Shown: piece after piece, positions 1 to 64,000 of the stretch
Layout of the letters: the number at the start of each line of letters is the position of its first letter
How positions within the stretch are numbered: the first letter of the stretch is position 1
From: Buxus sempervirens
Taxonomy: Eukaryota; Streptophyta; Magnoliopsida; Buxales; Buxaceae
Reading direction: 5' to 3'
DNA length: 64,000 nt
Assembly: GCA_947561395.2 (NCBI GenBank)
Contig: OX387190.1
Location: 18,346,858 to 18,410,857 of the forward strand
Program-made: the position numbers and the translations under genes
Notes under the pieces: model-generated
What the model was told of the DNA's origin: nothing
What the model saw: the letters and a program-made list of their open reading frames with translations, nothing else
Databases searched by the model: none

Positions 1-470
1 GAATCGTGGGAGTTCCTACGGATACCAAGCGAGTTCGTTTGGGCGATCATGTGAAAAGATGTTCAGAGTTCTGGAGTGTCGCTATGGAGCAAATCTGAAG
101 AGTTCTTCAGATACTTTTAAGTCTGTGAGTTGCAGAGTCTAGTATAAGGATGTTGAGTCGTCTGAACTACAGGTTGTAAGTCTTTTTCTCATAGTGGATC
201 TTTTAGGTGGCTCTTGTATAGCTTGGAGAGTTTTTCTCTAGTGAGAGTTCTCATAGAGTTTTCCCTTCGTCGCCAAATTGCCTTTGTTTTCTTTTATTGC
301 TTTAATTATTTACTTGCAATTTGGGTGGCTTGTTAATTACTTTTGATTGATTATTTAATTTTCTGGAATTACTTTGAGGACTTATTCATGCCTATTAATT
401 AAGGACTTGTCTTTAATTAATAGAAAATCTTTAATTCCGCTGTGCTACACCTATTCACCCCCCACTAGGT
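1..470 (+). mobile_element. 3' part of a Ty1/copia-type LTR (left end outside window)
   Basis: Non-coding and AT-rich, ending in a block reading 'ctattcaccccccactagg' at about 449-468. That C-run followed by a CTAG block is typical of the 3' end of plant Ty1/copia LTRs, close to the primer-binding site. The LINE zinc-binding reading frame begins directly after it on the other strand, so this looks like an insertion into LINE 1 that extends beyond the left window edge. No TSD can be checked. A degenerate solo LTR or a truncated element is equally possible. Confidence 0.45.
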
Positions 471-2591
471 GTATTTGGAGTCTAAACCGTATTTTTCATT
501 TTTCCAGAAGAACAAATTAATTCTTGCTGGGCATTTTAAATGCCAAATCCTTAGCCAAATTTTATGTCCATTTGAAGTGCTATCTCCCAAAAGCAACCTG
601 TATGCTGAAGATATTGTGAAGTTCCGTCTAGAAGTCAGTCTCCAAATCGGTTTGTCTTTTTGCAAGGAAGAATAGATTGTTGTTGCCATAATTTTACTAA
701 GAATCTGATAAGGCCAATGCTTAACTAGCAACTCAACATTCCAATCACCATTATAAGGATGAATAAGTCGACTTACCCATGATAGGTTATTTGCTTCTGT
801 TATGATTTGCACTTGTGGAACTTGATCTCTAGATAAAAGCCATTTATCTTTGAATATATGAATTCTTTCTCCATTCGCTAAAAGCCATCCACTGCCCTTG
901 CTAATTAGATCTTTGAATTGTTGAAGCTATTCCATCCATAAGAGCAAGATGACCGAGCTCCCACCAACATGAAAGAACTGTTTGTGAAATATTTATTTTT
1001 CATTATGCGAACCCATAAATTATCTTGTTCTGTATGAAGTTGCCACACACCTTTCATAAGAAGTGCCTTTTTCATGTATGAAAATCTCTTGATGTTTAGT
1101 CCTTCGCTTCTCCATGGAGTGGTAATTCTATCCCAACATACCGTGGCAATACTCCATTTGTTTCCATCTTTCCTCCAGAAAAATCCTCAAGAGATCTAGT
1201 CTAATTTACTCAAGGTTGACTGTGGCAACATGAAACAAGACATAATATGGTTTGGCTGGGAGTAAAGAACATATTGAATAAGAGTAGTTCTACCCATTTG
1301 GGATAACAATAATGAATTCCACCCAGCTAACTTTGCCGAAACTTTGTCTAGAGGGGATGGCAATCCTTGGCTGTCGGTTTCCTGTATAAAATAGGAACAC
1401 CCAAATATCTATCTTGTTTAATGGTATTCTTCACATTAAAAAGATGTCTGATTTCTAATCTCTGCTGTCTAGGGACATCTTTGCTGAAAAGAATGGATTG
1501 ACTTTTGGAAGTTCACCTCTTGTCCTGATTCTGAACAGTATTTATTATGCAATCTCAACATACAATGAGCTTCTCTGCTGGTTGTATGCCCATAAATAAT
1601 AATGTCATCAGCAAACATCAAATGAGACAAGGGAGCACCTCCTCTGCTCAATCTGATTCCCCGAAACCTCCCATCCAACTCTGCCCTATTAATTGCCAAT
1701 GTGAGTACTTGTTGACATAAAATGAATAAATAAGGTGAGAGAGGGTCTCCATCAGCTTGAAAATTGCCAACAGGAACCCCATTTAGCAGAATTCTAAAGT
1801 AAACAATTTGAACACAAGTCATGATGAGATTAATAGTATGCTCACTAAAGCCATAACCATTAAGCACAGCTTTAAGAAAGTTCTAGCTTACCTTATTGTA
1901 AGCTTTTGAAAAATATAAATTGAGGGCAAACCAACCTTTTTCCTTATGCTTCTTTCTTTTTGACTTTATCATCCGCTTCCCTCTGTTGAATAGATGACAA
2001 ACTTCATGGTGAATTAGAATGTTATCCTTAATATGCCTTCTTGGAACAAAAGCAGCTTGAGTGGGTGAAACCAACTGTTGCATCAAAGGTCTAATCCGAT
2101 TAACCAATAATTTTGAAATTATATTGAAAACAATATTACACAAGCTAATTGGTCGAAATTGACTTAAACTTCTTGGATTTTCAACCTTTGGCACAAGAGC
2201 ACTAAAATTATGATTGAAACTTGAAGGCATACATCCAGACATGAAGAAATTTTGGATGAAATAAATAACATTTGGTCCAACTATACCCCAGAATTGTTGA
2301 TAAAAGAATCATGGGTATCCATCAGGACCGAGACACTTAAAAGCAGGCATTGCTCTTAACACTTTCAAATTTTCTTCAGGTGAAGGAACTTGACCAATGA
2401 TTGAGTTGTATAAGTTAGACACTTGGTTCGGAATCAAACTAGGAAGGTCTAGTTCAGTCCATAGTGGCTGCATCCTGTACAAAGCTTCAAAATGTGAGAT
2501 TACATGAGCTTCAAGATCTTTTATATCCACAATTTCAATGTTTTCAGGATTATGAAGGGAATAAATAAAATTCCTTTGTCTTTTACTCATA
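471..2591 (-). pseudogene. LINE 1 (L1 type), ORF2 part: reverse transcriptase and zf-RVT, broken
   Basis: Minus-strand reading frames carry L1-type reverse transcriptase blocks in order. 2309-2591 has the pre-RT region and a CLGPDG block. 1883-2242 has FRPISLCNIV, the TQAAFVP block and a degenerate SKAYNKVS. 1469-1867 has the catalytic FADDIIIYG. 465-812 has the RVT zinc-binding domain (IWRLTSRRNFTISSAYR, then CPARINLFFWK). In a live element this protein reverse-transcribes its own mRNA at the nicked target. The frame is broken between blocks and about 650 bases (813-1468) are eroded, so it is dead. The 3' end is cut by the copia LTR at the left edge. The upstream parts lie further right, beyond nested insertions. 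Confidence 0.88.
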
Positions 2592-3192
2592 GTGGTTGTA
2601 AGCACCTTATTTTTGCACCCTTGGAAGTGCTGAAAATGAAAACCCTGGCAGAAAGTCAAACCCCGAAGGGACAAAAAGTTGACTTTTTGATCAGGTGATA
2701 GTTGGCCACCTTGCTTTATCTCAGTAGATAGAGAATCCCGACACAGTTCCAACGCAATTGAGTTTGCTAGAATCAGAGTCCGGGTAAAGGTTATGTGGGC
2801 CGGTCAAACTTGAGGGGAGCCGAAAGTTGACTTTTTGCTAAACCCCGATCCAGGTGCTCACCCCCATTCCATTGGATAGAGGGCTCCGATACGGTTCTAA
2901 CGCAACTGAGTTTGCCCAGATCGGAGTCCGGATGGAGAAGATATGAGCTGTCAAAGTTTCCGAGCAGCAAAACTGGAAAACTGCACACGTGGCAGAGAGC
3001 TGCACACGTGGCAAGTTGCGCAGGAAAATATCTCGAGGATCAAATCCGTGAATATCCAAACATTCAAAATATCCCAGGGACTAAATCTGTAAAAATCCAA
3101 GAGTGTCGGATTAAATCGAAAATCTCCAGGGACTAAATCTATAAATTCCGGATTTTTTAGACAAATTCGTGGCGCATTAATTGTTTTTTCAA

Positions 3193-3245
3193 TGATTGTG
3201 TCACTCGCGCTGAGCGAAAAGCGCTCGGCGCCAGCTTGCGCCAGC
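3193..3245. repeat. GAGCGC palindrome cluster upstream of the A1 TATA box
   Basis: A GC-rich stretch with repeated GCGCT/AGCGC words, including GCTGAGCG-AAAA-GCGCTCGG-like dyads, sits about 30-80 bases before the TATA box. The equivalent position holds the 27-bp TATCCGG dyads in LTRs A4, A5 and C. Confidence 0.7.
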
Positions 3246-3270
3246 TCGGCGGATACCCCCATTTCTCCTC

Positions 3271-3278
3271 TATAAATA
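3271..3278 (+). promoter_or_regulatory. TATA box of LTR A1
   Basis: TATAAATA in the context CTCTATAAATACC. The same box recurs at the same relative position in every family A LTR here, and a consensus splice donor follows 324 bases later. Confidence 0.7.
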
Positions 3279-4940
3279 CCGTAGCCCCCTTCTTGCGAAG
3301 GGGTTCGGCGATTCGGGTGTACTAGTTCGGGCTTCTCTGGGTTGTTGGCTCCCTTTGCTCGAGCCTTCTTCCCCACTCCTCCTTGTTCGAAACCCTCCGT
3401 ATACCTCCCTTTGCTTCCACGAATAACCACCCCGCATCACTTGAAACCCTTTCCACCCTTGGTTGCTCTCTTCCTCTTCTTCCTCGACAAACCCGAAGGA
3501 GATCGTGCTGTTGGTGGGGAGAGGCGCTGCTCCGGCGGCTCCTCGTGCACTCCAAGGAGGCCTCACGCACACTCTGCAAAGGATCAAAACCAAGGTAATG
3601 TTCCCTATTTAATATAAATAAGAATAAGCTCATTTCAAGCATGCTAGGGCGTTTTCTGTCTTTGCCAAGTTGTTTGCTGTTATTGCTTGTCTAGATTTGA
3701 AGGTGGGAGCATGTTCCCCCGTGGTCATTTCATCTCATGTACCCCAATATAAACCCCCCTTTTCCCTTCTCTGTTAGTCGCGTTTGTGTTTGGTTTTGAG
3801 GTTCGGGTTCTCGCGAAGAGATTTGAGTCGGGATGTTGAAGTAGCTTAATTTAATTTCAAGTTGTGTTCGAAGGTCTTCTGGGAGTCTAAGGATCCCCAG
3901 AAAGTTGTTACAGAGCTTAAAAAGCAATCAGTAATAGAGTTTGAGCAAAAAAAAAAACAGAGAGTCATGTTTTGTAAGAAAAACAGAGGGTCACCCGGAA
4001 ACCCAACATGGGACTCAGACCACCCGGTCTAATTTGATATCCAGTGGGCCTTCCAACGGGGCCCACCCAGCCCAAACCATCCAATTATGCTTAAATAAGA
4101 TAATTAAAAGAATTGAGTGGGCCAAACCCACTGGAGGCCCACCAAAGCCCTATGTGGGGCATGCATGTGTAGTTAAAATTGTGGTTTGGCCGAGACCATG
4201 GGCAGGGCCTGTCGGGCCCACAAAACCAAGCAAGGTTAGGGTTTCAAAACCCTAACCCAGGAAGTCTTGGGTTTTAAAACCCAAGCCCAAGTAAAGGGCC
4301 CCAAGCCCAAGGCCTGACCCATTTTGGAAACTTAAGCAAGATAATCCCTAATCATTTGGCAAACAACTGTGGAGCCCACTCAGAGGCCCGCAAAGCCATC
4401 CCGACCCATTTTGGCATGAAAATCATTAAATAATCAAACTTGAACTTCAAAATAAAATCAATGCATCAAACCAAAATCCAAAGGGCCTCTCAGGCTTAGA
4501 CTGAGGCCCACCAAGGAATATGTGGGTCACACTTGGCCCACCAAGGAATCCGTGGGCCCTCCAACGGGGCCTGCCCACTCAAACTCATCTCACTATAAGC
4601 TAAAACAAAATAAAATCAAGTAAAGGGACCCACACCGCTTTGGCAGTCCCGCCAGACTTAAACCAAATGTGCATGTTGGAATAGGAATCGGGTGAGTGAG
4701 AGACCAAAGTTGACTCAAACCAGGGAAACCTATGGGACCCGTCATTTGACAGGGTGGACTAGGGTGTCTACGGACTTCCCCAGACTGCAACCGAGAACTT
4801 ACTTAGAATCTCTAAGCCGCAGACTAGTCTAATAGAAAATCTAGGCATCCAGGTGTCCGCCTGCACCCCATCAGGCAATGGCGACTCCAATTTCCCATTT
4901 TTACCTAGTGCGACACCCGAAGTCAGGCGCGCACAGTGGT

Positions 4941-5317
4941 TTTATGAAAAAAGGCAGTGTTCTAGTCTCCATATTGCAACCACTTGACTCGGGATTTTTT
5001 TATACCACAACATCTCCTGTTGTGATAGGAGCTTGTCATACTAGCTTTGCAAGCTTTTTTCCTGATTTGAAAATTCAGAATTTTCATTCCGAGATAGTTC
5101 TTCTGGCACAAAAATAAGTTGGGCTTTTATCTCAGAAAGCTTTAAATTAATATTGCCAACAGTATTTCTATTCCACCATCTGAGATCGCATGCCAGACTT
5201 TTTAACTTCAACCATAATGGCATAGACATATCGTCCTTTTTCCACACTGCTGAAATGACTTCTTCACAAGTGCTTTCTTGTAGCCACAATGCCTCAAAAT
5301 GGAAGGGATGTCCCAGG
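4941..5317 (-). pseudogene. LINE 1, linker between endonuclease and reverse transcriptase
   Basis: The minus-strand frame (5041-5289) reads like the L1 ORF2 linker: a WNRNTVGNINLKLSEIKAQL block that follows the endonuclease in plant LINEs. It joins in frame with the reverse transcriptase piece left of 2592 when LTR A1 is removed. Its right edge is set by the copia element, whose TSD ccagg lies at 5313-5317. Confidence 0.82.
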
Positions 5318-5665
5318 TGTTAGGAATCCGACGTGATTCCTAGAGATCGTGAGAAACAAAGAGAACAATAGAAAGAATCAAACAAGAAATTAGACACAAA
5401 GATTTTACATGGTTCACCCTAGAATAGGGCTACGTCCATGGCTGCTTCAGATTGGTCAAAACTTACAGAAGATGGAACAATACAAAGGGAAATATAACCC
5501 TAATATAATGGAAATACCCGAAATACCCTTTTGCGAATTTTCGCCTCGAGGCTCCGCCCCCGAACCCCCACCTTACGGGCAAGGGGCAGCGCGAGCTCAC
5601 AGTGGAGCTCGACCCACCAGTTGTGGCTGGGTGTCTAGTATGATCAGGCTCCACACAACTCAACA
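5318..5665 (-). repeat. Complete 348-bp LTR of the copia element (3' LTR)
   Basis: In plus-strand coordinates it runs TGTTAGGAAT to CTCAACA. On the element's own strand it begins TGTTGAGTTG and is preceded by a purine tract (AAGTGGGAGA, 5666-5676) that fits a polypurine tract. About 160 bases match the remnant LTR at 17808-17975. Confidence 0.85.
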
Positions 5666-5762
5666 ATCTCCCACTTGGAGACTAATCTCATCCAAGTTCT
5701 CAAGCTTCAAATCCTCAAAGAAACGTAGCCAAACAACAGACCAATGACAAAGATCCCAATCA

Positions 5763-7961
5763 TCAAATGCCCAACCCAACTGAAGCTCTACATAGCTTCA
5801 GTTTGTCAAAAGTGACTGTTTTGGTTAACATGTCAGCTGGATTTTCACTTCCTAGAATCTTCTCAAGAGCCAATACTTTTTCTTCTAATAAAGACAGAAT
5901 GAAATGGTACCTCAACTGTATGTGCTTGGTTCTTGAATGAAATACTGGATTTTTAGCAAGATGGATGGCACTTTGACTGTCACAGTGCAAAACACTATTC
6001 TCCTACCCCTTTCCCAATTCAGTTAAGAAACCTTGTAACCAAATCATCTCCTTGCTAGCTTCTGTAACTGCAACATACTCGGCTTCTGTTGTAGAAAGAG
6101 CTACAATTTTTTGCAATTGAGAGATCCAACTAACTCCAGTACCATTCAAGGTATAAATATACCCTGTAGTACTCTTCCTGTTATCAACATCTCCAGCTAG
6201 ATCAGAATGAACATAACCCTGCAATTTTAAGCCTCCTCCTTTAAAGCACAATGTTGTATCTATGGTACCCTGTAAATACCGAAAGATCCATTTCACTGCG
6301 TCCCAATGTTGCTTTCCTGGATTGCTCATGTACCTACTTACTACTCCCACTGCATGTGCTATGTCTGATCTAGTACACACCATTGCATACATAAGACTGC
6401 CAACTGCTGAAGTATAGGGAGTTCTTTCCATGTAGGCATGCTCAACCTCGGTTTTTGGTGACTGTTCTTTAGTTAGTCTGAAATGACTAGCTAAAGGGCT
6501 GTTTACTGGCTTCGCATTCTGCATATTGAATTTGCTTAAAACTTTTCTGATATAGTCAGCCTGTGACAGCTTCAAGGTACCAGTCACTCTGTCTCTTATA
6601 ATTTGCATTCCAAGAATCCGATTTGCAGCTCCCAAATTCTTCATTGCAAATTGCTCAGACAACAGTTTCTTCACATTATTTACCTCTTGAATGCAAGACC
6701 CTGCAATCAACATATCATCCACATACAGAAGTAAAATAATGAAACTATTGTCAGACCTTTTCACATAACAACAATGATCTGCTTGACATCGCAAGAAGCC
6801 AATCTTGTGTATGAATCCATCAAATTTCTTGTACCACTGTCTTGGGGCCTATTTCAAACCATATAAGCTCTTTTGCAGCTTACACACAAGCTCATTTTTG
6901 CTTTCAACTACAAAACCCTGTGGCTACTTCATGTAAATCTCTTCCTCTAGATCATCAAGGAGGAAAGCCATCTTTACATCCATCTGCTCCAGATAAAAAT
7001 TCTCAGCAGGCACAATTCCCAGAACCAATCTGATAGTAGTTAACTTCACCACAGGTGAGAAGATTTTTGTGTAATCAACACCTTCCTTTTGTTTAAAACC
7101 TTTCACAACTAACCTGGCCTTAAATCATTAGCTGCCATCAGTTTCTTCTTTTATCTTGTAAACCCACTTGTTATGTAAGGCCTTTTTGCCTTTATGGAGC
7201 TCTGTTAATTCCCATGTCCTGTTTGACATTAGAGAATCCATTTCATCTTGCATCGCCAACTCCCACTTGCTTGCATCCTTTGTCTGCAAAGTTTCATTAT
7301 AACTCTCAGGTTCACCACCATCTATTAACAGCAAATAATGAAGTGATGGTGAATATCTTTGTGGAACTCTGTATTGTCTGGTTGACCTTCTAGGTTCAGT
7401 AACTGGGGTGCTGGATTCTGCTTGTGGACTTGCTACCTCCTGATTGTTTTGAGTACTCCCCTTTGTATCAGAGTTAGTAATATCTTCTAACTCTACATAC
7501 TCAGAGTCTTTAACCTCGGCACTTGCACTGTCAGAATCTACTGTTCCAAATTTGTCTTTGTACATAACCTGCTCATTGAATATGACATCTTTACTTCGAA
7601 TTATCTTCCGATTCTGATCATCCCAAAATCGATACCCGAATTCATCACCACCATACCCAATGAAAGTGCACTTCACAGACTTAGCATCAAGCTTATTTCT
7701 AGCAGTAGAATCTATATGCACATAAGAAATACAACCAAAGACTTTTAGAAAAGAAAGATTTACCTCCTTTGCGCTCCAAACCTCCTCTGGTATGCGTTCA
7801 TCCAAAGGTACAGAAGGTCCTCGGTTAATTAGAAAGGATGCAGTGTTAACTGCATCAGCCCAGAACATCTGAGGTAACCCGGCATGAATCCCCAAACATC
7901 TAGCCGTCTCATTAAGAATTCTGTTCATACGTTCTGCAACTCCATTCTGTTGAGGGGTTCC
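5763..7961 (-). pseudogene. Copia pol: integrase C-terminal part, reverse transcriptase, RNase H (broken)
   Basis: Read from 7961 leftwards. 7128-7961 has the integrase block GTPQQNGVAERMNRI, then the CTD with the GFYRFWDD-type region (here GYRFWDDQNRKI) and the WELAMQDEMDSL block. 6924-7106 holds the first reverse transcriptase blocks ([20 protein letters not shown]). 6003-6794 has YVDDMLIAG and the RNase H region (TTEAEYVAVTEASKEMIW). 5763-5990 has the end (SRTKHIQLRYHFI, then ADMLTK). These are one copia polyprotein, closest in style to Tnt1/Tork elements. Stop codons near 5993, 6850-6925 and 7115 break the frame, and the integrase is cut at 7961 by LTR A2. Confidence 0.88.
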
Positions 7962-10474
7962 TGTCAGCACCTCTTTTTGCACCTTCCAAAATGTAGAAAA
8001 TGAAAATTTTAATTGAAAAGTCAAACCTGGGGAGGTCAAAAAGTTGACTTTTTATCTAGTTCAAATCAATCACCATACTTCATACCATTGAAAAGAGGAT
8101 TCTGATACGGTTCTAACTCCACTGAGTTTGCTCAAATCGAAGTCCTGATGAAGAAGTTATGGACTGGTCAAATCTGAGAAAAGCAGAAATCGACTTTCTG
8201 CTAAACCCCAGATCAGCTGCTCAATTCTATACCAGCAGAAAGAGCATCTCAACACGATTCTAACGCAACTGAGTTTACTGGAATCGGAGTCTCGGATAAG
8301 GAGATATGAGCAAAATTGGCTCCGGGACGCGACTCGGCACTTCTGCTAAAAAACCCAAATTTGCTGCTAAACTCTAGCTCAGTGGGTAGAGAATCTCGAC
8401 CTGATTCCAACGCTACTGAGTTTGTCAGAATCAGAGCTCAAATGAGAGAATTATGAGCAGCCCTAGGTCAAAAATAAACTGTCCACGTGGCAAACTGCGC
8501 CACATGGATGTCCCCCTTTCTTAACCCTTAAGAAAACAAAAATAATAATTAAAAAGGTCTTTCTTAACCCCAAAGTAAAAAATAATAACAAAAGAGTCAT
8601 TCTTAACCATTAAGTTAAAAATAATAATAGAAATGTCATAAGTCAAAAATAATAATAATAAAGTCATTTTTGATAAAAGTAATTAAAAAATGGTATTTCT
8701 TAGCCATTAAGCAACCTCCCCTATAAAAGGGGTGGGGGAGGGATGCTCCAACCCATTCAAGCCTTGAGAGCTTTAGAGCTCTGCCCTCTCTCCTCTCCCC
8801 ATCTGAACCCCTGCCTCTCTCTCTCCTTTCTAAACCCTGCCAAAACTAAACCTTGTCTCTCCCAAGTCCAGTAAACCTTCTCTTTTCCTTCTGTTTCCTT
8901 TCAAACCCAAGGTAGAGCTGTTATGCTGGCCAAAATTTCCTTCTCCTAAACCCTTCAAAACCCCACATACCCTGTCCAAAACCCCTCCAACTTTTTTTCC
9001 CTTCTCTTGAATATGAAAAAGCACTGTTATGTTGCTGGAGGAACCTCCAAGAGATTCCACACCTTCAAGCAACTTCCTAGGTAAGCTCCTAGGTGAGTTT
9101 TTATTTGTACATATGTAAATATTTAAGCATGTTATACAACTTGTTTTTATCACGTTGCTTTCTCTTAATTGGTTATTTTCCCTCTTCACTTCATATGAGA
9201 AACACCTCATGGTAAGGAGGTGCCGTCCAGCTAGTTACAAGAGTAAGTTGAAGGGCTGCCTTCGTCATGTCAGAACCATCTTTTTCTAATAAAAGGGGAG
9301 CATGTTCCCCTCCTCCTTCAATTTCTAATGTACCCCATTAAATCCCCCTGTGCGCACCCGATTTCGGTCGCACGACGAGGCGCACGCAAAACGATGCGTG
9401 CCTCGGGATTTGTTTGGAGTCGCCACTGCCTGATGGGGTGCAGGCAGACACCTGGATGCCTAAGTTCTTCTACTAAGGCTTGGTCTGCGGCTTGAGATTC
9501 TAAGTAGGTTCTCGGTTGCGGTCTGGGGAAGTCCGTAGACACCCTAGTCCACCCCGTCAAATGACGGGTCCCATAAGTTTCCCTGGTTTGAGTCAACTCT
9601 GGTCTCTCACTCACCCGATTCCTATTCCAGCATGTAATTTTGATTAAGTCTGGCGGGACCGCCAAAGTGGTGTGGGTCCCTTTACTTGGTTTTATCTTTC
9701 GTAGCTTAAAGTGGTGTGAGTCTGATTGGGCGGGCCCCGTTGGAAGGCCCGCGGATTCCTTGGTGGGCTTGGTTGAGCCCACGTGTCCCTTGTGGGCCTC
9801 AGTCTAGCCTGAGAGGCCCTTTGGGCTTTGGTTCAAATGAATTGATTTTACTTTAGGGTTTAAGTTGGATTATTTGAATGGATTCCATGCCAAAAGTGGG
9901 CCGAGATTGCTTTGTGGGCCCTTGAGTGGGCCCCACAGTTGTTTGCCAAGTGATTTTGATTATCTTGATTTAATTATACCAAAGCGGGTCAGGCCTCGGG
10001 CTTGGGGCCCTTTACCTGGGCTTGGGCTTGAAAGCCCAAGACTTCCTGAGTTAGGGCTTTGAAACCCTAACCTTGGTTGGTTAACGGGCTTGGTGGGCCC
10101 GACAGGCCCTGCCCGTGGTCTCAGCCAAACCACATCCTACTTTAAGCATGCATGGCCCAACTAGGGCTTGGGTGGGCCTCAAGTGGTCTGGCCCACTCAA
10201 ATCTTTTATTTATCTTAGTTAAGGAAAAATAAATTGGTCGGGCTTGGTGGGCCCCGTTGGAAGGTCCACTGGAAATCAAGTCAGACCGGGTAGTCCGGGT
10301 TCCATGTTGGGTTCCCGGATGACCCGGAAACCCTATTGGCATATTTGGTTCGGTTTGAGAATGTCACCCCACAGTCAGAAATCATGAAATACCCAAAATA
10401 TACGAAAATCACATACACTGGGTCCAAGAGGTATTTTCGGAATTAAAAAAATATAGGCCATTCGGCCTTAAAAG

Positions 10475-10725
10475 GGTAGGCGCCGACCTCCGGGCGCTAG
10501 GCGCTAGGTCAGCGCGAAGTGGGCGGACCGAAAACAGCGAAAAAGCACCCAAAAACAAAGTGGGCGCACCCAAAATGAAGTGAGCGCACCCAAAATGAAG
10601 TGAGCGCACCAAAAATGAAGTGGGCGCGAGCTGAGCGCATCCAAATTTAAGTGAGCGCGAGTTGAGCGCAAGCTGAGCGCATCCAAATTTAAGTGGGCAC
10701 GAGCTGAGCGCAAGTGAGCGCATAT
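10475..10725. repeat. GAGCGC word cluster in the downstream half of LTR A3
   Basis: Tandem GTGAGCGCACCCAAAATGAA-like words about 20 bases long pass into GAGCGCGAGTTGAGCGCAAGC words. The cluster lies just before the conserved ACCCGGAAACCC block in the LTR's own orientation. The same place holds a GAGCGC cluster in A7 and TATCCGG dyads in A4. Several open frames cross it, but they are a by-product of the repetition. Confidence 0.75.
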
Positions 10726-11909
10726 ACCCTAACTCTCTGTTTTTTTGCCTGAACTCCATTTTTAGTGGTTTTTAAGCTCTGTAATCCATTTTTAATGGTT
10801 TTTAAGCTCTGTACTCCCTCCCAGGTGTTCCCCAGACTCCCAAGAGACCTTTGAACACAGCTCACAATTATTCTAATCTAACATATTCTCATCACTCATT
10901 ACTCAAACCTCTCTGCAAACCTACAAATCCGAAACAAAACACTAACAGAACATCTAACAACATCTAACAGAACATGAATAAATGAAGAAGGGAACAGGGG
11001 GGCTTTATCAGGATACAAGAGATGCAAACATCAGGGAGAACGCGCTCCCCCCTCGAATCACACAATCACTGTTACTAAACGAAATAACAGAAAAGAAAAT
11101 ATAGCAATAAACTTATTTATTTTGGACCAGAGGCCATCGGGAACATTACCTGGGTGTTTCAACACCTCTCCGAAGTGGGTGAAGCCTCCTTGGAGCGCGC
11201 GAGCAGCCGCCGGTGCAACACCTCTCCACGCCCACAGCAAGATCTCCTTCGGGTTTGATCTCCTTCGGGTTTGATGAGGGAGAAGAGGAAGAGAGGAATG
11301 GGGGGGGGGGGGGGGGTCTGGTTTTTTTCTTTGGGGAAGATGATGGTCAAGACCACCTTCGAATGCCTCAGGCCAAAAAAAATGTCCCACCTCAACCCTC
11401 CGAACCCCCTGCAATGAAGGAGGTTGCGGCTTTTATAGAAGGAGAAAGGGGTATCCGCCGACTTTGGTGCCCAGCTCGCGCCCACTTGCTATCACTGGGC
11501 GCGAGCGACAAAATGATTAAATCATTAAATGCCGCCGCGGGTTTGTTTAAAAAATCCGAAAATTAAGATATAGTCCCTGGGATATTTTGGTTTAATATTA
11601 TTTTATTCAGATATTTTCAAATATTTTCAAATTAGTCCCTGGGGTCTTTTGAATGTTTGGATATTTACGGATTTGATCCCAGAGATATTTTCCTGCGCAA
11701 CTCGCCACGTATGCAGCTTTTTGCCACGCGCGCAGATTGCCGGTTTTGCTGCTCGGGAATTTCGTCAGCTCATATTTCCTTCATCCGGGCTCCGATCTGG
11801 GCAAACTTAGTGGCGTTAGAATCGTATCGGCGCCCTCTATCCAATGACCTAGGGGTAGGCCTCTAGATCGGATTTTAGCAGAAAGTCAACTTTCGGCTTC
11901 ACCCAAGTT

Positions 11910-12644
11910 GACCGCCCGCAGAACCTTCATCCGGACTCCGATTCCTGCAAACTCAGTTGCGTTGGAATCGTGTCGAGATTCTCTATCCAATGATATAGAG
12001 CAAGGTATCTGGATCGGATTTTAGCAGAAAGACAACTTTTGGCTCTGCTCAAGTTTGACCGCTCGCAGAACCCTCATCCGGACCCCGATTCCTGCAAACT
12101 CAGTTGCGTTGGAACCGTGTCGAGATTCTCTATCCAATGACCTAGGGGTAGGCCTCTGGATCGGATTTTAGCAGAAAGTCAACTTCTAGCTCTGCTCAAG
12201 TTTGACCGCCCGCCGAACCTTCATCCGGACTCCGATTCCTGCAAACTCAGTTGCGTTGGAATCGTGTCGAGATTCTGTATCCAATGATATAGAGCAAGGT
12301 ATCTGGATCGGATTTTAGCAGAAAGTCAACTTTTGGCTCTGCTCAAGTTTGACCGCCCGCAGAACCCTCATCCGGACCCTGATTCCTGCAAACTCAGTTG
12401 CGTTGGAACCGTGTCGAGATTCTCTATCCAATGACCTAGGGGTAGGCCTCTGGATCGGATTTTAGCAGAAAGTCAACTTCTGGCTCTGCTCAAGTTTGAC
12501 CGCCCGCCGAACCTTCATCCGGACCCCGATTCCTGCGAACTCAATTGCGTTGGAACTGTGTCGAGATTCTCTATCCAATGGCATAAAGCGAGGTGGCCAA
12601 TTTTCACTTGGTCAAAAAGTCAATTTTTGACCCCTCAGGGTTTG
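11910..12644. repeat. Tandem array with an exact 147-bp period in LTR A3
   Basis: The unit anchor TTGACCGCCCGC has its central GACC at 11910, 12057, 12204, 12351 and 12498, four consecutive steps of exactly 147 bases. A weaker TTTGAC anchor follows at 12644. Each unit holds GTTGCGTTGGAA, GTCGAGATTCT and GTCAACTT blocks. Single or double units at 147-148 spacing occur in A1, A4, A5 and A7, so A3 is an expansion of the family's basic building block. Confidence 0.85.
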
Positions 12645-13332
12645 ACTTTTCTGCTGTCTTTTAGCACACACTTTTTTTGTTTTCTTCTTCTTTTTTTTCT
12701 TTTTTATTTGGTTTGATCAAAATTTGGGTGCTTACACCCCCAAGTCCCTTCTTTATTATGTTTCTACTATTTTATGCTTCTTTATGATGGTTTAATAGGT
12801 AAGTGGTCAAACAAGGCCCCTCCTTTTGTGTTGCACCTCTGTGGGCCCACACAGGAGCCCACACAGATACCAAGCAACCCCAAAACCCAGAATAGACCTT
12901 GGATTTAACAGTCCAATTTGATCCACTGTGGACCTTCCAACGGGGCCCACACCTGACTCACCTCACTAAAAGGGCTAAAAAAGATTAAATCAACAATAAA
13001 GGGGGCTTACACCTCAGTGGTCCCCACTCAGACTAAATAAATAAGCATGCTGGATTAGGAATAGGGTGAGACTAAGTTGACTCAGAACCAAGGAGACCCG
13101 AGGGACCTGTCATTCGACGGGGCGGACCTGGGTGTTTTCAGACTTTCTTGGACCATAACCGAGAACTTGCCCGAATCTCTAAAAAAGCCGCAGACCAGCA
13201 AATATTAGACCCAGATAGGCACCCTTTGTGTCTGCCTGCACCTCTCAGCAGTGGCGACTCCAAAATAGTCCCGAGGCGCGCATTCTCACGTGCGCCTCGT
13301 CGTGCGACCGATTTTCGGGTGCGCACAATTCC

Positions 13333-13895
13333 CTTGATGGTTTTCTCCAACCTAATTCCATTGACAACACAGTATTCCTTGAATTCTATAAGATTGTACT
13401 CTCCTCCATTATCAGATCGCAAACACTTCAGCTTCAAGCCTGTTTCATTTTCTACCAAGGATTTCCATTTCTTGAAAGTATCAAAAGCATCAGATTTATT
13501 TTTCAGAAAATAAACCCATACCTACCTTGTCGAATCATCAATGAAGGTAATATAATAAGATGCGCCACCAAGGGATGAAACTGGAGCAGGCCCCCACAAA
13601 TCAGTGTGAACCAGCTTTAACCTTTTTGTCTTTAGTGTTCTGCCACTCTTTGAGAATCCCACCTTTTTCTGTTTACCATAAATACAGTCTTCATAGAGAC
13701 CAATATCGACTAATTTAAGTCCCGACAGTTTTCCTTTTGAACAGAGTACCTTCATTCCTTTCTCACTCATGTGGCCAAGTCTACAATGCCACAGCTCTGA
13801 ATCTGCTTCTTTGTTTGCAACAGCAACAATATCTCGAATGCTGGTAGTCATATCGAGTGTGCCCGTCTTTCTCCCACAAGCCACTATCATGGCAC
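13333..13895 (-). pseudogene. Copia pol: gag-pre-integrase zinc-binding region and integrase core start
   Basis: Frame 13522-13890 contains LWHCRLGHMSEKGMKVL, the GAG-pre-integrase HHCC-type domain, then HTDLWGPAP with the first catalytic aspartate of integrase and TFIDDSTR. 13333-13458 continues with the LRSDNGGEY block carrying the second aspartate. A frame change lies between them near 13500. The left edge is LTR A2 and the right edge LTR A4, so the upstream protease and gag are absent. Confidence 0.86.
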
Positions 13896-14436
13896 TTTAA
13901 GCACCTCATTTTTGCGCTCCCGAAAAGCCAGAAATGCAGAACCCTAAACAGAAAGTCAAACCCTGAGGGGTGGAAAATTGACTTTTTGATCGAGTGAAGT
14001 TGGGCCACCTTGCTTTATCTCAATGGATAGAGAATCCAGACACGAGTCCAACGCAACTGAATTTGCAGGAATCGGAGTCCGGATGAGGGTTCTGCGGGCG
14101 GTCAAACTTAAAGGAGAGCCGAAAGTTGACTTTTCCTCGAACCCCGTACCAAGTGCTTAGCCCTATGTCATGGGATAGAGGGCTCCGATACAAGTCCAAT
14201 GCAATTGAGTTTGCTTAAATCGGAGTTCGGATGAGGGAGATATGAGCTGTCGAAGTTTCCGAGCAGCAAAACCGGAAACTGCACACGTAGCGCAGCAACT
14301 GCACACGTGGCAGCCAACGCAGCAAAATATCTCAAGGACTAAATCTTAAATATCCAAAATTCGCAGGGACCAATCCGTAGATATCCAAAAGTGTCGAATC
14401 GGTCAAGTCGAAGGGCAAATCCGTAATTTTCCAACT

Positions 14437-14700
14437 TGTATCCGGCCAAATATGCCGGATACACTAGCTCTCCTTCATGGCCAGACTTAAATGCCGGATA
14501 TAAGAAGATTTTCGCGCGAGATTCGCGCCGATCGCCCGACAAATTCGCGGCGGCATTTAAATTTCGAATGATTATGTTTTGTATCCGGCATTGAAGACCG
14601 GATACAAAGAAACCTCTGTGTAACCGGCCATAAAGGCCGGATACATGAAAGGCCGGATTTGAAGAGTACTTAGTGTATCCGGCCTGAGTTGCCAGATACA
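14437..14700. repeat. Cluster of 27-bp TATCCGG dyads upstream of the A4 TATA box
   Basis: Dyads occupy 14437-14463, 14580-14606, 14619-14645 and 14674-14700, with a degenerate one near 14478-14502. Each good copy is 27 bases: a 10-base arm TGTATCCGGC or variant, a 7-base spacer, and the inverted arm. Spacer sequences differ between copies while the arms are kept. The last dyad ends 12 bases before the TATA box. Confidence 0.85.
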
Positions 14701-14711
14701 TTAAGTTTGAC

Positions 14712-14719
14712 TATAAATA
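14712..14719 (+). promoter_or_regulatory. TATA box of LTR A4
   Basis: TATAAATA within GACTATAAATAGG, directly after the last 27-bp dyad and 292 bases before a CAG/GTAAGG splice donor. Confidence 0.7.
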
Positions 14720-16123
14720 GGAAACAGCAGCTCTTTTTCGGGGTTGGCTTTTTTTTGATTGCTTCCACCTCTCCCACCTTCTGGTCTTGGCTCCGAAAAT
14801 CTCCCATTCAACCCCTCACTGCCCCCATACCACCTAAGATACCACCTAAACACTACCCACCCTCTCTTCTCCTTCTTCTTCTCCACTTACCCTCCACCAA
14901 GAAGGTGAGCAGTTGCTGTTGGTGCGCAGAGAGGCAAGCTCCAGCTGCTGTCCGGCATCAAAAAGGGTGTCTCCACCCTGCTCCAGAGTACGAGGACCCT
15001 CAGGTAAGGTTCCTCATCACTTCATGTTACACATATATTAAAATGGATTTTTTTTAAGGAGTTCAAAGAATCTGATCTCCCACTGCTGTATGGCTGTGTT
15101 AGTGTTCCTTTGCATGCATTTTCTTCCATGGCTGGGTAATATAGTGGTCTCCAAGGGCAAGTGAGCCCCCATGCATGATTTTCAGATAGAGTGAGAAGAT
15201 TGGTTGTCCCATTCTAAGCCACCAAGTGTGCTGTTTTGAGGGCCTCGGTTACTCAATGAAGGGAGTATGTTCCCCCATGCAAGGCATGTCTAATGTATCC
15301 CTATATAAGCCACCTTCCCTCACCCTTCTGTATATTTTCGTGGGTTTGAGTATAAAGTCTTGGGCCTAGACGTCGCTAAGATGCGTAGGAAATACCTGTT
15401 AGATTATGGCTTGTTATCATTCCTCTCGCATGTGTATGGTTCTTTTCTCTTCTTTTTTATAGTTTTTTTGTTGTTGTTTCTTGCATGCATGTAGAGTTTT
15501 GGTTTTCGATAACCCCTTTTGTATGGGTCTTTTGCTGAAAAGATCCTCACAGGGAGGTGCAAGTCTATGCCATGCTAGCTCTGTTTTCCATGCCCGCTGT
15601 TTTCCTTCCCTTTCTATCTTAGTCATGTGGATATTTGTGTGCACTAGTCATGCCTTTGCCCGCTTCTTGTTTTTTTTAAATATGCCAGCAAGTGTGTTCC
15701 CTTCACCCGCAAGCCCCCTCTCTGGCTACTGTCCCAGCAGACTAGGAACCCTTGGACCACCCCAAGCATGATCCCATCACCCCTTTGAGTCCACTGTCAT
15801 GGTCAATACAAGTTGCTGTTAGGTGCTAGGTGCAACAGCAGCAACACCTTCACCCCTTAGCATTCACTGTCCCAGCAGGTTTGGGAACCCCAAGCCATCC
15901 CTAGCAGCAACCCATGGGTGCCATGAAGGAGGGGCCACACAGCCCCACTCCCCTTCCCCCTTTGCTTTTGCTAAAAAGCCCAAAAAAGGAAGCCCAATGG
16001 GGCTTCTCCCCCATGCCTGAACCAATGTGGGCCCATCCAGGGGCCCACACAGCTTATGGGAGACCCCTAGGAAGCCCAGGAAACCATCCCAAATGGCCAA
16101 ACCCCGAAAAAGCCTTTTTTAAG

Positions 16124-16189
16124 GTGATCCGACAACTCAGGCCGGATCACCTAGGGCCCATGCGTATCCGGTAACTAAGGCCGGATACA
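16124..16189. repeat. Second pair of 27-bp dyads in the downstream half of LTR A4
   Basis: Copies lie at 16124-16150 and 16163-16189. In the first, both outer arms changed together (GTGATCCG with CGGATCAC), which preserves the symmetry. They sit just before the ACCCGGGAACCC block, the position that holds GAGCGC words in A3 and A7. Confidence 0.8.
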
Positions 16190-16479
16190 CCCAGAAATGC
16201 TCTTTTTGTGTTTTGATGCTCTTTGCCGAATTGCATGATGATTTTTTATTAAACCAAGCAAACCAGCAGGGTTCCTGGGCCACCCGGGAACCCAATTTGG
16301 GACTTGGACCATGGTCCAACTTGGAAACACTTGTGGGCCTTCCAACGAGGCCCACCAAGCTCGATAAACTCAAAGCATGCAGATGAATAAGTTAAGTAAA
16401 ATGAACCATTCGAGTCAGGTGGGCCAAACCCAATGCGGCCCACCCGAGAAGGAACAGATTCCTTCTTCAAACAAATGAA

Positions 16480-17807
16480 CCAGAGATACTGACCAACAGC
16501 TCCCAAAGGCCATAAAAATGGTGGGGACATCACTCACACTCCCACGGGATCGTGCATGGGGTCTACCTTACCCTTGGAGACCTCTATGTTACCAAAAAAA
16601 AAAAGAAGAAGATGCATGTAACATAGGCATTAGTATGGCTGTACAGCAATGAGAAACCAAACTCTTTGAACCTCTTGGAAAATCCCCATTTTAATATATG
16701 CGTAACATAACGTGGTAAGGAACCTCACCTGGTGGTTCTTGAACCCATGAGTAGTGTGGAGACACTCCCTTGAGGCTGGACAGCAACTAGAACTCCTCTT
16801 TTTGCAGCACCAACAGCAACCAAGGTTCTTTTGTTTCAGTGGGAGGATGGAGAAGGAGAAGGAAACAAGGAGAGTGGTCTTGGAATGGTGTGAGGGCTGT
16901 GGAGACAAAGAGTGCTCCAAAGAGAGGGGCTTGGATGAGGGGAGAAAGGGTAAGGCCAACAAAAAAGGAGCCAACCCCAAGCAAGAGGGGGTGCTGGCCT
17001 TTAAATATAGCACCTATTGTATCCGACCTATATGGTCGGATACAAAGGGGTTTACTTGTATCCGACATCAAAGGTCGGATACAAAAGCAATAATTTCAAA
17101 AATTTAATGCCGCCGCGTATCTGTTGGCAAATCCGCACGAATCCAGCCGAGCAAATATTTTGTATCCGGCAGTATATGTCGGATATGAAGAGAAGAGTGT
17201 GTATCCGACATTAAATGTCGGATACAAATCGGATATTTACAGATTTAGTCCCTGGATTTTTGCAAATTCATTCGATACACTTGGATATTTGCGGATTTGG
17301 TCCCTGCGATTTTTTGATTTGATCCCTGAGATATTTAACATGTTTGGATATTTAAAGATTGCCCCCCGAGATATTTTCCTGAGCCACTCGCCACGTGTGC
17401 AGCCTTTTGCCACGTGTGTAGCTTTCTGGGTTTTGCTGCTCGGAAACTTTGACAGCTCATATCTTCTTCGTCCGGACTCCGATTTGGATAAACTCAGTTG
17501 CGTTAGAACTGTATCGGAGCTTTCTATCCAATGACATAGGGCTAAGCACCTGGCTCGGGGTTTGGCAAAAAGTCAACTTTCGGCTCCCCCTAGAGTTTGA
17601 CCGGCCTGCAGAACCTTCATCCGGACTCCGATTCCAGCAAACTTAGTTGCGTTGAAATTGTGTCGAGATTCTCTATCCATTGAGATAAAACAAGGTGGCC
17701 AATTATCACTTGATCAAAAGGTCAACTTTTGACCCCTCAAGGTTTGACTTTTTAGCTGGGTTTTGCATTTCTGGCACTTTTGGGAGCGCAAAAATGAGGT
17801 GCTTACA
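16480..17807 (-). mobile_element. LTR A5 (family A, inverted), 3' end lost
   Basis: In plus coordinates it ends GAGGTGCTTACA at 17807 inside the copia 5' LTR. Read on the minus strand it has the family start, roughly 147-bp units (17440-17760), four 27-bp dyads (17018-17226), a TATA-like TATATTTAA (about 16999-17007), the CT-rich leader and splice donor CAG/GTGAGG (about 16723-16731). It then becomes unrecognisable near 16480, where it meets A4 head to head. Alignment of the leaders shows A4 and A5 are close relatives in opposite orientation. Confidence 0.72.
17018..17226. repeat. Four 27-bp TATCCGA dyads upstream of the A5 TATA box
   Basis: Copies at 17018-17044, 17057-17083, 17161-17187 and 17200-17226, all 27 bases. 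Three have perfect GAC/GTC inner stems, where A4 mostly has GGC/GCC. This is the compensatory pattern expected if the dyad itself is maintained. Confidence 0.85.
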
Positions 17808-17975
17808 CTAATACAATGGAAATAACCGAAATACCCTTTTGCAAATTTTCCCCTCGGTAGCTCCGCCCCTGAACCTCCACCTTACGGGCAGGGGGGCAGC
17901 GCGAGCTCACAACGGAGCTTGACCCACCAGTTGTGGCTAGGTGTCCAGTATGATCAGGCTCCACACAACTTAACA
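17808..17975 (-). repeat. Remnant of the copia 5' LTR
   Basis: It matches about the last 160 bases of the complete LTR at 5318-5665, from CTAATACAATGG to CTTAACA, and is followed by the TSD ccagg (17976-17980). The internal half of this LTR was lost with the primer-binding site and gag. Confidence 0.88.
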
Positions 17976-17980
17976 CCAGG

Positions 17981-18053
17981 TACTTATTTTCATGGAGCAT
18001 GTCTACAATCATAGAGAAATGGTCAGAACCAATTATAGCTTGAGAATATAAAC
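17981..18053 (-). pseudogene. LINE 1, short endonuclease piece
   Basis: The minus-strand frame reads LYSQAIIGSDHFSMIVDML, the C-terminal GSDH block of the L1 apurinic-type endonuclease. It lies between the copia TSD and the LTR A8 TSD, and fits exactly between the larger endonuclease piece to the right and the linker at 4941-5317. Confidence 0.85.
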
Positions 18054-18058
18054 CGGGG

Positions 18059-20254
18059 TGTCAGCACCCCATTTTTGCACCATAGAATTGCCTAAAAAGC
18101 ATATCTTAAACCGGCATATATGTGGGCACGTAAATCAAGGTTTTTATAGTGGACCTATCTTTTTTAAATAAAAAGCCCATAATAAAGAGAATTCTGAGCC
18201 GATTCCGATGCACCAAACCGTGCTCAAATCGGATCTCAAACAACTAAGTTATGAAATAAAAGAAATAAAGGGTAGTTAGGGGATTTTTATAAAACCAAAA
18301 TTGGATGCCACATGGGAGCCATGTGTACGCCATGGTGGCTGCCATGTAACCAATGATAAATTAAAAATTTTGGGGTTCTTTTAGTAAATAAGTTTCCTAA
18401 TGGGGTCTGTTATGCAAATAAATAAAAAATTTAATAAAAGTTTTAAGATTAAAAGAAAATAAAAAATATATAAACAAAGAGAAATGAGTTGGACGAATTG
18501 GTCTAACTCATATTCTCTTGAGATATTGAGACTAAGCTTAAAAAAATATAAGCCTAAAAAATATGGGACAAAATAGACTTTGACCAAACCTAAATGAATG
18601 ATGGTATTTAAGAGAGGAAGAGGAAGAGTTAGGGGTTTAAGAGAGGAAAAGGAGGAGTTAGGGGTTTAGGTGTTTAAGAGAGGAAGAGAAGAAATTAAGG
18701 AAATGAGAGGTTTAAGAGAGGAAGAGGAAATGTTAGGGGTTAAGAAGTTGAAGGGGTGGGAATTCTTTATAAAAAGGCTTGAAGTTGGGAGCAAAAGGGG
18801 GAGGGGAGCAAGTAAGAGAGTTCTTTGAAAAAAAAACAGCTAGTAGGAAAAAGTGGAGAAAAGAAGAAGGACATCCACTAGCAAGGAGAAAGAAAGAAAA
18901 ACTGCTGTTTACAACACACCAAGGTTCTAAGACCTGATTTAAAGTGTCAATCCATAACAGGTGAGTCATTTGTTTAATATATTGTATGAAACATCTCTTT
19001 CATTACAATTTTTGAGATGAGATTACATGATTGGTGAGAGACATGTATATATGTTTGATGGCTTTAGGTAATTTTATCATGTAAGATAAAAAAAATAAAG
19101 ATGTAAAGTTCTGAGTTTTTTCTGCATTAGACTTGCACTTGTTTTCCAGATAAACCAATTTTTTTTACCTAGTTCTAGTTTGATTCAAGTCTGGAGTCCT
19201 TCATGAGATTTGTGTTATTTTTATTTTAGTTTAATGTAAAAATATGCTTGAGACCCTACACTATGAGTAGGTATTTTATTTTTAGTTTTCTTTGGTTCAG
19301 ATTTTCAGAGGGAGATGTCTAACAGTAAATTTTGCAGCTTCATATCTCTTAAATGAAAATGAACTTTTAAAAACTGCTATAGGTTATTTTAGTACTTAAA
19401 GTTATGATTCTAGGGAATCAGATTTTGCACAATTTGGTTGAGAATTAAGGAGATATGAATCTTTGAATGCGGATAGTACAGTAGTTCAGATTGTTTCACT
19501 TTTTTTTTTGTTTCCTTTGTTTATTGTGTTTTTCTTACTTACATTTGTTTTGTTTTATTTTTTTTATTTTTCTACATTAGATGTAACATAGTGGCCCTCC
19601 ATTCTCTCAATGTAGATATGTTATTGTATAATAGAGTCTAAAGCATTTTATTGGAAGTGGTCGAATCAGCCCCCATTTCTTATTCTTTTTAATTTGGGTT
19701 TCTTTGCTTTAGAATTCTTATGTACATGTAAGATGTAGAATCCCCCACTCCTCTAATCCCTTGTATATATGATAAAGATAAAATTAAAAAAAAAGGGAAA
19801 AAGAAAAGAATAATAAATAAATAAAAAATAAATAAATATTTTTTTTGAAATAATCAAGTACATTGCTCCATGTTGAAATATTTGATTCGGATTTCTTTAT
19901 TTTGGATTTTTTTATATGTATCATATGTATTATAATTTGTATAGGATGTAGCAAAGCAACCCCCATTCCTTCAATATTTGTACACATGTGATCATAAAAA
20001 AATATATAAAAGATAAAAAAAATTAAATAATAGTAAATCAACCCAAATATGATCCAACTGATTTAAAGGAACCTATTTTGGTGGGGCAACCCAAGGTGTT
20101 CAAGGACTTCCCTGGGTTGTAATCAGGTCACTTATCCGGAATCACTGATGCAGACAAAAAAAAAAATAACAAGGTGTTTACCTGCACCATTTTAGGTAGT
20201 GGTGACTCCATTAAACATGTAACACACTTTTTTCGCGCGCCCGAGGTGCATACA
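18059..20254 (+). mobile_element. Solo LTR A8 (diverged family A member), 2196 bp, TSD cgggg
   Basis: It starts TGTCAGCACCCC and ends GTGCATACA, flanked by cgggg at 18054-18058 and 20255-20259. It shares the family's ends, a TATA box (TTTATAAAAAGG, about 18767), a splice donor (CAG/GTGAGT, 18961) and a TGGTGACTCC motif 46 bp from the end after CTGCACC. It lacks 147-bp arrays and palindrome clusters and is much more AT-rich, so it is a divergent subfamily. No coding sequence is seen. Confidence 0.8.
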
Positions 20255-20259
20255 CGGGG

Positions 20260-20896
20260 GTAGGAAATAAATCTAGAAAATCAATAGAAATGAACCCCCT
20301 ATCTATTTTTTTGAGATCCTCCGGAACCCTCGCTGACCATTGGTGCAAGTAAATGTAGGAGCTTTAATCGGCAATTCACTCAACTGACAATTGTGTATAA
20401 ATGAAAGAAAAGTTTCAATTTGACTATGAGAAATTGGAGCACCACCACATTTTTCTTTTGAACTAATCATAGTATTGAAATCACCTATTATCATCCAAGG
20501 TGTTGTGTAGCTTGCAGATAGATGCTCGAAAAACTCCCATTGCTCTTTTTGAATATCAACATTTGAAGCTGCATGAATAAATAGAATACTGCATGAATAA
20601 ATAGAATAATACATGTTTTCCCCCTTAAGACAATTGCAACTCCAGTTGGTGAAAGACAAAATATCTATGGCAACATTGTTAGTCCACATGATTAGAAAAC
20701 CCTCCATTTGTCCAGAAGCCTGTTTGATAAAAAAGGACGAGAAACCCATTTTTTTGGCAACACAGGAAGCAATCTTCTACTTAGCTAAAGTTTCAGATAA
20801 CAAAACAAGATTTTGTCTACGACAAAATATCTGGTCTTTTAAGTGGTGTGTCGCAGGTCGACCAATCCCACGACATTTCCAAAATAAAATCTTCAT
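20260..20896 (-). pseudogene. LINE 1 ORF2 start: endonuclease domain
   Basis: A start codon at 20896 opens MKILFWKCRGIGRPATHHL, the usual first residues of plant L1 ORF2, followed by LSETLA. A frame break near 20775 leads into 20303-20749, which carries WMIIGDFNTMISSKEK, the catalytic region of the exonuclease-endonuclease-phosphatase fold. This enzyme nicks the target DNA to prime reverse transcription. It is cut at its C-terminal side by LTR A8. Confidence 0.86.
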
Positions 20897-21320
20897 TTTT
20901 GATGATTCCCACAAGAGTCAATGGAATGAGAAGAACTATCAGAGAAAGACAGAGGGAGTTTTCTTTTCTTGTTTGCATGCGATGGTGCTCAAGCTCAATA
21001 TTATCAGAAGAAAGCTCCTTAATAATTATTAGCTTCTCTTTCATTGGACTGTATCGAGAGGGTTTTCTAGATTTAGCTTTTAACAGAGGAAGCCTACGAT
21101 TAATGTCAGAGATCTTTAGATGAGGTGAAGGGTGTGGAGGATTTTCTTTTGAAGTATTGCAATGGTTGCTATTCGACGAAAGGAAGTTAGGAACTAACAA
21201 CAGAACACTCTGATCAGGGCCTTTTAAGTTAGACTTGATAATGCCTGAGAAAATAAAAGGTGTTGATCGACTACTTGGTATTAGTTTGAGGTCCCACTCC
21301 GGAATTGAGGATTCTTTAAT
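20897..21320 (-). pseudogene. LINE 1 ORF1 C-terminal part
   Basis: Low-complexity basic minus-strand frames (about 20900-21200) precede ORF2 with no spacer, as expected of the end of plant LINE ORF1. It is cut at 21320 by the Mutator-like element and resumes on the far side at 43362. The last nine bases (21312-21320) are the left TSD copy. Confidence 0.65.
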
Positions 21321-22536
21321 GGGAAAATTTCAAAAACATGCCACTTTACAGCGATTATTACAAAAACATGCCATAAAGATGCAAAATTTCAAAAACATGC
21401 CACTTTTGAGAATTATTACCAGAAAGGGATCATTGCACGTTTGGGGAAATTTCAATGCCCAAAATGCCCTTGGATATAAGGGCATGTTTGCACGTGCCCC
21501 GCTCTCTCCCTCCTCTCCTCTCCTCGCCTCTCGCCCTCGTCCTGTGCGAGCGAAAAAACCCACCTTCGAAACCCTAAACCCGACGACGAACGCCGGCTAA
21601 TCTTCTCAAAATCCGGCGAGCTAGGGTTCTTCCCGCGTTCTCTCCTCGTTCTCTCCTCTCCTCTCCTCTCGTCCTGTGCGGAATTTCAAAAAGTGAGAAC
21701 CCTGCGAATCCCAACCCTAAACCCGAAGCCGACGACGAACGACCGGCCAATCCCTTCTTCGCCGGCGAGCTAGGGTTGTTGCCGGAGCAAGTTTGCTTCG
21801 TCTCCAAGCCCGACGAACCCCCACGAACCCCGACCATTCTCATCTTCTTCTCCAGAAGGGCGAAACCCTCTCCTTCCCCCATTCCTCTCTTCGACGAAAC
21901 CCTCTCGTTTCGTGCATTGTTTTCCTCTCCTCTCTGTTTGCACACATTGAGGAATTCGTCGTTGGAGAGCCACCGCGGTTGAAGTTTGTTGCCGTCGACG
22001 ACCTGCTGTTCGTCGCCGTAGGGAGTGCTGCCGTTGGCGACCAGGTAGCTGCCGAGTGCCTCCTTTGAATTTTATTTTGCGAAATTGAATTTAAATTTGC
22101 GCATTTGCATATTTGCACATATTTAAATGGTAATCTTCTTGTAGAAATGTCTTAAATTTCAATGATTCTGTTGTTTGCCTTAGCGAAATGTGCCCTTTCG
22201 AATTTGAATATGAGTTATTTGCATGTTTTTCGAATATTGGCTGTAGTAAATGTTTACACCATCGTTGTCCAACTATAGAAGCGAGCAAGCAGCTCCATTA
22301 CACTGAAAAAAGTCCATGAATGATGTAGTGCTCTAAGTTGCGAATGTGTTCTGAAGCCATTAAATTTTTTGCTTCCACTCTAGCAATGGCCTTGTATAAC
22401 CATGCTTCTTTAGAAGTTCTTCCCAAATTCAATGAGTTTGTTGGCTCTACCGATGAGACTTCCAATACTTAACAGATTGTTATTGGAGGTTTTTGATCTC
22501 TTCTATTTTAAACTGAAAAGCAAACAGCACCAAACA
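21321..22536 (+). repeat. Left terminal inverted repeat, 1216 bp
   Basis: The outer 90 bases hold CAAAAACATGCCA three times (starts 21331, 21361, 21390; steps of 30 and 29), a likely transposase-binding array. Further in are a CT-rich leader-like stretch, two AAACCC/CCCTAAACCC telo-box-like words (about 21568 and 21713) and a partial internal duplication with GGCGAGCTAGGGTT (about 21615 and 21765). It resembles a promoter plus 5' leader more than simple terminal sequence. One difference from the right copy was found, at 22176. Confidence 0.92.
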
Positions 22537-24450
22537 GATGTAGAGAGCTAGCTAGTGAGTAGTGACATAAATTTCAAACATTCACAAGTATGTTTTAGCT
22601 TACACAATTTGCATAGTATAAAAAGCAAATTAAATTTATCATTGTATTCGAACTGTAGGCATAAATCTTTGATTTTTATATTATTTGTCATTGAGTTATC
22701 CCAAGAAATGCCTTTTAGTACCTTCATCAATTCTCATATGTTTCTTGCAATGTCTTTTATTTCTGAAGGATTGCAATTCTGAATCACATTTTCAGCTAAA
22801 CATTACAATGTCAAGAGATTGGTATTTTGTTGCCGAGTTGAATTCCAGGGTTTCAATTAAGTATCCATCAATCCATCCTCTTAAGAATTCCCAATTCCAA
22901 ATCCTAAGGCACCTACTTTTATTACCCAAAAAAAAAAAGTTAAAATAAATTTGGGAAATTCGATTGAGGAACTTATATAATCAAAATATGTGAAAAAATA
23001 AATTTAGAATATGGGTTTCTGCTATTTGGTAGGACTTCTATAAAGCCACCAATACATATAACCTATGCTTCGTGTCATGAAAGGGAAAACACTATCAAAG
23101 CAGTGCTATCAAATTTGTCTTCAACACGAATAAAACAAAATGAATATTAAGAAAGCAGAGATGTAGAATGTTAACTTACTGGGTCAAACTCAAATGTATC
23201 CCTGGTGCACAGATTCATCTCAAGTACTAGCAACTTTTTAAAATCCTCAGAAACAGACAAGAAACAAGAAGGCCTAAAATTCAATTGTCTAAACAATTAG
23301 AAATATCAAGAAGAGATTCAATTGCCAAATGAAATAATGAAAATAAAATGAAAAAGCATCCAAGATAGAGGCGGGATCATAAAAATTAAAATGCAGCATA
23401 ATGCACCTATCACCCATTATCCATGATGCTACTGATATGATCCAGAGGAGTTCAGTTTTGATCATTGCATATGTCTTGTGTTATTCGTACGGTGTGGTCT
23501 CAAGTTTTTTGTTTTTAACACTTTTCCTAGTATTTTGCCAAAGAAAAAGAAATTTGGAAAAGAGGCTGCTTTGTCCGCTTAGTAGATGTGTTTGTGGCTG
23601 CAACTTTGGACGAGCACATGGACAAGACGAGTCTTGCCAACTCATTTAACATTTGTAGAAATTGTCACACCGGGATTTCCACTGTGATGTATCTGGTCAG
23701 CCAAGCATCCTTGTAAAGAGATTCTGTTAATGTAGGAAAATGGTGTTTCAATTATTTTGTATTTTGTCATTGTTTTAGACTGGTGCCTCTGAAGGGTTGG
23801 GTTTATTGGTTATAGGGTGCTAAAGGCAATGTGAGGCCCTCTGAAATTCTTTTCCCTCAAGGTCCAGTAGTTCTTTTATTGAAGCATGAAAATCCTTATT
23901 ATTGGAAATTTAATCAACGTCATTAGTTTTGTTGAAACGCTACTTGCAGTCACCTAATATGCATTAAAAATAAGTTGTAACCCACTTTCTTGCAGTTATT
24001 TTATTGTTTGTGGATTAAGTTTTGTTTACCATTGATTTTTTGAGAGAAACATTCCGCATTTCATCTGCTTAAGCCATTAAAATGTAATAGGTGTTGGTGA
24101 TCCAGTTTAAATGCAGTATGTTGCATTTAATTGGTCTCTTTTTCTCTTGTTTCTATTTCTGGTAGTTGTTTTGAAGTGAAAACCTCCTACTAGGGAAATA
24201 GAATTATAATTTAACTCTACAACCTCTATTTTTTATTTACAATTTTTTTAAGTCTAAAGTCTTCCCCAACATCTGTCTTCAATTAATTTGAGGGGATTTG
24301 AGGGAAATTGACTGACATACCTGATCTGCCTATGTATTCTTGTCTTGTGAGTCATATTTATTTTAGTATGTTGTAATATTTCAAAATATATTTTTTCCAT
24401 TATATTTGAATATGAAGAATTTAATATTTCAATTCGCTGGACAGTGCACA
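22537..24450. other. Subterminal region of the Mutator-like element, no gene recognised
   Basis: AT-rich with many stops in all frames. No open frame has recognisable domains. It presumably contains the transposase promoter near its right end. A captured fragment too diverged to recognise cannot be excluded, because intron-like T-rich stretches occur around 22900 and 24180. Confidence 0.4.
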
Positions 24451-26740
24451 ATGTCAGATGAGATTCTATTCTGTTTTTGTCACATTGGAGGACAAGTAAT
24501 CACCAAGGAAGATGGGTCAATGGGGTATAGTGGGGGAAGTAGTAAGGGTGTCGATCTAAATAGCAACATGAATTATACTGAGGTCGTTGAAGCTGTTTGT
24601 CGGTTATTGAATATATCCCCGGTGAGTGTAAGTATGAAGTACTCGGTGAAGTTTGACAAGAGCGTTCTACTGGCACTCTCTGATCAAGATGCGTTATCGT
24701 ACCTATTTCGCTACAACGAGGGTTGGGCCAACATTTATGTCTATAATGATGAAGGATCATCACAAGAAAGAGACACTTGTCGGAGGTAATATTCATTAAC
24801 CGTACATGGGATTATGTTTCCTCCATATTACATGTAATGATAGTCATATATTGTGTAATTTCAGGACGAGTGTACCTTTAAGTGGTCACTCTGTACTTCC
24901 GTGCAATGACGATGAAGTAGAGGATCGGGAGACTCCGCTTCTTGAAAGTTGCACTGAAGTCAGCAGAGGTCCCCTTGTATCTAGCCTGTGGCAGGATGCA
25001 ATTACTGAGGTCGACCAGATATTTAAGAGCCCTAAGGAGTTTAGAGAAGCAGTGTACAAGCATGCTATTGCCAATAGGTTTGAATATGTGATGAAAAAAA
25101 ATTCTCCAGCATACATTAGTGTCCGTTGTGCAGGCACGGATTGTCCTTGGAAGGTAACGGCAAGACGTGTGAGGGATACGAGTTTTATGAGGGTGATGAA
25201 GTTTGTGAAGGAGCATAGCCACTCAGCCCAAGAGCAATTGTCTATGAAACCGGTTGTGAGAACGAAGTTCCTTTCTGGTGTGATTGAGAGGACAATTAGG
25301 AACACTCCAAGCTACTTGCCACGACAAATTGGCAAAGACTTTTATCATGATCATGCAATGCCATTGACATATCAGCAATGTTGGAGGAGCAAGGAAAAGG
25401 CGAAACAGAGGATAGATGGTAATGTGGAGGAGTCTTATAAGTTCATCCCATGGATGTGTGAACGGCTGCAAGAGAGTAATCCTGGCACAGTGGCAAGTTG
25501 GGCAGCAAGTGAAGATGGAAAATTTAAGCAATTGTTTATTGCTTATGGATGTTCCTTGAGGGGATTTGCGATCGGTTGCAGACCACTGTTGTTCATTGAT
25601 GGAAGTCATCTCAGTGGGCCATACCAGGGCACGTTGCTTTCTGCTACAGCCCTCGATGCTGATGACGGCATGTTTCCAGTTGCCTTTGCAATTGTTAGTG
25701 CTGAGAATAATGAGGATTGGATGTGGTTTCTACAACTTCTTAAGTCATCCATAGCCTTCAGAGAGGATTTAGTCATTGTAAGTGACAGGAATCAAAGCAT
25801 TATAACTGCAGTAAGTGCTACCTTTGGCGCTAGGAGCCACTCTCATTGTCTTCGACATCTGAAGGAAAACTTTAGTAAATTCGTTGGATCCTTTCATTTG
25901 AGGGAGGGAAAGAAATTTGCCTTACGGTTACTTGATGATATTGCTTACGCAAGGCTCCCTCGGGACTACGATAAGGCATTGGCTGCCATGCATGAATATG
26001 CACCTGACTTAGCTGATTGGGTGAGGAGGAATGGGCCCGAACATTGGGCCAATTCATTGTTCCCTATGAAACGGTGGGATAAGCTGAATTCAAATTTAGC
26101 GGAATCATTCAATGCTTGGATGGTAGAAGAAAGGAAATTGCCTGTAATGCGGTTTATTGATGCACATCGAGTGAAGCTTACAGAGCTATTGATGAGGAAG
26201 CGGAGGTGTATTGACACGTGGGTGTCCAATGTTGGTGGTCGAATTGATGCCAAGATTCAGGAGAATCTCACTAGGGCATTGGGGCTGAGTGTCATTCAAT
26301 GTGGGCAACATGAATATGAAGTTAGAGGTGATGAGATATATATCATGGTGCATTTAATCCGTCGTGAGTGTACGTGCAAACAGTGGCAGATGGTGGGCAT
26401 TCCTTGTGCACACGCATGTGCCGTCTTGAACTTGGTAAGGCTCAATGTATATGACTTTGTCGACCTATGCTACCACAAGGCAACGCAAGGGTTGATATAC
26501 GACGAATTGATGCATGCTGTGCCAACACATGACTTCCCCATGGTTGAGGACATCGACGTGGTTTCCATAGAAGATTCAAGTGAAACCCCATCTATCTCGT
26601 TCCCACCAAAGACAGCAAGACGTCCAGGGCGCCCTAAGCAGAAGCGCATTGAATCACAATTCCAAGACAAGCGACAGGTTCATTGTTCCAGATGCAAGGG
26701 TGTTGGACACAACCGAGCAAGTTGCAGAGCTTCAATATAG
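24451..26740 (+). CDS. MuDR-type transposase (MURA-like), two exons, 736 residues
   Basis: Model join(24451..24785, 24865..26740), with a GT-AG intron of 79 bases that restores the frame. This is the enzyme that cuts and joins the element's ends. Exon 1 encodes a PB1-like N-terminal region (CHIGGQVITKEDGSMGYSGG). Exon 2 has the MuDR DNA-binding zinc region (about 161-231, FKSPKEFREAVYKHA to HSH). The MULE catalytic core has the aspartates in FIDGSHLSG (about 355) and VSDRNQSI (about 420), a CLRH zinc-type motif and the glutamate in NLAESFNAW (about 524). Then come a SWIM zinc finger (CTCKQWQMVGIPCAHAC, about 614) and a C-terminal CCHC knuckle (CSRCKGVGHNRASC). There is no internal stop and all catalytic residues are present. 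Start choice: the ATG at 24451 opens directly into the PB1 region; an in-frame ATG lies 45 bases upstream. Confidence 0.93.
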
Positions 26741-27202
26741 AGACTGGCATGGTATAATGTGCAGGTTGTTGTAGTCCATCTTACATCTATTCATGCATCT
26801 AAGTTCTTGCTGTAGCCTGTAATTATCTTTGACTTACCGACGTCTAATTTGCAGGTTGGCGTGATGTGTTTTGCTGGGTGTCGTGAAATGTGGCAACAAT
26901 TGATCAACAACCCCACGAAACCTTATTTTTATTACTGTTTTATGAAGAACTGGTTTGCCACTTAGTCGTGGGTGCCGTAACATTGTGAAACATGTTGGTT
27001 GTGAAACATATTTTACTACCAACATTGGTGGTTTATTAGTTGCATTGTGAAACATGTTTTTGTGTTTATTATGACTTTGGGTAGTTGTAATGTTGCCTTA
27101 CTTTGACTGTTTGTGTTTGTAATCTTACCTGGTATGTAATTACTACTAACCTTCCTTGGTTTTAGTATATGTGCGTTATATTATTTTAGTTGCAGCTCAA
27201 TA

Positions 27203-28951
27203 ATGGGTAAGAAGAAGAAGGATGTCGCGTCGGGTAGTTCTTCTAGTGGCCCATCGCGTCCTGTGAATGCCTTCCTCATATTCAGGTGATGAAGTATAAA
27301 CAATTAAAGCATTGTTGTTTTACTGTCCAAATCCGAACTAAGTGGATTTCTAATGTTATACTTACTTCTTACAGAAATGAGTACCTTGAAACAATTCGGA
27401 AGAGTAGGTCTTCCATAAATGTCACGACGGTGAGTTGGTTAAAGTGCTATATATTAGTTGATAATGTTTACAGTGTCAATTGTAATAAATACAGTTGCAT
27501 TACTATTTTGTAGATCACGCAGGAGGCGCAAGGCCTATGGAAAGCGATGGATGCTGGTGCGAAGCAGAAGTATAAAGATTTATACAATCAACGAATGACA
27601 GAGTGGTTGGAAGCGGCCCCGACTCCAACAGGAAAAATAAGAGGAAAGGTATAACTTCATTTCTTGAACATTATGAATGTTTTGTATGTAGTTGCGTTAT
27701 ACTAACACATGTTTATGTAAGTGTAGGCGTCTCTGGGAACAAGATGCTCCCCAAAGCGATTTGTGCATTTCGTGACTTTGCTTGACGAGGACCAGCGACG
27801 TGTAGTTGTTGAGATAGGATTTGGTTCTCTTCTCCAGATGCGCTGCACATCCCTATGTGTGAAGCTTTGCGCCTGGTTAGTAGACCACATCGATGTACAT
27901 AGTCGTAGTTTGAGGATTGGATCCTCGGTTGTCCCCATTACCCCCGCCGCTGTAAGTACCATCTTGGGCCTTAGGAGCGAAGGGCCCAAGGTTGTCATAG
28001 ATGGTCCCATTGAGCAGCTTGCCCAGCTTCGGGCAAGCTTTACTTTTGATAGGCATGGCATAGCACTAAACGATATAGAGTCCAGATTGGCCACTCTAGG
28101 TTCCGGCCATGCCTTTCAACAGGCATTTGTACTATTTCTTGTGGGATGTTTGTTATGCCCGGGTTCGAACCCACACGTGAAGCTTCATTTTCTGCATGCC
28201 GTAGCTAATATTAGTAGGGTTGGGCAGTACAATTGGGCTGCTTTTGTACTTGATGTTCTGTTTGATGAAATTGTGAAATATCGGGAGAAAAAAAAAACCA
28301 ACATTGGTGGATGCCTCCTATTTTTACAGGTAATTTCGTCTCTGATTTGTTTTTGGTTGTATTAGTTCAAGATGACAAGTATATGCTGAATACACCATGA
28401 CTTCCCAAATTTTATTAATGTTTCAGCTTTTCTACTATGAAGTTGTACGTGTTGGTGATATTGAATCAAGTCGTCCAACGCCACGTCTGGGGTGGTGGGA
28501 CGACGATCGTGTGAAGTCACGGGAGAAGGCTGAGAAATCAGCAGGCGGGTATGGCAATGGGGAGGTAAAACATCATTTTCTATGCCCCTTCATATTCTAC
28601 ATGGTCTATTGTGGATGGACTATTAATATAGTGTAGTCGATGCAGGTGGTGGCACTGACGGTGCGTGCTGAGGAAGGAGTTGGAGATGTTGATGAAGGAC
28701 CTATTCCAGGGATTGATCCGGTAAGACTTGTCACCCCCTACGTTGGTCGTCGGTGTTGTTGACATGTTTTAGAATGTTCTAAATTATGAATACTTTGTTG
28801 TTAGGCATCCCAACAAGCGTTGGATGGCATGCGTGCATCGTTGCGCATGATGCAGGACGAGTATAAGATGGCTATCGCTTATGCATCCCAAATGGGTAGG
28901 CAAGATGGTATGTTCCGCACTAGATCTGGTTTCGAGAACCAAGTCTTGTAG
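27203..28951 (+). CDS. HMG-box plus plant-mobile-domain (DUF1985-like) protein, 411 residues
   Basis: Model join(27203..27285, 27375..27429, 27514..27648, 27727..28329, 28427..28564, 28646..28720, 28805..28951). All introns are GT-AG and the frame is kept throughout. A basic start (MGKKKKD) is followed by an HMG-box-like segment (about 18-80; SRPVNAFLIFRNEYLETIR, then GLWKAMDAGAKQKYKDLY), usually a DNA-bending fold. Residues about 100-303 resemble the plant mobile domain that accompanies C48 proteases in plant transposons (VEIGFGSLLQMRC, ITPAAVSTILGL, YNWAAFVLDVLFDEI, GGCLLFLQLFYYE). A helical tail follows. It lies 460 bases after the transposase on the same strand. I infer an accessory DNA-binding protein of the element. 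The last exon could instead splice at 28908; the read-through stop is chosen. Confidence 0.8.
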
Positions 28952-29475
28952 ATACGAGATTATAGTAGAATTGTATAAATACTTAACATGTGCTTACTGT
29001 TCTTGTCATTCAAAATTGGTTTCGTTTCGTCTTTGTTCTTGATAGTTACTTAAGTTTGGGTTTGTGTCTGTGAATGCAGGTCCATCTGCAAACTGAGGAA
29101 GAAGACTGGCTTCGTGAAATCTCCATCAAGTTATCATTTGGGAGTAAAGGCTGCAGGTAGCATGGTGCTCCCAAGTGAATGTTTCGTATACTATTATATT
29201 TTTGTTTTTTTCCCCCCTTCCTACGTCATAATACCAATGAGCAAGTTTTTTTTGACATTTGTAATTCTTTCTTTAAGTACTTGAGATGTCTTGCACATTA
29301 AAACTGAGATTCCTTTTCATGAGATATTGTATATGTATTGTGATGGGTGCTCTTTTAATTTATGGGTTCACACTTCACAGAAGGAAACTAAGAAGGCCAC
29401 AGCTGTTACATGGATGGAATTATCGATGATATTTAATATATTTATCCACCACCTTGAAATTGAATAAAGAGGTCC
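28952..29475. other. Spacer after the HMG-box gene, no gene recognised
   Basis: It contains a possible extra splice acceptor (TGAATGCAG/GTCC, about 29079) and T-rich sequence that may be the 3' UTR of the upstream gene. Nothing else is supported. Confidence 0.4.
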
Positions 29476-30571
29476 ATGATGCTTCCTTTTATCTTGTTGT
29501 CCTTTTCCAAAAAAGGTATTGAACACCAATTGGGGAAACCTAAATTCAGTGTGTGTTTGTTCCCTCTGCAAGGACTAATTACAGATAATGTTAGGTTCTT
29601 GTTCCCAGCCTTCGGAGGCTTATTATTTGGATATGATATTGGTGCTACCTCCGGGGCTACTATCTCTTTGCAGGTACTGGTACATGAGATCCTTCAATGG
29701 AGTCCTTTCATTCACCTTTTGTTGAATCACCCAATTATTTGTTTACAGGATGAAAGGGAGCTTAAGAGGCAAAGAAGAAAGCAGTCTAACAGGGAATCAG
29801 CACGACGTTCGAGGCTTAGAAAGCAGGTTAGAGATGTTTTTGGATTTTTACTTACTCATAGACAAGAAGATTAATAACTTATATTAGTTGTTCTCTGGTA
29901 GCATCTATGCTGATTCCATGAATGCCCTCAATTGCAATATGCCAATTAGTCATGTGTTTTATGTAATATGAGGGCACTTATGTAAGTTGACACACTTTCT
30001 CACCTACTTGATTTGTCCATATGCAATCTAGCAAATGCATGGAAAATTTATATAGTTACCTATGTAATCGATTTAATTACCTGCTACCACACCCCCCAAC
30101 CCCCCCGCGCCCACGTGCAACATCCTCTTTCGGTCCTTCTATTAGTATTGATCACTCAAATGTCATTAGGCTAAGTGTGAGGAACTTGCTCGTCGAGTGG
30201 AAACACTAAAAGAGGAGAACACTTCCCTCAGAGATGAACTGGGGCGTATAAAAGAGGAATGTGAGAAATTGGCATCAGAGAACACCTCTTTAACTGTAAG
30301 TTTTGCATATGGTTCTGATATATTAGTTTTTTCCCCCAAGCATGATACTGATTCCATATAGGGCTACTGTCTTAATATTCCATATTTTTCTGATGTCTGA
30401 TCTTTCATATTTTGCTACTCTTTTGGTGGATTTATTTGTAACTTGATGCTTTCTATCATACATATGTAGGAGAAGCTTCAGAAGTATCAAGGACAGAACT
30501 CAGTAGAAGATGAGAGTAATGGTCACCCAGATGCTGATCCCCAAACAACAGCTAACATAGATGCAATCTAA
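29476..30571 (+). pseudogene. Captured chimera: sugar-porter exon fused in frame to a G-box bZIP C-terminus
   Basis: 29573-29673 encodes FLFPAFGGLLFGYDIGATSG, the first membrane segment of a plant xylose-symporter/vacuolar glucose-transporter-like porter, ending at a GT donor. After 75 bases, 29749-29826 encodes the bZIP basic region (RRKQSNRESARRSRLRKQ), 30170-30295 the leucine zipper and 30470-30571 the C-terminus. All have GT-AG borders in phase 0 and an intact stop. The region is GBF-like. The frame is open without a break from an ATG at 29476 to 29826, so a 192-residue protein is possible by splicing the last two introns. This is a typical gene capture by a Mutator element. Whether it is expressed is unknown; it is labelled pseudogene because both parent genes are partial. 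Confidence 0.82.
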
Positions 30572-32989
30572 TGAGATTTATGAATGCAGGTAGCTTATAG
30601 TTCAAATAACTCAATGGCCAAGCAGTTTGGTTTTTAGAAACTGACTTCTGGTGTTATTAGTGAAAGCTCTGTTCCCTTTCCCTTCTTAATTTTCCTGTTT
30701 CAAGAGAAAGGTGTCCCACTATGATCGGTATTTCTGGAGATGGATGTGTACTTTGTTTTTACTAAAAAAGAAAAAAACCCTATGCTAATTATGTTACAGG
30801 AAACTCTTACTAACACTAGAAGAACTAATGCCAGAATTACAATTATGGCTTTGTATCATTATTTAACTATCGGATATTGTGGAAACTCATGTTTGGTTAA
30901 ACCGTACTCTCCATTTCCAGTGCTTTCTTCATGGTTTGTTTCATTTCAGTATGAAATGTCAACTGGCTGCATCTGCAATTGAATATAATCTTGGATATGA
31001 AAAAATTCAATTACATCTCCCTTCCCTGCCCACGCCAAGCCCAGACTTCAGCCTTTAGATAATCATTATATCCAATGAGATCAGAATGGTGGCTATAATA
31101 CCCTTGTGATCCTGGTTTTCTCATTGAGCAACCATTAAATTGAGTTTGGTAGTTCCCCCTTTGGGAGGCTTTTATGAAGCCCTGCTACAATTTGTTGGTG
31201 AAGATGATAAGGCTTCTGTATACCATGCATTTGAAAATATTTGAAACTGATAACTGTCTGAACTCTTGAGTGGTGCATATCAAAGAAGATACTAAGTATG
31301 CATACTTAACAGATGGAAAATGGTGCAAGCAAGTGTAGTGTGCCAAACACCAAAAATTTTTTTTTTTTTAATTTAATTTGAAAATTGAAATAGAAGGCCC
31401 AAATTTCTGAGCTGGCTAAGTAGCAGATGCATTTTCATATTTCCATGCTTACATTAAAAATGGTTTAGTAAGTCTATTAAATCTTCTTTATTTAATGCAT
31501 GGTTACATGGGTATAAAAGATGCAGGCTTATCTGTATTAACAGCAGATTAATGCACATTATATTTTTCATGTAGTTCAAATAGTTTAGTCTCTTATAGAC
31601 CTTAAACCAAAACCCCAAAAAATGTGCCTTTTAAGGCTCAAATCTTGTATTATTTCTATGGAATTGTAGATTGTTTAAATATCAATAAATTCCATGTTTG
31701 AGAGGCATTAAATCTTTTTATGAAATGTGGGACCTTGAACTTGCAGGTTGATCGAGGTATCTAAAGGTGCCACATGGTGGGAACTGCAATTATAAATATT
31801 GGATTTCTTTAGTCATATGGAATCTGGGATGTCTCCCAAATTTAATGAGCCAGTGCTTTACAAGTCCACCTAACAGCTACGTTTCGTCAAGCTGCCACAA
31901 CAAGATATTTAAAGCAACACCTTTATCACAATAAGTGTTTTGCAATTGGTCATCTGTTGCATTTATGGAGTAATTTTTGTTGGGTTTTGGTTTTTCTTCC
32001 CAAGGGTTTTTGTACTTTTTTGTTGTTTTGTTTTTTACTCTGTTTGCTCAACCCTTGTGGGTACCTTGTACTTTTTCCCCCTTTTAATATTTACGTTTCT
32101 GAAACATTCAATCAAATGTACACATTTGTCGTACGTGGAGTTCTCCAGTCAACAGCTATGGATTTCTGCAATAAGAAAATGTACAGAGTTGTGTGCTTTA
32201 AATGTCTGTATCTCCCAAGTGTGCTTTAAATGCCTGTATCTAGCTATGAGATTTAAATGCATGTATCTTCCATTATCTAGATACAGGATTCAAATGCCTG
32301 TATCTAGCTGTGTGATTTAATAGGTTACTTCACAGTCTTTGGAACCACGGTCCGGCCAATGAATTGATTAAAGATTTTATCCAGCTGTCTGAGTCATTAG
32401 ATAAACCCAGAAATTTTGTTGGAGAAGATAAATCCTTTGTTTGTTGTTTGGAAAATTGTGTTATGTATTGAGATTGTGAGATCCTAAGATAGTAAAAGAA
32501 AGGGCGTTTCTTTGTTTTTCTTTTTGGGTGGTACCTGCTGCATTTCTGAATGGGAGCTTCAATTGCGATACAGGTAAAAGCAACGGAGTTGATTAATCAA
32601 ATGGAAGTCACAATGCGTATTTGTGGGCCATACAGTGGTGGACTTATACAGGGGTAACGTTTTCACAATTTGCAGTTAACCAATGAAGAGTGATTGAGGT
32701 CTCCATTTTCACTATTTCCTTCATTCTTATTTTCTGGGCACTATATGATGTAAGTTCTTTTCCTTTGTATCATTAGCGAATGTGAACATTGTATCAAACA
32801 TAATGTTCCTTTTCCATGAAAATGGAAATAAAACTACTTTTAGGTTCTCATACATGGTCTTCAGTTACATATTACACAATAGTTACTAGCATTTTGTCAA
32901 ACCAAATAAAACTACATTTAGTAGCATTTTGTAACCAAAACTCAACGACAACCACACCAAACATGCATCTCCATCACCGGTTAACCAAT
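30572..32989. other. Probable captured 3' flank and unassigned element sequence
   Basis: No coding region is recognised in 2.4 kb. The left part may be the 3' UTR of the captured bZIP gene. A short repeat (TTYAAATGYMTGTATCT) occurs four times at about 32197-32305. Scattered CAG/GT junctions (e.g. 31745, 32571) hint at further eroded exons, but no product can be named. Confidence 0.4.
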
Positions 32990-33688
32990 TCATTCGTCCA
33001 GTTTAACTTTGTCAATGTCGTGAAGCAACTCACGGTATATGTCGGACATCCTTCTCGCATGATCACGCTCCTCCTGCAATAGCCGTCGTTCTACTTCCCA
33101 TGCCCTTGGCTGTATTTGTTCAGTGTTTTCTGCATCGCATGAATTCGACGATTCACCCTTTTCTACCCCAACTTCATTCAACCAGGAGAAGAAATGGCAG
33201 CTTTGTTCGCCCTGGAAATACAATGACATGAAAATCAATTAGGAAGTCCCCATTGTGAAAAATATCTCGTGTGGGAGGAACGTATTTGAGTGCTAAACAA
33301 CTCCACACATACTTCAAAAGGACATCGGTAAAATCTTCTCCCTTTGTTTGTTGGAGTTTTTGCGGTTAACACACGGCATGGTCCCCTCCCACATTCACAC
33401 AGTAATAACTCATCGCACCAAACAAAATACCCACATCCATTCCCACCATTGCCCTGTAAGAAATAATGCATTTAATTTAGACAGTCTTATAATAGTTGAA
33501 TGGCCAGATTGGTAAAAATGCATACTTACAGACGATGGACAAGTGAAAAAAAAGCGCCCTGGATTACGTGAGGTGTGGGAGAGTTTCCTTTTAAGCATCC
33601 CTTTCCCGCATGGACATGGGACACGAGCGTGGGGATCGGTAGCCTTTGCCGAAACTTCCATTCTTCCTTCGCACAAAGGGTAGCGCAT
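32990..33688 (-). CDS. Tandem GRF zinc-finger protein with C-terminal coiled coil, 173 residues
   Basis: Model complement(join(32990..33211, 33313..33453, 33530..33688)), GT-AG introns, all phase 0. Two GRF-type zinc fingers follow each other. The first is CPCGKGMLKRKLSHTSRNPG, then RFFFTCPSS and CGYFVWCDEL across an exon border. The second is CECGRGPCRVLTAKTPTNKG, then RFYRCPF and CHFFSWLNE. The tail (REWEVERRLLQEERDHARRM-like) is charged and helical. GRF fingers bind single-stranded or structured nucleic acid in APE2, NEIL3 and TOP3A. In plants they also occur in short proteins of unknown role. The frame stays open upstream to 33925, where it enters the tandem array, so an alternative start would add 79 repeat-derived residues. 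It converges with nothing and is transcribed toward the captured bZIP. Confidence 0.82.
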
Positions 33689-33889
33689 AAGTGACTCGCT
33701 TGACACACTTGTATTTATAAACGAGCCGGAAGGCAGGCCCACGTGAAACACGTTGGTTGTATTAGTAGATGCGAGCACGCAAAATATGAGGGCACTTGAC
33801 CTATTTACTAAGGACTCGACCGTACTTGACATACGACTCAAGGACACCAACATAGGACTTTTAGTAGGAGGGACTCGAGCAATTTTACA

Positions 33890-35340
33890 TGGGACGCGAG
33901 CTAAGTATATGTGGGACTCAAGCAATTTTACATGGGACTCGAGCTAAGTATACGTGGGACTCGAGCAAATTTACATGGGACTCGAGCAATTTTACATGGG
34001 ACTCGAGCTATTTTACACCGGACACGAGCTAAGTATACATGGGACTCGAGCAAATATACATCGGACTCGAGCTAAGTATACATGGGACTCGAGCAAGTAT
34101 ACATTGGACTCGAGCTAAGTATACATGGGACTCGAGCAAATTTACATGGGAATCGAGCTATTTTACACCGGACACGAGCTAAGTATACATGGGACTCGAG
34201 CAAATTTACATGGGACTCGAGCTATTTTACACCGGACACGAGCTAAGTATACATGGGACTCGAGCAAATATACATCGGACTCGAGCTAAGTATACATGGG
34301 ACTCGAGCAAATTTACATTGGACTCGAGCTAAGTATACATGGGACTCGAGCAAATTTACATCGGACTCGAGCTAAGTATACATGGGACTCGAGCAAGTAT
34401 ACATTGGACTCAAGCTAAGTATACATGGGACTCGAGCAAATTTACATGGGAATCGAGCTATTTTACACCGGACACGAGCTGTATACCATGCATGGGACTC
34501 GAGCAAATTTACATGGGACTCGAGCTATTTTACACCGGACACGAGCTAAGTATACATGGGACTCGAGCAAATATACATCGGACTCGAGCTAAGTATACAT
34601 GGGACTCGAGCAAATTTACATTGGACTCGAGCTAAGTATACATGGGACTCGAGCAAATTTACATGGGACTCGAGCTATTTTACACCGGACACGAGCTAAG
34701 TATATATGGGACTCGAGCAAATATACATCGGACTCGAGCTAAGTATACATGGGACTCGAGCAAATTTATATTGGACTCGAGCTAAGTATACATGGGACTC
34801 GAGCAAATTTACATGGGACTCGATCTATTTTACATCGGACACGAGCAGTTGGATACATGGGACTCGAGCAAATTTACATCGGACTCGAGCTATTTTACAT
34901 GGGACTCGAGCAAATTTACATCGGACTCGAGCTATTTTACATGGGACTCGAGCAAATTTACATCGGACTCGAGCTAAGTATATGTAGGACTCGGGCAATT
35001 TTACATGGGACTCGAGCAAATTTACATCGGACTCGAGCTAAGTATATGTAGGACTCGAGCAGTTTTACATGGGACTCGAGCTACGTATACGGGAGACGAC
35101 TCGACGTGGTTTACATGGGACTCGAGTTATTTTACATGGGACTCGAGCTAAGTATATGTAGGACTCGGGCAATTTTACATGGGACTCGAGCTTAGTATAC
35201 GTGAGTGCCGTAGCTAATTACATGGGACTCGAGTTATTTTACATGGGACTCGAGCTAAGTATATGTAGGACTCGAGCAATGTTACAAGGGACTCGAATTA
35301 TTTTACATGGGACTCGAGCTAACGATAGGCGGGACCACGG
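33890..35340. repeat. Tandem array of about 43-bp units built on GGGACTCGAGC
   Basis: About 67 half-units of 21-22 bases alternate between ACATGGGACTCGAGCAAATTT and ACATCGGACTCGAGCTAAGTA types, each with a CTCGAG palindrome. Larger blocks of several units are repeated (higher-order structure), and a sparse edge runs from about 33800. It lies immediately upstream of the GRF gene. Open frames in several phases on both strands are repeat artefacts and not separate genes. Confidence 0.92.
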
Positions 35341-35812
35341 GACTGGATCATATCCCCTTCACATAAATCTAAACAAAGTAAAAGTTCAAATATCCTGAGC
35401 CCAAGAATTTTTATCAAACTTCAACTTTTCAAATAGCCTGAACCCAAGGTCTAAGAGCCTGAGCCGAGCTCGTTTACAGCCTTACCAAACTCAAATTTTA
35501 ACCACCTTCTGTTAATACCACCCACGTTTTTTTTTTCTCCAGCTGTTCACGAAGATAACAAGGAACGAATACTGATCTGACCTCCGCGTAATTGGACAAC
35601 CCATTCTCTTACTAATCAGCCATCACAGCAGCATGCCGACCTGTTTTTCAGTCCTCGGCTCTAAGCAGTTAAATTTTGAGGGATGTGAAGCGTATCCATT
35701 TTCTTTAGAATTTACATAATGATTACAATTTTGCTATGAAGAACCTTTCAGAAAATATAAGACCATGCTCGTTGACAATTCATCAAATTTGTTAATAGGA
35801 TTATTTTTCTGC
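35341..35812. other. Spacer between array and captured ABC exons
   Basis: A repeated phrase (TCAAACTTCAACTTTTCAAATAGCCTGAACCCAAG-like, near 35380-35450) is visible. No gene is recognised. Confidence 0.35.
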
Positions 35813-35870
35813 CATTGGAATCAGCACCATCGATAAGGTCATTATGCTGTCTCCAGAGCTGTGTATATCT
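35813..35870 (-). pseudogene. Second, diverged copy of the ABCB last exon (fragment)
   Basis: The minus strand reads RYTQLWRQHNDLIDGADSN, clearly homologous to RYAQLWGQQNNPIDGVDSN in the adjacent captured exon but with several replacements. It is a partial second copy placed 36 bases downstream of the first. Confidence 0.75.
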
Positions 35871-35905
35871 TCCTGCTTTTTATAGGGTTTCGGTGTGTGC
35901 TCTTC

Positions 35906-36624
35906 TCACACTCTTGCTTCAACTCTGACGTTTGAATCAACCCCGTCAATAGGATTATTTTGCTGTCCCCATAGCTGTGCATATCTTCCTGAATTTGATA
36001 ATAAAACTTCATGTGGCCCCTGTTCATGCACCTTCCCATTCTCTAGAACAATAACCTGGAAAAAAATAAATAAATAAAAAATGGAAAATAAAGTAAACAA
36101 CGAACAAGATAAGCCAATTGAAAAGAAATCATATCTGTACACACCCACACACAAGAAGCCAACCCACAACCACTGCCGCTGCAGCACCACCAACACCGCC
36201 CTCCTCCCCCCCACCAAACACAAAACACCACCCCACCACCAAAAAAGCAAAAAATTCAACCACACACCCCCACCACCAAACCCAACCACAGAAAAAAAAA
36301 AAGGAACACCAATTCCCTGCAGAATCAGTAACAAGGAAGATAATATGCAGATGGTGGTTAGTCTAGTCTAGCTTTCTCTACACCCAGTTATCAATCTACT
36401 CAGATAAGTCAAAAGCGAGAACCATCAGAAAAGAAAAAAAAACACACAAATACATTTATAACCAGTTCCCCCAGCAAGAAATGCTCACGTCATCACACTG
36501 CATAGCAGTTGTAAGCCTATGAGCAAGGAATATGGATGTCCTATTATTCGCTAGGGATTTCAGTGCACTTAATATCTCTGCTTCTGTTGTACTGTCTAGA
36601 GCACTCGTAGCTTCGTCACAAAGC
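35906..36624 (-). pseudogene. Captured 3' exons of a mitochondrial ABCB (ATM-type) transporter
   Basis: complement(join(35906..36055, 36489..36624)). The upstream exon encodes the Walker B/D-loop and switch region (CDEATSALDSTTEAEIL, then TSIFLAHRLTTAMQCD). The downstream exon has VIVLENGKVHEQGPHEVLL and the C-terminus with stop. Residue choice matches plant ABCB23/24/25 (ATM) half-transporters of the mitochondrial inner membrane, which export sulfur compounds for cytosolic Fe-S assembly. Both exons are in phase with GT-AG borders and have no stop. The membrane domain and Walker A are absent, so this is a captured fragment. The 433-base intron contains a C/A-rich low-complexity stretch (36140-36290). 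Confidence 0.85.
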
Positions 36625-37352
36625 CTAATTGGAAACAGATCAACAGGCAATATTATAATCTGCTGAAAACAATTGTTTTCCTCTTCCTTTTGCCATCCAT
36701 AAGAACTAAAATAAACCAAACTTTCAGAAAAGCCTGAAGAATCATTACAGATTTGACATGAGTAGAGGCACAATAAAACAACAGGAAAGAACAAAAACAG
36801 AGAAACGTAAATAATCATGTTATCATGAAGCTAGTGTGATGTTAACATATGACATGGAGAAAACAATGAAGAAGTCGATTTAAATTTTACAAGTCGAAAC
36901 AATATTTGACAAAATTGAACTGCCTCAACTCAAAAGATCTCTGAATATTTCACAATATACTTAAGAAGGGCTTCAGATATTTCGAACGTGAGGAAGAAAA
37001 ATCCATTCCATACACATGATTTAAGTAATGGCAGGATCTTTCACGTGACTGAACCAAAAGTTGATAATGTACAGCTAAAATCACTAATATTGAGGGAAAA
37101 AAGTACGCATCCACATTATCATGAACGTTTAAGCATCTCAATTACCCGTACTGGATAGATCCACGCTTGCTTGCATACACAAAACAAAGTTGTAAGAAGA
37201 CGAAGAGACATCGTGAAGGACACGTAAAAGAAGGACGAAACTAGCATCAGCATCATTGGTGCTAAGACAAATGACTTGAAGTGAAAATAGACTGACAATA
37301 GGGATTTTTCCTTATATTGATGTGGTAAACAATTTAAATAAACTATGCATAC
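36625..37352. other. Spacer between two captured fragments
   Basis: No recognisable coding sequence. About 40 bases at 37103-37143 (GTACGCATCCACATT and GTTTAAGCATCTCAATTA) recur at 37741-37781, so the ERD6-like fragment lies between direct repeats. Confidence 0.4.
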
Positions 37353-37571
37353 CTCAGACAATATAATCCACGGAATGGGTTCCATTCCCAACGACTATGC
37401 TATTACAAAAGCCTGAAAGATAAAAGTTATGTAAAAATAAGGTTACAAATCATTGACAGAAAAAAACTAACAAGACTTCAGAAAATTTCACATAACTAGA
37501 CATACCACGAGTCCAACTACAGACAGTATGCTCATAATACTATGAAAGTGAGGATCTTCTGATACAACACT
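37353..37571 (-). pseudogene. Captured exons of an ERD6-like sugar transporter
   Basis: Exon 37506-37571 encodes VVSEDPHFHSIMSILSVVG and exon 37353-37412 encodes SLGMEPIPWIILSE, both with GT-AG borders on the minus strand. These match consecutive segments of plant ERD6-like monosaccharide transporters (tonoplast sugar porters; the PIPW motif precedes TM10). A TAG stop replaces an aromatic residue near the start of the second exon, so it is not functional. No further exons are recognised. Confidence 0.8.
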
Positions 37572-37870
37572 CTGACAGCAATAGGAACAGCAGAAAAGGC
37601 ATTTCAAAAAGAAGAATATAAATCGCTTCTACTAAATTCCTGGAATTTTCATAATCTAATACAAAAGTAAACAAAAATTAGAAGAAGGTCACAAAATTAA
37701 GAGACTTTAGAAAGAATGCAACTCAAGAAGGTCGAAATTCGTACGCATCCACATTCTCAGGAAGGTTTAAGCATCTCAATTAGAACGGGAACTTGATTGT
37801 GTTTGCAGGGTGGAGCAACAGGTATGCTAACAATTCATGCCGAAAGTGTCCAATATTTTCCTGTTACAAT

Positions 37871-40470
37871 TTAAATGAAACACTTGCTAAAAAAAATTCT
37901 GTAAGTCTTAACCACATCATGTTGCATAGGAAAATATATACTTGCCTGCCCAAACCTAGTCGACAATTGATGCCCATCCCAATATTCCATGTACTTCATT
38001 ACGAATACACCACAATCGTCACTACACAACAAATGGAAAAGATCAAGAGAAGGTAGACATGGCAAATAACTAGAAAGTACAGGTGTTATTGGGGGTAAGG
38101 TAAAGCTATAATTCAATGTAGTAATTATTCATGATCGAACAATAATGATTTCATGTTTTTTCCCACTGTATTTTAAGCATGTAATATTATTGCAACACCG
38201 AGGATACTTTTAATTTCATTTCAAGATTTATTCTTCAATAAATATCACCATTATTCAGATGATAATACCCAATGAATCTAGCTAAAATAATTTTAATAAT
38301 TGGAATTACAAATAAAATCAAAATAAATTAGACTCCACCAATACGTATCTTGCTAAAGAATTTTAATAATTGGAATTATTTATATCATAATACCCAATGA
38401 TATACCTATAATATTTGAGTTTCAATCTCAACGACTAAAAGAATGTGGCACCCCGGAACCAGGTCGACCCATATCAGGTTTATATTGGCTCCTGGGCGCT
38501 AGCTTAGGGCCCAAAGTAATGAAAACCAACTTCAGAACTAACCAAACACACAAAATAACCTCTTAAATTTTTTTCAGAAAAACGGCTATATAACGCCTGT
38601 AAATAGGAGTATGGGCTAAGCCCTCAAACACAAATGACCACCTGATAAATACAATTTATACATCCACGCAAAATAACTAAACCATCCTAATATACAATTG
38701 TATAATCTCACTAAGTTTACATCGTCTCTCCATCTTCCCATCTACACCATCTTTGAGCTCCACAGGTTGCTTATTTGGAAATAAGCAAATAAGCAACCTA
38801 AGGGCATTATCCAATATCTCTATAATGGTCATGTAATTTAAGGTAACATATGAGTGATAAAATTGGGAACTTACGAAGTACTTTGACAGGGCACAGACAC
38901 AGGCACCACTGACCACTCCTGCACTCTCTTGTCACAGCCACGTTTAAGCTCCTCAAAGACTTTTGAAAAAAAAGTTGTCTGCAATGAAAATTGAACCATT
39001 CAATATCAATTTATATAATACATTGAAACTATATAGCTTTTTACATACCAATTTCGTTGATACAGCACGGTAATCACCAGGCCGACTCTTCGGTACCGAA
39101 TCTAACACTTCGATCCGTTGGTCCTTGATGTTCAAAACAACCAAGAACCAATGGTTCCTCCTCAAGATCGGTAGGAAAACCTATCAAATGACAATACAAG
39201 GTGTACTAGGCGTTAATAATTATGTAAATGAGAGTAATAAAATATTCGAAATTTATCATACCATATGACATCGAAGCAAACTACATCCTACAACATCTCG
39301 TGAAAATTGACTTCGTACAGCATCTTCTACAGTCACTGTTCCTTTTAGGATTGCAGCCTGTAAACCACAAGTACAATATATTAGTCCGCTGTAGTACTCC
39401 ATATGCATTGATAATTAATTATTCTAAGCGTCCTAACATACAATCCTATATACGTACAGATGTGTAGGGTGTAATGTAATGACGACGGATAGTTGATGCA
39501 TGTTCCCGCGTAGATTTGACACGAGCAAGCACATACATGTGCATAACCTATTCCACAATCACCTGAGTGAGAAAACTAATCCAAGTACCATTGTAACCTA
39601 AAACAAATGATACACTTTTCGATACAAATAACTTACCAGGTCGCTAACCCTTCGTCGTGGAAAAAGACCAAGTAGATCGAATCGAGTCGCAAAGCAATCA
39701 CCGAAATCAACAAGTTTTTCCCTACATGCGTCAATTCCACTTATAAGGGGAAAAAAAAAAAAAACAACAACCAACTATAAACACAATATTGAATGGTGTA
39801 AATCTGTTAATTACTCTCAATTACAGAAGATATATACTTACATCGGCGACAACCCTGGTGTCATGGCATACATCCACGCTTTTGTCTCTCGTTCAGGTAA
39901 TGGGGGGAATCTATGCGTCTCGACAAAGGGTGACCTCAATTTATGTACAAGGTGCTTTACTCGCTTCCCCCTACCTCTGGGACAAGATTGCATCGTACTT
40001 GGACCCTCAGATGTATTTGCGGGTTCATCAGTTGGCACACTTCCAGCAAAAGGAGGTGATGAAAACTCTGCGTGTGCATCAACAGTGCCATCGCCATCTG
40101 GAGGTGGTGGAGGAGGCACATCATCATTACAAGGCCAGTCGGGCTCCGCATCTGGAGGTGGTGGAGGAGCCACATCATCAGTACAACGCCAGTCAGGCTC
40201 AGCATCTGGCGGTGGTGGATGTCGATGGGAGTGGCGTAAAGAGCCAGCAAAGTCGGTACAATGCCGTGTGAAGTCACGGGCAAAGCCGATCATACGAACA
40301 ATGTGACTTCGTAATACCTACGACAATGAAAACATATTGATGAAAGGAGATGTATAGAAGAATGTGTAAAATAAAAGAAATAATGCAATGGCTTGCCTTA
40401 CCGGATCTATATCTGTCGGCACGTGAGTCACATCATCTGCCGCCCGCTCCTGATCCCGTGCAAAATCCAT
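37871..40470 (-). CDS. Ulp1/C48-type SUMO-protease-like gene of the Mutator element, 400 residues, eight exons
   Basis: Model complement(join(37871..38021, 38875..38978, 39049..39180, 39262..39357, 39458..39547, 39637..39721, 39842..40317, 40402..40470)). Every border is GT-AG and all phases agree. Exon 2 holds three PPPPPDAEPDW-type repeats, a flexible linker. The C-terminal half is the cysteine protease: histidine in RRNHWFLVVLNIKD (about 282), aspartate in EVLDS (about 299), glutamine in PCQSTS (about 348) and cysteine in DDCGVFVMKYMEYWDG (about 354). The full triad is intact. Such proteases cleave SUMO or related modifiers; in Mutator elements their role is unproven. Start at 40470: first ATG, in frame, next to the intron. 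Exon 4 uses the acceptor at 39548, because the one nine codons upstream would include a stop. Confidence 0.87.
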
Positions 40471-42145
40471 GCCTAAGGCACATAACATTCACACACAAAA
40501 TATGATTTTAAACTTTAATACAAGATGCCACCTTGCCTCATTCCTGTTTAATAGGCCTTTAAGTTACATCCATTCCATATGGAAAATGCCTGAATTACAG
40601 ATGGTGAAGGGTCTCTTCTGCCATGTTTTCTGGCCACAAAATGCCTGAACTAGGTATCAAATTTGGCAAGCTATGCCTTTTTCACTATGATTCTCTGTAT
40701 TTGTTTAATTCTTATCTGGTTGTTTGTTCCTTGTAAAAAACTTTTATTTCATTTCTTTGTTTGCTTTTATGCATTTTTCATTGCTTGATAGATTTATTTC
40801 TGCAACAACTTATTGGCTGGTTGTTCATTTTAAGTTGCCTGTATTGGTAATTGAAATTTTCAGGTGATTCAAAGGAAATTAATTGATGTAGCCACACCAT
40901 TAACCCCCATAGATGGTAACATTGGACCTGATGCTGTTCATCTTCTTGCTTTAAAGGAGGGTTGTGCTGCTTTTTGTTGGTTGCTTTGTTATATATATTT
41001 GTTGAAAGTCTTTAGTCATTGGGCAACTTGTCAATTCAGATTTCTTATGATCCATATTCTTGTTTTCATTGTTTTCAATGTTATCTTTTGGTTTATTACA
41101 TCTATTAATTCGTTTTGGAGATTGAGATTGGATGATAGGAGAGGTGGGTTTTGATTCAGATTCAGCAGAAAATAATGATATGAGGAGGAGGAGGTGATGG
41201 GCATAACAACATCTACTGCTGATAAACATTTGCAGTAAGGCTTGATGCTCTGTGCAATGCAGAAAATAACTGATTTTGGCATGGCAGTAGCAGTAAGGTT
41301 TAATTCCTCTCTCTATCTTTAATGGGTTTATTTATGTTTATTTAACCAAAAAATTAGACGGTAAAACAGAGGTAATAGATACACTTATTTGTGCTAAAAG
41401 TATTTACATTTACTTAATTATATTGTGGTCAATATCTACTACAAAAATTGAGGTGCAGTCTCCTATCAAGATGTCCTGAGTCTAAGCCTGAGAACACAAA
41501 GGTGGCAATGTTAAATTCAGGCCACTTTGTGAAACTACCCCTTTGGAAATAGGGATCTGTTATCAAAGGTATCATCACCATCAGATCTTTGATTTGGCAC
41601 AAAGGTTATAAAGTCTTATCTACTGCAGCTGATAGGTTCCAGGTCATGGGTCATTACCTGACACGAGGCTAATATGATGGTTGTGATCTATGACGACAGT
41701 GAAAGTATTTGTGGTGGTTGCATGGGGAGTGGAGCATTCACCCTTAAAAGAAGGCATGATTGAAGGCTTTGTTGGTATGGAGTAAGGACTAGGTAGGCGT
41801 CGGTCATGTTCCATATTTCTTAATGCCTCACAACACACTCCAAAAGCCTATTATCATGTTCCATATTTCTTATGCAACTGACCTGATTGGGGGAAGAGGA
41901 GGACTCAAAATGTTATGTGGCTGTTAAATATACCTTTTATTTACTAAATTGTAAAGACTATGGTTGCTCTCTCTTTGCCTCTCTTATAAGATGAGAAATT
42001 TTCATTCCTTTTGATTTGAATTGTCACAGGATATGAAGAAGATACAGCAAAAGCAAAAGTTCAGTTTTTGGTCCAAATGAGGAGAAAAAACCAGCATCTC
42101 AAGCAACCCTGAATAGCCTGCACAAGAGATATCCGAAGATACTAT
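40471..42145. other. Right subterminal region with one unidentified exon-like segment
   Basis: 40864-40956 (plus strand) is an exon-like open segment bounded by TTTTCAG/ and AAG/GAGG and reading QRKLIDVATPLTPIDGNIGP. It looks like a captured host exon, but I cannot name the gene. Other open frames here are short and lack features. Confidence 0.45.
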
Positions 42146-43361
42146 TGTTTGGTGCTGTTTGCTTTTCAGTTTAAAATAGAAGAGATCAAAAACCTCCAAT
42201 AACAATCTGTTAAGTATTGGAAGTCTCATCGGTAGAGCCAACAAACTCATTGAATTTGGGAAGAACTTCTAAAGAAGCATGGTTATACAAGGCCATTGCT
42301 AGAGTGGAAGCAAAAAATTTAATGGCTTCAGAACACATTCGCAACTCAGAGCACTACATCATTCATGGACTTTTTTCAGTGTAATGGAGCTGCTTGCTCG
42401 CTTCTATAGTTGGACAACGATGGTGTAAACATTTACTACAGCCAATATTCGAAAAACATGCAAATAACTCATATTCAAATTCGAAAGGGCACATTTCGCT
42501 AAGGCTAACAACAGAATCATTGAAATTTAAGACATTTCTACAAGAAGATTACCATTTAAATATGTGCAAATATGCAAATGCGCAAATTTAAATTCAATTT
42601 CGCAAAATAAAATTCAAAGGAGGCACTCGGCAGCTACCTGGTCGCCAACGGCAGCACTCCCTACGGCGACGAACAGCAGGTCGTCGACGGCAACAAACTT
42701 CAACCGCGGTGGCTCTCCAACGACGAATTCCTCAATGTGTGCAAACAGAGAGGAGAGGAAAACAATGCACGAAACGAGAGGGTTTCGTCGAAGAGAGGAA
42801 TGGGGGAAGGAGAGGGTTTCGCCCTTCTGGAGAAGAAGATGAGAATGGTCGGGGTTCGTGGGGGTTCGTCGGGCTTGGAGACGAAGCAAACTTGCTCCGG
42901 CAACAACCCTAGCTCGCCGGCGAAGAAGGGATTGGCCGGTCGTTCGTCGTCGGCTTCGGGTTTAGGGTTGGGATTCGCAGGGTTCTCACTTTTTGAAATT
43001 CCGCACAGGACGAGAGGAGAGGAGAGGAGAGAACGAGGAGAGAACGCGGGAAGAACCCTAGCTCGCCGGATTTTGAGAAGATTAGCCGGCGTTCGTCGTC
43101 GGGTTTAGGGTTTCGAAGGTGGGTTTTTTCGCTCGCACAGGACGAGGGCGAGAGGCGAGGAGAGGAGAGGAGGGAGAGAGCGGGGCACGTGCAAACATGC
43201 CCTTATATCCAAGGGCATTTTGGGCATTGAAATTTCCCCAAACGTGCAATGATCCCTTTCTGGTAATAATTCTCAAAAGTGGCATGTTTTTGAAATTTTG
43301 CATCTTTATGGCATGTTTTTGTAATAATCGCTGTAAAGTGGCATGTTTTTGAAATTTTCCC
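42146..43361 (-). repeat. Right terminal inverted repeat, 1216 bp
   Basis: Reverse complement of the left TIR. All overlapping open frames translate identically except one codon (position 42506, pairing with 22176). It ends at GAAATTTTCCC before the putative TSD ttctttgtt. Confidence 0.92.
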
Positions 43362-44812
43362 TTCTTTGTTTTGAGAAATAGTGGGCCTAGAATCCTTCTC
43401 ATTGGTCTAACTTAGGCTGACAGTGATATTGGAGCTCTTCGTTGTATTGACCAACTAGGCCTTAAGCCCGCTCAACCGATTCCGAACCACCACTTCTTCT
43501 GAGTTATGTGATTCCGAGTTTGTTGATTGCGCCAACTCAGTAGACTTCACCCTTTGCATTTTCTTCAAAAAAAAAAAAATTTATTCTATGCTTCCTGCAA
43601 GATACACAGTTAGTTGGGGAATATAGGGGCTGCATATCAGCAGTTGGCATGCTAAATTTTTTCCTCGGTGTAAGATTGGGGCATGCATTCAGGTTGTGAC
43701 CAAGAAATCCACAGAAAAAGCAAAAATCAGGAGGGCCTTCGAATGCAAAAGTTACCCAGATTTTCTTATGATTGAGATCTTCAAAGTAGACCCTTGTAGG
43801 AATTGGTTTCTTGAGATGTAGTTCCCATTTGAGACAAGTCGACTGAACTCAGGATCGTCCAATAGTTTTACTTCCATAAATGTTCCAAAAGTAGAACCCA
43901 GCCTGGATAACAACTTTTCATCCATGAAAACCGTGGGTAAATCTTGGAATTGAACCCAAACCACCATTGTCGAAAAACAGTGTTTCTTCGCCTCCGATAC
44001 TGTATCAATCTGCTCAATGAGAGTGAAATTACTATTAATGAACCAAGGTCGATTGGATAAAATATAATCTAGCATCTCCTTAGTTTCAATAGAAATTAAA
44101 AATCTGGAAACCGATATGGTAGAAATGATTGTTTTTCTTGGAAGATGCCAAGCTCATTCGATGAAACTCCAAACAGCATTCACCGAAACTGGAGTACCAA
44201 AGGTGTAAATAATTAGGGGAAATCTCCATTTCGATGCAAGTTCATTCATTTCCTCCTCTTGCAGCAAAAATACCTCTCCCGGTCGAGAAGGTATGAGTAA
44301 GGAACACATATAGTCTTCTAGGTCTTCCATAATAAAACAACCCAGGAGCTATTCTATAATCAGGAGCTCAGAAGACAAACGGATTAGAAATACATTTACG
44401 AGAAACCCAGAAAAAGGAGTATAGAAGAAGGATTATACCATCGGAAGATTCGAAAACCCTAGATAAGCCAAAAGAGATTACCCAACAGAAGATACACACA
44501 AGAAGAAACAGACTGAAATAAACAATAACCAAGTGTGAGTTTGAACAGATCTATAGATAGTCCTCGAGAACCAGGAAGCTTGCAAGGAGAACAAGGCGCT
44601 GAGAAAGTGGGGCAGTATTAGCCTTTGCAACAATCCTTTCAGAGCAGGACCGAATCGAGGAACATGAAGGGCGTAAACGTCCCACAGTCTATGAGACCAG
44701 TGTATAAAAACTCATTGGTTACTCGGAATACACGGCCGAGTAACCAGGATTGGTAACTTTGCTGGTAAACTCACCCTAAAAACTAGGGGGAGTTTTACTA
44801 GCTAGTCACCAG
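43362..44812 (-). pseudogene. LINE 1 5' region and ORF1 (DUF4283 plus zinc knuckle)
   Basis: Frame 43752-44075 encodes VVWVQFQDLPTVFMDEKLL, the DUF4283-type nucleic-acid-binding domain of plant LINE ORF1. A CCHC knuckle (CFFCGFLGHNLNACP) follows at about 43680-43730. ORF1 coats LINE RNA. The frame is broken between domains. The left end is cut by the Mutator-like element, and the rest of ORF1 and ORF2 lie beyond it. The stretch 44340-44812 is presumably 5' UTR and includes a 10-base-arm hairpin (44717-44745). Confidence 0.82.
44717..44745. repeat. Perfect inverted repeat, 10-base arms, in the LINE 1 5' region
   Basis: GGTTACTCGG is followed 9 bases later by CCGAGTAACC. It lies just inside the 5' end of LINE 1 and close to a TATAAAAA word at 44703. 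Confidence 0.6.
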
Positions 44813-45474
44813 ATTTTTTTTTTTTGATAATAAAATATGCAAGTTATCATTTATCAAGCGTAAACCGAGGCAGCGCCCTGCCTACAAAATCATGCTTAAC
44901 CAAATCAGACACTCTGGAACACAGTTCCTCCAAAAAAATAGGGATAATGATCCAAGGCAAAACTTGTCAAACCATCAGCCACAGTGTTGGCTTCTCTGAA
45001 GATTTTAGAAATATGAATGGAGATGAAGAGAGAACAGAGATGACGAGCTTCATCCAAGATATGGTCTACCTTCCATAAGCTCTGATTGCTATCCTTTATA
45101 CAGTTGACAATGGTTTGGGAATCACTCTCAACGATGATCTTCTGTGCGTTTAAAGCTAACGCACACTTAAGGCCTTCGACGAAAGCCCAAGCTTCAGCAG
45201 TAACTGCATTTGCCTTCCCAATTTTATGCGCCAAAGCACACTGAACATTCCCATATGAGTTTCTTACGACGACTCCCACAGTTGCCTCCCTAGGAGATCC
45301 CCTAGCTGCTCCATCAATATTGACTTTGAGCCAATCCTTGATTGGTTTTTGCCATCTGATGTAAACCTCACGGCCTTTCTTTATTCTTCCATCTTGGACT
45401 CCATTGAATAGAGAGTTTGTATCTTCTTGCAGTTTGTGAAAATAGGAGGTAGTTAGTGAATGGATGGCATAATG
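44813..45474 (-). pseudogene. LINE 2, 3' end: RNase H domain and poly(A)
   Basis: The plus-strand T-run at 44813-44824 is the poly(A) tail of a minus-strand LINE. Frame 44905-45279 encodes an RNase H (RVT_3) domain: VESDSQTIVNCIKDS, then IFREANTVADGLTSFA. Upstream, DWLKVNIDGAARGSP supplies the first catalytic aspartate. The frame continues across solo LTR B into 62172-62515, and the TSD taatg (45470-45474) marks the split. Confidence 0.88.
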
Positions 45475-45729
45475 TGTAAAACCCCGACCCGGATTATATC
45501 TTAATTATTAAGATTAATTATCTAAAGTGTGATTATTAGACTAATTAAATATTTGTGTTACGAAGATAAGGTAGATGTGGATTATTTTTGAGGATTTAGA
45601 GAAATCAATTGAACTTTATAAAGGTTATTAAGGTAAGTTTAATTAATGTTATTTCTCAATTCCAATTATCTCAGATACTCTCCAATTAGCTTAAATGAAT
45701 TGGAAATCAAATTCTGAAAAGTTAGACTT

Positions 45730-47190
45730 ATGTGTACCTAGAGTAATTCCTAGGTATACCCATGGTACCCCCAAAGTTTACCCCAGGTACCCTCCCGGAT
45801 AACACTAGTATATACCCATGTATACCCCAAAATACTCCTAAGAATACTTAAAGTAACTCCTAAGAGTACCCAAGGTACCTCCCAAGTGTACCCAAATTAT
45901 CCCCTAAGAATACTCAAAGTAACTTTTAAGAATGCCCAAGGTACCTCTCAAGTGTACCTTAAGTATCTCCCAAGAATACCCAAATACACTCTCAAGTATA
46001 CCCCAGGTACCCCACTTCTATACCCAAGGTACCCTCATTATATACCCAAGGTATGCCCAAGTATTACCCAAGGTACCACCCAAGTGTTACTTAAAGTACC
46101 CCCCAATTATACCTAAGGTACCCATGTGTTTACCAAAGGCATCCCCTTGTGTTTGCCTAAGGTACCCTTGTGTTTGCCTAAGGTATCCCCTTCAGTTTGT
46201 CTAAGGTACCCCTGTGTTTACTTAAGGTATCCTCTTATGTTTGCCTAAGGTACCCCACATGTATACCTAAAGTACCCCCTTATATTACTTAAGGCACCTC
46301 ACTCATATTGGTTAAGGTACCCCACTGTTTTGCCTAAGGTACCCCATTAAAATGCCTAAAGTATCCCTTAATTATACCTAAGGTACCTCACTTGTATTGT
46401 CTAAGGTAACCATTTATTTTAACTAAGGTACCCTACTGTTTTACTTAAAGTACCTCTTGTTTACTTAAGGTACATTCCCTTGTACATCTAAGGTACCCCA
46501 TTTATATAACTAAAGTACCTCCAACATACCTAAGGTACATCCCCTATATTACCTAGGGTACACCCCTTGTATTTCCTAGAGGTACTCCTCTCATATAAGT
46601 AAGGTACCCCTACTGTTTCACCTAGGGTACACCCCCTATATAGCCAAAGTACCCCCTTTGTCTAACTAAAGTAACCCTTATATAAGTAAGGTAACCCCCC
46701 ACTGTTTTGCCTAAGGTATAACCCCTTATACAGCTAAGGTACCCCCTTTATATCACTAAAGTACCTCCAATATACCTAAGGTACATCCCTTATATTACCT
46801 AAGGTACACCCTCCTTGTATTACTTAAATGTACCTCCTCATATAACTAAGGTACACCCATTCTATAGCTAAGTACCCCTCCTCAATATAACTGAGGTACA
46901 CCCCCTAAGCTTATTCAAAGTTTACCCCTTAAAATGACTAAGGTAAACTCCCTTGAAACACTAAGGTACCCCCACTTAACACTAAGGTACTCCCACTTTA
47001 CATCAGGGTATCCCGTCTTGTATAACTAAGGTACCCCCAAGCATCTCTGGAGTATGCCTTTGAAATGTCTAAGGAAAATCCCTTGAAACACTTGGGTAAC
47101 CCTTCAGATAACACTAAGGTACCCTCTACTTATCAGTAAGGTACACCCATACTTAACACTAAGGTACCCCTAAGGGTTTTAGTTGAATAA
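45730..47190. repeat. Degenerate array of AAGGTACCCC words
   Basis: Around 1.45 kb of words such as CTAAGGTACCCC spaced roughly 20-30 bases apart, with variable text between. Each has the GGTACC palindrome or a near match. Frames across it (e.g. 45886-46204) encode only low-complexity P/Y/T-rich strings and are not genes. Confidence 0.88.
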
Positions 47191-49384
47191 AAGCCTTGTT
47201 TAGGGGCAGATTTGAAAGACCTAAAACTTGGTCATGTAAAAAGATGCCATAATTTCTAATTAAGTGTTTGCAAACCTATTTCTCTTGTCTTGGTTGTATA
47301 AAACAAGAGGGAAAGTGTGGGAGCTTGCTTCAAAGCTTCAAGAAGAAGGAGAAGAAGAGGAGAGTTAGGAGAGGAGGTTGTTTCTCCATTAACAAGTAAG
47401 TAGCAAACCCTTCAAAACAAAATGAGTTACTAAAATTCGTATTCTCTTTTTAGGGTTTGGTTTATTTGATGAAATGACCTTGCATGATGGTTTTGATTTC
47501 TAAAATTCGTAGGATTTTGGTTCTATTATAATCTTGTTGAGTTTTCTATTGATTTGCCATGTATTTCCGACTGTATTGATTATATTTCAGATTAGGGTTT
47601 GAGATTTGGGATGAATCTTTGGTTTGGAAAGTGTTTTAAAGCATGTTGGGATGTTTTATGATAATCCTATTTGATGTTGGAAGTGTTGGAAATGATTTCC
47701 ATGAGTTCTATATTGAAAATAGTCAAAATATTTCAAAATCCCGACCTTGCGATTAATCCTGAGCCAAACCCCTAAAAACTAGCCTCTATTATTTTAAATC
47801 GCGGCTCAGGATTAACCTAGGCGATTAATCCAGAACCTTAGCGCGGAAACATTCAACTTCAGCGCGCGCGCGTCAATCTTGTTATAAACCCGAGCGTGCG
47901 CACCTTAAGCCTCAACGCCCGAACCTTGAACATCAACGCGCGAACGTCGCCTAGCCTATTACCTCAACGTGCGTGCGTTCAATTCCCAAACAACATAAGG
48001 CTCTCGCATAGCACCCTTATTACATGAAAGACATTTAAGTAAATGTCTTGTGTATTTATTGCTCCATTTACTTAAGTCTTTACATGTAAATAAGGTTGTG
48101 CGCACCCGATTTTGGTCGCACGACGAGGCGCACGCAAAACGATGCGTGCCTCGGGATTTGTTTGGAGTCGCCACTGCCTGATGGGGTGCAGGCAGACACC
48201 TGGGTGCCTAAGTTCTTCTACTAAGGCTTGTTCTGCGGCTTGAGATTCTAGGTAGGTTCTCGGTTGCGGTCTGGGGAAGTCCGTAGACACCCCAGTCCAC
48301 CCCGTCAAATGACGGGTCCCATAAGTTTCCTTGGTTTGAGTCAATTCAGTTGGTCTCTCACTCACCCGATTCCTAATCCAGCATTCAATTTAGTTAAGTC
48401 TGGCGGGACCGCCAAAGTGGTGTGGGCCCCTTTACTTGATTTTATCTTCTTATTATTGAATGAAGTGAGTCTGATTGGGTGGGCCCCGTTGGAAGGCCCA
48501 CGGATCCCTTGGTGGGCTTGGTTGAGCCCACGTGTCCCTTGGTGGGCCTCAGTCTAGCCTGAGAGGCCCTTTAGGTTTTGGTTCAAGTGAATTGATTTTA
48601 CTTTAAGTTTAAGCTTGATTATTTAAGTGGATTTCCATGCTAAAGCTGGCCGAGATTGCTTTGTGGGCCCTTGAGCGGGCCCCATAGTTGTTTGCCAAAT
48701 AATTTGAGATTTATCTTGCTTAAGTTTCCAAAGTGGGCCAGGATTTGGGCTTGGGCTTGAAAGCCCAAGACTTCCTGAGTCAGGGTTTTGAAACCCTAAG
48801 TTGGTTGGGTTCATGGGCTTAGTGGGCCCGATAGGCCCTACCCGTGGTCGCGGCCAAACCACATCCTACTTTAATCATGCATGGCCCAATTAGGGCTTGG
48901 GTGGGCCTCAAGTGGTCTGGCCCACTCAAATCTTTTATTATCTTAGTTAAGTAAAAATGAATTGGTCGGGCTTGGTGGGCCCCGTTGGAAGGCCCACTGG
49001 AAATCAAGTTGGACCGAGGGTCCAAGTCCCATGTTGGGTTTCCGGGTGACTCGGAAACCCTATTGGTTCATTTGGCTCGATTTAGGAATGCCACCCATAC
49101 TTGGCAAAAGTTACAGAATATAGGCTACAAAAACATATCAAAATCAATACTTAGCAAGGAGAGATTAGCTCATTATACTGGGTCCAAGGGGGGTACCCGG
49201 GGCCCCTGTGGGCGAAGCGAAGTAGAGCCCACGGGGCAGGGTACCTCCCTATACCAAGGAACTAGTGGGATGCGTAGCAAACAAAGGGGGTGGAGGGTGC
49301 GGGGGGCGAAGCCCCCCGCGGTACGGTAAAGGGTATTTTCGGAATTTTTCAAAAATACAGCGATTCGGCCTGTTTTAGGGGTAT

Positions 49385-49600
49385 GCGCTCACTTCCTGAA
49401 GTGAGCGCTAAGAACCAGGCAAAATTTGGACCTGGCGCTCACTCGATACTAAGTGAGCGCGAGCTGGGCGGGAAATGAGCGTGAGCTGAGCGCGAGCTGA
49501 GCGCCAAGTGGGCGCCAGCTCGGCGGTTAGTGAGATAAAAGGGGCGCCTACTTCCTAAGTGAGCGCAAGTGAGCGCCAAGTGGGCGACTACTCACTACGA
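49385..49600. repeat. GAGCGC cluster in the downstream half of LTR A7
   Basis: Dense AGTGAGCGC, GAGCGCGAGCTG and GGGCGCCAG words. The segment GTGAGCGCTAAGAACCAGG followed by GACCTGGCGC is shared with the Tekay LTR near 50832-50862. Confidence 0.78.
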
Positions 49601-49857
49601 TTTTCAACTCTCTGTTACTTCGAGATATCTATCTCTGGCCGATCTTTTTCGGCCTGTAATTGTTCCATTAGTCTCCTAATATGCCCAAAACACTTCCCAA
49701 CTAGTTTTGGATTTAATCTAAACACATTTTTGTGAAGGTCAAACCCCCTTGCAAACCTGCAAATCCGAACACCCGAACTCTAACAGAACATACAAGGAAG
49801 GGAACTGGGGGCTTTATCGGGATACAACAGAGAGGGAGAACTCATGGGGGAACATGC

Positions 49858-52301
49858 TGTAAGACCCTGATTATTTTGTGGGGTTATCTACGGTTTATTC
49901 ATTCTGTTGATATACATAAAACTGTGTTTATCAGGTGTTTAGTGTGGTTTGAGGGCTTAGCCCATGCTCGTATGTACAGGCGTTATATAGCCAAATTTTC
50001 GGAAGAATATTTATATTTATCGTATGATTTTTATTGTATGGTGTCTACGTATTTATTTATTTAATTAAGATGTCGATGCCGCGAGCATGTGAGGTTTCGG
50101 TGGGCGAGCGCGCATCGGATAAGAGAAAAGAAGGATATGCATCCAACGGCGTATTTCTCGTAGGGTAAAAATGGGTAAAAATTTCCGAAGGGGGAAAGTA
50201 GGGTTTGGGTTGTAGGGATACGCGTAAGTTACGGAGGAAATCTTCATTGGAGTTAGAGCTGTGGCGACTGCGGCGGAAATGGCGATTGGGGTTATTCTCA
50301 GGAAGAGAAAGAGTCTGAGGAACTACTAGAAGCTCATTCGAGTGGGATAAAAGCGGGTTTTCTCTCTCCAGAACAGCGAACAGTTCGACTAACATTTAGG
50401 CTACCATTTCGTCTTCGCGCATTCGGGATCGCGATCGGCCGATTTCGAGGACGACTACCATTCTGGGATTATCGCGCACACGAGTGAGTGGCATTGTTTT
50501 AGCACCGAGGTTTTCGGATTTATTTGTATATGCATTGAATGATATCATGGTATTAAATTGCATGAATGTTGGGTTTTCTGGGAAACACAGTTACGAAGGG
50601 TTTTAGTTACGGAGGGTTTTGGTTTTGCACAGTGGAATTGGGGATAACTAGGAAGTCATTTAGATTAAATCCAAAATTGGTTTGGATGTATCCTGGGACT
50701 ACTAGGAGGCCATATAAGTGGTCACAGAGTGAAAAATTACAGCCAGAGTTGGATTTCCGGCATTAACAGAGACCTGGAAATTGAACTGGGTTACCGCCTA
50801 GCTATCGCCTACCTAGCGCCCACCTAGGAGGTGAGCGCTAAGAAAAACAGACCTGGCGCCTAGCCAGCGCCCACCTCGCGCCTAGCTGGCGCCTACCTCC
50901 AATTCTCGCGCTTATCTCGCGCTTTTCTCCCGCCCGTCTGGCGCTTAGCTAGCGCCTACTCATCCACGGGTGAGCGCAAGCTAAGATTTATCAAGGGGAC
51001 CTACCGCCCACCTGGCGCCCACCTCGGGAAGTGAGCGCCCAGTGGTTTTTCATACAGAATCCTAAATTTCGGAAGAGCCAAGGGTGCTCTGGACAATAGG
51101 GGTTCTTCAACCATTCGACCAACAAATAGAATTCGCCATTAGAGGAAATAAATATTACCGGGAAGAACAATGTAGATAGGTACTAGTTTTAGTACAAGCT
51201 TATGAAGTAGGTGTGGAGAAATATTTCGAGGATGTTCGGGATGTTCACATATTAGTGCTTTATTCTAGTCCTCTTGAAACATGCATTGCTTGGTACCTTA
51301 TTTGGTTTATCGAACCCTGTTTGATGGAAAGTTTGAATGAGGTTGTAATTATTGTTTATTTGATTACTCGTGTGAGTTTGTGTTCTGGTTGGAACACTTG
51401 TGTGAATTTCTGTTCTGGTTGGAACACTTGTGTGAGTTTCTGTTCTGGTTGGAACACTTGTGTGAGTTGATGTTCTGGTTGGAACACTTGTGTGAGTTGA
51501 TGTTCTAATGCAGAGTTTTAAACAGTTAATTATCGGTTTGGGTTTAGCTTCCCATGGATCCTTGTTAAGCTTAGTAATGTGATGGTATGTGTTGGTTGGT
51601 GTAATTGCATGGCCACGTGTGTTGCCACGACCAGTGTAGAGCAGCCAGATACCCTGAGTAGGCCTGGTTGTCAGTGCCGATACCCGGAGTAGGCCGGCAT
51701 TGGATGACGATACCCTGAGTAGGCCGTCATTTCAGAGTTTCCGATACCCTGAGTAGGCCGGGAACTGTGTACATGGAGGTGTGGAGTGTCTACTTGGCAT
51801 GTAAATTAATCAATGTAACCATATGCATGGCATTGACCTGGTTTGAGTTGTTATCGAAATTTACGCGATTATTATCATTGGTTATTTGTCGAAGCATGCC
51901 TTATAACTGTGTTAACTATTTTATGCATGCATGTGTCACTCGCTGGGATATTCGTATCTCATTCCCTCGTTGTTACTTGTTTTTCAGATACTCGTGGTGA
52001 GGTGCCTACAGGGGTAGATCCGGCTGATACATATAGGGAGGAGGATTATTACTACCGACCTTAGTCCAGCAGGTTACTCAGTCTTAAACTGTTAAGTTGA
52101 ATTTTGAGGATTGTAATAAGATAGTAAACTTGGGACCACTTGATGATTTCATAACTTGCCTGGATAGAAATGTTGAATTGTGCACTCTGACATGATATAA
52201 AGGCGGGTGATTATCCAGCGATCACCATCATTGAGATCCTTAACTAACCCCTAGGAGACGTGTTATATCTTTAATGAAGAACACGGATCCGGGGCGTTAC
52301 A
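49858..52301 (+). repeat. 5' LTR of the Tekay element, 2444 bp
   Basis: TGTAAGACCC to GGGCGTTACA. It holds a GAGCGC/GGCGCC cluster (50790-51045), about five tandem copies of a 30-base GTTCTGGTTGGAACACTTGT unit (51379-51500) and four GATACCCTGAGTAGGCC words (51650-51762). Confidence 0.94.
50790..51045. repeat. GAGCGC/GGCGCC palindrome cluster in the Tekay 5' LTR
   Basis: Words CCTAGCGCCCACCTAGG, GTGAGCGCTAAG, GACCTGGCGCCTAG, CTGGCGCC and similar. The copy in the 3' LTR lies at 58112-58367. It shares a segment with the GAGCGC cluster of the unrelated LTR A7. Confidence 0.8.
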
Positions 52302-52305
52302 GAGA

Positions 52306-52317
52306 TGGTATCAGAGA
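52306..52317 (+). promoter_or_regulatory. Primer-binding site (initiator-Met tRNA) of the Tekay element
   Basis: TGGTATCAGAGA starts four bases after the LTR end. Eleven of twelve bases fit the usual plant initiator tRNA-complementary site. Confidence 0.88.
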
Positions 52318-52457
52318 ACTTAAAGCTGGAATTAGAGATTCCTAGGTAGTACGACCTTAGGAAACCCGGGGAAAATTACTGTGTGTACGCTAGGGTGAAC
52401 CATGAGGTATAGAAGAGAGCTCCTAACTAATATGGTGTTTGTTGATTTCAGGAAATC

Positions 52458-55400
52458 ATGGCTGGCAGAGGCAGAGGCCGACCCCCGAGAGCTCAGGAGG
52501 AGGATATACCGCAGGAGCAGCCCCCTGCACCTCCGCGAGGAGCTGCACCTGCCGTTGAGGATATCTGGGCTGCAGTTGGCTCCCTTGCCAACCTCCTTGC
52601 CTTGGAGAGGGAGGAAAGGATGAGTCACACGGGAAATGGAAATGGGAACGGCCACAGGAATGGTCAGGGAGCAGATGTAGAGCAGCAGCGAAGAGGAGAT
52701 GAGTTGTCCTTGAGGGACATTGATCAGTTTCGGAAGTTGACCGCGCCACCCTTCCATGGAGTCCCCGATCCCTTGGAGGCAGAGAGCTGGGTGGCCAGGG
52801 TTGAGCGTATGTTTGATACCATGGACTGCCCAGAGGACCGGAAGGTGCGATTAGCCACTTTCACACTAGAGGGCGAGGCCCAACACTGGTGGCAGTCTTT
52901 GAGGAGGCGGACAGCAGAGGGGATCCAGATGACATGGGATCAGTTTAGGCAGGTTTTCTACGAGCAGTATTTCTCAGCTGAGGTGAGGCTGCAGAAGGAG
53001 AGAGAGTTTATGGACGTCTCTCAGGGTTCATTGACCGTGGCACAGTATGAGTCCCGATTTGCGGTACTTTCTCGATTTGCGCACCACATCGTCCACGATG
53101 AGCAGAGACGCACTCAGCACTTCGAGAGGGGGTTGAGGGCCGATATCAGGCGTATGGTCTCAGTACTGATGTGCACTAGGTATTCTGACCTAGTTGGGAG
53201 AGCACTACGAGTTGAGAGGGAGATCCGCGATTCCGGACCAGAGCAGAGCAGAGGGAGAGCGCAGCCTAGCGTTCCAGAGCCACGAAGGATGCCTGACAGG
53301 GACAAAAGGCCGAGGCTTGATACTGGAGGTTCTGGGTCTTATGGAGATAGAGACAGGAGGAGTTATGGAGGTTGTTTTAACTGTGGCAGATTCCATATTC
53401 CGGGTCCCTGTGTAGCACCACCCGGAACCTGTTTCAGGTGTGGTCAGCACGGTCACCGCGTGGCAGGATGCCCACACCCGGCCTCGTACCAACTGCTCAA
53501 GACCGTTAACACAGTTCCGGGGGACAACCGGTCAGATACTGCTCCCCGATTCCAGTATCCCAGGCCTGCACCAGCGTTACCGGCACCGCCGGGATTTCAG
53601 GGTCAGAGCAGCGGCGGACGTCAGGGCAGGCAGGCACCTCAGGGGCCGCATGCACCACTTATGCACCCACAGCAGCAGCCGACGAGAGTGTATGCCGTGG
53701 CAGCCCATGAGGAGGAGGCAGAGAGGGGACTTACAGAGGAGGCTCGAGAGGAGGAGCCGAGCGCACCCCAGCTTGTCGGAGGTATTCTTTTTATACATGG
53801 TAGATCGGCCATATGTTTGTTTGATTCGGGTGCCTCTAGATCTTTTATTGCTCCACCTTGTGCGTTTCGTATTGGTTTGGTTCCTGCCACACTTGAGTCT
53901 GAGTTGGTTGTACACACACCATTGGGGGAGACAACTAGAGTACAGACTGTGTTTAGAGACTGCATGATCCGACTAGGTTCCTTAGAGTTGCCAGGGGACT
54001 TAGCGGAGTTGAGCTTTGGGGAGTTTGATGTGATTTTGGGCATTGATTGGCTGTTTAGGCATCATGTGAATATAGATTGCCATCGGGGTACTGTTATGGT
54101 ATGTCGACCCGATCAGCCTATACACTGTTTCCGATGTGACGGACTAAGAGCACGGATCAGTTTGGTTGCTTCCATTGAAGTTGAGGAGGCAGAGTCTGGG
54201 GCACCTAGTCTCTCTAGTGTGCCTGTGGCATTAGAGTTTGAGGACCTTTTCCCTGAGGACTTGCCGGGCTTACCGCCATCTAGAGAGGTTGAGTTCAGTA
54301 TACGACTCTTACCTGGTACGGCACCGGTGTCCAAGCCTCCATACCGAATGTCACAACCTGAGAACCAAGAAATGAAGAAGCAGTTAGAGGAACTGGAAGC
54401 AAAGGGCTTCATTAGGCCCAGTGTGTCACCATGGGGTGCACCGGTCCTGTTTGTTCAAAAGAAGGACGGGTCGATGCGGATGTGTATAGATTACCGCCAG
54501 TTGAATCAGGTCACCATTAAGAATAAGTACCCTTTGCCTCGGATCGACGATTTGTTCGATCAATTGAGGGGAGCGTCATGGTTCTCTAAGATTGACCTCA
54601 GATCGGGTTACCATCAGCTGAGAGTAGCGCCGGATGATATAGATAAGACGGCCTTCCGCACCCGATATGGGCATTATGAGTTTTTGGTTATGCCATTTGG
54701 GCTGACTAATGCCCCGGCTGTCTTCATGAATCTTATGAATCGTGTATTTCACCCTTACCTAGACAGTTTTGTGGTCGTGTTTATCGACGATATTTTGGTG
54801 TATTCCCAGAGTAGAGAGGATCACATGCAGCACCTCAGGGCAGTGCTACAGACGTTGAGAGAGCACCGACTGTATGCAAAATTCAGTAAATGTCAGTTCT
54901 GGTTGAGGGAGGTGAGCTTCTTAGGGCATGTGATTTCGGGGAATGGTATAGCAGTAGATCCAGCTAAAGTGCAGGCCGTTGCAGAGTGGCCTAGACCTTC
55001 ATCTGTGACAGAGATTCGGAGTTTCTTGGGGATGGCTGGGTATTACAGGAGATTCATAGGAAATTTCTCACGAGTGGCATCACCTTTATCCAATCTCACT
55101 AAAAAGGCAGTGAAGTTTGAATGGAGTGAGAAGTGTGAGACCAGTTTTCAGGAATTGAAGAGTAAACTGTCTACAGCTCCAGTTCTGATTGTTCCATCAG
55201 TGAGCGAAGGATTTTCTATATATTGTGATGCTTCACGAGTGGGGCTGGGCTGTGTTTTGATGCAGCAGAGGCGAGTAGTAGCGTATGCTTCGAGGTTACT
55301 ACGTTCTCATGAGAAGAATTATCCTACCCATGATCTGGAATTGGCAGCGATCGTGTTTGCACTCAAGTTATGGAGGCATTATCTGATGGGGGCTTCATTT

Positions 55401-57140
55401 GAGATATTCTCAGACCACAAAAGCTTGAGGTATATATTTTCTCAGAGGGAGTTGAATATGAGGCAGAGGAGATGGATGGACCTCCTAAAGGACTATGATT
55501 TTACCCTTCATTACCATCCTGGTAAAGCTAATGTAGTGGCAGATGCTTTGAGCCGTAGGAGCGTTTCCCAAGAGGAGGTGGCCACATTAGCTAGCTTTAT
55601 GGTTAGTCAGTGCACTCTAGTTGATACAGTGGTAGACTGGCCAGGAGAGTTCAGCACCCACGGTCATGGGCTGATCTTGTCACGAGTTCAGGTGGAGCCT
55701 GAGTTAATACAGCAGATTCGTGATAGGCAGTTGACTGATGTGGAGTTGACACGTACCCGAGAGTTAGTATCCAAGGGGGATGAAGCAGCTAGAGACTTTG
55801 AGATCAGGGATGGACTGCTAAAGTTTAAGGGTCGTATGTGTGTTCCAAATGACGAGGAGATCAAAGGAGTGATACTTAATGAGAGTCACAGGTCTAAATA
55901 TGCAGTTCACCCGGGGGGCACCAAGATGTATCGGAATTTGAAGGGGGTATACTGGTGGTCGGGTATGAAGAAAGACATTGCGGGGTTTGTAGCTAAGTGT
56001 CTCATATGTCAGCAAGTAAAAGCAGAACATCGTAGGCCTCCAGGATTGATGAGACCACTACCGGTGCCTGAGTGGAAATGGGAACATGTCACAATGGACT
56101 TTGTGAATGGGTTACCACCTACAGCTAAGAATCACAATGGCATATGGGTAATTGTCGATAGGTTGACCAAATCCGCTCATTTCTTGCCTTATTCGACTAC
56201 TCAAAATCTAGCATCGTTGGTTGAATTATATACACGGGAGGTAGTCAGGTTACATGGGGTCCCAGTGTCTATTGTGTCAGATAGGGATTCCCGGTTCACA
56301 TCTCACTTTTGGCAATGCTTCCAAGAGGCCATGGGTACCCAGCTGAGTTTCAGTACTAGTTTCCACCCACAGACCGATGGACAGTCCGAAAGGACTATCC
56401 AGACTTTAGAAGATATGCTGAGGTGTTGTGTTTTGGATTGGGGTGGCGGCTGGAGTAAGTATTTGCATCTGGTGGAATTCGCCTACAATAATAGCTATCA
56501 AGCTAGCATCCAGATGGCACCGTATGAGGCTTTGTATGGTAGAACATGCAGATCACCAGTATGTTGGGTTGAGATTGGGGAGAAACAGTATTTTGGGCCA
56601 GAAATCATTCAAGACAGTATGGAAAAAGTAAAACTCATCAGACAGCGGATATTAACTGCACAAAGCCGTCAGAAAAGTTATGCAGATACTAGACGCCGAG
56701 AATTGAGGTTCGAAGTGGGAGATATGGTCTTTTTGAAAGTTTCACCATCCAAGGGAATTAGGAGATTTGGGAAGAAAGGAAAACTATCACCCCGGTTTAT
56801 TGGTCCATATGAGATAGTGAAGGAAATTAACCCAGCAGCATATCGGTTGGCTTTACCGGGCCACTTGGAAGGGGTGCATGACGTGTTTCACATTTCCATG
56901 CTACGAAAGTACATATCTGATCCTAGTCATGTGATAGATTCCGAGCCTTTAGCGATTCGGGAGGATTTGTCGTATGAAGAAAAGCCAGTGCAGATTTTGG
57001 ATCGACGTGAGCAGATCCTTCGCACCAAGATTATACCTTTAGTGAAAGTGTTGTGGCAAAACCATTCCACTGAGGAATGCACTTGGGAAAGCGAGGAAGA
57101 GATGAAGAAGAAGTATCCGGACTTAATTGTTCCTTCTTGA
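52458..57140 (+). CDS. Tekay gag-pol polyprotein with chromodomain, 1560 residues, intact
   Basis: A single frame encodes all functions of the retrotransposon. Gag comes first, with the capsid-like region [20 protein letters not shown] at about 95, then two zinc-knuckle-like motifs (CFNCGRF and [15 protein letters not shown], about 310-335). The aspartic protease has [10 protein letters not shown] (about 452). Reverse transcriptase has [11 protein letters not shown] and FIDDILVYS (about 774). RNase H has [10 protein letters not shown] (about 921). The integrase has HHCC zinc ([11 protein letters not shown]), the catalytic aspartates in TMDFVNGLP (about 1212) and VSDRDSRF (about 1273), and a glutamate in [10 protein letters not shown]. 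The C-terminus (about 1505-1560) is a chromodomain ([10 protein letters not shown], then [16 protein letters not shown]), which in chromoviruses steers integration to marked chromatin. Length and order are normal for the Tekay/Del clade and nothing is missing. The start is the first ATG after the primer-binding site. Confidence 0.96.
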
Positions 57141-57179
57141 AATAAATTTCGAGGGCGAAATTTTTGTAGGAGGGGAGGA

Positions 57180-59224
57180 TGTAAGACCCTGATTATTTTG
57201 TGGGGTTATCTACGGTTTATTCATTCTGTTGATATACATAAAACTGTGTTTATCAGGTGTTTAGTGTGGTTTGAGGGCTTAGCCCATGCTCGTATGTACA
57301 GGCGTTATATAGCCAAATTTTCGGAAGAATATTTATATTTATCGTATGATTTTTATTGTATGGTGTCTACGTATTTATTTATTTAATTAAGATGTCGATG
57401 CCGCGAGCATGTGAGGTTTCGGTGGGCGAGCGCGCATCGGATAAGAGAAAAGAAGGATATGCATCCAACGGCGTATTTCTCGTAGGGTAAAAATGGGTAA
57501 AAATTTCCGAAGGGGGAAAGTAGGGTTTGGGTTGTAGGGATACGCGTAAGTTACGGAGGAAATCTTCATTGGAGTTAGAGCTGTGGCGACTGCGGCGGAA
57601 ATGGCGATTGGGGTTATTCTCAGGAAGAGAAAGAGTCTGAGGAACTACTAGAAGCTCATTCGAGTGGGATAAAAGCGGGTTTTCTCTCTCCAGAACAGCG
57701 AACAGTTCGACTAACATTTAGGCTACCATTTCGTCTTCGCGCATTCGGGATCGCGATCGGCCGATTTCGAGGACGACTACCATTCTGGGATTATCGCGCA
57801 CACGAGTGAGTGGCATTGTTTTAGCACCGAGGTTTTCGGATTTATTTGTATATGCATTGAATGATATCATGGTATTAAATTGCATGAATGTTGGGTTTTC
57901 TGGGAAACACAGTTACGAAGGGTTTTAGTTACGGAGGGTTTTGGTTTTGCACAGTGGAATTGGGGATAACTAGGAAGTCATTTAGATTAAATCCAAAATT
58001 GGTTTGGATGTATCCTGGGACTACTAGGAGGCCATATAAGTGGTCACAGAGTGAAAAATTACAGCCAGAGTTGGATTTCCGGCATTAACAGAGACCTGGA
58101 AATTGAACTGGGTTACCGCCTAGCTATCGCCTACCTAGCGCCCACCTAGGAGGTGAGCGCTAAGAAAAACAGACCTGGCGCCTAGCCAGCGCCCACCTCG
58201 CGCCTAGCTGGCGCCTACCTCCAATTCTCGCGCTTATCTCGCGCTTTTCTCCCGCCCGTCTGGCGCTTAGCTAGCGCCTACTCATCCACGGGTGAGCGCA
58301 AGCTAAGATTTATCAAGGGGACCTACCGCCCACCTGGCGCCCACCTCGGGAAGTGAGCGCCCAGTGGTTTTTCATACAGAATCCTAAATTTCGGAAGAGC
58401 CAAGGGTGCTCTGGACAATAGGGGTTCTTCAACCATTCGACCAACAAATAGAATTCGCCATTAGAGGAAATAAATATTACCGGGAAGAACAATGTAGATA
58501 GGTACTAGTTTTAGTACAAGCTTATGAAGTAGGTGTGGAGAAATATTTCGAGGATGTTCGGGATGTTCACATATTAGTGCTTTATTCTAGTCCTCTTGAA
58601 ACATGCATTGCTTGGTACCTTATTTGGTTTATCGAACCCTGTTTGATGGAAAGTTTGAATGAGGTTGTAATTATTGTTTATTTGATTACTCGTGTGAGTT
58701 TGTGTTCTGGTTGGAACACTTGTGTGAATTTCTGTTCTGGTTGGAACACTTGTGTGAGTTTCTGTTCTGGTTGGAACACTTGTGTGAGTTGATGTTCTGG
58801 TTGGAACACTTGTGTGAGTTGATGTTCTAATGCAGAGTTTTAAACAGTTAATTATCGGTTTGGGTTTAGCTTCCCATGGATCCTTGTTAAGCTTAGTAAT
58901 GTGATGGTATGTGTTGGTTGGTGTAATTGCATGGCCACGTGTGTTGCCACGACCAGTGTAGAGCAGCCAGATACCCTGAGTAGGCCTGGTTGTCAGTGCC
59001 GATACCCGGAGTAGGCCGGCATTGGATGACGATACCCTGAGTAGGCCGTCATTTCAGAGTTTCCGATACCCTGAGTAGGCCGGGAACTGTGTACATGGAG
59101 GTGTGGAGTGTCTACTTGGCATGTAAATTAATCAATGTAACCATATGCATGGCATTGACCTGGTTTGAGTTGTTATCGAAATTTACGCGATTATTATCAT
59201 TGGTTATGGGTCTGGGGCGTTACA
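57180..59224 (+). repeat. 3' LTR of the Tekay element, 2045 bp, with a 399-base internal deletion
   Basis: Bases 57180-59207 correspond to 49858-51885 at a constant offset of 7322, with no difference noticed. The final 17 bases correspond to 52285-52301 with two mismatches. Bases equivalent to 51886-52284 are absent. Confidence 0.92.
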
Positions 59225-61185
59225 CATGCTCCCCCTTCGAATCAATCAAACAAGTGAAGAACAAAAATGCTAGAAAACAGGATATCGCAATGAACTTATT
59301 TATTTTGGACAAGAGTTCGTCAGGAACATTACCTGGGTGTTTCAACACCTATCCGAAGTGGGTGGAGCCTCCTTGTGCGAGCAGCCACCGGAGCAACACC
59401 TCTCCACGCCCACAGCAAGATCTCCTTAGGGTTTATCTCCTTCGGGTTTGATGAGGAAGAAGAGGAAGAAAGGAATGGGGAGGCCAAGTGACTGGTTTCT
59501 TTGGGGAAGATGGTAGCCCAGACCACCTTTGAATGCCGAGGAACAACAGACCCTCCAATGCCCAACCCCGAAAATCCCAAACCAAAAATCCGAACCCCAA
59601 AACAACCAACCAAAAAAAATTGCAGAACCTCCAAAATCCCCCGAACCCAGAAAAATTTCCGACCTTAAAAAAGGTCTTCAACCCTTCAGAATGTCCAACC
59701 CCCAAGAAAAATGTCCAACCAAAAAAATGCAGAACCTCCAAAATCCCCTGAACCCAGAAAAATTTCCGACCTTAAAAAAGATCTTCAACCCTTCAGAATG
59801 TCCAACCCCCAAGAAAAATGTCGAACCAAAAAAATGTCCAACCAAAAAAAATGCAGAACCATTTGTGCGAGAAAGTCGCGCAGCTTATATAGGCAAGGGA
59901 GAAATGGGTGCCACTCACTTTGGCGCCCAGCTCAAGGTGAGCGCACGCCGCTCGCCACGTCCGCTCGAGCGGCATAATCATGACAAAAAATTAATGCGGC
60001 CGCTCGTTTGTTTTAAAAATCTGAAAATTAGGATATGGTCCCTGGGATATTTAGGTTTAATATTATTTTATTCAGATATTTTCAGATACTTTCAGATTGG
60101 TCCCTGGGATATTTTGAATGTTTGGATATTTACGGATTTGATCCCTGAGATATTTTTCTGCGCAACTCGCCACGTGTGCAGCTTTTTGCCACGCGCGCAG
60201 ATTGCCGGTTTTGTTGCTTGGGAATTTTGTCAGCTCATATTTTCTTCATCCGGGCTCCGATCTGGGCAAACTCAGTTGCGTTAGAATTGTATCGGAGCCC
60301 TCTATCCCATGACCTAAAGGTAGGCCTCTGGATCAGATTTTACCAGAAAGTCAACTTTGGGCTTCGCTTAAGTTTGACCGCCCGCAGAACGCTCATCCGG
60401 ACTCCGATTCCTGCAAACTCAGTTGCGTTGGAATCGTGTCAAGATTCTCTATCCAGTGACATAGAGCAAGGTATCTGGATCGGATTTTAGCAGAAAGTCA
60501 ACTTTTTGCTCTGCTCAGGTTTGATCGCCTACAGAACCTTCATCCGAACTCCGATTCCTACAAACTCAGTTGCGTTGGAATCGTGTCGAGATTCTCTATC
60601 CAATGATATAAAGCAAGGTGGCCAAATATCACTTGATCAAAAAGTCAACTTGTTGTCCCCTCGAGGTTTGACTTTCTGCTAGGGTTTTCATTTTCAGCAA
60701 TTCCAGGGGTGCAAAAATAAGGTGCTTACAAAGGTTTTACCCCCCCCCCCCCCATTTGGAACCAATAAAAATACTCCCAAGGCCCAATTCCCAACCAATA
60801 AAAAGTCAACTTTTCAGTTTGTGCCTAAATCTCCAGTTTTCCCGATTTTCAAAAATGGCCACTTTTTAAGTTTGATATCCAAATGAGTGATTTAGAAGCC
60901 CAGAAAATTTTAGATGATTTGTATACCCTTCAATAGACTACAACCAGAATTTGAGCCCTAAACTCCTTGTAGATTTGTTTAGAAAAATTCTACACTGAAA
61001 AGTCAACGTTTTTATCTAGACTTAGAATATTTTTGAGGTCCAAAACCTTTTGTCTCGAAATCCAATGATTTTTGGTAGGATGACTTATTTGAGAATTCTA
61101 AGATTACTCCACTCATCCAAAATGTATTTTGAGGATTTTATGGTATTCGTTTTGATTGATTTTGGATTTCATGAACCAAGGCAGT

Positions 61186-61400
61186 GTAGAAGTACTCCGC
61201 TCGGCCTTAATTCATCGAGCAGCGTAGAAGTACTCCACTTAGCCTTGATTCATCGGGCAGCGAAGTAGTATTCCACTTGGCTTTGATGCGTCGGTGGTGT
61301 AGAAGTACTCCACTTGGCCTTGATTTGGTCGGCAGTGTAGAAGTACTCCACTGGGCCTTGATTCGTCGGCAGTGTTGAAATACTCCGCTTGGCCTTAATC
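61186..61400. repeat. Tandem GTAGAAGTACTCC repeat in LTR B
   Basis: Five to six copies of a 40-45-base unit GTAGAAGTACTCCACTTGGC followed by a CTTGATTCGTCGGCA-like part. It is non-coding. Confidence 0.8.
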
Positions 61401-62171
61401 TTGGATAGCGATCATTAATCTGATTTGGACATTTGACTTGGAATTGTTGATTTGATTTCATCAATTACTCGATTGAGATATTTGACTTGGAATGGTTGAT
61501 TTGATTTCATGAATTACCCGATTGAGATATTTGACTTGGAATTACACTTTATATCTGTTTGAGATGTTTTGGTTTACATTTGGTATCTTATACTTGTGAA
61601 TATTATCATGATGTTATAAAATTGCATAAACTGTTTCTCTGCATGCATGTTTTCTGCTTACTGGGACTTTAAGTCTCATGCGTGTTTTGTTTTCAGATCC
61701 GCTTGGTGAGCCACGTACCGGGGCAGATATAGAGGGTGAGCTTTAGTTCAGGCCGGAGGATTGCTACCACCCATAGTAGGGTTCTTTTTATGATGATGTA
61801 TTTTTGTCTTGGGGATTGTATATGGGATGTAATTATTATTTTGGACTTGTAGACTAGAATGTTATTTTTGGACTTATACTCTTGGGAGATATCTTTTGTA
61901 CATGTCTATATATTTTGGAGAGATCATTGTGAATGGTTAGTTGCCTTAGTTGTATTTTATTCACATATATATCATGTTTTGGAGATCATAGTTCAGATGA
62001 TATTTTGATTAGATGGAAATTTTTATTCCATGCTTCTTTAGTCATGCACTCTGATGATTACTTTGTAATGCCCAGGATTGATTGTGTCAATCAGGTTCTA
62101 TTGGGCCCATAAGTAGGTCTCGGGTACGAGTTTGTGCTGTGATAGGGCAGACCCGGATCTGGGGCGCTACA

Positions 62172-62515
62172 TAATGTTCTCAAATACAAATTTATTTCGG
62201 GTGAGCCAAACCGCCCACCAAATGTTGGCCCAAGCTGCCATAAGCTTAGGGGGATCTTGCTCACCATTACCTCCAATCTTAAGCACATGGTTGAAAATCC
62301 AATCCTTGCAATCCCTTACCAGGCCATGATCTGTAAGTCTACCTCCCATGCATCCGAACCATAAAGCTCAAATGTAATCACAATTGAAGAACAGATGGAA
62401 GGAGGATTCTTGCTCTTTATTGCAAAGGACGCAGCTTTCGGCCGCAAGTCCCAATCGAGCATGAAGTAGCTCATTTGTAGTATTGCTGTTGAGAATTGTC
62501 TTCCAAAGAAATAGC
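62172..62515 (-). pseudogene. LINE 2, zf-RVT zinc-binding region
   Basis: The minus-strand frame carries NELLHARLGLAAESCVLCN (the C..C part of the RVT zinc-binding domain), ESSFHLFFNC, and then WAVWLTRNKFVFEN near 62172. It joins the RNase H piece ending at 45474 once LTR B is removed. The right end is cut by LTR C. Confidence 0.86.
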
Positions 62516-62616
62516 TGTAGACACCCCAAATTGCACTGTCAAAATGATCAATAATCATCAAAAATCGTTATCTCCTTGAAAGCCAGCACAAAAATTGAAG
62601 AAAATAAGTTTTTACC

Positions 62617-62760
62617 TGTATCCGGCAACTCAGGCCGGATACAAGTACTCCTCTTTGTATCCGGTGGAACATACCGGATACAAGAGAGCTTTAGTGTATC
62701 CGGTATTATATACCGGATACCTTAAGGCCCTTGTGTATCCGGCCTGATATACCGGATACA
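62617..62760. repeat. Four 27-bp TATCCGG dyads upstream of the LTR C TATA box
   Basis: Copies at 62617-62643, 62656-62682, 62695-62721 and 62734-62760, with start-to-start steps of exactly 39 bases each. Inner stems are GGC/GCC, GGT/ACC, GGT/ACC and GGC/ACC. Confidence 0.88.
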
Positions 62761-62926
62761 TAAGTTTTACTCAAAAATTAGGGTTTTCCGAGAGCTTTTC
62801 ACTTTTACCATCATATCCCTCATTAAATGAGTGGAAATCTTAGAAATGGCCTTAGGGTTAAGGTTGGTGGGCTATAGAATTATGTTGTATCTACCATTCT
62901 CACCAACCCTAACCCTATCCTTTGCC

Positions 62927-62934
62927 TATAAATA
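62927..62934 (+). promoter_or_regulatory. TATA box of LTR C
   Basis: TATAAATA in GCCTATAAATAGGAGG, 167 bases after the last dyad and 115 bases before a CAG/GTAAGC donor. Confidence 0.7.
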
Positions 62935-64000
62935 GGAGGCTCCTCCTCAAGCAAATGGCCATTAACTCTTGCCTTGAATTCTCGCCAAGAAGAACTCCAA
63001 GAAAAGAGGGAAACCGCTGTGGAATTGCTTCCAGAACCCAGGTAAGCCTCAAACCTCTTTTTAATTTTTGTCTTTACATTTCTAGATCTAGATCTCTTCT
63101 TCTACCTTTCTGTAGAATAAGGCCTTGATCTGTGTGTGAAAACCCTTCCCTGGCTCAAAGTATCTCAAGACTCCCCCTAGCCGTAAAACGTGAAGGCGGG
63201 ATCTAGGAGAAACGAGACTGGGGATTGACCCTAATGCTAGAACCTATGTAGCATAAAGCCTTTTGAATGATTGAAAACCATTTCATATTCAAAGTACCCC
63301 ATGATTATCTTGAAGAACCGTGTTTAACGGGGAGAGAGAACAAAGGGAAACGATAATGGAACGGAACCCTAGGTTGTTTTTTAGAACCCAATTTTTATTG
63401 ATATACATGCTTGATATCTTTGCTATGCTATTGGAATGGTTTTCACACTTACACATGCATAGCACATGATTTTGGCGGGGTAGGCTCATATGTTGGGTTT
63501 ATTGCATTTATTGTGATAAATCTGAAATAAATGGCCTCAATCAATTCTGGAATGTTTTGAAATGATTTTTAAAGGTTTTGTATTCATCTTGCACGAATTG
63601 CACATACTTTGTCACAGTTTTGAATTGTTTTTCTCTAAAAAGGGCTTTACTTGACAGCAACTGTACCCCAACTTCGGACACTCATAACTTCATCGTCCGG
63701 ATGAATTTTAGAGTGATTCCAGAACCATGGGAATGGTGAGGCTGTTTAGTTTATGTCGACCAAATTTCATCAATTTCTATCAAGCGGATTTTTGACACCT
63801 CTCTGTCGAAGTTGATTGGACAGTTCAGGTTCAAATACAGAACTTGTCACTTCGACAGAGCGCCATGTGTTCGTTTTAAATCCGATTCGAGTGATTTTTG
63901 TTTCTGGGCACTCCTTTTTGAGTCTATTTTTAAATCCAATTAATTTCATAATTTTTTGATTTAAATTGTGTCGTGGAATGCAGATTTACTCAGAACGGCT

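What the first reader, a model, noticed from the sequence alone, without database searches (positions are those of the whole stretch)
21321..43361. A 22 kb Mutator-like element encoding four intact proteins: transposase, HMG-box/mobile-domain, GRF zinc finger and Ulp1 protease
Seen: 1216-bp collinear TIRs and four gene models whose splice phases all agree and contain no stops (24451-26740, 27203-28951, 32990-33688, 37871-40470). Known: MuDR has mudrA and mudrB, and some plant Mutator elements carry a Ulp1-like gene. Inference: the HMG-box and GRF proteins are conserved accessory factors of this lineage, giving a DNA-bending protein, a single-strand or structure binder and a SUMO-type protease alongside the transposase. 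I know of no description of this set together.
Basis: partly seen in the sequence, partly recalled or inferred. Interest (0 to 1): 0.92.

Follow-up and report, generated by a model that had tools for sequence, protein, structure and literature searches.

The report
Mutator transposon with accessory gene kit
A 22-kb plant jumping gene carries, besides its transposase, three helper genes kept together in dozens of copies in one genome, and one helper has the predicted fold of a protein that other jumping genes use to undo the plant's silencing.

Summary
Window 21321-43361 is a Mutator-like element with 1216-bp identical TIRs and four open, splice-consistent genes: MURA, HMG-box+plant mobile domain (PMD), tandem GRF, Ulp1. 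Of seven colinear copies read, four keep all genes open. Perfect 9-bp TSDs were seen in five of seven copies with both ends read; the window's is 7/9.

The set is not a one-off: 37 of 61 MURA rows have all four genes nearby. HMG-PMD follows MURA in 55 of 61, including 6 of 6 of a family with 62-67% identical MURA. A third family has HMG-PMD and Ulp1 beside a FAR1-type transposase, in four near-identical copies only. GRF was found in the window's family only.

The parts
21321..22536 (+). left terminal inverted repeat, 1216 bp
   Evidence: 41 matches in the own genome, 40 of 376 candidates scored
42146..43361 (-). right terminal inverted repeat, 100% identical to the left
21312..21320 (.). left 9-bp flank TTCTTTAAT; the right flank 43362-43370 is TTCTTTGTT (imperfect TSD, 7 of 9)
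24451..26740 (+). MURA-like transposase, exons 24451-24785 and 24865-26740, 736 aa
27203..28951 (+). HMG-box + plant mobile domain protein, 7 exons (27203-27285, 27375-27429, 27514-27648, 27727-28329, 28427-28564, 28646-28720, 28805-28951), 411 aa; the exon 27727-28329 models as the VANC21 fold
32990..33688 (-). tandem GRF zinc finger protein, exons 33688-33530, 33453-33313, 33211-32990, 173 aa
33870..35322 (.). oriented tandem motif array (GGGACTCGAGC mostly every 21-22 bp), 50 CTCGAG, 182 bp upstream of the GRF start codon
37780..40470 (-). Ulp1-type (C48) protease, 9 exons, 408 aa; an 853-bp intron at 38022-38874 and a GC-AG last intron
29750..30572 (+). captured bZIP gene fragment, three exon-like pieces
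   Evidence: Pfam bZIP_1 5.2e-7 for the first piece; copies compared
35930..36625 (-). captured ABC transporter fragment, closest PDB chain Arabidopsis ABCB25 (species recalled)
   Evidence: 6e-41 to 7n58

Best explanation
This is a recently active, autonomous-looking long-TIR Mutator-like element. SHOWN: four open genes, colinear young copies, HMG-PMD kept beside the transposase in diverged families. SHOWN AS PREDICTED FOLD: the PMD matches VANC21. INFERRED: the HMG-PMD protein acts like VANC21: it binds the oriented motif array inside its own element and strips silent chromatin, so that the element's genes are expressed and MURA can act on the TIRs. The HMG box would add non-specific grip or bending. 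The Ulp1 protease would remove SUMO-type marks from silencing or transposition factors, and the GRF pair would bind single-stranded or forked DNA; these last two roles are weaker guesses.
Confidence: 0.6

Rival explanations
1. The HMG-PMD protein is an architectural part of the transposition complex: it bends or bridges the TIRs for MURA, and the array is incidental satellite growth.
For: HMG box in F1 and, below the curated cut-offs, in F2 and F3; the gene follows MURA directly in F1 and F3.
Against: In F2 it lies beside a FAR1-type transposase with no MURA row within 25 kb; the PMD fold match is to an anti-silencing DNA binder.
Confidence: 0.2
2. The PMD protein acts as a decoy or inhibitor of the host MAIN/MAIL silencing pathway without binding the element's array.
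For: Host PMD proteins MAIN and MAIL1 silence transposons, and the authors of PMC5418596 speculate that MULE-captured PMD serves anti-silencing (passages).
Against: The array resembles VANC targets; the window PMD exon is only 36-42% identical to the HMG-PMD host proteins aligned.
Confidence: 0.12
3. The accessory genes are passengers that hitch-hiked in one burst.
For: The element carries evident passengers (bZIP and ABCB25-like pieces); GRF was found in one family only.
Against: Fixed order and orientation in dozens of loci, HMG-PMD in three families, constraint on PMD between families.
Confidence: 0.05

Closest known systems
VANDAL elements and VANC21 of Arabidopsis
   Same: Mutator superfamily; extra gene whose product has the fold predicted for the PMD; oriented short-motif tandem arrays in non-coding DNA (PMC5735166, passages).
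   Different: VANDALs are described as non-TIR MULEs (PMC13317346, passages); here 1216-bp TIRs. No sequence similarity to VANC seen; here the PMD is joined to an HMG box.
Kaonashi (KIU) and other ULP1-carrying MULEs of Arabidopsis, melon, rice, grapevine
   Same: C48 protease gene in reverse orientation to the transposase in KI-MULEs (PMC2528002, passages); KIU genes are described as VANC genes with a Ulp1 domain (PMC13317346, passages).
   Different: KI-MULEs are non-TIR, and KIU joins VANC and Ulp1 in one gene; here they are separate genes on opposite strands. No passage read mentions HMG-PMD or GRF.
PMD-containing MULEs of grasses and Amborella (PMC5418596, passages)
   Same: PMD carried by a MULE.
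   Different: There PMD is fused to the transposase; here it is a separate gene joined to an HMG box.
HMG-PMD-SINA host gene
   Same: HMG then PMD order; 32-42% identical to the window protein among the 120 rows listed.
   Different: A host gene, in most rows with a SINA domain, which the element protein lacks. Direction of descent not shown.
Pack-MULE
   Same: Carries host gene pieces between MULE TIRs.
   Different: Encodes its own open transposase.

Membership tests
Mutator superfamily (MULE) | MULE transposase domain | tested here: met
   PF10551 1.4e-16, above cut-off
Mutator superfamily (MULE) | about 9-bp target site duplication | tested here: met
   perfect 9 bp in 5 of 7 copies with both ends read (one of the five is a run of A); window copy 7 of 9, E3 none
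Mutator superfamily (MULE) | terminal inverted repeats in many families | tested here: met
   1216 bp
MuDR | mudrB gene | not tested
   no search with MURB was made
VANDAL/VANC | VANC protein recognised by sequence | tested here: inconclusive
   VANC21 not among the 60 best PDB rows shown of 78 and of 66; Pfam lists for the protein at E<=1 only PMD and HMG types; no VANC protein was compared directly
VANDAL/VANC | VANC21 fold | tested here: met
VANDAL/VANC | oriented short-motif tandem arrays in non-coding DNA | tested here: met
VANDAL/VANC | non-TIR ends | tested here: not met
   1216-bp TIRs
VANDAL/VANC | motif binding and hypomethylation | not testable with these tools
   needs binding and methylome data
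Kaonashi (KIU) | C48 protease gene opposite to the transposase | tested here: met
Kaonashi (KIU) | non-TIR MULE | tested here: not met
Pack-MULE | captured host gene fragments | tested here: met
   ABCB25-like piece 6e-41
Pack-MULE | no transposase of its own | tested here: not met
   MURA open

The most novel reading that the evidence does not exclude
The plant mobile domain, a domain of unknown function found in host silencing factors (MAIN, MAIL) and in transposons, is the VANC fold. Long-TIR MULEs use an HMG-tethered version as a sequence-specific anti-silencer whose target arrays turn over with it, and this kit with Ulp1 can change between MURA- and FAR1-type transposases. Host silencing and transposon anti-silencing would then rest on one related protein fold.
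Probability: 0.4. Interest if true: 0.92.

Novelty: new variant of a known kind. Interest (0 to 1): 0.8.

Why it matters
PMD proteins silence transposons in Arabidopsis by a mechanism that remains unclear. A VANC-like fold gives the domain a testable activity, sequence-specific DNA binding. It would also extend VANC-type anti-silencing beyond non-TIR VANDALs, and offers a natural set of copies with differing arrays for testing co-evolution of protein and target.

Tried and rejected
One-off capture: rejected for HMG-PMD and, with less reach, Ulp1. F3 with the full set: 10 kb downstream of one F3 HMG-PMD (L055) has no Ulp1 or GRF by tblastn, and 0 of 6 F3 MURA rows have an F1-type GRF or Ulp1 row within 25 kb; a diverged Ulp1 could be missed. 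GRF homologues elsewhere: 15 candidates, none at E<=0.001. Element-encoded HMG-PMD in other plants: none recognised in two protein searches (120 of 135 rows listed; 94), whose named rows are, as far as I recall the plants, eudicot host proteins; a few rows are unnamed. Annotated proteins were searched, so transposon copies may be missing. Rooting the PMD tree to tell domestication from capture: not possible (unrooted, long branches). The first pN/pS for Ulp1 is invalid, as a frame-shifted copy was included; one search replaces it. Odds: I lowered the novel case from 0.45 to 0.4 on re-reading, because only 4 of 73 FAR1 rows have HMG-PMD nearby. Papers: ten searches listed no paper that I could see to describe an HMG-PMD, GRF and Ulp1 set, or PMD and VANC sharing a fold. 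The library lacks most subscription papers, and the paper behind 9lnj was not found, so it may already note this. All papers cited were seen as passages only.

Full report
WHAT IS THERE. The TIRs are exact and the element is 22,041 bp. The Ulp1 protein aligns to SENP2 with His, Asp, Gln and Cys positions kept (their catalytic roles are recalled). [quoted passage not shown] The element also holds pieces of a bZIP gene and of an ABCB25-like gene.

A YOUNG FAMILY. In the unnamed 676.5-Mb own genome 41 TIR matches were listed (40 of 376 candidates scored). Seven colinear copies were read: E1 (window), E2, E3, E5, E6, E7, E9; the right end of E7 lacks the TIR tip. All four genes are open in E1, E2, E3 and E9; E5 has a stop in MURA, E6 a frameshift in Ulp1, E7 frameshifts in MURA and HMG-PMD. 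Both ends were seen in E1, E2, E3, E5, E6, E9 and the 4.4-kb E12: 9-bp TSDs are perfect in E2, E5, E6, E9 (a run of A) and E12, imperfect in E1, absent in E3, whose left end lacks the first bases.

CO-OCCURRENCE. PMD exon: 99 rows; GRF: 78; Ulp1: 92; MURA: 61. GRF within 12 kb of PMD: 39 of 47 (90-100% identity class), 17 of 22 (80-89), 1 of 8 (70-79), 0 of 22 (40-60); chance 0.31 under random placement. Ulp1 within 20 kb: 39, 15, 1 and 0 of the same classes; 49 loci have both; chance 0.6. Every pair has the window's orientation. HMG-PMD within 10 kb after MURA: 15 of 15, 33 of 37, 1 of 3 and, in family F3 (62-67% identical MURA), 6 of 6; all four genes: 13, 23, 1 and 0. So 6 of 61 MURA rows lack a listed HMG-PMD and 24 lack the full set.

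OTHER FAMILIES. F2 (C14:1.45 Mb and others) encodes HMG-PMD (50% in the PMD exon) and Ulp1 (27-71% by exon) around an array with 22- and 88-bp periods; its HMG box scores 3.7e-4 and F3's 7e-4, both below the curated cut-offs. The nearest transposase to F2 is FAR1-type (FAR1 6.5e-25, MULE 6e-28). Four of four FAR1 copies of at least 99% identity, on three contigs, have PMD 9.86-9.92 kb away on the same strand and Ulp1 16.0-18.0 kb away on the opposite strand, with no MURA row within 25 kb; two of the four share a contig and identical spacing and may be a duplication. Against a general link: 0 of 4 FAR1 copies at 90-97% and 0 of 65 at 76-89% have a PMD row within 15 kb, so 4 of 73 in all, and 18 of 22 F2-class PMD lack FAR1 nearby; a neighbouring or nested FAR1 element carried along is not excluded, and the ends of F2 were not seen. 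Six of 22 F2-class PMD have F2 Ulp1 within 15 kb. F3 (L054) has MURA ending about 0.5 kb before HMG-PMD. PMD of F2 and F3 are sisters (100/96; 61% identical), although F3 shares MURA with F1: this points to a change of transposase in F2, an inference.

SELECTION. Between families: MURA F1-F3 dS 1.82, dN 0.25; PMD F2-F3 dS 1.26, dN 0.25; PMD F1-F2 dN 0.44 and Ulp1 F1-F2 dN 0.46 with dS saturated. Against: two F2 copies differ at the PMD with pN/pS 1.72 on very few changes. Within F1 the counts are 8N:6S MURA, 5N:4S HMG-PMD (2N:4S for the PMD exon over 16 rows, some of them the same locus twice), 5N:1S GRF, 15N:5S Ulp1: too few to judge.

ARRAY. 33870-35322: 50 ACTCGAG in one orientation against 2 in the other, mostly 21 or 22 bp apart or multiples. 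No CTCGAG elsewhere in the element, 7 in the other 42 kb of the window. Eight longer copies (E16 read in part) have 38 to 59; E12 has none. Genome-wide the doubled motif occurs 1,928 times against 159 for the backwards control; of the 100 places listed, all on C1, I count by eye 8 clusters, 6 in loci with element genes, 2 (16.88 and 46.64 Mb) with none mapped. F2's array: 146 TATCC against 12 in the other orientation, 137 of 145 spacings 22 bp.

HOW IT PROBABLY WORKS. Known: VANC proteins bind such arrays and remove silent marks (PMC5735166, PMC10398659, passages), and KIU genes combine VANC with Ulp1 (PMC13317346, passages). Inference: HMG-PMD does the same here. The roles of Ulp1 and GRF are domain-level guesses; KIU proteases may not act on SUMO (PMC6117577, passages).

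HOST GENE. The nearest proteins are HMG-PMD host genes, mostly with a SINA domain: 135 hits, 120 listed. The own genome shows no PMD hit above 43% to P0001 (71 of 2,552 candidates scored), while the fetched hosts have a median of 85% in that part, and its four SINA hits, 47-49%, form an array on C10. The plant is therefore probably outside core eudicots or lacks the gene (inference); it was not identified.

Noticed in passing
G000 C10:34417121-34431063: Four SINA-like genes in a tandem array, 47-49% identical to the SINA part of the HMG-PMD-SINA gene, with no listed PMD hit nearby.
   Followed up: partly
P0001-P0122: A widespread host gene joins HMG box, PMD and, in most rows, a SINA domain; sources name it variously as E3 ligase or phosphatase. 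It may be domesticated from, or the source of, the element's HMG-PMD gene.
   Followed up: partly
G000, 65 FAR1-type rows of 76-89% identity: 19 of 65 have a Ulp1 row within 25 kb, always downstream and opposite, and none has a listed PMD row within 15 kb: a numerous FAR1 plus Ulp1 family.
   Followed up: partly
window 38022-38874: The large Ulp1 intron holds a 74-bp stretch that is 85% complementary to 49919-49992, perhaps an inserted small repeat.
   Followed up: no
window 21312-21320 and 43362-43370: TIRs are 100% identical yet the flanking 9-mers differ at 2 of 9 positions; possible mutation, or recombination between copies.
   Followed up: no
L027: A 4.4-kb copy (E12) with 99% identical TIRs, perfect TSD and no motif array: a non-autonomous derivative.
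   Followed up: partly
window 52446-57140: Long open frame of a Gypsy-like polyprotein (identification recalled), flanked by repeated tandem-repeat blocks at 50.6-51.8 and 57.9-59.1 kb.
   Followed up: no
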